From Sneathiella sp. (GTDB lineage: Bacteria; Pseudomonadota; Alphaproteobacteria; Sneathiellales; Sneathiellaceae), in NCBI RefSeq assembly GCF_029233945.1, contig NZ_JARGOQ010000034.1, positions 1 to 42,187 on the forward strand: 42,187 nt of DNA, in the 5' to 3' direction. Positions 1 to 42,187 of this stretch are shown here, in pieces. Position 1 is the stretch's first letter; each line of letters begins with the position of its first letter. The position numbers were made by a program, and so were the translations under genes. Under the pieces are notes generated by a model. That model was not told the origin of the DNA. It saw only the letters and a program-made list of their open reading frames with translations, and made no database searches.

Positions 1-312
1 CGCGCTGATTACCCGCATAGACCAAACTGATATTAGCGAGCGTACCTATCGATAGAAGACGCTTCGTTTTGGGAATAGGTTGCTATCGTATTAATCTCAG
101 GTTGTTATAGAAATTCCAATTTTCACCATATCAACTGGTAGAGGTAACAATATCTATTTTCAGGCATTATCAAAATGGTTTTTAATCAGCAAAAATGTGA
201 TTATTGATTCATAAACCAAAAAAATTGACAGTATAAGTGAACTCTCATAAGCTTCTGTCGGAGCAGTGATAAAAATAACAATTACTGCCGTGACTTTCGG
301 GGAGATAGCTAA
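1..312. other. Intergenic leader of the sugar-type ABC operon
   Basis: I see no convincing complete gene here. Bases 2-55 are open to a TAG stop and could be the last 17 codons of a plus-strand gene entering from the left, but too little is visible to name it. The rest is AT-rich and should carry the promoter and any operator of the ABC importer operon that starts at 313. Confidence 0.5.
225..252 (+). promoter_or_regulatory. Possible sigma70-type promoter of the ABC operon
   Basis: TTGACA at 225-230 is a perfect -35 hexamer. It is followed after about 16 bases by ATAAGC/CATAAG near 246-252, a poor -10. It lies about 60 bases upstream of the first gene of the operon. Prediction by eye only. 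Confidence 0.3.
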
Positions 313-1350
313 TTGGAATCGCGGGGAAATGCCGAGAGTAATGGGACTCGTCGGCAATTAAAGCAATATCTTAAAAATCTGAACAGCGCCTGGTTTACAC
401 AAGAACGAATTGTGTTTGCATTTGCCGTTATTCTCTTTGTTTTTTTCTCAATTGCATTGAGTGGTTTTTTCGCGCTTGATAACCTGATAAACCTGATGCG
501 GAATGTATCGGTGCTGGGCATACTCGGCATTGGCATGGCGATTGTCGTTATCGGCCGGGGTATTGATCTGTCGATGATTGCTGTCATGGCCGTTTCATCC
601 GCCTGGACACTCCAACTTATGCAAGACGGACATAGTTTGGGAGTGGCGCTCCTCGCTGGTCTTTTATGTGCCCTCAGCGTTGGCATTATAAACGGGCTGC
701 TCATCGCTTTTGTCGAAATTCCGGCTTTATTTGCGACCCTGGCGACCGGGATTTTTTTGTATGGTGTCGGCAAGTCCATGCTGCTCGATCTTGATGTAAT
801 TTATCTGCCGGAAAATCTCGGTTGGTTTGAGGATATTGGTAAAGGTAGGCTGGGGCCGGTGCCCATGACGGTCATTTTTTGCGGGCTGGCGATGCTCGCG
901 GCCTATCTGTTCCTCTCCAAAACAAGGTTCGGGCGGTTTATATACGGTACCGGCGATAACCCCTTGGCGGCGCGCATTACCGGCATCCCGGTCCGCGTTA
1001 TCATTACGGCACAATATACATTGGCATCCTTCATCGGATTTTTTGCGGGAATTATTGTCTCTACTGCTGTCTCGTCAATGAATACACGCATATTTCATTC
1101 GACGATGATTTACGACGTTATCCTGGTTGTCGTCCTGGGCGGCATCGGATTAAGCGGCGGTAAGGGGAGTATCCGAAATGTCATCGTTGGAACACTGTTG
1201 ATTGGCACTTTGCTCAACGGGATGACCATCATGGATATGCAGTACACGATGCAGAATCTCATCAAAAGCCTGATACTGCTCGGTGCTATCATTCTCGACA
1301 GTTTTTTACATCCACGCAACGAAGAAACAGCTCAACAGGGCGACATATAA
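313..1350 (+). CDS. Ribose-type ABC transporter permease
   Basis: Membrane subunit of a carbohydrate-type (RbsC/BPD_transp_2) ABC importer. The 345-residue protein has a hydrophilic N-terminus of about 35 residues, then many hydrophobic segments. It carries the family features: GIGMAIVVIGRGIDLS around residues 74-89, an N-G-x-L segment (GIINGLLIAF), and the loop GDNPLAARITGIPV before the C-terminal half. Length is normal for the family. The start is a TTG at 313, chosen because GGGGAGA at 299-305 gives good spacing and no ATG fits. It is the first gene of a five-gene operon; the binding-protein gene follows after 17 bases. The operon holds a second permease, so the channel is probably a heterodimer. 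Substrate is unknown; a sugar, sugar acid or lactone is likely from the propeller enzymes encoded beside it. Confidence 0.9.
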   Translation: MESRGNAESNGTRRQLKQYLKNLNSAWFTQERIVFAFAVILFVFFSIALSGFFALDNLINLMRNVSVLGILGIGMAIVVIGRGIDLSMIAVMAVSSAWTLQLMQDGHSLGVALLAGLLCALSVGIINGLLIAFVEIPALFATLATGIFLYGVGKSMLLDLDVIYLPENLGWFEDIGKGRLGPVPMTVIFCGLAMLAAYLFLSKTRFGRFIYGTGDNPLAARITGIPVRVIITAQYTLASFIGFFAGIIVSTAVSSMNTRIFHSTMIYDVILVVVLGGIGLSGGKGSIRNVIVGTLLIGTLLNGMTIMDMQYTMQNLIKSLILLGAIILDSFLHPRNEETAQQGDI

Positions 1351-1367
1351 CAGGAGGAGGCGAAATA

Positions 1368-2381
1368 ATGTTGAAAAGAAATTCGATTAAAAAATTAATC
1401 CTTGGACTTGCAACAGCAGCGACGTTCGGACTAACGGCGAATGTTGCCATGGCGGAATTGAAAGACGAACTGCGGGACCCCTATCTAGAGTCATTTAAAG
1501 GCAAAAAAGTGGCCTTTGTGCCGGTTGCAATGGGCGTCGATCTGACGGAAGGGTGGGCAGATGGCATTCGATCTGCTGCAGATAAATACGGTTTCGAGTT
1601 TGTGGTTCGTGATCCGAACTGGAGTACGGATGCTGGTACGCAAGCAATTACGGCCCTCATTGCGGAGAAGCCGGATATTATTGTCGTGCATAACCCGGAT
1701 GTCCAGTCCTATGCCCGGTTGCTGAAAAAGGCTGAAAAAGCGGGTATCAACGTAATCCAGGTCAATATGAAATCGAGCTATTCCACCAATGTCTATGTGG
1801 GTGCGGACTGGGTTGAAATGGGCGAAGCCGGGGCGAACGAAATGGTAAAGCGCTGCGGCAAGGATTCAGGAAAATCCGGAAAGGTCGCCATCATACAGGG
1901 TGTGCTGACCGGGGCCGCGAGCGTCTACCAGATTGGGGGCGTCATGAATGTTCTGGAAGGCCGCGATGATATTGAAATTGTCGCCAACCAGGCGGCGGAT
2001 TGGGACGCCTCCAAGGCCAAGGCGATTACCCAGACGGTTTTGCAACAGCATCCTGATCTTTGTGCCGTTTTTGGCTTTTGGGATAGCATGACCCTCGGTG
2101 TGGGAGCGGCTGTCAAGGAAGCGGGAAAATTGGATCAGGTTGCAATCTTGACGAATGGCGGCGGCAACCAAATGGCGTGTGACAATGTGAAATCAGGTAT
2201 ATTTGACAAGGTCTGGAGTTATGATGTTCCCGGGCAGGCGCGCGACATGGTTGACATGATCAAGGTGATATTCCAGTCGAATTCGAAGCCGGGCGATATG
2301 CGGGTGGCGCTTTACACACCTCTCAAAGTAATCAGCATGGAAAATTTTGATCCGACAGATTGCTGGTCGATGAAGAAATAA
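1368..2381 (+). CDS. Periplasmic sugar-binding protein of ABC transporter
   Basis: Substrate-binding subunit (RbsB-like, type I periplasmic binding fold, Peripla_BP_4 type), 337 residues. The N-terminus is a clear Sec signal peptide: positive MLKRNSIKK, a hydrophobic stretch, then a cleavage site after AMA near residue 29. The mature part begins with GKKVAFVPVAMGVDLTEGW, typical of the first beta-alpha unit, and includes the DIIVVHNPD and ILTNGGG segments of the two lobes. A strong Shine-Dalgarno (AGGAGGAGG) precedes the ATG. It follows the first permease by 17 bases and is followed by a strong hairpin before the next gene. That layout would keep this subunit in excess over the membrane parts. 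The ligand cannot be read from the sequence. Confidence 0.9.
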   Translation: MLKRNSIKKLILGLATAATFGLTANVAMAELKDELRDPYLESFKGKKVAFVPVAMGVDLTEGWADGIRSAADKYGFEFVVRDPNWSTDAGTQAITALIAEKPDIIVVHNPDVQSYARLLKKAEKAGINVIQVNMKSSYSTNVYVGADWVEMGEAGANEMVKRCGKDSGKSGKVAIIQGVLTGAASVYQIGGVMNVLEGRDDIEIVANQAADWDASKAKAITQTVLQQHPDLCAVFGFWDSMTLGVGAAVKEAGKLDQVAILTNGGGNQMACDNVKSGIFDKVWSYDVPGQARDMVDMIKVIFQSNSKPGDMRVALYTPLKVISMENFDPTDCWSMKK

Positions 2382-2390
2382 AAAAATGTA

Positions 2391-2434
2391 GGCCGGATTT
2401 CCTGCTAAGGGGGATCCGGCCGTTAGTATTTCTT
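2391..2434 (+). terminator. Intra-operon hairpin after binding-protein gene
   Basis: GGCCGGAT at 2391-2398 pairs perfectly with ATCCGGCC at 2414-2421. The stem can be extended inward with C-G and G-T pairs to about 13 bp around a GCTAA loop. A T-rich tract (TATTTCTTTTTTCT) follows. It starts just after the stop of the binding-protein gene. It is probably a leaky terminator or an mRNA 3'-end stabiliser that raises binding protein over permease and ATPase. Confidence 0.7.
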
Positions 2435-2464
2435 TTTTCTGCTTGGTTGCTTAAGGAGACAGAC

Positions 2465-4588
2465 GTGGCTTCTTCGAACGCTCTTGTGCGGGCCCGCTAT
2501 AAGTATTTTCCGGATCATCTGGTTGGTGAACTACTGTCAAAGCGTTGGATGGAATCGGCCGTCCCAACGATTATCTTGGCAGCTGTTTTTCTGTACCTCG
2601 TCAATACATTGCCGAACTATTTGTCGCCGATCAATCTCATGGACCTCGGGCGTCTTTATGCGGAATTCGGGCTTGTTGTGCTGGCGATGGCGTTGGTCAT
2701 GATCGGCGGTGGCGTTGATCTTAGCATCGGTTCCATGTTTGCGCTTTGTAATGTCGCCATGCTTTCGCTGATCAATATGCTGGAATGGCCGTTATGGATT
2801 GCCATTCCGTCTGTCCTCATTTTTGGGGCGGCGTTGGGGGCGATCAACGGTTATCTTATCGGGTATCTCAAGCTTCGCGCCTTTCTCACGACCCTCGTGA
2901 CGTTAATCATTTACCGAGCGTTATTCGACATTGCGCTATCAAATTTTGCGGTTGAAATTTCCGGAGGATTTTTGGATTCGGAAGTGTGGGAGTTCATTGG
3001 GGATGGGGATGTTTTTGGCATTCCATCAAGCCTGATTGCTTTTCTGGTGGTTGCGATCGGCGGTCACCTCGTCATGAGCCGGACTCGCCCGGGCTGGCAT
3101 ATCCTGGCCATTGGCGGCGCTCGCAGATCAGCTTATAACGCTGGAGTCGCCGTAAATCGTACGATCTTCATGACTTACGTTGTGTCAGGTATCCTGACGG
3201 CTTTGGCGGCTGTCTTTTTCGCTGCTCGTCTCGGTACAGCGGGCTCCGACGTCGGCGTGGGGATGGAAGTCGCGATCCTGACCGCTGCGGTGTTGGGCGG
3301 GATTAGTCTTGGCGGAGGGCGAGGCTCTGTCGCAAAAGCAACAATGGGCAGCGCTATTGTCCTCCTGATCACCAACGGTATGCTGCGAATGGGAATGGAG
3401 GGGGGCTCCAGCTCTGTGGCACTTGGCGTCATTCTGTTGATCGCTGTCGGAATTGATGTGAAATGGCTCAAGAACCGGCACAAGATTATCAGTAAGGTCT
3501 ATGTCAGCCCGGCCTATCTCGAATTGGTGCCGGCTCCTTCCGCAGAAAAGAATTCCGGTACGGTCTATGAAGTCAATGATCGCCTGAAAACCGTGACGGC
3601 CATCGGCCTTGGCAATATTGAAGGTCCTGAAGATGTTATTCTTGATCATCAGGATAATCTTTTTACCGGCACGCGACATGGCGATATCGTCAAGTTTTCC
3701 GGTCCTAATTACGAAAAGCAGGAAGTATTCGCTCATATCGGGGGCCATCCTCTGGGTATGGCGTTCGATCCGGATGGTAATTTGCTGTCCTGTGTTGGCG
3801 GGATGGGCCTTTATGGGATCAAGCCGAGCGGTGAAGTCTATCGTTTGACGGATCAGACAAACCGCACTTGGCACTCCATCAACGATGACTCCCGATTGCG
3901 GCTGGCTGATGATTGTGATGTGACACCCGACGGCGAAGTCTATTTCAGCGAGGCGACCATACGCTATGAAATGCATAGCTGGTCGCTGGATAGCCTGGAG
4001 GGAAGAGGGAACGGGCGCATCATCTGCTACGATCTGAACACGAAGAAAACCCGAACCGTCATCCGCAATCTGTTGTTTCCAAATGGCATCTGTACGGCGT
4101 TTGACGGTAAGTCCATTTTGTTTGCCGAAACCTGGAAATGCGCCATTTCCCGCTATTGGATTGATGGGCCGAAGCGCGGGAAGGTTGAGCCGGTCATTCC
4201 AAATTTGCCGGGCTATCCTGATAATATTAACCGTGCATCGGATGGTAATTACTGGTTGGCACTGGTTGGTATGCGCACACCGACCTTCGACCTTGCCATG
4301 AAAATGCCGTCCTTTCGTCGGCGCATGGCCCGGCGCGTCGCACCGGATGAATGGCTGTTCCCCAATATCAATTCCGGCTGTGTTCTGAAATTCAATGAGG
4401 CGGGGGAGATTCTTGATGTCTATTGGGACCTCGGCGGGGAGAGCCATCCGATGATTACCTCCATGCGCGAACATAAGGGGCATCTGTATCTTGGCGGACT
4501 TTCCAACAACCGCATCGGTCGTTACAAATTGGATAACGCCGATCCCGACTGGGTGGGCATCGACACCTATTGGGGGAAATCAAAATGA
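2465..4588 (+). CDS. ABC permease fused to strictosidine synthase/APMAP-like beta-propeller
   Basis: A 707-residue two-domain protein. Residues 1 to about 350 are a complete ribose-type permease, with VMIGGGVDLSIGSMFAL, GAINGYLIGYLKLRAF and LGGISLGGGRGSV. Residues about 375-705 are a six-bladed propeller of the strictosidine synthase/APMAP/SMP-30 group. There the segment LFPNGICTAFDGKSILFAET, then the LPGYPDNINRASDGNYWLA region and a late GHLYLGGLSNNRIGRY match the family pattern. Such propellers hydrolyse lactones or esters, usually with a bound metal. The start is GTG 2465, because AAGGAG at 2453-2458 is correctly spaced; an upstream ATG at 2360 would overlap the binding-protein gene and run through the hairpin. 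The TGA overlaps the next gene's ATG (ATGA). With ten permease helices the propeller should face the cytoplasm, so it may act on the substrate as it enters; this is inference. Confidence 0.85.
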   Translation: MASSNALVRARYKYFPDHLVGELLSKRWMESAVPTIILAAVFLYLVNTLPNYLSPINLMDLGRLYAEFGLVVLAMALVMIGGGVDLSIGSMFALCNVAMLSLINMLEWPLWIAIPSVLIFGAALGAINGYLIGYLKLRAFLTTLVTLIIYRALFDIALSNFAVEISGGFLDSEVWEFIGDGDVFGIPSSLIAFLVVAIGGHLVMSRTRPGWHILAIGGARRSAYNAGVAVNRTIFMTYVVSGILTALAAVFFAARLGTAGSDVGVGMEVAILTAAVLGGISLGGGRGSVAKATMGSAIVLLITNGMLRMGMEGGSSSVALGVILLIAVGIDVKWLKNRHKIISKVYVSPAYLELVPAPSAEKNSGTVYEVNDRLKTVTAIGLGNIEGPEDVILDHQDNLFTGTRHGDIVKFSGPNYEKQEVFAHIGGHPLGMAFDPDGNLLSCVGGMGLYGIKPSGEVYRLTDQTNRTWHSINDDSRLRLADDCDVTPDGEVYFSEATIRYEMHSWSLDSLEGRGNGRIICYDLNTKKTRTVIRNLLFPNGICTAFDGKSILFAETWKCAISRYWIDGPKRGKVEPVIPNLPGYPDNINRASDGNYWLALVGMRTPTFDLAMKMPSFRRRMARRVAPDEWLFPNINSGCVLKFNEAGEILDVYWDLGGESHPMITSMREHKGHLYLGGLSNNRIGRYKLDNADPDWVGIDTYWGKSK

Positions 4589-5679
4589 AGCTGTTTGATT
4601 TCGGGCCGATTGCAAAATACCTCGGGCGGGGTGAGGCCAGTATTACCGTTCCGATGCTTGACGGGGCGTTTCGGCCCAATGATTTTCTGGAAAAGGCACA
4701 GGTTGTCGCGGAACATCCCGGTGCTGATTGTCTCGCTGTGGATAAGGGCCGGCTTTTCCTGTCGGCTGGCGATAGCGTTTACCCTGTTGGGGAAGAGGCA
4801 TCTGATCCTGTTGCTCGCTTTGATGACGACGTAACAGCACTCGCGATTAATGGCGACTTGGTTGCCGTTGGCCTGTCAAACGGCGGCATATGCATTCGCG
4901 GTGGAGATCCTGAAAATCGCGTTATAACGGAGATAGCGGGGCGCTCCATTAACTGCCCGACAGCGCTCTATTTTCAGGGAAACCGGCTGATTGTCGCCAA
5001 TGGTTCAGACAGGACGCAAGCTGACGACTGGTCACGGGATTTGCTGGAACGCAATATTGGCGGCGATGTGCTGGCAATCGATCTGAAAAGTGGTGCGGAA
5101 GAAATTCTGGCCTCTCACCTCGCCTACGCGAATGGTCTTACGGAAACCTCTGACCACAAGATTGCAGTCTCTCAAAGCTGGAATCACTGCGTTTCGATAT
5201 TGGAGAACCAGAATATCGCCGCCACCGCCAGCCGGAATTTGCCCGGCTACCCCTCCCGTATTTCCAAAGCACCGGACGGGGGCTATTGGCTGGCAATTTT
5301 CGGAATGCGGACCCAGCTGATAGAATTTATTCTTCGCGAAGATAGCTATCGCACTCAAATGCTGGAAACTGTCCCTCCTGAGTACTGGGTCGCTCCGTCG
5401 CTAACATCGCGGGAACATTTTATGGATCCTTTGCAGCAGGGCGGTGTCAAGCGGCTGGGCATCAAGAAACCCTGGGCGCCACCTCGCTCATATGGGCTTG
5501 CCGTAAAACTGGATGCGAATTTCAATCCGATACTAAGCGTTCATAGCCGGGCAGGCGGGCTCTTTCACGGAGTCACCTCGGCGCTCGAAAGGGATGGGAT
5601 ACTGTATGTGACGAGCCGGGGGGCGGGTCAGGTTCGCGCCGTTGATCTTGCGATCGTAGAACAGGAAACCGTAAAATGA
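4585..5679 (+). CDS. Strictosidine synthase/SMP-30-like beta-propeller protein
   Basis: A 364-residue protein with no signal peptide, so probably cytoplasmic. The second half carries the same family pattern as the propeller fused to the preceding permease: YANGLTETSDHKIAVSQSW, then NLPGYPSRISKAPDGGYWLA followed by IFGMRTQ, and a late GVTSALERDGILYVTSRG. Likely a lactonase or related hydrolase, or a non-catalytic sensor of the transported compound. The start is ATG 4585, overlapping the upstream stop as ATGA with GGGGGAAA just before. A TTG five codons earlier is possible but has worse spacing. The C-terminal ATG overlap with the ATPase gene shows translational coupling through the operon. The N-terminal third (1-130) is divergent and may be a degenerate pair of blades. 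Confidence 0.75.
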   Translation: MKLFDFGPIAKYLGRGEASITVPMLDGAFRPNDFLEKAQVVAEHPGADCLAVDKGRLFLSAGDSVYPVGEEASDPVARFDDDVTALAINGDLVAVGLSNGGICIRGGDPENRVITEIAGRSINCPTALYFQGNRLIVANGSDRTQADDWSRDLLERNIGGDVLAIDLKSGAEEILASHLAYANGLTETSDHKIAVSQSWNHCVSILENQNIAATASRNLPGYPSRISKAPDGGYWLAIFGMRTQLIEFILREDSYRTQMLETVPPEYWVAPSLTSREHFMDPLQQGGVKRLGIKKPWAPPRSYGLAVKLDANFNPILSVHSRAGGLFHGVTSALERDGILYVTSRGAGQVRAVDLAIVEQETVK

Positions 5680-7184
5680 GCGATACCAACCAACCCCTGA
5701 TAAAAATCGAACATGGGTCAAAGATCTATCAAAGCGTTTATGCCATTCAGGACATTAATTTCGACTTATATCCCGGCGAGGTGCACGCCATTCTGGGAGA
5801 AAACGGCGCCGGCAAATCGACCCTCACGAAAGCGCTCGCGGGAGTTGTCTCTTTGACAGAAGGCCGCTTGCTTCTGGAAGGCAAGGAATGCAACTTCAAA
5901 AACCCCCGCGAAGCACTGGAAGCCGGAATAGCAATGGTTTTTCAGGAAACCAGCCTGGTGCCGACGATGACAGTTGCCCAGAATCTGTATTTGGGGGAGG
6001 AAAAGTTCTTTAACCGCCTGAGAGAGTTGTATATCTCCGCCCAGCAGTTTCTGCAGGGATTGAATTTTGGTGTCGATCCAACGGTTAATGTTGCCATGCT
6101 TGGAGCCGCTCAAAAACAGATGGTTGAGATCGCACGTGCGGTTCTGCATAACGCCAAGGTCATTATTTTTGACGAGCCAACGGCAACGCTGACACCGGAA
6201 GAGAAGCAGCATTTTTTCAACCTACTGAAAGACCTTAAACGAAAAGGGGTTGGGGTCATTTTCATTTCGCATGCGCTGGAGGAGGCGCTCGACCATGCCG
6301 ATCGCATTACAATCCTGCGCGATGGTCAGCATATCGCAACAGATGCGGCCCAAAATTTTGACAGGGACAAGGTTGTGCAGGCCATGGTCGGGCGGGAACT
6401 GTCTGATAAACTCTATTCGAAACATGCGAATACGACACGCCGCGCCCGCGGTCAGAAAATACTGAGTGTTGAGAATTTGTCCATGCAAAGCATTGTCAAA
6501 AATAACTCATTTTCTATTTATGCGGGCCAGATCACGGGTATTTTCGGTCTCATCGGGTCGGGCCGTACGGAAACCGCCAAAATTATTTCCGGGGTCGTCA
6601 AGCGTGATTTCTTTCATGGGGGAGAGGTTTATCTGGAAGGCAAACCGATACGGTATAATGTGCCCAAGCAAGGCATGCGGGACGGCATCGCCTATGTGAC
6701 GGAAGATCGAAAAATCGAGGGTTTTTTCGAGACCATGTCAATTGGCGATAATATCTATATGGGTCACCTCGCAGTTTCAGGTCAGGAGGAAGCTATTCTC
6801 TCGACCAAGCGTCATGACAATATCGCCAAAAAATGGATCAAGACACTCAACGTCAAGGCGCTCAATGCGGACGCGCGTGTGGTTGAGCTTTCCGGTGGAA
6901 ATCAGCAGAAAGTCGTCATTGGCAAATCTCTCTGCCAGAACCCTAAAATTATTTTCTTCGACGAACCTACCCGGGGTGTTGATGTCGGCGCGATCCAGGA
7001 AATTCACGATCATCTGAACAGGCTTGCCGATCAGGGACTCGCTGTCGTCGTGATTTCTTCGTATCTGCCAGAAATCCTGAACCTGTCGGACCGCATACTT
7101 GTCGCGCGACAGGGAAAGATAATCGAGGAATTCAGTACGGAAGAAGCGACCGAGAAAAAAATTATGTATGCGGCAGTTCATTAG
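5676..7184 (+). CDS. Sugar-type ABC transporter ATPase, double domain
   Basis: Cytoplasmic energy subunit (RbsA/MglA type), 502 residues, with two fused nucleotide-binding domains. The first has Walker A GENGAGKST near residue 43, a signature region LGAAQKQMVEIARA and Walker B VIIFDEPTATLT. The second has a degenerate P-loop (GLIGSGRTETAKI), a full signature LSGGNQQKVVIGK and Walker B IIFFDEPTRGVDVG. A degenerate second P-loop is normal for this family. Its ATG overlaps the preceding stop by four bases. It is the last gene of the operon; about 250 non-coding bases follow. Confidence 0.92.
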   Translation: MSDTNQPLIKIEHGSKIYQSVYAIQDINFDLYPGEVHAILGENGAGKSTLTKALAGVVSLTEGRLLLEGKECNFKNPREALEAGIAMVFQETSLVPTMTVAQNLYLGEEKFFNRLRELYISAQQFLQGLNFGVDPTVNVAMLGAAQKQMVEIARAVLHNAKVIIFDEPTATLTPEEKQHFFNLLKDLKRKGVGVIFISHALEEALDHADRITILRDGQHIATDAAQNFDRDKVVQAMVGRELSDKLYSKHANTTRRARGQKILSVENLSMQSIVKNNSFSIYAGQITGIFGLIGSGRTETAKIISGVVKRDFFHGGEVYLEGKPIRYNVPKQGMRDGIAYVTEDRKIEGFFETMSIGDNIYMGHLAVSGQEEAILSTKRHDNIAKKWIKTLNVKALNADARVVELSGGNQQKVVIGKSLCQNPKIIFFDEPTRGVDVGAIQEIHDHLNRLADQGLAVVVISSYLPEILNLSDRILVARQGKIIEEFSTEEATEKKIMYAAVH

Positions 7185-7382
7185 AGCGGACATATTACCG
7201 CGTTCGGTACTTTGAAAGCGGAGAAAGCGTATATTGGATAGAAGGGCTTTGCTGTCCTTATCCAGGTAATCCGCTCGTCAACTCCACTCCCCGGTTATCT
7301 ATATTCAAGCAAGAAATCCTGCCTGATCCCGGTTTCACCTGGTTGCTTATGAAGCGCCCCAGTGAAAACGTAAATTAAAAAC

Positions 7383-7413
7383 TTGAATCTCAATTCAGAT
7401 TATTGAATTATAG
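7383..7413 (+). promoter_or_regulatory. Possible promoter and operator dyad before the kinase-dehydrogenase genes
   Basis: TTGAAT at 7383-7388 followed 17 bases later by AATTAT could be a promoter. The same stretch holds the dyad TGAAT-CTCA-ATTCA at 7384-7397, a plausible site for the TetR regulator encoded at the end of this gene group. Weak evidence by eye. Confidence 0.3.
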
Positions 7414-7434
7414 ATCAAAAATGGGGAGACTAGC

Positions 7435-8463
7435 TTGAATAGCAAAGAAATTGAGGATCGCCTCAGACTGAAATTCAGCCGTGACAGCGGCGGGCAGAAA
7501 TCTATTTCGGATTTCCAAGTCATGCCCGACGGCCATGCGGGCCTGACCTTTGGCTTTTCGGCAATTGGGCTAGATGGTCGCCGCGATGAATATATCCTGA
7601 AAGTCGCGCCATTCGGAGTGCGTCGCAGTGGAAATACCGATGTCTATCGTCAGGCACCTTTGCTCCATGCGCTTTTCTCTGCGGGTCTGCCCGTTCCGGA
7701 TGTTCCTTATTCGTCGCCGGACGAAACCGAGCTTGGAACGCCGTATATTATAATGGAACGGCTTCCCGGGCGTACGTTTGTGATCTGGGCTCCTCATACT
7801 AGTTTTCGGCCTGAGGAAACAGGACCAATTTGGCGGCAAGGAGCGAAGGCACTTGCGCAAATTCATGGATATGACTGGCAACCGGAATTGTCTGGCTGGG
7901 GCCGTGTTCGCGCGCTGTCGGATGAACTTTCCTTCTGGGCGCCGATACTGGCCAAAACGGAGAATAAAGCATGGCTCACCAAAGGACAGAAGCTGGCGGC
8001 GCAGCTCGCGGATAATCCGATCGCCCCGGGCCCCACAGGCGTTGTCCATGGTGATTTCCAGCCCGGAAATTTACTATATGTCAATATGAAACTGACCGGG
8101 ATTATAGATTGGGAGCTTGCGTTCATAGGCCCGCAAAATCTGGATCTGGGCTGGCTGCTGATGATGGCCGATAAGGATGCCTGGCACGATAACTGGCAGC
8201 CTGTGTGCGATATTTCCGCAGAAGAACTGGTCTCGATTTACGAAAAGGAACGGGGCCAAAAGGTTGAGAATAAAGAATGGTTTGAAGCGCTCGCCTGTTA
8301 CCGGTTGGGAGCGATTGCAACGCTGAATATCGGATTGCATCAGCGCGGTAAACGCACGGATGATTTCTGGGAACGGATGATCGGCAGCGTTGATACATTA
8401 TTTGAGCGCGGCATCGAGTTGAGCTCGCCTTCACATACATCTAATAAAACGGGAGCATTATAA
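7435..8463 (+). CDS. APH-fold phosphotransferase, ACAD10/LvaA-like
   Basis: Small-molecule kinase of the aminoglycoside phosphotransferase fold, 342 residues. The segment TPYIIMERLPGRTF forms the hinge region. The catalytic loop VVHGDFQPGN has H205 and D207, and the metal-binding GIIDWELAF has D225. The start is TTG 7435, with GGGGAGA at 7423-7429. Its stop overlaps the acyl-CoA dehydrogenase ATG (TAATG). That pairing mirrors the fused kinase and dehydrogenase domains of human ACAD10/ACAD11, and LvaA/LvaC of Pseudomonas putida, where the kinase phosphorylates a 4-hydroxyacyl-CoA. Phosphorylation of a hydroxyacyl-CoA is therefore the best guess. An antibiotic-resistance role is unlikely from the context. 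Confidence 0.8.
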   Translation: MNSKEIEDRLRLKFSRDSGGQKSISDFQVMPDGHAGLTFGFSAIGLDGRRDEYILKVAPFGVRRSGNTDVYRQAPLLHALFSAGLPVPDVPYSSPDETELGTPYIIMERLPGRTFVIWAPHTSFRPEETGPIWRQGAKALAQIHGYDWQPELSGWGRVRALSDELSFWAPILAKTENKAWLTKGQKLAAQLADNPIAPGPTGVVHGDFQPGNLLYVNMKLTGIIDWELAFIGPQNLDLGWLLMMADKDAWHDNWQPVCDISAEELVSIYEKERGQKVENKEWFEALACYRLGAIATLNIGLHQRGKRTDDFWERMIGSVDTLFERGIELSSPSHTSNKTGAL

Positions 8464-9650
8464 TGGTTGATTTTTCGCATTCTGCGGAGCTTTTGGAACT
8501 GCGCGATCGCATAGGGCAGTTCATTCGAGAGAAAATTGTCCCGCTTGAGCATGATCCCCGGCAGGGACCGCACGGGCCGGAAGATGCGTTAATTCGGGAA
8601 ATGCAGGAGATGGCACGCAAAGCGGGCTTTTTGTCGCCTCACGCGCCGGAAAAATGGGGCGGTTTAGGCCTGGACCATGTTGGCATGGCTGTCATATTCG
8701 AGGCGGCGTGCTATTCGTCACTCGGGATGCTGGCCCTGAATATTCAAGCGCCGGATGAGGGAAATACGAATTTGCTGGCGAAGGTTGGAACGCCGGAGCA
8801 AAACGAAAAATGGCTGCGTCCGCTGGTCGAGGGTAAGATCCGAACGGTATTCCAGATGACCGAACCGGATAACGGGGCGGGCTCCGATCCGTCCTTGATG
8901 AAGACCTCGGCGCGCCAAAAGGGCGATCACTATATTATAAATGGTACAAAATGGCTGATCACGGGATATCCGGGCGCAGGGCTTCACATCATCATGGCCA
9001 GAACGTTTGATGAAGCCGGTGAGGATGTTGGCGCAACCATGTTTCTTGTTCCCGAAGGGACGCCGGGCATGAAGATGGTTCGTCTGCTTGACACCATGGA
9101 CAGCAACAGTCCCGGCGGTCATGGCGTTGTCGAACTGAAGGACGTCAAGGTCAAAGCCGAAGACATACTGGGACAGGTTGGAAAAGGATTCCGAAATGCG
9201 CAAGTAAGGCTCGGGCCGGCGCGGCTGACCCATTGCATGCGCTGGCTGGGGCAGGCAGTCCGATGCCATGATATCGCGGTTGACTATGCCCAGCGGCGGC
9301 AGTCCTTTGGCAAGGCCATTGGCTATCATCAGGGAATAGGGTTTCAACTGGCGGACAATGAAATTGACCTCGATCACTGCCGACTATCGATTTTACATTG
9401 CGCCTGGCTTATGGATCAGGGAGAAATGGCCCGCAAGGAAACCAGCCAAAGCAAGGTTTATTGCTCTGAAGCGCTGGGCCGGGTTGTTGACCGCTGTGTG
9501 CAGGTTCTTGGCGGTCTCGGGATCACCAGTGATACGATTGTTGAGCGCACTTATCGTGATATACGCGCGTTCCGTATCTATGACGGCCCGTCGGAAGTGC
9601 ATCGGCATGTATTGGCAAACGGTATAATGAAGCGCGCGGCCGCTGAATGA
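8463..9650 (+). CDS. Acyl-CoA dehydrogenase, ACAD10/11-like
   Basis: FAD-dependent acyl-CoA dehydrogenase family protein, 395 residues, full length. The N-terminal helical domain begins VDFSHSAELLELRDRIGQF. The middle domain has FQMTEPDNGAGSDPS, the FAD/substrate loop. The C-terminal domain has YAQRRQSFGKAIGYHQ, QVLGGLGITSDT and the RIYDGPSEVHR end motif. The segment GPARLTHCMRWLGQAVRC matches the ACAD11-type RxxHCMR pattern. It is translationally coupled to the APH-fold kinase, so it probably uses the phosphorylated hydroxyacyl-CoA and forms an enoyl-CoA for beta-oxidation, as proposed for ACAD11 and the Lva pathway. The acyl substrate is not determined by the sequence. Confidence 0.88.
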   Translation: MVDFSHSAELLELRDRIGQFIREKIVPLEHDPRQGPHGPEDALIREMQEMARKAGFLSPHAPEKWGGLGLDHVGMAVIFEAACYSSLGMLALNIQAPDEGNTNLLAKVGTPEQNEKWLRPLVEGKIRTVFQMTEPDNGAGSDPSLMKTSARQKGDHYIINGTKWLITGYPGAGLHIIMARTFDEAGEDVGATMFLVPEGTPGMKMVRLLDTMDSNSPGGHGVVELKDVKVKAEDILGQVGKGFRNAQVRLGPARLTHCMRWLGQAVRCHDIAVDYAQRRQSFGKAIGYHQGIGFQLADNEIDLDHCRLSILHCAWLMDQGEMARKETSQSKVYCSEALGRVVDRCVQVLGGLGITSDTIVERTYRDIRAFRIYDGPSEVHRHVLANGIMKRAAAE

Positions 9651-9683
9651 AGGCGGCGCGGCTTCTCCCGGATGGCAGGAAAA

Positions 9684-10334
9684 ATGAATAAAGCTATAGG
9701 CGCAAAAAAGTCAAACAAGCATGCGAAACGTCGACACCCGGCTTTTGAACGAAGTGAGGAGTTCGGACGCAAGAGAAAGGCAATGGTTCAAACGGCGGCC
9801 TATCTGTTTAATCGGACTGGATTTCACGCGACATCGATCAACGATATTTCGGAGGCGCTGGGTATCTCGCCCGCCGCCGTTTATTATTATTTTTCCGACA
9901 AGACAGACCTCCTGCATCACTGCCACCTGAGCGCGATCGAGAAAAGCCTGATTTTGGCTCAAGCAGCGGACGAGGGCGGTGGCAGCGGAATCGAGAAGCT
10001 GGAACGATATATTCGGAGCCAGTTTCATGCCTTGATCAGTAAGGAGGGGACGGCATGGGTCTTTGGGGATATCTCCGCCTTGAAACCGAGCCAGCGCGAA
10101 GACATCGTTGTCCGGTCCCGTGAGGTTGATAATTTTATTCTCAGATTTATTGAACAAGGCGTCGCAGATGAAAGTATCGCGATAAGTAATCCCAGAATTA
10201 CGGAATTTTTTATGATCGGGGCTTTGAACTGGGTTCCTCGATGGTACAGACCAGAGTCTAACCTGACTGCGGAGGACTTAACAGAAATCTTCCTGCAATT
10301 TGCCTTCGACGGCATGCGGCCAAGGCGTGATTAG
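9684..10334 (+). CDS. TetR-family transcriptional regulator
   Basis: A 216-residue one-domain repressor. A basic N-terminal tail of about 30 residues leads into a TetR helix-turn-helix: MVQTAAYLFNRTGFHATSIN, then DISEALGISPAAVYYYFSDK. The C-terminal ligand-binding domain is unspecific, as usual. The start is ATG 9684 because AGGA at 9676-9679 precedes it; an ATG at 9672 is also in frame but has no ribosome site. It lies 33 bases after the acyl-CoA dehydrogenase gene, in the same direction, and so probably regulates that pair in response to an acyl-CoA. It resembles fatty-acid-type TetR regulators in general layout. Confidence 0.85.
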   Translation: MNKAIGAKKSNKHAKRRHPAFERSEEFGRKRKAMVQTAAYLFNRTGFHATSINDISEALGISPAAVYYYFSDKTDLLHHCHLSAIEKSLILAQAADEGGGSGIEKLERYIRSQFHALISKEGTAWVFGDISALKPSQREDIVVRSREVDNFILRFIEQGVADESIAISNPRITEFFMIGALNWVPRWYRPESNLTAEDLTEIFLQFAFDGMRPRRD

Positions 10335-10729
10335 CGGGAAGGCGTAAAAAACAAAATGAATGAGTTCGGGAGATGGAGCCGCTGGTTTTGGCGGAAATTT
10401 ACCATATAGCCTCATTAACTCAGAAATGCCGGAGACCAATTCGCGTTAGACTTCCGTCTCCGCCACACTTTCCTCCGTTCTCTCACTAAAATTCACGATC
10501 GGACGCAGGCAAACGGATTTACGGCCGCCTGTCACATAAATTTCTTGAAACCATCCGCAATTCTACACAGAACCCCGCCACCATGTCGTCGCTTTGTAAG
10601 GCATTCGTGTGATGACGCGGCGAGGGGACATTTTGTCCGGTAACAGTTTGGAAATTGCTCAGGAAGCTTATCGTCGCTGGATGGATGATCTGGCGGACGG
10701 CTTGCCGTGGTAAAGGGAGAGGATGGCTG
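10335..10729. other. Gap between tetR and phnH
   Basis: About 395 bases without a well-supported gene. It contains a short open frame at 10612-10713, listed separately, and should carry the phnH promoter. I see no strong terminator with a T tract after the TetR gene; CCGC-N8-GCGG near 10378-10394 is a weak hairpin only. Confidence 0.4.
10612..10713 (+). CDS. Possible 33-residue small protein upstream of phnH
   Basis: ATG 10612 opens a 33-codon frame ending in a TAA 16 bases before the phnH start. The predicted peptide contains EIAQEAYRRWMDDLADGLPW. I do not recognise it. In most organisms phnG lies just upstream of phnH, but this peptide is far too short and does not look like PhnG. No clear ribosome site precedes it. 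It could be a leader peptide or chance. Confidence 0.2.
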   Translation: MTRRGDILSGNSLEIAQEAYRRWMDDLADGLPW

Positions 10730-11332
10730 ATGACGAATTCAGGCATTCCTTCACTTATAGGCGGATTTAGCAATAAGGCCTCAGATTCCTTAGCCTGCTA
10801 CAGCACCCTGCATGAGGCGACGTCAAATCCGGCGACCATTTTTCAGTTGCCTGTTACCGTTGCTGCGCCGCGTGGATTGATGATGGGCGCGGTTGTTATC
10901 CTGCTGACCCTCGCAGATGCCGAGACGCCCGTCTGGTTGGCGCCGGAATGCGACACGACGGAAGCCCGGGCACATCTTCTCTTTCATACCGGGTGTCCCA
11001 TCGTGGCGGAGCCGGAGCTTGCCGCGTTCGCAGTCATGTCCGTAGAGCGGGACTTGTCAATCACAAAGGATTTGGGCCTTGGTCTCGCAGAATATCCGGA
11101 TCGCACGGCAACGGTCATCCTCGAATCCGAGCGGCTGATCGACGGGGAGGGGCCGCTTTTTCACGGTCCCGGAATGACGGAGCCGCGCCGGTTCTGCGTG
11201 GAGGAGCATCCGCCGTCTCTCTGGGTACATATCGCCGCTAACCAGGCTCTATTTCCGCGCGGTGTCGACTGGATTTTTGCAAGCCCCACCGAGCTTGCGG
11301 CCCTGCCGCGATCGACGAAAATAGAGCTCTAA
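10730..11332 (+). CDS. phnH: Phosphonate C-P lyase subunit PhnH, orphan
   Basis: A 200-residue protein matching PhnH along its length. The opening is IGGFSNKASDSLACYSTLHE; then VVILLTLADAETPVWLAP, FHTGCPIVAEPELAAFAV, LAEYPDRTATVILE, LFHGPGM, and the C-terminal ALFPRGVDWIF and LPRSTKIEL. PhnH is a subunit of the PhnGHIJ core that makes the ribose-1-phosphonate precursor of carbon-phosphorus bond cleavage. The start is ATG 10730 with AAAGGGAGAGGA just before; a TTG further upstream would add an unrelated 25-residue tail. The striking point is isolation: none of phnG, phnI, phnJ, phnK, phnL or phnM is in the window, although other phosphonate genes begin within 1 kb. The C-P lyase operon may be elsewhere, or this PhnH may have another role. 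Confidence 0.85.
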   Translation: MTNSGIPSLIGGFSNKASDSLACYSTLHEATSNPATIFQLPVTVAAPRGLMMGAVVILLTLADAETPVWLAPECDTTEARAHLLFHTGCPIVAEPELAAFAVMSVERDLSITKDLGLGLAEYPDRTATVILESERLIDGEGPLFHGPGMTEPRRFCVEEHPPSLWVHIAANQALFPRGVDWIFASPTELAALPRSTKIEL

Positions 11333-11377
11333 TTTCGCCCCTGCGCCGCATCGGTACAGGTCGATTTCCCTGGGGTG

Positions 11378-12079
11378 TCACTCTTTGCGAAGTCGCCATT
11401 TAAATATCAGGAAATATAGTATGCAAACGATTATCCAGCTCAAGAGCATTGTAACAATCGTATGGGAGAGAAAATGCCTTCCGTTGAGCATTTGATACCC
11501 TCCCATAACCCAACCGGCAGTTAAGGCACCGGCAAGGGCGAGGAGTTTTTGTTTTTTTGACCTGACCAGGGGGATAAAGAGAAGCAGGGCGAATCCGGCG
11601 GAGGCATGCCCAGCTGGAAAACATTTGCCGCCATTGCCCAAATGGCTGTCTTGGAATGGATGCACATAGGGTTTTGTGCCGCCATATTCCTCAAGCTGGT
11701 ACGGGCAATAGACATTGGTAATCTTTTTTCCGACCCCCACGGTCAGCGGAACGAGAATGGCGCATAGAATGATAAAAAGCTGCTTGCGGGTTCGAAATTT
11801 TGCAAACGCCTTTAGGATGAAGGAAAGTATAAACAGCAGTAATACTGAACTCGCGTAAGCAATCAGTAGCCATCTTGGCAGGTTATAAAACAGGAATCTC
11901 AAGGTCGGTTCGTTCGCGTTGATAACCCATGCCTTGCCGTCGAAGAAGTAATTCGAAAGATAAAAGTCAAGATGGGTGGCCTCGAATACAATCAGGACAA
12001 TGACAAGGAGGAGTGCCGAGTAGATCAGTTGACGCCCTATATTCAGGTCATAACAGGGATCCTGTTTCTTGCTTTTCAT
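11378..12079 (-). CDS. Membrane PAP2-family phosphatase
   Basis: A 233-residue integral membrane protein with about five or six hydrophobic segments and a phosphatidic-acid-phosphatase type 2 active site. The three motifs are K-K-I-T-N-V-Y-C-P (the K...RP block, in the variant with CP), GGKCFPAGHASAGF (the PSGH block with the catalytic His) and GRHFLSHTIVTMLLSW (SR...H block). The family removes phosphate from lipid pyrophosphates or lipid A. I chose ATG 12079; the open frame continues 95 codons upstream, but that part is hydrophilic, unlike the family, and reaches into the next gene's leader. It sits alone on the minus strand inside the phosphonate region, divergent from the choline-kinase-like gene and convergent with phnH. 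Whether it shares phosphate-stress control cannot be told. Confidence 0.8.
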   Translation of the reverse strand: MKSKKQDPCYDLNIGRQLIYSALLLVIVLIVFEATHLDFYLSNYFFDGKAWVINANEPTLRFLFYNLPRWLLIAYASSVLLLFILSFILKAFAKFRTRKQLFIILCAILVPLTVGVGKKITNVYCPYQLEEYGGTKPYVHPFQDSHLGNGGKCFPAGHASAGFALLLFIPLVRSKKQKLLALAGALTAGWVMGGYQMLNGRHFLSHTIVTMLLSWIIVCILYFLIFKWRLRKE

Positions 12080-12312
12080 TGTGGCGTTCTTTCGTCGCTT
12101 ACAAGGCATACATAATAGATTTTTTGCGAATGGCGGACAGGGCAGGTGTGATGCTTTTTCCCTGACTCTACTTACAGCACTTGGATGTTTTCTACCAGAA
12201 TTGGATAGCTTCCCCTTGCTGTCATTCTTTGCTAGGTAGGATGGGCCCTTTTCGCTCAAAATCTGAGCGGTAAAGGCGGCATTGCACTTCGTGGAATTTA
12301 GTGGACGGTGGC

Positions 12313-13194
12313 ATGACTTCGGCACAGGAGAAAATTTCCGGGCTATCTCTCTGGCGAGCAACACCTTCTATCGAGCCGCTGGACGGGGGTATGACAAATG
12401 CGAACTTCCTCGTGACGGAAAGTGGTTGTCGCTATGTTGTCCGGCTTGGCGAAGATATTCCGTTTCATCACATCTCCCGTGAATATGAACTATCCGCTAG
12501 CCGGGCCGCTCATGCCGCCGGGATCTCGCCCGCCGTTGTCCATGATGAGCCGGGTGTTCTGGTGCTTGACTATATCGAGGGGAGAACGCTCACGCCGGAG
12601 GATCTGCTTGATGGTCCCTTGCGTGATAGGGCGATCCATCTCATCCGGCAGGCGCATCGGGAGATTCCGGTAAAACTCCAGGGGTCCACGCCGATTTTTT
12701 GGGTCTTCCATGTATTGCGGGAGTATGCACGGCTCTTGTCCGACGGCGATAGCCTTCATGTGAGCAGGATTGCGGATTTCCTTAAAATTACGGCGGAGAC
12801 GGAGGCGCGCTCTGGCCCCTACGATATCGTCTTCGGCCATAATGACCTGCTCGCCGCTAATTTCCTGGATGACGGAAAGCGGCTTTGGCTGATCGACTGG
12901 GAATATGCAGGGTTTAACACGCCGCTCTTTGATCTTGCAGGGCTCGCCTCCAATAATGATTTTGTCGAAGAGATGGAAAAAACCATGTTGGAAAGCTATT
13001 TCGAGGCTCCGCTCAGCGATGACCTCTGGGCCCGTTATCAGGCAATGAAGGTCGCCTCCCTCCTCAGGGAGGTGATGTGGAGCATGGTGTCGGAGCTTTA
13101 TTCCACGCTTGAATTCGATTATGGACAATATACCGAAAGCTGCCTTGAAAGGTTCGAGACGACTTACGACAGCTATAAGAAGGATTACCTCTGA
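12313..13194 (+). CDS. Choline/ethanolamine kinase-like phosphotransferase
   Basis: A 293-residue protein kinase-fold phosphotransferase of the LicA/choline kinase group. The N-terminal lobe has LDGGMTNANFLV, typical of choline kinases (GMTN block), then YVVRLGED with the ATP-binding region. The catalytic loop is VFGHNDLLAANFL with H176 and D178. The metal site is LWLIDWEYAG with D195. The start is ATG 12313; an in-frame GTG 12301 is possible. Its TGA is immediately followed by the ATG of the next gene, so the two are coupled. The context is a trimethyl-AEP catabolic operon, so the substrate may be choline, an N-methylated ethanolamine or a related amino alcohol. Whether it works in breakdown or in making phosphocholine head groups is open. 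Confidence 0.75.
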   Translation: MTSAQEKISGLSLWRATPSIEPLDGGMTNANFLVTESGCRYVVRLGEDIPFHHISREYELSASRAAHAAGISPAVVHDEPGVLVLDYIEGRTLTPEDLLDGPLRDRAIHLIRQAHREIPVKLQGSTPIFWVFHVLREYARLLSDGDSLHVSRIADFLKITAETEARSGPYDIVFGHNDLLAANFLDDGKRLWLIDWEYAGFNTPLFDLAGLASNNDFVEEMEKTMLESYFEAPLSDDLWARYQAMKVASLLREVMWSMVSELYSTLEFDYGQYTESCLERFETTYDSYKKDYL

Positions 13195-15648
13195 ATGGCG
13201 AAAGAACTTCCGACAACGGCGAAGGCGGTTGTGATCGGCGGCGGGATTGTGGGCTGCTCGACAGCTTATCATCTGGCGAAACTTGGCTGGACGGATACGG
13301 TTCTGCTGGAGCGTAAAAAACTCACCTCCGGCACCACCTTTCATGCGGCGGGGCTGGTAGGGCAGCTGCGTTCCAGCGCCAATATCACGGAGCTTTTGGG
13401 ATATTCCGTCGATCTTTATAACCGGCTGGAGAAGGAAACCGGTCTCGCCACCGGATGGAAGATGAATGGCGGCCTTCGCCTCGCCTGTAACGACGCCCGA
13501 TGGGAAGAGGTCAAGCGGCAGGCAACGACCGCGCAGTCCTTTGGTCTTGAAATGCAGCTCCTGAGCCCGTCCGAGGCGCGGGATCTCTGGCCGATCATGT
13601 CGGTGGAGGATGTGGTTGGAGCGGCATTCCTTCCGACGGATGGGCAGGCGAACCCGTCCGATATTACACAGGCGCTGGCAAAAGGAGCGCGCATGGCAGG
13701 GGCGTCAATTTTTGAGGATACATGCGTCACGGATATCCGGATTGAAAATGGAAAAATAAAAGGCGTTCAGACGGATAAGGGATTTATTGAATGTGAAATC
13801 GTTGTCTGTTGCGCAGGTCAATGGACGCGCGAGTTCGCGCAGCGTTTCGGCGTGAATGTGCCGCTCGTCCCGGTGCAGCATCAATATCTGATTACCGAGA
13901 CTATTCCGGATATGCCGCGTAACCTCCCCACTTTGCGCGATCCTGACCGGCTGACCTATTATAAGGAGGAGGTGGGCGGTCTCGTCATGGGGGGATATGA
14001 GCCCAACCCGATCCTCTGGGCGGAAGACGGTATCCCGGAGGATTTTCATTTTTCGCTGCTGCAATCCGATTTTGATCATTTCGAGCCGATGATGGAACTG
14101 GCGCTTGGTCGTGTTCCGGCGCTGGAGACCGCAGGAATAAAAGAGTTGGTGAATGGTCCGGAAAGCTTCACGCCCGATGGAAACTTCATTCTGGGCGAAG
14201 CGCCGGAGCTTAAAAATTTCTTTGTCGGCGCCGGGTTCAACGCCTTTGGTATTGCCTCCGGCGGTGGGGCGGGCATGGTGCTGGCGGAATGGGTCGCAAA
14301 AGGGGAGCCGCCCTATGATCTTTGGGCGGCGGACATCCGCCGCTTCGGAAAGCCGCATTTCGATGACGACTGGATTAAAAAGCGCACCGTCGAGGCCTAT
14401 GGCAAGCATTACACCATGGCCTGGCCGCATGAAGAGCATCAAAGCGGACGCCCGTTTCGAACCTCCCCGCTTTATGACAGGCTGAAGGCGGCGGGGGCCT
14501 GCTTTGGCGAGAAGCTGGGCTGGGAGCGGCCAAACTGGTTCGCGGAGATAGAAGCGGGGGAGACACCGGAAGATATTTATAGCTTTGGCCGGGCCAACTG
14601 GTTTGAGGCTGTCGCGCGGGAGCATAAAGCCGCGCGGGAAGCGGCGGTCCTGATCGATCAGACCTCATTCGCTAAATTTCATTTGTCCGGGCCGGATGCC
14701 GCAGCGGCGCTCGACTGGATTGCGGCAGGCAATGTCCTGCGGCCCAACGGATCGGTTATCTATACACAGATGCTGAATGAGAAGGGCGGGATTGAGTGTG
14801 ACCTGACCGTTACTCGACTGGAGGAGAATGAATTTTATATCGTCACGGGAACGGGTTTCGCGACCCATGACTATAACTGGATCCTGAAGAATATTCCATC
14901 ACATGCAAACTGCACTTTGAGCGATATAACAGGAGAGCGTTCCGTTCTTTCATTGATGGGGCCATTGTCGCGGGAAATTCTGGGGCAGGTGACGGAAGAT
15001 GATATCTCCCACAACGGTTTTCCCTTCGCAACGGGACGTATGATCGAGATTGCGGGCCATCCTGTCCTGGCGCTGCGGCTTACCTATATGGGGGAACTCG
15101 GCTGGGAACTGCATATGCCTGTCGATGAGGTGGGCGCTGTGCATGACGCCCTGATGCGTGCGGGCGCGCCGTTGGGCCTGAAGAATGCGGGCTATCGCAC
15201 GATTGAAAGCTGCCGGCTTGAAAAGGGCTATCGCGCCTGGGGATCGGATATCGGACCGGACCACACCCCGGTTGAGGCCGGGCTTGGCTGGGCGATGAAA
15301 CTAAAGTCGGGACGTGACTTCAAGGGCCGCGCGGCGATTGAGACGCAGAAGGCAAAGGGCGTTCGGAAAATGCTGGCTTGCTTCACGGTCGATGACCCGG
15401 ATGTCATCCTCTTGGGGCGGGAGACGATTTATCGAAATGGGGAACGGGTCGGCTGGCTTTCCAGTGGCGGTTACGGTCACACTATTGAAAAATCAATCGG
15501 CTATGGATACATCCGCAATCTGGATGGGGTGGATGCGGAATTCGTGCAGAGCGGCAGCTATGAGCTTGATGTTGCCTTGACACGGGTGCCATGCCGGGTG
15601 CATCTGGAGCCCCTTTATGATCCGCAGATAAAGAAAATTAAATCGTGA
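13195..15648 (+). CDS. Dimethylglycine/sarcosine dehydrogenase-like flavoprotein with GcvT domain
   Basis: An 817-residue protein. Residues 1 to about 400 are a DAO-type FAD domain with the dinucleotide fold AVVIGGGIVGCSTAYHLAKL at residues 11-30. The TTFHAAGLVGQLR block follows, where H50 matches the His that holds FAD covalently in dimethylglycine dehydrogenase. Residues about 430-817 are the FAO-M linker and GcvT-type folate-binding domain (YMGELGWELHMP, ESCRLEKGYRAWGSDI, SGGYGHTIEKSIGYGYI). The enzyme should oxidatively remove an N-methyl group and pass it to tetrahydrofolate. It lies directly after the kinase gene and 26 bases before tmpA. Since TmpA/TmpB make glycine betaine, dimethylglycine or sarcosine oxidation downstream is a natural role. 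N-methylated AEP is an alternative substrate. Confidence 0.88.
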   Translation: MAKELPTTAKAVVIGGGIVGCSTAYHLAKLGWTDTVLLERKKLTSGTTFHAAGLVGQLRSSANITELLGYSVDLYNRLEKETGLATGWKMNGGLRLACNDARWEEVKRQATTAQSFGLEMQLLSPSEARDLWPIMSVEDVVGAAFLPTDGQANPSDITQALAKGARMAGASIFEDTCVTDIRIENGKIKGVQTDKGFIECEIVVCCAGQWTREFAQRFGVNVPLVPVQHQYLITETIPDMPRNLPTLRDPDRLTYYKEEVGGLVMGGYEPNPILWAEDGIPEDFHFSLLQSDFDHFEPMMELALGRVPALETAGIKELVNGPESFTPDGNFILGEAPELKNFFVGAGFNAFGIASGGGAGMVLAEWVAKGEPPYDLWAADIRRFGKPHFDDDWIKKRTVEAYGKHYTMAWPHEEHQSGRPFRTSPLYDRLKAAGACFGEKLGWERPNWFAEIEAGETPEDIYSFGRANWFEAVAREHKAAREAAVLIDQTSFAKFHLSGPDAAAALDWIAAGNVLRPNGSVIYTQMLNEKGGIECDLTVTRLEENEFYIVTGTGFATHDYNWILKNIPSHANCTLSDITGERSVLSLMGPLSREILGQVTEDDISHNGFPFATGRMIEIAGHPVLALRLTYMGELGWELHMPVDEVGAVHDALMRAGAPLGLKNAGYRTIESCRLEKGYRAWGSDIGPDHTPVEAGLGWAMKLKSGRDFKGRAAIETQKAKGVRKMLACFTVDDPDVILLGRETIYRNGERVGWLSSGGYGHTIEKSIGYGYIRNLDGVDAEFVQSGSYELDVALTRVPCRVHLEPLYDPQIKKIKS

Positions 15649-15662
15649 TTGCATCGGGTTGA

Positions 15663-17427
<1,765 letters not shown>

Positions 17428-17434
17428 GCTGAGG

Positions 17435-18313
17435 TTAGGCTGGCTCCAGGCTCAAACGGTCATTCGCCATTTTCATAAAGGCACTCACCAGATTGCTCTT
17501 GCTGCGTTCCTTCAGGCAGATCAGCGCTTCATCCATCAGCGGCTCGCACCCTGAAATCGGAATTTTGCACAAGCGCTCATCATAGCCGAACTCGGCTTCC
17601 GAGACGATGCCGATCCCGGCGCCGCTCGCCACGATTTCGCGAATGGCTTCCCGACCGACGGCCTCTATCGAGGGGTTAAGCGTCAATCCGGCGGAGGCGG
17701 CAATCTGTTCAAGCTTTTGACGGGTTTTCGATCCCTTCTCCCGAAGGACGAGGGGTTTGCTGGCGAGCTCCTGCAGGGAGATGGATTTCATCCGCCCGGC
17801 TGAGCTTCTTTTCGAGGCAAAGGCAATAATGGGGGTGGAACTCAGTTTCACGATATCGAATTCTCGCCCTTTTGGAATTTCTCCCAAAACGCCGACATCC
17901 GCTTCATAGCTGCATAGCTTTTCGATGATTTCAGGTGTGTTGCCGGTACTGACCGAGATGAATACTTCCGGGTATTGCTGCCGGAAGGGGCCGAGGATCG
18001 GATGAAGATGCTGCACGGAGTCGGCAATAATCCTCAATTTTGCCGATCCCAGCGCCCGGGATTCCGAGAGCAACTCATGGGCCTGATGCTCCACGTCGAA
18101 CATCCGATGGGTGATTTCCAGAAGCTTTTTACCGAAATCCGTAAGGGCGACCTGCTTTTTTTGTCGGTTAAACAACAAAACGTCATACTCATTCTCTAAC
18201 TTACGTACCTGATCGGATATGGCGGGCTGGGTCAGCGATAGCGCCTCGGCGGCCCGTGAAAAGCCCCCATGGATGGCAACGAAGTGAAAGGCACGTAGTT
18301 GAACATACCGCAT
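17435..18313 (-). CDS. LysR-family regulator of the phosphonate genes
   Basis: A 292-residue LysR-type activator. The winged helix-turn-helix is at residues 1-60 (FHFVAIHGGFSRAAEALSLT, then QPAISDQVRKLENEYDVLLF). The co-inducer domain follows (LRIIADSVQHLHPILGPF, EADVGVLGE, VASGAGIGIVSEAE). It is divergent from phnW across 167 bases holding two dyads with T-N11-A geometry. It ends 7 bases from tmpB, so it sits between the trimethyl-AEP and AEP operons and could control both. LysR regulators are common beside phnW genes, usually responding to AEP or a breakdown product rather than phosphate. The inducer is not known here. Confidence 0.88.
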   Translation of the reverse strand: MRYVQLRAFHFVAIHGGFSRAAEALSLTQPAISDQVRKLENEYDVLLFNRQKKQVALTDFGKKLLEITHRMFDVEHQAHELLSESRALGSAKLRIIADSVQHLHPILGPFRQQYPEVFISVSTGNTPEIIEKLCSYEADVGVLGEIPKGREFDIVKLSSTPIIAFASKRSSAGRMKSISLQELASKPLVLREKGSKTRQKLEQIAASAGLTLNPSIEAVGREAIREIVASGAGIGIVSEAEFGYDERLCKIPISGCEPLMDEALICLKERSKSNLVSAFMKMANDRLSLEPA

Positions 18314-18366
18314 ATTATTTTCCGATCCTCTATACCAATAATATAGCTCTAGCCAAATGAAAGGCC

Positions 18367-18383
18367 ATTAATATCGATTTAAT
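18367..18383. promoter_or_regulatory. LysR-type dyad, also a CtrA-like box
   Basis: ATTAA-N7-TTAAT forms a dyad centred at 18375 with T-N11-A geometry, in the lysR/phnW intergenic region. The same bases fit TTAA-N7-TTAA, the CtrA consensus. Position next to a LysR gene favours the LysR reading, but the sequence alone does not decide. Confidence 0.45.
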
Positions 18384-18395
18384 CTATGTGTCAAT

Positions 18396-18414
18396 TGTAA
18401 ATAACGATTTTACA
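18396..18414. promoter_or_regulatory. Second LysR-type dyad before phnW
   Basis: TGTAAA-N7-TTTACA is a perfect six-base dyad centred at 18405. It lies 30 bases, about three helical turns, from the dyad at 18367-18383. Such paired, in-phase sites are typical of the recognition and activation sites of LysR regulators. The phnW start is 66 bases downstream. Confidence 0.45.
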
Positions 18415-18480
18415 TATATTACGTTGTTTACTAGGTTCTGGATCACCCGCGGTGAAATTTTTTGGTGAAGGTTTTACATA

Positions 18481-19683
18481 ATGCAGATGGATGAGAAAAA
18501 TCGGCCGGCTTCAGCGTTTCCGGCACCGCATATGGGAGAGCCATATCTGTTGACTCCCGGTCCGCTAACAACCTCTTATGAGGTCAAGCAGGCGATGCTG
18601 AAGGATTGGGGATCATGGGATGGCGATTTCCGGGCAATGACGGCTTCACTTTGCACGAAATTGTTGGCCATCGCCGGTGACGATGGCACGGAATATGACT
18701 GCGTCCCGATGCAGGGAAGCGGAACCTTCGCCGTCGAAGCGATGCTGGGCTCTTTGCTGGGGCCGAACAGCAAGACATTGGTGCTGGTCAATGGCGCCTA
18801 TGGCAAGCGCATTGCGGAAACCCTGCGCTATCTCGGGCGCAATCATCTGGTCATCGACAAGGGTGATTATATGCCGCCGCGTGGCGTAGAGGTGGCGGCG
18901 GCTCTCGCGGGAGATTCCGAAATAACGCATGTCGTCCTCGTTCATTGCGAGACAAGTTCCGGCATTCTCAATCCGGTGAGGGAAATTTCTGAAATTGTTG
19001 CAGCGGCGGGGCGCAAGCTGCTGATCGATTCGATGAGTGCGTTTGGCGCACTGCCGCTTGATGTGCGCGACATCAAATATGAAGCGATGATCTCCTCCGC
19101 CAATAAATGTATCGAGGGTGTGCCGGGCTTTGGCTTTATCATTGCCCGGAAATCCGAGCTGGAGGCCGCAAAAGGCAACAGCCATTCCCTCAGCCTTGAT
19201 GTCCATGCTCAGTGGGCGAATTTCAAGAAGACGGGGCAGTGGCGCTTCACACCGCCAACCCATGCGGTTGCTGCCTTCATGACGGCGCTGGAAATGCATG
19301 AGGCCGAGGGCGGCGCACCGGCGCGGCTCGCGCGGTATGAACGTAACCGCGATGTGATGGTGGCGGGCATGCGGGATCTTGGTTTTGAGACCCTTCTGAA
19401 GGATCGTTGGCTGTCACCGATTATCGTGACCTTCTTCAACCCGGCGCATCCGAATTTCAGCTTTCCACTTTTTTACGACCTGATGAAGGCCAAGGGATTT
19501 ATCATTTACCCGGGCAAGCTGACCGTGGTGGACAGTTTCCGGATTGGCTGCATCGGGCGGCTGGATGAACAGGTGATGCGTAAAGTCGTGACGGCGGCGC
19601 GTGAATCCCTCGCTGAAATGAATGTCGATAGCGCGAGCCCGCCTGACGCCGCGCTGAAAGAACGTGCCCGCCTCGCGGCCTGA
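18481..19683 (+). CDS. phnW: 2-aminoethylphosphonate-pyruvate transaminase
   Basis: PLP-dependent class V aminotransferase, 400 residues. It moves the amino group of AEP to pyruvate, giving phosphonoacetaldehyde and alanine. Visible hallmarks are the opening [20 protein letters not shown], then [17 protein letters not shown]183 in [13 protein letters not shown] (PLP pyridine nitrogen) and the Schiff-base lysine K209 in [16 protein letters not shown] late [12 protein letters not shown] block is also typical. Length is slightly above the usual 360-370, with a short extra tail. The start is ATG 18481, with GAAGG upstream; an ATG at 18487 is also possible. It is the first gene of phnW-phnA-phnY and is divergent from the LysR gene. 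Confidence 0.93.
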
Positions 19684-19710
19684 AATATCTGAACTGGAGT
19701 TATATAGACG

Positions 19711-20976
19711 ATGAATAACATGTCCTCAAACGGCGTTACCGTGAATGACCGGAGCTATCCCTTTCCGGGCCGCACGGCGGTTGTGATCTGCCTTGACGGG
19801 TGTGAGAACGCCTATATCGAGGCGGCGATCGATGCTGGTGTGATGCCGACGATGAAGCGCATCCGCGAGACAGGCAGCATGCATCTCGCCCATTGCGTGA
19901 TCCCGAGTTTCACAAACCCGAACAACATGTCGATTGCGACGGGGCAGCCACCGGCAGTCCATGGCATTTGTGGCAACTTCCTGCTGGATCCGGAAACCGG
20001 GGAAGAAGTGATGATGAACGATCCGCGCTTTCTTCGGGTGCCGACGATCTTCAAAAGCTTTTATGATGCGGGCAAGCGTATTGCCATTGTTACCGCGAAG
20101 GACAAGCTCCGGGCGTTGCTCGGCCACGGCCTCAAGTTTGATGAGGGGCGGGCGCTTTGTTTCTCGACGGAGAAATCCGACAGCACCACCGTGGCGGAGC
20201 ATGGCATCGACAATGCATCAAAAAGTCTCGATATTCCGGTGCCGTCCGTCTATTCGGCGGAGCTGTCCGAATATGTCTTTAATGCCGGGGTAAAGTTGAT
20301 GACCTCCTTCATGCCGGATCTGATGTATCTGACGACAACGGATTATGTGCAGCATAAGGCCGCGCCGGGAACACCGGATGCCAATGCCTTCTATGAAATG
20401 TTTGATTCCTATCTGGGTCAGCTTGATGCCCTCGGCGCGGCAATCGTTGTCACCGCTGATCACGGGATGAAACCCAAGCATAAAGACGATGGCACACCGG
20501 ATGTGATCTATCTGCAAGACCTGCTGGATAAGGAAATCGGCGCGGGGGCGAGCCGGGTTATCCTGCCGATTACCGACCCTTATGTGGTGCATCATGGTGC
20601 ACTTGGTTCCTTCGCGACTGCGTATCTCCCGCCGGACGTTGATCAGGCCGCGGTGATTGCCACGCTGGAGGCAACGGCAGGAATTGAACTCGTGCTCGAT
20701 AAGGCAGCGGCGGCGGAACGGTTCCAACTGCCGTCCGACCGGATCGGCGATCTTGTGATTGTGTCGGGGGAGAATCAGGTGCTCGGCACCTCGGCGGATC
20801 GGCATGATCTTTCCGGCCTTGAAGTGCCGCTTCGCTCTCATGGTGGGATCAGCGAGCAGGTTGTCCCCTTCATCGTGAATGTCGCCATGCCGGATTTGCC
20901 ATCGAAACCAACCCTCCGTAATTTTGACGCCTATTACTATGCAACGCGCGCCGCGGCGTTCGTCACTGCCGAATGA
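19711..20976 (+). CDS. phnA: Phosphonoacetate hydrolase
   Basis: Alkaline-phosphatase-superfamily zinc enzyme, 421 residues, that splits phosphonoacetate to acetate and phosphate. Metal and catalytic residues are visible: D29 in [13 protein letters not shown], the nucleophile T68 in [15 protein letters not shown]211 and H215 in [12 protein letters not shown]250 and H251 in [11 protein letters not shown], and a late His in [27 protein letters not shown] is also family-typical. The gene starts 27 bases after phnW and its TGA overlaps the phnY ATG. With phnW and phnY it forms the three-step route from AEP to acetate, which gives carbon, nitrogen and phosphorus. This route is distinct from the phosphonatase (PhnX) branch, which is absent here. 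Confidence 0.93.
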
Positions 20977-22445
20977 ATAAGATGACAGCCTCAAAATCCA
21001 CGCGGCCGGTGATTAATGAGTCGATGCGTATCGGTGGCCGAAAAGTGACGACCAAAGATGTTGTTGAGGTGCGCTATCCCTATACCAACGAGGTTATCGG
21101 GACGGTGCCCGCCGGCAGCGCTGAGCATGCGCGCGAAGCCTTTGAGATTGCGGCGAAGTACCACCCGACGCTGACCCGGTATGAACGGCAGCAGATTCTT
21201 TTCAAGGCGGCAGAGCTTATCCGCGAACGGCGCGAACAGCTCGCGAAGGTTATCACGCTGGAGCTTGGCATCTGTCATCAGCATGCCCTCTATGAAACGG
21301 GGCGGGCCTATGACGTTTTCATGCTGGCGGGCCAGCTTGCCATTCTCGATGACGGGCAGATTTTCTCCTGCGATCTCACGCCCCATGGCAAGGCGCGAAA
21401 AATCTACACCAAGCGCGAACCGGTTAATGTGATTTCGGCCATCACGCCGTTTAATCACCCGCTCAATATGGTGTCGCACAAGATTGCACCGGCCATTGCC
21501 ACAAATAACTGTGTTGTCTGCAAACCGACGGAACAGACACCGCTCACCGCGATTGCGCTGGCGGATATCCTCTATGAGGCGGGCCTGCCGCCCGAGATGT
21601 TTCAGGTCGTGACCGGCTGGCCGCAGGATATCGGCGAAGAGATGATCGTCAATAAACATGCGGATATCGTCACCTTCACCGGCGGTGTACCGGTCGGCAA
21701 GATGATAGCCGAAAAGGCAGGGTATAAGCGTCTCGCGCTGGAACTTGGCGGCAATGATCCGCTCATCGTTCTTGATGATTTGAGCGATTCGGACCTCATC
21801 AAGGCGGCGGAAATTGCAGTTGCGGGCGCGACAGGCAATTCCGGTCAGCGCTGCACGGCGATCAAGCGAATCCTTGTGCAGGAAAATGTCGCCGACAAGA
21901 TCGTCCCGCATATCCTTGAGATTGCAAAGAAAATCAAGTTTGGCGATCCGGAGGACCCGGAAACGCAGCTTGGCTGTGTCATTCATGAGAAGGCCGCCGA
22001 GACGTTCGAGAATCGGGTGCTGCTGGCCGAGAAACAGGGCGCGCAGATTCTCTATCATCCGGGACGGGACGGGGCCTTACTGCCGCCTATCGTTGTTGAT
22101 CATGTGCCGCACGACAGCGAGCTTGTGTTTGATGAGACGTTCGGCCCCATCATTCCGATTGTCCGGGTGCCCAATGATGACGAAGCCCTGATCAAGATTT
22201 CCAATTCAACACCCTTCGGCCTTTCTGCCGGGGTCTGCACCAATCGTCTGGATCGCATCACGCGGTTTATCGATGGGCTGGATGTTGGAACTGTGAATAT
22301 ATGGGAGCAACCGGGCTATCGTATCGAGATGTCGCCCTTTGGGGGAATCAAGGATTCAGGAAATGGCGTTAAAGAAGGTGTGCTGGAAGCGATGAAGTTC
22401 TTCACTAACGTCAAGACTTATTCCTTGCCCTGGCCTCAAAACTAA
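20973..22445 (+). CDS. phnY: Phosphonoacetaldehyde dehydrogenase
   Basis: NAD-dependent aldehyde dehydrogenase family, 490 residues. It oxidises phosphonoacetaldehyde, made by PhnW, to phosphonoacetate, used by PhnA. The active site is readable: N161 in [10 protein letters not shown]257 in [11 protein letters not shown] and the catalytic C294 in [13 protein letters not shown]. The C-terminal substrate-gating segment is [13 protein letters not shown]. Its ATG overlaps the phnA stop (ATGA), so the two are translated together. Sequence alone could not separate it from other aldehyde dehydrogenases; the phnW-phnA-phnY order makes the assignment firm. About 235 bases separate it from the transporter genes. 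Confidence 0.92.
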
Positions 22446-22597
22446 AGAAAAATTCGCAGAATTTTGCGGTTATATGAAAGTATGGAAATATTTAACATAT
22501 CGATAAAATTTATATATACATAAATATAATAGATTTCTTCTATTTGTCACATTACGCCAGTATTGCATTGAGTAATAAATGATTGCGATTCAAATTT

Positions 22598-22627
22598 GGA
22601 TCTTTGTGGATCTTTGTGGATCTTTGT
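22598..22627 (+). repeat. Three tandem copies of a 10-bp repeat before the AEP transporter
   Basis: GGATCTTTGT occurs three times with no mismatch, back to back (22598, 22608, 22618), followed by GGG. The ten-base period is one helical turn. It sits 54-83 bases upstream of the binding-protein start, where a regulator site or slippage-prone spacer could change transcription. Confidence 0.75.
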
Positions 22628-22680
22628 GGGTATGATCTAGTTTAATTCTCAACTAATCTCTTAAAAGGGGGAGCGACAAG

Positions 22681-23700
22681 ATGTTACAATTGAAGAAACT
22701 GGCTTTGACCGCCATTGCGGGCCTGTTCGTTACGAACAGCGTTATGGCAGCCGAGCTGACCGTCTACACTGCCGTTGAAGCAGAAGACTTGAAGCGTTAT
22801 GCGGAAGAGTTCAACAAGGCGCATCCTGATATCACGATCAACTGGGTGCGCGATTCTACCGGTATCATCACGGCGAAATTGCTGGCGGAGAAAAACAATC
22901 CGCAGGCGGACGTTATCTGGGGCCTTGCGGCAACGTCCTTGCTGCTGATGAAGTCAGAAGGCATGCTTGAGCCGTATGCGCCGAAGGGTGTCGAGAATCT
23001 CGACAAGAAGTTCATTGACAAGAGCACGCCGCCAACATGGACAGGCATGGACGCCTGGGTTGCTTCCGTTTGCTTTAACACGGTGGAAGCTGAAAAACTC
23101 GGCCTGACGGCGCCAAAAACATGGAAAGACCTGACGAAGCCTGAGTATAAAGGCCATGTCATCATGCCGAACCCGAATTCCTCTGGCACCGGCTTCCTGG
23201 ACGTTTCCAGCTGGCTGCAGATGTTCGGTGAAGAAGGTGGCTGGGAATATATGGACGCATTACACGAAAATATTGCCCGCTACACTCACTCCGGCTCCAA
23301 ACCTTGTAAATTGGCGGCCGCCGGTGAAATTCCGATCGGTGTTTCCTTCGCCTTCCGGGGCGCAAAATCCAAAGCAGACGGCGCACCGCTTGAAATTATC
23401 GTGCCTGAAGAAGGTGTCGGCTGGGACATGGAAGCGACCGCGATCGTCGCCGGAACGGATAATCTCGACGCGGCCAAAACGCTCGTGGACTGGACAATTA
23501 CGAAGGACGCCAACATGATGTACAACACCGGTTACGCCGTTGTTGCCTATCCTGGCGTTGCCAAGCCGGTCAAATTCTTCCCCGATAACCTGCTGGAGAA
23601 GATGATCGACAATGATTTTGAATTTGCCGCGAATAACCGCAAGGCAATTCTGGAAGAGTGGCAGAAACGCTACGATTCGAAATCAGAGGCCAAGAGCTAA
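22681..23700 (+). CDS. phnS: Periplasmic 2-aminoethylphosphonate-binding protein of ABC transporter
   Basis: A 339-residue periplasmic binding protein of the iron/AEP type (PBP type II, related to PhnS2/AepX). A Sec signal peptide ends near AMA at residues 21-23. The mature part begins ELTVYTAVEAEDLKRYAEEF, followed by NWVRDSTGIITAKLLAEK and DVIWGLAA; typical later blocks are PNPNSSGTGFLDV and GWDMEATAIVAG. The ribosome site AAAAGGGGGAG is strong. The gene lies between phnWAY and the ATPase and permease genes, and a strong terminator-like hairpin follows it. AEP is the most probable ligand by context; methylated AEP may also be taken, given tmpA/tmpB. The symbol follows the Salmonella PhnSTUV scheme; related marine proteins are called AepX. 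Confidence 0.85.
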   Translation: MLQLKKLALTAIAGLFVTNSVMAAELTVYTAVEAEDLKRYAEEFNKAHPDITINWVRDSTGIITAKLLAEKNNPQADVIWGLAATSLLLMKSEGMLEPYAPKGVENLDKKFIDKSTPPTWTGMDAWVASVCFNTVEAEKLGLTAPKTWKDLTKPEYKGHVIMPNPNSSGTGFLDVSSWLQMFGEEGGWEYMDALHENIARYTHSGSKPCKLAAAGEIPIGVSFAFRGAKSKADGAPLEIIVPEEGVGWDMEATAIVAGTDNLDAAKTLVDWTITKDANMMYNTGYAVVAYPGVAKPVKFFPDNLLEKMIDNDFEFAANNRKAILEEWQKRYDSKSEAKS

Positions 23701-23718
23701 TCCAAGCAACCAAAAAAG

Positions 23719-23747
23719 AAGGCATCGCATTTGCGGTGCCTTTTTTT
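23719..23747 (+). terminator. Rho-independent terminator or attenuator after phnS
   Basis: AAGGCATCGCA at 23719-23729 pairs with TGCGGTGCCTT at 23732-23742, including one T-G pair, and a run of T's through 23747 follows. It lies 19 bases after the binding-protein stop and about 40 before the ATPase start. Probably partial readthrough sets high binding protein against low ATPase and permease. Confidence 0.8.
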
Positions 23748-23783
23748 ATACTGTATGAATGAGACATATAGGGACGGGGAACC

Positions 23784-24929
23784 ATGCTAACCGAGGCAAC
23801 GCGTGAATTGGATGCGGATGAAGCTCAGCCTCAGGGGGAGGCCTATCTCAAGATAGACGGCCTGTGGAAGGCATTTGGCGATTTTATTGCGCTGAGAGAT
23901 ATCTCCTTGAGCATTTCGGAAGGGGAATTTGTCTGCTTTCTGGGGCCATCGGGCTGCGGAAAAACGACCCTGCTGCGCGCCATCGCCGGCCTTGATATAC
24001 AAAGCCGGGGATCAATCGAACAGGCGGGCAATGACATCTCCAACCTGCCGCCGGCGGAACGCGATTTTGGTATTGTTTTCCAGTCTTACGCCCTTTTTCC
24101 TAATCTGACGATTGAAAAGAATATCTCCTTCGGCCTTGAGAATGCAGGTCTGTCGAAGACCGCGATTTCGGCCCGGGTAACAGAATTGCTGGAGCTTGTC
24201 GGCCTGCCCGATCAGGGGAAGAAATATCCGGCCCAGCTCTCCGGCGGACAGCAACAGCGTATCGCCCTTGCGCGCGCAATTGCCATGTCGCCGGGTCTCC
24301 TGTTGCTGGATGAGCCCTTGTCTGCGCTTGATGCGAAGGTGCGGGTGCATTTGCGGCATGAGGTGAAGGATCTGCAGCGCAAGCTTGGCATCACGACCAT
24401 CATGGTGACCCATGATCAGGAGGAGGCGCTCTCCATGGCCGACCGGATCGTGGTGATGAACCATGGCGTGATCGAGCAGATTGGCACACCGACCGACATC
24501 TACCGGGAGCCCGCCACGCTCTTTGTTGCGGATTTTATCGGTGAGATGAACAAGCTCCCCGCGATTGCCGCCGCTGCCGGAATGGTAACGATCGGACAGA
24601 AGGACTTTAAATCCAGCGGCAGTGATTTCCCGCCCGGAAGCGAGGTTATCGCCGCGGTGCGGCCGGAGGATATTATTCCGCATGGGGAGGCGGCGAAGGA
24701 ACCCATGGAAGAGCCGGACAACGCCATTACCTGCCGGATTACCGAGATGGAATTTTTGGGCTCGTTCTGGCGGTGTCGCCTGACGAGTGAGGCGCTTGGC
24801 GCGCAAGAGCTTATCGCCGATTTTTCCATCAATGCGGTGCGGCGGCTGGAACTTGAGGCGGAGAAGGATCTCGTGATTGAAATCCCGAGTAACCGGTTAA
24901 AAGTCTTTGCACGACCAGCGGGTGAGTAG
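23784..24929 (+). CDS. phnT: 2-aminoethylphosphonate ABC transporter ATPase
   Basis: Cytoplasmic ATP-binding subunit, 381 residues. Walker A is GPSGCGKTTLLRA, the Q-loop is in VFQSYALFPNL, the signature is LSGGQQQRIALARA, and Walker B is LLLDEPLSALDA, with the H-loop in MVTHDQEEALSMAD. Residues about 260-381 form a TOBE-type C-terminal domain, as in the putrescine/iron-type importers. The stop is two bases before the permease ATG. It belongs to the same family as PhnT/AepV, and the substrate assignment comes from the neighbouring binding protein and phnWAY. Confidence 0.86.
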   Translation: MLTEATRELDADEAQPQGEAYLKIDGLWKAFGDFIALRDISLSISEGEFVCFLGPSGCGKTTLLRAIAGLDIQSRGSIEQAGNDISNLPPAERDFGIVFQSYALFPNLTIEKNISFGLENAGLSKTAISARVTELLELVGLPDQGKKYPAQLSGGQQQRIALARAIAMSPGLLLLDEPLSALDAKVRVHLRHEVKDLQRKLGITTIMVTHDQEEALSMADRIVVMNHGVIEQIGTPTDIYREPATLFVADFIGEMNKLPAIAAAAGMVTIGQKDFKSSGSDFPPGSEVIAAVRPEDIIPHGEAAKEPMEEPDNAITCRITEMEFLGSFWRCRLTSEALGAQELIADFSINAVRRLELEAEKDLVIEIPSNRLKVFARPAGE

Positions 24930-24931
24930 GG

Positions 24932-26947
24932 ATGAGCGTCACAACGCCTGACAGTCTTCCGAATGAGCGCCCCGTCAAGCTGAAGCTCGGGCAGGATGAC
25001 CTGATGATGCGGGGCTTTATCCTCGTCATCGCGCTTTACCTGATCATAACGCTGGCGTTTCCGCTCTATGCGATGCTGTCAAAGGCGTTTTCGACATTCC
25101 AGTTTGATCTTTCGCAAATCGAGTTTCAGGTCAGCGATGAGAACGGAAAGTTCGACGGCACGATCCTCTCGGCTGCCACGCTCAATGGGGAACTGGACGC
25201 CATACCGGAAGATGAAATGGCGACGAGTAGCGACGGGCGCTTGAGCCTGACACCGCTGTTTCCGGATTTCAGTTTTCGAAGTCCGGTTCTCTATAAAATA
25301 CGCGGGACGACAGCGGAAACGGTTTACCTGATCGGTTCGGACCGGATGACGGGCACGGACTGGCGCGAAGTGGATTCCAATACGTTCCGGCGCATTGTCC
25401 TCCGCCCGGTCCAGTCCTTCGGGTTCAGTAACTTTACAACATATTTCTCGACACCCTCGCTCTTTCGATCCATTGAGAACTCTCTTTTTATCTCGATCGT
25501 CAGCACCATCGTCACGGTCAGTCTCGCCTTCGCCTTCGCCTATGCGCTGAGCCGAAGCTGCATGCGGCTGAAAGGGGCGTTTCGCCTGATTGCGATGGCC
25601 CCGATCCTCGTGCCGTCCTTGCTCCCGGGGATCGCGCTCGTCTATCTTTTCGGCAATCAGGGAATGCTGAAAGAGGTGATGATGGGGGAATCCATCTATG
25701 GGCCTTATGGTATCGTTCTGGGGTCGATCTTTTTCACCTTCCCGCATGCCTTTATCATTATCACGACTGCGCTCGCCATCTCGGATGCACGGCTGTATGA
25801 GGCGGCGGTCTCCCTCCGGGCGAGCCCCTGGAAGACTTTCTGGACGGTCACGATTCCAGGCGCTCGTTACGGCCTGATCTCGGCGGCGTTTGTGGTATTC
25901 AATCTTGTGATCACCGATTTTGGCCTGCCGAAGGTGATCGGCGGGCAGTACAACATGCTGGCCGTTGATATCTATAAACAGGTGATCGGCCAGCAGAATT
26001 TCGAGATGGGCGCGGTTGTCTCCGTCGTCCTGCTGATGCCGGCCTTTGTCGCCTTTGCCGTTGATCGTCAGGTGCAGAAGAAACAAGTCTCTCTTCTTTC
26101 CGCCCGTTCGGTGGTGTTCGAGCCCAAACCGGACCGGAAGTTCGATCGCCTCTGTTTTATGTATTGCAGCCTGATTGCGGTTTTCATTCTCGGAATTCTC
26201 GGCGTTTGCCAGTTTGCGGCGCTGATCAAGTTCTGGCCCTACGATCTCTCCCTCAGCCTGAAAAACTATAATTTCGATGTAATGGACGGCGGTGGGTGGG
26301 AGGCTTACGGTAATTCCATCAAGCTCGGCCTGCTGACGGCATTTTTCGGGACCGTCGTGGTCTTCATCGGCGCCTATATGGTGGATAAAACAAGAAGCTT
26401 TCGTCTCGGTCGCGGCCTGTTCCAGTTTCTCGCGATGCTGCCGATGGCGATCCCGGGCATGGTGCTGGGCCTTGCCTACATCTTCTTTTTCAATGATCCC
26501 GGCAATCCGCTCAACAGCATTTATGGCACGATGGCGATCCTGGTGATTGTCACCATTACCCATTTCTATACAGTCTCGCATCTGACGGCGGTCACCGCGC
26601 TCAAGCAGATGGATGGGGAATTTGAATCCGTAGCCTCCTCCCTGAAGCAGCCGTTTTACAAGCTGTTCACGCGCGTGACGGTGCCGGTCTGTATGCCCGC
26701 CATATTGGATATTGCGATCTATCTCTTCGTGAATGCCATGACGACGGTTTCGGCGGTGGTGTTTCTTTACTCGACGGATACGGCGCTTGCCTCGATTGCG
26801 GTGCTGAACATGGATGATGCAGGCGATGTGGCACCCGCCGCCGCAATGGGAATGATGATTTTCTACACCAATGCCGCCGCCCGCATCATACATCTCGTCG
26901 TATCGAAGGGTATCCTGAAGCGGACGCAGGCGTGGCGACTGCGGTAG
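24932..26947 (+). CDS. phnU: Two-domain ABC permease for 2-aminoethylphosphonate
   Basis: A 671-residue permease with two complete Binding-protein-dependent transport domains in one chain, as in the PhnU2/AepW and iron (FbpB) families. The coupling motifs are EAAVSLRASPWKTFWTVTIP in the first half and ESVASSLKQPFYKLFTRVTVP in the second. One feature is unusual: between the first helix (about residues 27-50) and the second (about 185-210) lies a hydrophilic stretch of more than 120 residues, predicted to be periplasmic. It makes the protein longer than the roughly 550 residues usual for the family. Its gene starts two bases after the ATPase stop and ends the transport operon. Confidence 0.85.
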   Translation: MSVTTPDSLPNERPVKLKLGQDDLMMRGFILVIALYLIITLAFPLYAMLSKAFSTFQFDLSQIEFQVSDENGKFDGTILSAATLNGELDAIPEDEMATSSDGRLSLTPLFPDFSFRSPVLYKIRGTTAETVYLIGSDRMTGTDWREVDSNTFRRIVLRPVQSFGFSNFTTYFSTPSLFRSIENSLFISIVSTIVTVSLAFAFAYALSRSCMRLKGAFRLIAMAPILVPSLLPGIALVYLFGNQGMLKEVMMGESIYGPYGIVLGSIFFTFPHAFIIITTALAISDARLYEAAVSLRASPWKTFWTVTIPGARYGLISAAFVVFNLVITDFGLPKVIGGQYNMLAVDIYKQVIGQQNFEMGAVVSVVLLMPAFVAFAVDRQVQKKQVSLLSARSVVFEPKPDRKFDRLCFMYCSLIAVFILGILGVCQFAALIKFWPYDLSLSLKNYNFDVMDGGGWEAYGNSIKLGLLTAFFGTVVVFIGAYMVDKTRSFRLGRGLFQFLAMLPMAIPGMVLGLAYIFFFNDPGNPLNSIYGTMAILVIVTITHFYTVSHLTAVTALKQMDGEFESVASSLKQPFYKLFTRVTVPVCMPAILDIAIYLFVNAMTTVSAVVFLYSTDTALASIAVLNMDDAGDVAPAAAMGMMIFYTNAAARIIHLVVSKGILKRTQAWRLR

Positions 26948-26979
26948 CAAAGTGAGTGGGAAAGCGGGTTGGTGTTGAT

Positions 26980-27531
26980 CTACCTTCCGCCCCAATCAAC
27001 GATGACTTTATGCAACGCGCGATATTCACGGTCGGCCTCTCGCCCGAAGACGGGATCGCCCTTGTCGCGCATGCGCGTCTCAATCACATCCCAGTCGGCC
27101 TGAATAAGCGATTGTTCCGCTGCGGGAAAGAAAATCGTCTCCTCCTTATGCATATGCTCCAGCAGAAGCTCTTTATACTCGCGGACCGTATTGACAAGGT
27201 TTTCCCGAAGGATGGGTTCCTCCAGCTTGACCTGCTCTACTTCTTTGGCGAAGCGGGAAATGATATTCGTGAGCTCTTCATGCTCATTCAGGATTTCCGC
27301 CGCCACGGCGCCCGCTTCGTAATTTCGGCGGGTCAGGCTTTTCAGGAGAAAGTTCTCAATCGGATGATGGCATCTCTGGGGGAAATTCACGATATAATCG
27401 AGGATCGTCTCAACCATGAAAAAATTCAGGTTCTCACCTTTCGAAAAAGCGACCGTTTCCCGTTCCAATACTTCCAGTAGTACGGTCATTCTCCGATGAT
27501 CCTCCTGGAGCTTTGCTATGACCTGTGACAT
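26980..27531 (-). CDS. Hemerythrin-like di-iron protein
   Basis: A 183-residue four-helix protein of the hemerythrin HHE family. The di-iron ligands are visible: H12 (QEDHRRM), H55/H56 with E59 (CHHPIE), H84 (LNEHEEL), and H126, H128 and E131 (LLEHMHKEETIFFP). Proteins of this type bind oxygen or nitric oxide, or help repair iron centres under nitrosative stress. The start is ATG 27531 because GGGAGG precedes it by about five bases; an in-frame ATG 87 bases upstream would run through the promoter. The promoter carries a perfect FNR-type box at the class II activation position, so induction under low oxygen or nitric oxide is likely. Divergent from the phosphopantetheinyl transferase gene. Confidence 0.88.
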   Translation of the reverse strand: MSQVIAKLQEDHRRMTVLLEVLERETVAFSKGENLNFFMVETILDYIVNFPQRCHHPIENFLLKSLTRRNYEAGAVAAEILNEHEELTNIISRFAKEVEQVKLEEPILRENLVNTVREYKELLLEHMHKEETIFFPAAEQSLIQADWDVIETRMRDKGDPVFGREADREYRALHKVIVDWGGR

Positions 27532-27591
27532 GAAACCTCCCTGATCTATTTTGAGGTAATCATTACTATACGCAGTAGGCGGGAGGTGGCA

Positions 27592-27605
27592 TTGATCGCG
27601 ATCAA
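27592..27605 (-). promoter_or_regulatory. FNR/CRP-family box for the hemerythrin gene
   Basis: TTGAT-CGCG-ATCAA is a perfect FNR-type palindrome. A -10 element TATAGT on the minus strand (27565-27570) puts transcription start near 27558, so the box is centred about 40-41 bases upstream, the class II activator position. FnrL, Dnr or NnrR-type regulators could bind. Confidence 0.75.
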
Positions 27606-27726
27606 CTGAAGATTTCATATTGGCGTAAAATCTGGGCCGTGAATTTGGCCCTGTCGCAATAGTTTTCTTCTCGCTATCATGCGGGTGCCGGTAAATTTCG
27701 GTTATTTTCAGTGAGCTTCAGGTTTC

Positions 27727-28422
27727 ATGATTACATTCGGGCAGGAAAATACTCATATCTATCACGTCGATATCGGCGATGGCGGCCCGCTCGATTATAC
27801 CAATTGCTGGCAGGCCTTGACGCCGTCGGAGCAGGCGCGGGCGGAGCGGTTCCGCTTCGACCTCCATCGCAACCGCTATGTGCGGGCGCATGGCCATGTC
27901 CGGCATATCCTCGCGGCCTATATGGATGTCGCGCCGTCGGAAATTACCCTGCAAACGGGACCGCGTGGAAAGCCCTTCATTTCATCACATGATCTCTATT
28001 TCAATATGTCCCATTCAGCGGATACCGCCGTTTATGCCGTTACGCAAAGCGGCGAAATAGGTATCGATGTGGAGATGTTTGATCGCAAAGTGGAAATCGA
28101 CGATCTCAGCCGGCATTATTATACAAAAGCGGAGCAGGGCGCGCTTGCGGCCCTGACGGAAGCCGCGTCCCGGCGGGAGCTGTTTTTCTGGCTCTGGACC
28201 GCGAAGGAGGCTCGTATGAAAGTCACGGGGGAGGGGTTGGCGCTCGATCCCCGGCATATCGATGTCGCGATTGAGGCAGGGCGGCCGGTTTCCTATCGTA
28301 AGCCGGATGAACCAAAGGCGAGTTTGGTTCCGATAGAGCTTGCGAAGATAGCTGGCGCCTGCAGTGTCGCGGGGCTGTTTGAGCCCCGGTTCACCGTCAA
28401 ATCGATTGAAGATTTAGGCTAG
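27727..28422 (+). CDS. 4'-phosphopantetheinyl transferase, Sfp type
   Basis: A 231-residue enzyme that attaches the phosphopantetheine arm from coenzyme A to a Ser of carrier proteins. Motifs in order: FNMSHSADTAVYAVT (residues 92-106), IGIDVEMFD with the metal-binding D114 and E116, and FFWLWTAKEARMKVTGEGL with E161 and K165. The N-terminal region LTPSEQARAERFRF is also typical of the Sfp/HetI group. No polyketide or peptide synthetase genes lie in the window, so its carrier target is elsewhere, perhaps the fatty acid carrier if no AcpS exists. It is divergent from the hemerythrin gene and convergent with the FlgC-like gene. Confidence 0.9.
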   Translation: MITFGQENTHIYHVDIGDGGPLDYTNCWQALTPSEQARAERFRFDLHRNRYVRAHGHVRHILAAYMDVAPSEITLQTGPRGKPFISSHDLYFNMSHSADTAVYAVTQSGEIGIDVEMFDRKVEIDDLSRHYYTKAEQGALAALTEAASRRELFFWLWTAKEARMKVTGEGLALDPRHIDVAIEAGRPVSYRKPDEPKASLVPIELAKIAGACSVAGLFEPRFTVKSIEDLG

Positions 28423-28444
28423 ATATATATAGAGGTCCGGCTGA

Positions 28445-28837
28445 TCAGCTTTTTAAGTCAATGGTGACTTTCTGAAGCTCACTCCATACCTCGAACATTT
28501 TGAGATTTGCGCGGTAGCTGTGCAGCGCGACATTCTGGTTCACAATTTCCTCCGCTATATCCACATTCGGGCTTTCAACAAGCCCTTCTTCATTGGCGAG
28601 CGGATTTTGCGGCGCATAGACATGTGCTGTCGCCGGATCCTTTTCGCGAACCTTGACGGTCGGCGCACCGGTTTCATCCGTCGTCTGAACAGGTTCAACG
28701 GCTTTGTAGGACTGAGTTTCGTCCGTAGCGCCGGGTGTACCGACACTGTTCGCATTGACCAGGTTTTGCGCGGATACTTCGACCCGTTTTGTTGCGGCTG
28801 CCATGCCGCTGATCGCTGAGCCTAGAATTGACGTCAT
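28445..28837 (-). CDS. FlgC-like flagellar rod protein
   Basis: A 130-residue protein with the flagellar rod family ends. The N-terminus SAISGMAAATKRVEVSAQNL ends in VNANS, the heptad-rich ANN-like motif. The C-terminus SPNVDIAEEIVNQNVALHSY, followed by RANLKMFE, matches the Flg_bbr_C domain. It is slightly shorter than, and clearly different from, the FlgC encoded at 33094-33504. It may be a paralogous rod or export-accessory protein. The start is ATG 28837, with GGAGA six bases upstream; an upstream in-frame start at 28849 lacks such a site. It has its own promoter region with a CtrA-like box. Confidence 0.75.
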   Translation of the reverse strand: MTSILGSAISGMAAATKRVEVSAQNLVNANSVGTPGATDETQSYKAVEPVQTTDETGAPTVKVREKDPATAHVYAPQNPLANEEGLVESPNVDIAEEIVNQNVALHSYRANLKMFEVWSELQKVTIDLKS

Positions 28838-28901
28838 GATTGTCTCCAATCAATACAATTTTAAATAATATTTATACGAATACTATTTTTCTAATTAACA
28901 C

Positions 28902-28934
28902 GTTATAGGAGTAAATTTATTAACAAACCGTTAA
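28902..28934 (-). promoter_or_regulatory. CtrA-like box and -10 for the FlgC-like gene
   Basis: TTAA-N7-TTAA at 28920-28934 matches the CtrA consensus perfectly on both strands. On the minus strand a TATAAC hexamer (28902-28907) follows 12 bases later. The gene start is 65 bases further on. The box touches the stop codon of the upstream minus-strand gene. Confidence 0.55.
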
Positions 28935-29263
28935 TTTTCCCGGGCTTCCCTTTTCAGGAATTGTCGCCAGCGATCGAGAAGATAGAAGAAATCTTCACGT
29001 GGCCCGTCCTGCGGTGGACGCGTGTCTTCATAAATCGGTGTGATAATATAGCGATCAAGGGTCAGGGTCAGGGTGAAGCTGTTGCCGGTGATTTCATAAT
29101 CCTCTCCCTCCTGATCGATGGTTTTTGTTCGCAAATAGTTTATAAGCGCCATATCATCCTGAATTTCCGTTTCAAAAAACTCTTTCAACAGATTGTTTTC
29201 AGGCGATAATCTGGATTCAATCAGGCCGGTTTCCTTATCTCTCTCCAGATGAATTTCGAGCAT
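28931..29263 (-). CDS. Small acidic protein, candidate EndoU immunity protein
   Basis: A 110-residue acidic, soluble protein without signal peptide or membrane segment. I do not firmly recognise it. Its layout (RDxxTGLI opening, then TEIQDDMALINYL, a SFTLTLTLDRY strand and a C-terminal FFYLLDRWRQFLKRE helix) loosely recalls the UPF0231/YacL family of enterobacteria. It begins 10 bases after the EndoU nuclease gene in the same direction. A small acidic protein right after a nuclease toxin gene is the usual arrangement for an immunity protein, but a housekeeping role is equally possible. The last gene of this minus-strand unit. Confidence 0.5.
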   Translation of the reverse strand: MLEIHLERDKETGLIESRLSPENNLLKEFFETEIQDDMALINYLRTKTIDQEGEDYEITGNSFTLTLTLDRYIITPIYEDTRPPQDGPREDFFYLLDRWRQFLKREAREN

Positions 29264-29273
29264 GGGTCAGGCC

Positions 29274-29822
29274 TTAATCCTTGGCATATAGAGGGTAAGC
29301 TGTGTTTATATCGCCGTTCCCAAAGCGATAGCCTTCGATCAGGAAGCCATGCCCCGACGGGCCGCGCCAGCGAGATCCTTCAGGAAGGCGGTTGTTTGAA
29401 TGGGCGAATAATATGCTATCGACAACCTGCTGCCGGGAAAAATCATCGGGGAAGAAGCTGGAGAATTTTTCTTTCCAGCGGCGATCGTCGGAATCATAAA
29501 TCTCCACCATAGCCGTATAGACACCGGCATGGTTTGGCCCGGACAGGATATGCTTGATGCGCGAAGTTGCGCCCATCGGCTCTTTCGGGGCAACATGAAA
29601 TCCGACCGGCTTGCCATGCCGGTTGATTTCCCCATCGAAAATATGAGTGAGGTTGAGCGACGGGGATGTCTCAGTCCAAAACCCGCGCGCGGGCGCTTCG
29701 TTGGACAGGAGCGGGACGACTATGTAAAGAAAGGCAAGGCAGCCAAGCAGAGCGACGGTAACTCCCACCTTGCGAAGAGATGTTCTCCTCAAAATGGAGA
29801 AAATTCCGTTAGCCCGACCCAT
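29274..29822 (-). CDS. Membrane-anchored EndoU-domain nuclease
   Basis: A 182-residue protein. Residues about 19-40 are one hydrophobic segment after a positive N-terminus, so it is a membrane anchor or uncleaved signal. Residues 57-182 match the bacterial EndoU domain: LNLTHIFDGEINRHGKPVGFH (given here by key residues H60, H76 and the GxPVGFH turn), VYTAMVEIYD, SSFFPDDFSRQQVVDSI, GHGFLIEGY and the closing DINTAYPLY. EndoU domains are RNases found as toxin tips in contact-dependent inhibition and polymorphic toxin systems. I chose ATG 29822, which overlaps the end of fliP by 14 bases; this couples it to the flagellar operon. A larger start at 29879 would add a tail inside fliP. The lack of a large delivery protein is unusual. 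Confidence 0.75.
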   Translation of the reverse strand: MGRANGIFSILRRTSLRKVGVTVALLGCLAFLYIVVPLLSNEAPARGFWTETSPSLNLTHIFDGEINRHGKPVGFHVAPKEPMGATSRIKHILSGPNHAGVYTAMVEIYDSDDRRWKEKFSSFFPDDFSRQQVVDSILFAHSNNRLPEGSRWRGPSGHGFLIEGYRFGNGDINTAYPLYAKD

Positions 29823-30600
29823 TGGCGAAACTCTCAACGAGGCTTTTTGCAACCAGGTTCCACCCATCCACCAGAACAAAGAAGATCAGCTTGAAGGGCA
29901 GGGATATCATCACCGGTGGCAGCATCATCATACCCATCGACATGAGGATGGAGGCCACCACCATATCGATCACGATAAAGGGCACGAACAGCAGGAACCC
30001 GATCTCGAATGCGCGCTTGAGTTCGCTGATCATAAAGGCCGGCACCAGAACTTTAAGCGGCACTTCCTCCGGCGTTTCGGTGGCGGGGGTCGCGCTTAAA
30101 TCCATAAAGAGAAGGATATCCTTCTCCCGCGCATGCTGAAGCATGAAGGTTTTGAACGGGATAACCGTGCGATTAAACGCCTCGGTCTCGTTGATCTCCT
30201 CATCGATCAGCGGGACAATGCCGTTTTCATAGGCGGCCTCGAACGTTGGGGCCATGATAAAGGCCGTGAGAAATAGCGCGAGCGAGATAATCACCACATT
30301 CGGTGGGGTCGCCTGCACGCCGAGTGCACTTCGAAGGAGCGAGAGGACCACGATCAGGCGGGTGAAGGAGGTGGTGACGATCAGGATGGCGGGCGCCAGG
30401 CTGAGCACCGTCATCAGGACAACAAGCTGAACAATGCGGCCGGTCAGCGGTCCCGCATCCTCCCCAAGATCGAGGGAGACGGACTGCGCCAGAACGTCGA
30501 GCGGCAGGGCCATGACAATCACGGCGACAGCCAGGGCGGCGAGGTTTCCATTGGATAGCTTGGAGGCGCAAAGACGGCCCAGACTTCGATATTTTATCAT
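29809..30600 (-). CDS. fliP: Flagellar export gate protein FliP
   Basis: A 263-residue membrane core of the flagellar type III export gate. A signal-peptide-like N-terminus of about 40 residues precedes the conserved LVVLMTVLSLAPAILIVTTS segment. Next come FTRLIVVLSLLRSALGVQAT PP (the most conserved helix pair, shown in part), PFKTFMLQHAREKDI, and the C-terminal FVPFIVIDMVVASILMSMGM with MMMLPPVMISLPFKLIFF. Its ATG overlaps the stop of fliO (ATGA), and its end overlaps the EndoU gene. FliP assembles with FliQ and FliR, whose genes lie on the plus strand at 33.9-34.9 kb. Confidence 0.93.
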   Translation of the reverse strand: MIKYRSLGRLCASKLSNGNLAALAVAVIVMALPLDVLAQSVSLDLGEDAGPLTGRIVQLVVLMTVLSLAPAILIVTTSFTRLIVVLSLLRSALGVQATPPNVVIISLALFLTAFIMAPTFEAAYENGIVPLIDEEINETEAFNRTVIPFKTFMLQHAREKDILLFMDLSATPATETPEEVPLKVLVPAFMISELKRAFEIGFLLFVPFIVIDMVVASILMSMGMMMLPPVMISLPFKLIFFVLVDGWNLVAKSLVESFANGSG

Positions 30601-30899
30601 GCGTTCTTCACATCGCCCTGTTCGGCGTTTTCATTGACGGAAATATTCCGCTCGACAACGACATCCCGTTCCGGGCCGAGCAGCAGGAGATGTTCCCGAT
30701 CATCGCGTTTGACAAGGACAAGGCGCCGCTTGGCGTCGATGGACATGACATCGGTTACGGAAAGACGTTTTGGGGCGGACGGATCCCTCGCGGCTCTCGG
30801 CACCATGCCAAGCCGCCGCGCGAGCAGAGTGATGAGCGCAATAAGACCCAGAACAATCAGCAGGCCGACAATATATTTCAGGTATTGAACGGGTTCCAT
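30597..30899 (-). CDS. fliO: Flagellar biosynthesis protein FliO
   Basis: A 100-residue protein with one membrane helix at about residues 8-27 and a cytoplasmic tail with the FliO pattern RLSVTDVMSIDAKRRLVLVKRDDREHLLLLG. FliO helps assemble the FliPQR gate. Small size and low conservation are normal. It is coupled to fliP by a four-base overlap. Confidence 0.85.
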   Translation of the reverse strand: MEPVQYLKYIVGLLIVLGLIALITLLARRLGMVPRAARDPSAPKRLSVTDVMSIDAKRRLVLVKRDDREHLLLLGPERDVVVERNISVNENAEQGDVKNA

Positions 30900-30978
30900 T
30901 TGCCTGCCATTAAAATATCCGTCTGATCATTTTTACGCGTTTCGGACATACAGTAGCGGGCCAAAGGGTTTTTGAAAA

Positions 30979-31272
30979 CTATTCTTTATGGGCGGTGTTT
31001 TCGAGCGTGTTGATATCGCGGCTTAATGAATCAAATCGTTGCTGGATTTCGTCGGACAGGGTGTTGAGGGACTGCATGACCTGTCCCATAAAATGCGACA
31101 GTTCTTGGCGCTCATTTTTCGGCGCGCTCTGAACCCGCCCCTGAAGCCGGACAATTTTTTCGGGTAGCGGGCCCATGTCGATCATGATCCCGCGCCGTGT
31201 TTGTTCCAGATACTCCGTAATGTCGTTCAGCACGTCGGATATATCGGCGTTTATCTTGGCAAAATTTTCCAT
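30979..31272 (-). CDS. Coiled-coil protein in flagellar operon
   Basis: A 97-residue hydrophilic protein, mostly helical, with coiled-coil character: ISDVLNDITEYLEQTRRG, then FMGQVMQSLNTLSDEIQQRF and DSLSRDINTLEN. I do not recognise the family. Small helical proteins in this position often act as flagellar export chaperones or rod accessory proteins, but no motif proves it. The start is uncertain: ATG 31272 was chosen, while a TTG at 31290 would lie five bases after the fhlB stop. Neither has a good ribosome site, so translation may depend on fhlB. Confidence 0.55.
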   Translation of the reverse strand: MENFAKINADISDVLNDITEYLEQTRRGIMIDMGPLPEKIVRLQGRVQSAPKNERQELSHFMGQVMQSLNTLSDEIQQRFDSLSRDINTLENTAHKE

Positions 31273-31295
31273 TAGAGGCTTACTAATCAAACTGA

Positions 31296-31583
31296 CTATT
31301 TATCCTGGCACTTATACAGATAGGATAGAATTTCCGAAACGGCGGCGAAAGCCTCAAGCGGGATGGGGCAATCCACCTCAATTTCCGATAAAATCTGAGC
31401 CAAATCAGAATCGGTGCGCACCTTTACACCACGAGCGAACGCCAATTGCAAGATTTGTTCAGCAACTTCGCCTTTGCCACTTGCGGTCACCCGAGCCAGG
31501 GATGCCGGAGACTCGTCATAATTCAAGGCAACAGCGATGGCGTCATCGGCGCTTTGCGGGACGTCTTTTTCATTTTGTGACAT
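31296..31583 (-). CDS. fhlB: FlhB C-terminal-like protein FhlB
   Basis: A 95-residue stand-alone version of the FlhB cytoplasmic domain. AVALNYDESPASLARVTASG, AEQILQLAFARGVKVRTDSD and IPLEAFAAVSEILSYLY match the FlhBCC part just after the cleavage site. The NPTH motif itself is absent. Such FhlB proteins can partly replace the C-terminal piece of FlhB during export switching. The start is ATG 31583 with GGAG seven bases upstream. It begins the minus-strand unit fhlB-(coiled-coil)-fliO-fliP-endoU, whose promoter has a CtrA-like box. Confidence 0.8.
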   Translation of the reverse strand: MSQNEKDVPQSADDAIAVALNYDESPASLARVTASGKGEVAEQILQLAFARGVKVRTDSDLAQILSEIEVDCPIPLEAFAAVSEILSYLYKCQDK

Positions 31584-31600
31584 CTATATCTCCGGCCGAA

Positions 31601-31616
31601 AGTGACCTGCGTCACT
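31601..31616. repeat. Perfect inverted repeat in the fhlB leader
   Basis: AGTGAC and GTCACT flank CTGC. It lies 18 bases before the fhlB start, just downstream of the CtrA-like promoter, so it is probably in the mRNA leader. It could be an operator or a small hairpin that tunes translation. Confidence 0.5.
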
Positions 31617-31617
31617 G

Positions 31618-31649
31618 AAGATAGATATTTGTACTTAAATTTTACTTAA
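31618..31649 (-). promoter_or_regulatory. CtrA-like box and -10 for the fhlB-fliOP unit
   Basis: TTAA-N7-TTAA at 31635-31649, followed by C on the plus strand (31650), fits the CtrA consensus. Read on the minus strand, a TATCTT hexamer (31618-31623) follows 11 bases later and the fhlB start is 35 bases further. The spacing is nearly the same as at the FlgC-like gene. Confidence 0.6.
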
Positions 31650-31943
31650 CCGGGACGCTGAAATGACCCGAATAGGCAACTTCTTTCTTGCAACTCGGAT
31701 TGGGAACGACTATGTTCCGCCTCGCCGGGCAATGGCGACATAGCCTTTATTAATTGTTTACGGCACTGTGCAGCAATACTGACAGGAGCGATGGCTCCGA
31801 TTTGCACAACAGAAATTGAACAAATGTCATTGTGACACGATTGGCCGTTCCGCTAAAGAATTGCCATGTAAGATTGAATGCTCCCGCCGTTCAGTAATTT
31901 GAAACGCGCGGTGGATGCCACAGACCAAAGGGGTATGGATTAT

Positions 31944-32513
31944 ATGAGTGACTTGGAAAATGCGTTAAATGGCAAGTCCGTTGCCATTCTTGTTGCCAAC
32001 GGTTTTGAAGAATCCCATATGACGAGCCTGCATAAAGCTCTCGTCCTGACCGGGGCGGATGTAAAAATCGTCTCGCCGGAAAAAGGCGTCGTCAATAGCT
32101 GGCACGGCAATGGCTGGGGACATTTCTTCCCGGCGAATGCGCATCTTGCAACCTCTATGTCCCATCATTTCGACGCCGTTATTATTCCGGGCGGCTCGCG
32201 CCATGTCAGTCGGCTTATTTCGGATCCGCAAACGGCCCGCTTCATGCGCGGCTTTATGGAAGACAACAAGCCGGTCGCCCTCATCGAGGATGCACCGAAA
32301 ATTCTTGCCGTGGCTGAATTGCTGGACGGACGCAGCGTGGTCTCCACGGAGGAAATCAATGACGCCCTGCAGGAAAAAAGCGTAACGGTTGTCGAGGCCG
32401 AGACGCATGTAGACGATATGCTGGTCACCAGTAAGCTCGCGGATGATGCCCTGATCGAGAAATTTGCCGATCGCATCCGGAATTATGAGCCGGAAGCCTG
32501 GGAAGCCGCCTGA
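31944..32513 (+). CDS. DJ-1/PfpI-family protein lacking the catalytic cysteine
   Basis: A 189-residue flavodoxin-like protein of the DJ-1/PfpI family: VAILVANGFEESHM at the N-terminus with the conserved Glu, then ADVKIVSPEKG, and FDAVIIPGGSRHV. At the nucleophile elbow, where active members have an A-x-C-H-G-P block, this one reads ALIEDAPKIL, and the whole protein contains no cysteine. It should thus lack the usual hydrolase, glyoxalase or deglycase chemistry and may act as a binding or chaperone protein. The start is ATG 31944, with AAAGGGG 10 bases upstream; ATG 31935 is also in frame. It is a single gene with its own terminator, between the two flagellar units. Confidence 0.82.
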   Translation: MSDLENALNGKSVAILVANGFEESHMTSLHKALVLTGADVKIVSPEKGVVNSWHGNGWGHFFPANAHLATSMSHHFDAVIIPGGSRHVSRLISDPQTARFMRGFMEDNKPVALIEDAPKILAVAELLDGRSVVSTEEINDALQEKSVTVVEAETHVDDMLVTSKLADDALIEKFADRIRNYEPEAWEAA

Positions 32514-32540
32514 AATCGCGGCTAAGCTCAGAAGAACAGA

Positions 32541-32568
32541 AACGTCCCGATTTTTCGGGGCGTTTTTT
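32541..32568 (+). terminator. Rho-independent terminator after the DJ-1-like gene
   Basis: AACGTCCCGA pairs with TCGGGGCGTT around a short T loop, and a T run follows. It lies 28 bases after the stop and isolates this gene from the flgB unit. Confidence 0.85.
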
Positions 32569-32665
32569 TGTGCCTCCCGTCCTCAAATTCCGCAAATTCA
32601 CAGTCTGTTAAGGTTTCTCGCCTAATGTAAGGTCAGGAAAAACCGCGAACAGAAGCGATCCTGAT

Positions 32666-33067
32666 ATGAATTTGGAAAAAATTCCTCTTTTCGCCGCGCT
32701 GACGGAGAAAATGAAATGGCTGACAGCCCGGCAAAAGGTGCTGGCGCAGAATATTGCCAATTCCGACACGCCGAACTACCGCGCGCGTGATCTCAAGCCG
32801 TTGGAATTTCGCGAAATGATTGATGCGCCCGAAGACAAGAGCGTTCTGATCAGCAGGACAAATAAAAAGCATATTTTTGTTGATGAAATAACAAGTTATG
32901 AGACACAGGTAAACCGGGATATAAGCGAAATGACGCCCACCGGAAACGCCGTGCTTCTGGAAGAAGAGATGATGAAAGTTGCGGAAACGCAAATACAGTA
33001 TGAGCTGACCACCTCGCTGTATAAGAAAAATCTGGGGATGTTAAAAACAGCCCTTGGTCGCCGTTAA
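32666..33067 (+). CDS. flgB: Flagellar basal-body rod protein FlgB
   Basis: A 133-residue proximal rod protein. MKWLTARQKVLAQNIANSDT followed by PNYRARDLKP is the conserved N-terminal rod motif. The C-terminus GNAVLLEEEMMKVAETQIQY, then ELTTSLYKKNLGMLKTALGR, is the matching helix. It is exported by the flagellar type III apparatus and forms the rod with FlgC, FlgF and FlgG on the FliE base. It begins the operon flgB-flgC-fliE-fliQ-fliR-flhB. Its promoter region has only one TTAA half-site, so I do not call a CtrA box. Confidence 0.93.
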   Translation: MNLEKIPLFAALTEKMKWLTARQKVLAQNIANSDTPNYRARDLKPLEFREMIDAPEDKSVLISRTNKKHIFVDEITSYETQVNRDISEMTPTGNAVLLEEEMMKVAETQIQYELTTSLYKKNLGMLKTALGRR

Positions 33068-33093
33068 TCGGATTAGAAAAGGAAACCGGTAAC

Positions 33094-33504
33094 ATGGATC
33101 TTTTGAAAACTATGTCTATCTCGGCCTCTGGCATGGACGCCCAGGGCAAGCGGATGCGGGTTATTTCTGAAAACCTGGCAAATAAGGACAGTATGGGCAA
33201 GACGCCTGACGAAGATCCCTATCGGCGGAAAACTATTTCTTTTCGCAATGTTCTCGATCGCGAGGAAAATGTGACCAAGGTCAAGGTTGGCCGTATTGGT
33301 GAAGACAAGACGGATTTTGACCTCAAGTTCAATCCAAGCCATCCCGCCGCGAATGCGGATGGCTATGTGAAGATGCCGAACGTCAATTCCCTGGTCGAAA
33401 TCATGGATATGAAGGAAACCCAACGGTCCTATCAGGCCAATCTGGGTGTTATCGAGGCATCAAAAAAGATGATCATGCGGACGCTGGACATCCTAAAACA
33501 ATAG
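33094..33504 (+). CDS. flgC: Flagellar basal-body rod protein FlgC
   Basis: A 136-residue rod protein. N-terminal MSISASGMDAQGKRMRVISE with NLANKDS, the central DEDPYRRKTISF, and the C-terminal GYVKMPNVNSLVEIMDMKET followed by QRSYQANLGVIEASKKMIMR are all canonical. The gene begins 26 bases after flgB with AAAGGAAA upstream. It is the main FlgC of the window; the protein at 28445-28837 is a divergent relative. Confidence 0.94.
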   Translation: MDLLKTMSISASGMDAQGKRMRVISENLANKDSMGKTPDEDPYRRKTISFRNVLDREENVTKVKVGRIGEDKTDFDLKFNPSHPAANADGYVKMPNVNSLVEIMDMKETQRSYQANLGVIEASKKMIMRTLDILKQ

Positions 33505-33524
33505 GAACGAGTGGAGGGTAGAAA

Positions 33525-33845
33525 ATGGCTGATACAAGTGCCTTAGCGGCAACACAGGCCTATTCAAAAGCAATTAACAATTCTCTGGGCGCCAAGCCGG
33601 AAGCCGCCTCCGAGGCTGCGATTGAAGGACCAAGCTTCGCGGAAATGTTGTCTGATGCCGGAGCAAATGCCATTGAAACCGGCGTCAATGCGGAGCAGGT
33701 CAGCATGGAAGCCATCACCGGCAATACCGGCCTTGCGGATATTGTAACGGCTGTCAGTAACGCCGAGGCAACCCTTGAAACCGTGGTTGCGGTGCGTGAT
33801 CGTGTAATTCAGGCTTATCAAGACATCATAAAAATGCCAATCTAG
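33525..33845 (+). CDS. fliE: Flagellar hook-basal body protein FliE
   Basis: A 106-residue protein joining the MS ring to the rod. The conserved C-terminal half reads SFAEMLSDAGANAIETGVNA, then EQVSMEAITG, and NAEATLETVVAVRDRVIQAYQ with the final DIIKMPI. GGAGG precedes the ATG. It follows flgC by 20 bases, the usual order. Confidence 0.92.
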   Translation: MADTSALAATQAYSKAINNSLGAKPEAASEAAIEGPSFAEMLSDAGANAIETGVNAEQVSMEAITGNTGLADIVTAVSNAEATLETVVAVRDRVIQAYQDIIKMPI

Positions 33846-33883
33846 GCTGTAATAGTATTTTACAGCATAAGGATTGATGCAAC

Positions 33884-34147
33884 ATGACCCCAGCCGATGT
33901 CGTTGACGTAGTACGTGAGGCGATTTGGGTCCTGCTCGCTGTCTCCGCGCCGGTCATGTTAGTCGCGCTGGGAGTTGGTCTTGTGATCGCTCTCATCCAG
34001 GCCCTGACACAGGTGCAGGAAATGACGCTGGTGTTCGTTCCTAAAATCCTGGCGATCTTTCTCTCCCTGATTATTTTCATGCCGTTCATGATTTCCTCGA
34101 TGATCGGGCTGATGGAACAGATCGCCCAACGTATCTCGGGCGTATGA
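33884..34147 (+). CDS. fliQ: Flagellar export gate protein FliQ
   Basis: An 87-residue protein with two membrane helices, around residues 14-40 and 50-75. The segment GLVIALIQALTQVQEMTLVF with the following PKI is the FliQ hallmark. Part of the FliP-FliQ-FliR gate. The gene starts 38 bases after fliE, with AAGGA upstream. Confidence 0.93.
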   Translation: MTPADVVDVVREAIWVLLAVSAPVMLVALGVGLVIALIQALTQVQEMTLVFVPKILAIFLSLIIFMPFMISSMIGLMEQIAQRISGV

Positions 34148-34164
34148 CTGCCGGTGGCCGCTAG

Positions 34165-34926
34165 ATGCTGGACGAGTTTCTCAACGTTAATATCTTTGCC
34201 TTTCTCGTGGTGTTCATCCGCCTCGGTGCCGCCTTCATGGTGGTCCCCGGATTTGGGGAGGCCTTTATTCTGCCGCGTGTACGGCTCGCCATTGCGCTTG
34301 CCGTAAGTTTTATCGTCATGCCCGTTGCGGCCGGTCAGATCCCGCCGGAGCCCTCGACACCTGTTGGGCTTCTCCTGTTGATCGTGGGGGAGATGGTAAT
34401 CGGGCTCGTCATGGGCGGCGTACTCCGGCTGCTGCTTAGCAGCCTGCATGTGGCGGGAACGATTATCGCGCAGCAGTCGGGCCTTGCCGCGGCGCAATTC
34501 TTCGATCCGGCGCAAATGTCCCAGGGTGCGATCACCAGTACCTTCATGACATTGATGGGGCTGACGATGATTTTTGTCACCGACATGCATCATCTCTTTA
34601 TCGAGGGAACGTTCGCTACCTATCGCCTTTTCCCGGTCGGGGCAGTCCCGGATTTTGGCAGTATCAGCATGTTGATAACGGATTTCGTGCAGCAGTCCTT
34701 CCTGCTGGGGTTTCAGATGTCCGCGCCCTTCCTCGTTTTCGGGATTACCTTTTACATGGGGATCGGCCTGATTAACCGCCTGATGCCTCAGGTGCAGATC
34801 TTCTTTGTCGCCATGCCGCTGCAGATTATCCTTTCCTTTGCCATTCTGGCGATTACAATTGGCGCCAGTATGATGTGGTTTATCAGTTATTACGAGGAAG
34901 CGCTGATCCGCTTTCTTGGGGAGTAG
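34165..34926 (+). CDS. fliR: Flagellar export gate protein FliR
   Basis: A 253-residue membrane protein with about six hydrophobic segments. Typical blocks are FVVFIRLGAAFMVVPGFGEA (approximate start region), LPRVRLAIALAVSF, GEMVIGLVMGGVLRLLLSSL and AGTIIAQQSGLAAAQFFDPA. One FliR joins five FliP and four FliQ in the gate. It starts 17 bases after fliQ and ends six bases before flhB. Confidence 0.93.
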   Translation: MLDEFLNVNIFAFLVVFIRLGAAFMVVPGFGEAFILPRVRLAIALAVSFIVMPVAAGQIPPEPSTPVGLLLLIVGEMVIGLVMGGVLRLLLSSLHVAGTIIAQQSGLAAAQFFDPAQMSQGAITSTFMTLMGLTMIFVTDMHHLFIEGTFATYRLFPVGAVPDFGSISMLITDFVQQSFLLGFQMSAPFLVFGITFYMGIGLINRLMPQVQIFFVAMPLQIILSFAILAITIGASMMWFISYYEEALIRFLGE

Positions 34927-34932
34927 GGGCAG

Positions 34933-36009
34933 GTGGCTGACGATACAGATGATGCCCAAAAAACCGAAGAACCGACCGCGAAGAAACTTGAAGACGCCTT
35001 CAAGAAAGGGCAGGTGCCGAAATCGCAGGAGGTAAGCCACTGGTTCATGACCATTGGAATTACGCTGGTTGTCATGATCTTCATTGCCGGGCTTGGCAAC
35101 GGCCTGACCTATGACCTTCTTAAATTTATCGAGCAACCCCACGCCATCGCGACGGACCGCTTCCATCTGGGTCAGGTCTTCGGCGATCTTGGCTGGGCTG
35201 TTATTTGGGTTGTTGCGCCTGCGCTCGGGACCCTGATGATCGCTGGGCTGCTTGGAAATCTGGTGCAGCACAGGCCGGTCTTCTCGGCGGAGCGAATTAT
35301 ACCGAAGCTGGAGAAACTCTCTCTTCTAAAAGGCTTCAAACGGCTTTTTTCCCTGAAATCAATCGTCGAATTCATAAAAGGGCTGTTCAAGCTGACCCTT
35401 GTCGGGTCAATCGCGGTCCTGTTCGTCCTGCCGTCGATGGACCAGCTCCCGGTGGTTGTTTCCTATGACGTGCCGCAGGTCCTTGAACTGATCCAGGATC
35501 AGGCGCTTCTGTTACTGGCGGGTGTGGTGGCAGTGATGAGCATCATTGCCGGGCTCGACTTTATGTATCAGCGTTATAATCACATTAAAGAGCTCCGCAT
35601 GTCCAAGCAGGAGATCAAGGACGAGTTCAAGCAGACGGAGGGCGATCCCATGATCCGCGCGCGCCTTCGGGCCTTGCGGGCGGAGCGCTCCCGTCAGAGG
35701 ATGATGCAATCGGTGCCGGAGGCAGATGTCGTGATCACCAACCCGACCCATTTCGCAGTTGCCCTGCAATATAAGCCGGAGGAGGAACGCGCGCCGGTGG
35801 TTGTCGCCAAGGGGATGGATAATATCGCCGCCAAGATCCGTGAGATTGCCAACGAAAACGCCATTCCGATTGTTGAAAATCCGCCTCTTGCGCGGGCGCT
35901 CCACAAGGCCTGTGATCTTGACGATGAAATCCCCTATGAGCATTTCAAGGCGGTGGCTGAAATTATCGGCTATGTCATGCGGCTCAATAAACAGAAGCAG
36001 AAGAACTAG
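34933..36009 (+). CDS. flhB: Flagellar export switch protein FlhB
   Basis: A 358-residue protein with four membrane helices and a cytoplasmic domain. The N-terminus KTEEPTAKKLEDAFKKGQVP and the linker QEIKDEFKQTEGDPMIRARL are diagnostic. N270-P271-T272-H273 in VITNPTHFAVALQY is the self-cleavage site that changes export from rod/hook to filament proteins. The start is a GTG at 34933 with a TAGGGG site overlapping the fliR stop. It lies six bases after fliR and ten before cckA. The window also encodes FhlB, a short relative of its C-terminal part. Confidence 0.95.
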   Translation: MADDTDDAQKTEEPTAKKLEDAFKKGQVPKSQEVSHWFMTIGITLVVMIFIAGLGNGLTYDLLKFIEQPHAIATDRFHLGQVFGDLGWAVIWVVAPALGTLMIAGLLGNLVQHRPVFSAERIIPKLEKLSLLKGFKRLFSLKSIVEFIKGLFKLTLVGSIAVLFVLPSMDQLPVVVSYDVPQVLELIQDQALLLLAGVVAVMSIIAGLDFMYQRYNHIKELRMSKQEIKDEFKQTEGDPMIRARLRALRAERSRQRMMQSVPEADVVITNPTHFAVALQYKPEEERAPVVVAKGMDNIAAKIREIANENAIPIVENPPLARALHKACDLDDEIPYEHFKAVAEIIGYVMRLNKQKQKN

Positions 36010-36018
36010 CAGGTCCAG

Positions 36019-38520
36019 ATGGCGCAGAGGCGAAACAAACGGCGAAATCCGAAGTTTTTCATGGGTGTTGACGCCCGTCAGCTGGCGGCTGCCTTTTTTC
36101 TGATTGCCGCTCTGATCGTCATTTCCGCCCTGTTGGGGCAGGAGTTGGATTTTATCAATATCGCCATTCTTAGCGTTATGGTTGTTGGGGCCATGGGCCT
36201 CGGCCTCTGGTATCTGATCTTTCACGGGTTGCGCCAGGCGGCAAGTGGCAATCTTGATCTCCTGTCCGACGTGGTTTCCGCCAGCCCGGAAGGGCGGTTG
36301 CTTACCACGAAGGATGGGCGGTTCGTTTATGCCAATGAGGCCTATTGCACTCTTTTGGAGCTTCCGGCGAAGGATATTGGTCAAACGCTTAGTGATTATT
36401 TTGCGGACGATGCGGACGTGCGGGCGGAGATCGATAGGCTGCTAAAGGCGGCTATCTATGATGGCACCACAGGCGAACGCATTGATATTAAGGCTAAAAG
36501 CGGGCGCTGGCTCTCCATCCTTGCCCATGCCATAGACGTTATGCCTGACAATATCATCTGGTATGTAACGGAAACGACACGGCAGCATCGGCTGGAGGAA
36601 GAAGAGCGTGTCGCGCGTGAAAAACTCTCCGAATATTTTAACAATGCGCCGGTGGGCTTTTACTCCCTGGGCGGGGATGGCAATATCCAGTTTGTGAACC
36701 GGATACTCGCTGACTGGCTGGGATATCAGCAAGAAGAGCTGAGTGACGGGCAATTCGCCTTCTCGGATCTTGTGGTCAAATCGAATGAGGATCAGCTCGA
36801 CCTGATGGAGATTGTTTCCGCTGACGGGCCGCTTTATGAAGGCAAGCTTACCTTGCGTGGCCGGGATGGGACGGTATTGCCGGTACATGTCACCCAAACA
36901 GTCATTCGCGATGAAAATGGCGAACTGCTGGGTTCCCGCTCTGTTGTGCGGGAGTTGCTGCAGGAACAGGAATGGCGGGAACGGGTGGCTAATGCCGAGC
37001 TGCATTTCCGTCGCTTTTTTGAGGCTGCGCCGATCGGTATCCTGTTGCTTGATGCGAAGGGTGTCGTGATGGAGGCAAATCCGGCGTTTCGCGCGTTGAC
37101 CGGCACTGTGATCAGCAAGGCAATCGGCAGCCATGTCATTGAACTGGTGGAAGAAACGGATCGCGAGACACTCCAGAAAAAGCTGATCGAAGCGGGGGCG
37201 AGCAATATGGCCGCGCCATCGGTGGAGGTAAAACTCCTCGGTGCAACAGAGCGTGCGGCCAGCTTTTACATCAGTGCAATCATCGGCGATGATCCCTCCG
37301 CCGGGCGGCTCCTCGTTCATGTGATCGACACTTCCGTGCAGAGAAATCTTGAGGTGCAATTTGCCCAAAGCCAGAAAATGCAGGCCGTCGGTCAACTCGC
37401 GGGCGGCATCGCCCATGACTTCAACAACCTGCTGACCGCGATGATCGGCTTCTGCGATCTTCTCTTGCTGCGCCATCAGGTTGGCGATCCGTCCTATTCC
37501 GACATTAATCAGATCAAGCAGAATGCCAATCGTGCAGCCGGCCTCGTCCGGCAGCTTCTGGCTTTCTCCCGTCAGCAGACATTGCGGCCTGAGGTCACGG
37601 ACATCACCGATGTTCTGGCGGAACTTTCCAACCTGCTCCGGCGTCTGATCGGCGAGGCGATCCAGCTCAAGATCAATCATGCCCGAGATCTTTGGCTGGT
37701 CAAGGTGGACAGGGGACAGTTTGAACAGGTGGTCATCAATCTTGCCGTCAATGCCCGCGATGCGATGTCGGGCGATGGGCTGCTGTCGTTTGAGACTGAA
37801 AACCTGACGATTGCGCCGGGGCAAAAAGGTTTTAACGAACTGATCCCGCCCGGTGACTATATTCTAGTCAAGGTATTGGACACGGGAACCGGAATTCCTG
37901 ACCATGTGATAGAGAAAATTTTCGACCCCTTCTTCACAACGAAGAAAGTCGGGGAGGGTACGGGCCTCGGTCTCAGCACAGTTTACGGCATTATCAAACA
38001 GACGGGCGGCTTTATTTTTGCTGAGAATAATGAAGAGACCGGTACCATTTTCAGCATCTTCCTGCCGCGATATGTGGAGGAAGCCAGGCGTGCCGATGCG
38101 ACGGAATTAACGCCGTCGCCGGCGCATCGGGACTTGACGGGCAAGGGAACGATCCTGCTGGTGGAAGATGAGGATCCGGTTCGCCTGTTCGCGGCGCGGG
38201 CGCTTGAGAACAAGGGCTACACGGTTCTGCAGGCCGACTGCGGAGAGACGGCGCTTGACGTTGCCCATGAACATGATGGCGCGATCGACCTGCTCATTAC
38301 CGATGTGGTCATGCCGGTAATGGATGGGCCGACCTTGGTGAAGAAAATTCTCAGCGAGACGCCAGACCTTAAAGTTATCTTCATTTCCGGTTATGCGGAG
38401 GACGCGTTCCGCAAAGATCTCGATTTTGATGTCAGTAAAATAGACTTCCTCCCCAAACCCTTCTCGCTGAAAGAAATCGCCTCCAAGGTCAAGGAAGTCC
38501 TGGTCCGCGAAACCGCGTGA
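36019..38520 (+). CDS. cckA: CckA-type hybrid histidine kinase
   Basis: An 833-residue membrane kinase. Two helices near the N-terminus (about residues 15-35 and 40-62) are followed by about three PAS domains (80-190, 200-315, 325-440). Then comes a HisKA domain with H466 in [20 protein letters not shown], an HATPase domain with the N box [12 protein letters not shown] near 577 and [14 protein letters not shown], and a receiver with phospho-acceptor D762 in [13 protein letters not shown]. The architecture and HDFNN motif are those of CckA, which drives CtrA phosphorylation through ChpT and so controls cell cycle and flagella in alphaproteobacteria. It starts ten bases after flhB. A decayed transposase begins six bases after its stop, but the receiver domain is complete, so the gene seems intact. 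Confidence 0.9.
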
Positions 38521-38525
38521 ATTTG

Positions 38526-39263
38526 CGCCCAAAAGCTCTCGATATTGTTGATGTGAGCCTGTTCGCGGACGTATTCGCCGACGCTATGGTTTGCTGTCAG
38601 ATGAGTGTATCCTGTCAGCCCACGATAAGAACGGAAATTGTCCGTCACTACCGTTGATCCCTTGGCTGCGTTATCGGTAATAAAGCCGTGCAGGGTTAGA
38701 CCGGAAACGTCGTCTATGGGCTTGGCCGTTACATTGCCGGTTTCGTCTCGCATACCGACAACGGCTGTCTTGCCGACTGAACCGCGCTCTTTGTGCAGTT
38801 TCTTCTTGGCGTGTTTGTTCTTCTCTTTACCGCCAATGAATGTTTCATCAACCTGAACATGATCGCTCATATTGCTATCGTTCTTGTTACTCAGCCACGT
38901 TTCACGGATGCGTTGCGACAGAAACCAAGCCGTTTTCTGAGACGCCAAGCTGGCGAGCCATTTGAGTGGAAGGGATGCCTTTACGGGCCGTAGTGAGCAT
39001 GTAGATGGCCATAAGCCATTTTTGGAGGGGAAGGCGGCTCTCAGCCAGTACCGTGCCTGTATGGCGCTGAAATACTTCCGGTAATCCTTGCACCGATAGG
39101 CCATTGGCTTGTGGACTTTGCACTCTGCAGAACTTAGGGAGCCGCAATGTCCGCAGTAAGGAGTATCGCCCCAACGCTTACCCGCAAAGTACAAACGGGC
39201 AGCTTCTTAGTTCGGAAACCGCTGAAAGAATTCGTAAAGGCTAATAGTTTCAGGCTGCGGCAT
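38526..39263 (-). pseudogene. Decayed IS1595-type (ISXO2-like) transposase
   Basis: Remains of a DDE-type transposase of the IS1595 group. The N-terminal zinc finger (GDTPYCGHCGS, with a second CxDYR block), the first Asp in VQVDETFIGG, the second in TVVTDNFRSYRG and the late NNIESFWA block are all present but not in one frame. Four lesions are visible: a TAA at codon 19 (39207-39209), a frameshift near 39065, a second near 38940, and loss of the C-terminus after IESFWA at 38526. After that point the sequence is the 3' end of cckA. The left end of the element was therefore deleted, and no matching terminal repeat pair is seen. The gene cannot make an active enzyme. Confidence 0.88.
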
Positions 39264-39570
39264 ATCCGCTTCCCTTGTTTATGGCATTATACCAGCCAAA
39301 AAGAAGCGGCTAGTTAAGTATATAGATCTCAAAAATTTCTATTGGCTGTTTCTTATTTTTATGCAGCAAGATCTGGTTGCCAGAAAAGTGATTTTGTAAT
39401 CAAAATAAATAATATTTAAGTATAAAATAGGATTTCAATTTATAATATTAAAAAATTTTACTCATATATTAAAATATATTTTTCACTATTTATATTTTTA
39501 TTTCGTCTTAATAGGGAAATTAAGAAATAATTCTTATTTTTCGGATAAATAAACAAAAGGAGAATTAATT
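39264..39570. other. AT-rich gap between IS remnant and the 674-residue gene
   Basis: About 307 bases. The first part (to about 39315) probably holds the outer end of the IS element. From 39320 on it is strongly AT-rich, unlike the rest of the window. Its last part holds the ribosome site AAAAGGAG (39556-39563) for the next gene. Promoters are hard to call in such sequence. Confidence 0.45.
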
Positions 39571-41595
39571 ATGTCCTCTGTATTAAAAGGGATTCCAGTT
39601 AAAGGTTGGCAATATGCACGTCATTTATTGTCGGCGACCACATCGTTGGCCAATCCTACTTTCCGCATCAGTTCGAGAGGCTATCAATATACGAGCTATC
39701 CGGATGCGAACATGACGAAATATGACGCCAAAAGCGAGGATCCTCTTGGTTGTTATTTAAGTGATGAAGATTTTGACAAAAAATACCAAGATACTCTAGA
39801 CCGTCTGGGAATTCCGAGAAGCCTGGATAGTTTAACTATAGATATGCTGGAGTTCTTCAGCGGCAAGACTGAATATGAGAATATCGATGATCCGCATAAA
39901 ATGAAAACGCCTGAAACAGCGGAAGAAGACATCATTGCAAAAACAAAAATTGTCACGGGATGGGACAGTGCCGGCAAGCCGATCACGACGGACAGCCAAC
40001 TGAAACTGCCTTGGCAGTATGCTAAACCGACGGCACGTATCGGCGGACTGATAGCAAATGTCGTCTCTGCGTCTTTGGAAAGCGAGCGGGAACGAAATCT
40101 GAAATTTGTGGAATCCATCGAAGATCAAATTGCAGATGAGCCCGGGGAGCTGGCATATGTTCTGCAATTCTATGCGGGTCGTGCGGCGCCGATTACATTC
40201 GAAATGCTAAACAGTATCCTTGAAGAGCAGACCGGGAAAAAGCTGACTATCGACGATATTCAGGATGAAGAAAAAACGACGGCGTTGATAAATCGTTATC
40301 TCGATAGCATTATACCCGGCTGTTCAAATAATTTTAAGACAACATTCAAGAAAGACAAAAACAGCGGAAAAATAACGGACCTTTCTGTGGCATCGATTCA
40401 ATTTATTTCGGTGCATTCTTCAATTATCTTGAAATATAAGTTGGTTAACGGCGGCTGGGGGCGTATTGGTGTCGAGGTGGGACGACCGGGAAATTCCTAT
40501 GTCGGCGGGCAACTGGTGATTAATGAGCATAAACAGGTTGTCGATCCGGCTGTTTTCCAAACAATGAATCTTTATAAGGTACTCGGAAAAGATTTGCCGC
40601 TGACGATCAAGGAACTGAGAGAGAAGCAACCGGTGATAAACTCGGAAAATTTTTCGAAAGTTGCGACTACAGTACCTTATGAGGCGATCGAAGATCCTAC
40701 GAAGAAGACTTCTTTTTCGGATTTCAATCTGTATGGTGGGGAATCTGGTAAACGTACGGTGTATCTGAGTGAAGGCGTGCCGGTTGGTATCAATGTTATG
40801 AAAGTACCCAAAGCGAAGCAATTGGCTAAACTTCTCTACTGGGTGACCGGGGCGCATCTTGATGAGGCGCTGCGATACGGGGCTTATTTTGCGCATGACG
40901 CTGCGCGCGGGCAAGATCGTGCCTGTCCGACACTGGCGCTTTTTGGTGCTGACATCGCGGGTAAAAATCCGGAAGAGTTTTTCCCGTATCTAAAGTTGCT
41001 CAGGCAGTATGACCTGTCCCAACAGATGCGCGAAGCAATGTTGCAGAATTTGCTGTATCTGGAATTGCGGGCGAGGTCAAAACCAGATGCAAAAATTGAT
41101 ATGGATTTTGGCATCTATAATGAAAGTACAGCGAGAAACCTGCTCGAAATGGCAAAAAACGGCTTTGTTACGATGCAGGTTTACAAAAAGGTTTGGGATA
41201 TTACGGAGTCAAAAACTGGTGATGAAGCTGCTAAGAAACTTTATGACTGGCTTGAGATGAGCACTGTTGATTTCAAACGCCGTTACAGAAACTTGTGGCA
41301 GACGGCAGCGTTTGTTCTTCTAAATATTCATAGAACTTATGGCATTGCCGCAATTTTGGATCCCGCACCTACTGGGGCGAAAAAGAAAAGTCCGGTTCTC
41401 AACAATGTGATCGAAATCGTCAAGGACAGGATTGTCGGTCTGAAAGAAGAGCTCGACGAAGCTAACGCTTATGCTAAGGAAAATCCTGAGGAAGACGAGT
41501 TCACAATTGATACAAGCATAGAGGAAAACGCGCTTAAGTTGGCAATCCAAGCGCTTGCTGAGTTGCAAGAAATCTCAAAAAAAATTAATGGATAA
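39571..41595 (+). CDS. Unidentified 674-residue protein
   Basis: A full-length open gene with a strong ribosome site (AAAAGGAG, seven bases before the ATG) and a terminator after it. I recognise no family. There is no signal peptide and no clear membrane segment, so it is likely cytoplasmic, though export by another route cannot be excluded. The N-terminal 60 residues are Ser/Thr/Tyr-rich (SATTSLANPTFRISSRGYQY); residues 60-350 are charged; the segment YKLVNGGWGRIGVEVGRPGN looks like beta structure. Residues 430-674 look helical, with a final coiled-coil-like part. Base composition is more AT-rich than in the core genes to the left. With the IS remnant beside it and AT-rich flanks, this suggests a transferred gene. 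A structural, toxin-like or phage-related role is possible; none is shown. Confidence 0.8.
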   Translation: MSSVLKGIPVKGWQYARHLLSATTSLANPTFRISSRGYQYTSYPDANMTKYDAKSEDPLGCYLSDEDFDKKYQDTLDRLGIPRSLDSLTIDMLEFFSGKTEYENIDDPHKMKTPETAEEDIIAKTKIVTGWDSAGKPITTDSQLKLPWQYAKPTARIGGLIANVVSASLESERERNLKFVESIEDQIADEPGELAYVLQFYAGRAAPITFEMLNSILEEQTGKKLTIDDIQDEEKTTALINRYLDSIIPGCSNNFKTTFKKDKNSGKITDLSVASIQFISVHSSIILKYKLVNGGWGRIGVEVGRPGNSYVGGQLVINEHKQVVDPAVFQTMNLYKVLGKDLPLTIKELREKQPVINSENFSKVATTVPYEAIEDPTKKTSFSDFNLYGGESGKRTVYLSEGVPVGINVMKVPKAKQLAKLLYWVTGAHLDEALRYGAYFAHDAARGQDRACPTLALFGADIAGKNPEEFFPYLKLLRQYDLSQQMREAMLQNLLYLELRARSKPDAKIDMDFGIYNESTARNLLEMAKNGFVTMQVYKKVWDITESKTGDEAAKKLYDWLEMSTVDFKRRYRNLWQTAAFVLLNIHRTYGIAAILDPAPTGAKKKSPVLNNVIEIVKDRIVGLKEELDEANAYAKENPEEDEFTIDTSIEENALKLAIQALAELQEISKKING

Positions 41596-42013
41596 TTTTA
41601 TTTAATTATACTTTTACGGGAATTTTTTTTAATGAGAGAAAATTCCCGCTTTTCTTCCAACGATTTTTCCATCCTTTTTCAAGATGATCAATAATCGATC
41701 AAAATATGTTTAGTATATTGAAAAATATGATGGTTAGTCATTATCAAACACATATTTTGAATATCAATTAATTAATATTTTAAATTAAGATAAATAAAAA
41801 ATGTATTTATCATAACATTTAAATATTAATATAATTTCCTAATGAATGGGAGAGGCCACGGCATTCATGCAAGTCAATTTACTAGATAAGCATGTATGAA
41901 AAATGAAAATAAATTCCTTTTTGAATCTAAATGTTTGCCTGCTTCCATCAAACATGAAAAATTCACTTTCAATCCATGAGGGTTGATAAAATTTGTAACG
42001 AATGGAGGTTATT
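41596..42013. other. AT-rich gap before the TRAP binding-protein gene
   Basis: About 418 bases with many A/T runs. It begins with a terminator at 41617-41656 and ends with GGAGG at 42004-42008, the ribosome site of the last gene. I see no gene in between. Probably holds the promoter of the TRAP transporter operon. Confidence 0.5.
41617..41656 (+). terminator. Terminator after the 674-residue gene
   Basis: CGGGAATTTT at 41617-41626 pairs perfectly with AAAATTCCCG at 41639-41648 around a 12-base loop, followed by CTTTTCTTCC. It lies 21 bases after the stop. Confidence 0.75.
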
Positions 42014-42187
42014 TTGGGAAAATTTGGCAAATTAGGAGTAATTGCGGCTGCGACGGCGATGCTGCTTTCGACATCAGCAATGGCAGAACAAAAACTTGCT
42101 ATTGGAACGACTTCCGCCAAGTCATCATTCTATTGTTATTTCGTCGCGGTTTCTAATATTTTGAATGATAAAGTTGACGGCGTATCA
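42014..42187 (+). CDS. TAXI-type TRAP transporter binding protein, cut by window end
   Basis: The first 58 codons of a periplasmic protein. The signal peptide is clear: MGKFGKLGVIAAATAMLLST, with cleavage after SAMA. The mature start QKLAIGTTSAKSSFYCYFVA followed by VSNILNDKVDGV has the pattern of TAXI-family TRAP binding proteins (IGTxxxxxxYxxxxAIxxxLN). The start is a TTG at 42014, five bases after GGAGG; no ATG fits in this frame. The rest lies beyond the window, and TRAP membrane subunits would be expected there. Ligand unknown; organic acids are usual. Confidence 0.7.
   Translation, partial: MGKFGKLGVIAAATAMLLSTSAMAEQKLAIGTTSAKSSFYCYFVAVSNILNDKVDGVS

Follow-up and report, generated by a model that had tools for sequence, protein, structure and literature searches.

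Organization of the locus

The window, i.e. the whole stretch of 42,187 nucleotides of Sneathiella sp. DNA that was analysed, carries a cassette of five genes in the order partner permease (P1), substrate-binding protein, permease–propeller fusion, free propeller and ATPase, which is followed by genes of a kinase, an acyl-CoA dehydrogenase and a regulator (Table 1). ATGA overlaps join the fusion gene to the free propeller gene (ATG at 4585) and the latter to the ATPase gene. The frame of the fusion is unbroken up to its one stop codon at 4586–4588. GTG at 2465, behind an AAGGAG motif, is the likely start, with TTG starts also present upstream. Four Pfam families were matched above their cut-offs: BPD_transp_2 at residues 68–327 (106.5 bits, cut-off 26.8), SSL_N at 367–411 (49.4 bits, cut-off 18.9), SGL at 471–602 (47.6 bits, cut-off 26.3) and Str_synth at 482–568 (74.8 bits, cut-off 25). 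The proposal of a preliminary description of this DNA, that a full permease and a full propeller form a single chain, was thereby confirmed, and no stop codon separates the two domains. The predicted structure of the 707-residue chain had a mean pLDDT of 85.2 and a pTM of 0.69, and its placement of the propeller against the permease is therefore provisional.

Table 1. Features of the cassette and of the genes behind it
Feature	Position	Strand	Basis or remark
Partner permease P1, an unfused CUT2 protein whose precise start is uncertain	313..1350	+	BPD_transp_2, 95.4 bits; first gene of the cassette
Periplasmic substrate-binding protein	1368..2381	+	Peripla_BP_4, 160.9 bits; ribose-contact positions replaced
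AAGGAG, likely ribosome-binding site of the fusion	2453..2458	+	read from the sequence
Fusion gene, CUT2 permease and strictosidine-synthase-like propeller, 707 aa	2465..4588	+	frame, Pfam, model
Permease part, residues 1–345	2465..3499	+	BPD_transp_2 at 68–327; model helices up to residue 345
Conserved linker, residues 346–365	3500..3559	+	Y346 and P349 invariant in 40/40
Fused propeller part, residues 366–707	3560..4585	+	Pfam, model, ligand positions
Metal-ligand positions E389, D482, N540, D586, N587	codons at 3629, 3908, 4082, 4220, 4223	+	alignment and conservation
Free propeller of 364 aa without the metal-ligand positions (Asn replaced by Arg)	4585..5679	+	homology, fold, alignment
Tandem ABC ATPase	5676..7184	+	ABC_tran, 187 bits, two stretches
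Kinase of the APH family, akin to the kinase domain of ACAD11	7435..8463	+	Pfam, solved matches
Acyl-CoA dehydrogenase, ACAD11 among the best solved matches	8463..9650	+	Pfam, solved matches
TetR-type regulator (TetR_C_24)	9672..10334	+	its cluster also beside cassettes L013, L050 and L064

A frameshift, a missed stop or an assembly artefact was ruled out as the origin of the junction, because the same fusion recurs in the own genome (a second, diverged copy, 44% identical), in plasmid records and in a congener (92% identical); altogether 105 fused chains were collected.

Conservation and spread of the cassette

A scan of 84,980 species genomes gave at least 511 relatives of the fused C-terminal domain, and the best 80 of these loci were used. 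Gene calls on them, together with eight further sequences, yielded 92 fusions, and the exact five-gene order was found in 78 of these. Of the 14 that deviate, 12 abut the end of a contig; in one of the other two the binding-protein gene is split, and in the second it is doubled. The occurrence of a fused and a free propeller in one operon, which had been singled out in the preliminary description, is thus real and close to obligate. As the 80 loci were picked by the fused C-terminal domain, they cannot alone show that unfused forms are rare, but this can be taken from 398 genomes of the phylum that were sampled without regard to the fusion. There, 44 propeller matches were found, comprising 18 fused propellers, 23 stand-alone ones and three free propellers of cassettes. 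Every match of at least 53% identity was fused (18/18, frames of 707–840 aa), and the stand-alone propellers were 29–39% identical to the fused one; a seemingly long stand-alone frame of 956 aa (G695) turned out on checking to be a separate 365-aa gene. In this sample, the suggested search for the domain order across genomes thus gave only fused forms at close range. A chance coincidence involving a lone fusion was ruled out by the conserved order together with the 398-genome sample.

The fusion was present in 10/385 genomes of the class and in 9/24 genomes of the genus. It was matched over at least 80% of its length in 15 of 72,556 plasmid records, with hosts in Rhizobium, Celeribacter, Shinella, Sulfitobacter, Paraburkholderia, Salipiger, Paracoccus and Pantoea as well as a Paracoccaceae bacterium. 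In the own genome, the entire cassette occurs once more, in diverged form, on another contig, where it adjoins genes of a TetR regulator, a CaiB-type CoA-transferase and, by eye, a carboxyltransferase-like protein. Pairwise distances of the five genes were strongly correlated over the 78 cassettes (r of 0.90–0.98), and a Mantel test of the fusion against the free propeller gave 0/500. Judged by these sequence distances, the five cassette genes have evolved together. In a tree of 25 fused, 25 free and 19 stand-alone propellers, in which the order of descent is unrooted, each type formed one clade (support of 0.865, 1.0 and 0.999, respectively).

Two loci were unusual in their setting. A Dongia genome bin (L045, 1–21125) contains three tandem cassettes within 21 kb. 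Another cassette, whose propeller is 70% identical to that of the window, lies on a contig labelled Mycobacteriaceae (L035, 1–7927), and contamination of the bin is likely in this case.

The fused propeller and its putative metal site

Pfam matches and predicted fold identify the fused domain as a six-bladed propeller of the strictosidine-synthase-like kind. Among solved proteins, TGW6 was the best match by sequence (E of 9.1e-24 with the single sequence and 3.2e-32 by profile). The structural comparison, in which the VIA-align rows span only the propeller and not the permease part, likewise placed TGW6 first with Z of 35.2, followed by strictosidine synthase (∼34), DFPase (∼30), the lactonase RPA3624 (29.8) and paraoxonase (27.7); the lactonase Drp35 was a further structural relative. 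Glu309, which we take to be the catalytic residue of strictosidine synthase, is aligned with Thr in 105/105 fusions, and strictosidine synthase activity of the fused propeller was rejected because of this replacement.

In the alignment with TGW6, residues E389, D482, N540 and N587 correspond to TGW6 E59, N167, N226 and N272, for which an offset of 28 between the chain and the published numbering was worked out in this analysis. These four are described as Ca-chelating positions in the TGW6 report, in which the protein is an IAA-glucose hydrolase with a lone acid at the ligand site and calcium was not found (PMC10958001). Among the 105 fusions, E389, N540 and N587 were invariant, D586 was kept in 103, and position 482 was Asp in 101 and Asn in four; at least two acids were present at the ligand positions in 101/105. 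The ligand positions of the fused propeller thus coincide with the Ca-chelating positions that have been assigned in TGW6 and in other propellers. With these positions kept in 103 to 105 of the 105 chains, the propeller does not lack all metal-binding residues, the finding that would have counted against the preliminary description.

The free propeller

The free propeller was homologous to the fused one (hhalign probability of 100, E of 2e-38). Its model (pLDDT of 89.7) had the same fold, and its best Foldseek match was strictosidine synthase. Nevertheless, the relationship is remote, as the Pfam Str_synth score was below the cut-off (18.0 versus 25 bits), and the ligand positions have been lost: one ligand Asn is Arg in 98/102 sequences, the ligand Asp is Ser, Gly or Ala in 102/102, and the other ligand Asn is retained in 9/102 only. 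Hence the preliminary description was correct in placing a second propeller of the same family next door, but this one is a distant member devoid of the metal-ligand positions and is probably not a second enzyme. As far as the aligned residues tell, the cassette pairs an enzyme-like fused propeller with a degenerate free one. Because the latter has kept its fold and its co-inheritance without the ligand positions, a non-catalytic role is likely for at least one propeller of the cassette.

Membrane side and binding-protein pocket

The permease part gave no solved relative in phmmer at E of 0.001. Its N-terminus carries a charge of +2.1, and the stretch after the last helix is basic, with a mean net charge of +3.4, which favours a position of the fused propeller on the cytosolic side. 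No signal peptide was seen by eye in the free propeller, and a cytosolic location is favoured for both. The placement of the propeller at the inner mouth of the transporter, as had been proposed, agrees with these charges, although the topology is itself a deduction from them.

The binding protein groups with ribose-type proteins and was aligned to the ribose-type structure 2ioy. RbsB N190, presumably a ribose contact, is replaced by an invariant Trp in the cassette proteins. The position of RbsB D89 is Asn in 85/87 of them, that of R90 is Met or Leu in 85/87, that of R141 is mostly Ala, Val, Leu or Ile with no Arg among the residues listed, and that of D215 is Gly in 87/87. According to a study on RbsB, R141 and D215 are important for ribose, and D89 and R90 are pocket positions (PMC8343135). 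With these replacements, a ligand of lower polarity is favoured over a simple sugar. No NCBIfam sugar equivalog reached its cut-off, the best score of the fusion being 147.6 of the 378 bits required for AraH and that of the binding protein 73 of 335 bits.

Neighbouring genes

The listing of neighbouring catabolic genes, which had been recommended as a check, revealed genes that make and burn acyl-CoAs. At least one of six acyl-CoA families was found near 29/34 cassettes as compared with 0/20 other CUT2 loci from nine genomes of the class, though the profiles were derived from the cassette loci themselves, so that the comparison favours the cassettes; five of the 34 had none of the six families. 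The region considered began 7 kb ahead of the fusion start and ended 12 kb beyond it, with loci thinned at 85% identity. The 34 loci comprised 33 of 40 alignment A2 representatives and another L045 cassette; the seven left out (L038, L040, two of L045, L060, the second of L098, and L104) mostly had short flanks. The profiles recognised ligases in 8/8 ligase-fetched loci of the own genome.

AMP-forming acyl-CoA ligase was the commonest operon partner (30/92 cassettes), sometimes fused to enoyl-CoA hydratase, and CoA-transferases and hydratases were also found. Ligases accounted for 27/74 first operonic neighbours and for 26/818 other genes, with relatedness ignored. At L043 (13706–16378) and similar loci, a ligase/hydratase fusion of ∼890 aa stands directly behind the cassette, the two being separate genes elsewhere. 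No CoA ligase gene was found adjoining the cassette of the window; the own genome holds 17 CoA ligase candidates, of which none is especially close.

Some of the neighbouring modules handle hydroxy acids that are able to form lactones. Degradative HMG-CoA reductase adjoins four cassettes; at L036, L072 and L168 it is accompanied by CoA-transferase, hydratase, HMG-CoA lyase and, by eye, a MocR-type gene, and at L010 by the same MocR-type gene. The pair of kinase and acyl-CoA dehydrogenase was found in 6/88 loci (L008, L050, L064, L065, L087 and the window), and an adjacent acyl-CoA synthetase is present at L008, L050, L064 and L087. Other cassette loci point to other acids. It is known that 4-hydroxy acids and mevalonate-type hydroxy acids readily form lactones. 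A kinase combined with an acyl-CoA dehydrogenase is the arrangement by which LvaA/LvaC and ACAD11 deal with 4-hydroxy acids (PMC12440821). For the kinase and dehydrogenase of the window, matches to other members of the APH and ACAD families were as good as those to ACAD11 or better. In the closest congener, whose fusion is the 92% identical one, a transglutaminase-like gene and an enoyl-CoA hydratase gene (by eye) stand behind the ATPase gene instead of the pair; the kinase and dehydrogenase may thus not belong to the substrate pathway of the window. A suspected LvaB-like protein beside L008 was dropped, having no Pfam or NCBIfam match. At L076 and L079, a glycerol-kinase-like gene precedes the cassette and trpF-, trpB- and trpA-like genes follow it on the same strand, as seen by eye.

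Proposed function and alternatives

The reading that we prefer, tentatively and at somewhat less than even chances, is that the cassette imports a rather lipophilic compound, most probably a lactone, that is the precursor of a carboxylic acid; it would be hydrolysed at the inner mouth and the resulting acid activated with CoA. The substrate might be a γ-lactone of a 4-hydroxy acid or mevalonolactone in some members. It would be presented by the binding protein and moved inward by the pair of P1 and fusion permease at the expense of ATP. The fused propeller, hung from the last permease helix on the cytosolic side, would hydrolyse the exiting substrate by means of a Ca-type metal centre, and the acid product, being charged, would be trapped in the cell. 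A CoA ligase or CoA-transferase could then take over the acid, ahead of β-oxidation-like steps. The free propeller, with Arg in its metal site, might be a non-catalytic partner, i.e. a regulator, docking or specificity subunit. Of this scheme, the domain architecture, the obligate linkage, the kept and lost ligand positions and the acyl-CoA surroundings were observed, and the direction of transport, the cytosolic side, the metal, the hydrolysis, the lactone and the part played by the free propeller are inferred from them. Against the scheme weigh TGW6, which splits an acyl-glucose ester and in which calcium was not seen, the closest congener with other genes in place of the kinase/dehydrogenase pair, and the five cassettes that had none of the six acyl-CoA families. 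That all these cassettes form a widespread class of ABC importers, with a permease-borne metal hydrolase at the cytosolic exit, chemically trapped uptake and a degenerate propeller as regulatory or docking subunit, is possible though doubtful; the logic would be comparable to that of group translocation.

Since the nearest solved homologue, TGW6, is an ester hydrolase, an ester substrate is a live if unlikely alternative, in which the same machine would take up an acyl ester (e.g. acyl-glucose) and a TGW6-like propeller would free a sugar and a carboxylic acid for activation with CoA. TGW6 leads the solved matches both by sequence and by structure, but few relatives have been solved and the nearest of them is accordingly a weak guide. 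The prevalence of CoA ligases in the operons would fit, and the recruitment of a sugar-type (CUT2) importer would be explained as well, yet the binding protein is without the ribose-contact charges. A glycerol-kinase-like gene precedes two of the 92 cassettes, L076 and L079; apart from it, no sugar kinase or isomerase recurs in the clusters inspected. The acid D482, which in the fused site takes the place of TGW6 Asn-167, favours a metal. As the acids of both the 4-hydroxy acid and the mevalonate-type modules form lactones readily, a lactone is regarded as the first choice and an ester as the second.

It is also conceivable, although rather improbable in our view, that the propellers are not enzymes at all, and that around a structural ion the fused and free forms build a cap or gate which senses ligand or docks downstream enzymes. 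The free propeller indeed persists without ligand positions, and in the fused one an invariant Thr stands in place of the presumed catalytic Glu of strictosidine synthase. Nevertheless, retention of the ligand positions in nearly all of 105 divergent fusions exceeds what a scaffold seems to need, and catalytic relatives have the same kind of metal centre. It is very improbable that the cassette is a conventional sugar importer whose fused domain, of the gluconolactonase type, opens a sugar lactone. Such a function is what the CUT2 family, the SGL match and the public annotation ('SMP-30/gluconolactonase/LRE family protein', 'sugar ABC transporter') would suggest, but the positions of RbsB D89, R90, R141 and D215 are replaced in nearly all of the 87 binding proteins, the sugar equivalog scores fall short and the neighbours are acyl-CoA genes.

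Relation to known systems

CUT2 importers of the RbsABC and AraFGH type likewise consist of a Peripla_BP_4 binding protein, BPD_transp_2 permeases and one tandem ATPase of ∼500 aa, all of which were above the Pfam cut-offs here. The cassette differs from them in its two dissimilar permeases, of which one bears a C-terminal propeller, in the additional free propeller, in a pocket devoid of ribose contacts and in the lack of any NCBIfam equivalog match above cut-off. Rice TGW6 (PDB 8kg3) shares four ligand positions with the fused propeller, with Asn-167 replaced by Asp in most fusions, but its PDB entry consists of a 322-residue propeller chain with no transporter attached. Strictosidine synthase shares the Str_synth and SSL_N families above cut-off but not the Glu309 position. 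RPA3624, Drp35, PON1 and DFPase share the fold and, by position, the metal ligands; they are ∼15–18% identical to the fused propeller and are not attached to an importer. APMAP, the name used in the preliminary description, is a membrane-anchored eukaryotic arylesterase of the same superfamily. In the lva and ACAD10–ACAD11 routes of 4-hydroxy acid catabolism, the kinase adjoins the acyl-CoA dehydrogenase as it does in the window and the five other loci, but the window has no adjacent CoA ligase gene; to our knowledge, those systems include no fused transporter. A report on Deinococcus radiodurans describes a natural fusion of Cu/Zn-SOD to a Ca β-propeller lactonase (PMC12362111). The partner there is a superoxide dismutase, whereas it is a transporter here.

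No description of a permease–propeller fusion was found in the titles and opening lines of abstracts of the open-access literature searched. The parts belong to known families, and their obligate combination is apparently undescribed within that literature. Public annotation names the fusion after only one of its domains.

If the preferred reading, a lactone importer with an attached hydrolase, is true, the cassette would be an ABC importer with a permanently attached enzyme and a clear test case for the coupling of transport and the first catalytic step within a single polypeptide. Many proteins now annotated, probably misleadingly, as 'sugar ABC transporter' and 'SMP-30/gluconolactonase' would thereby acquire a function, and routes by which bacteria take up lactones and mevalonate-type and other hydroxy acids would be indicated. 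The intact and degenerate propellers would represent a natural couple of enzyme and pseudoenzyme open to direct study.

Other features of the window

Positions 10655–26947 contain an apparently complete cluster for N-methylated aminoethylphosphonate, with genes of PhnH, a choline-kinase-like protein, a dimethylglycine-dehydrogenase-like FAD/GCV_T protein, TmpA, TmpB, PhnW, PhnA and phosphonoacetaldehyde dehydrogenase; an ABC transporter was recognised there by eye. TmpA and TmpB were both above their NCBIfam cut-offs. The FAD/GCV_T protein, which reached no equivalog cut-off, could be a demethylase of methylated aminoethylphosphonate. At 38391–41595, an IS1595-type transposase gene adjoins a frame of 674 aa that has no Pfam match, and the GC content of this region is clearly lower (41–47%).
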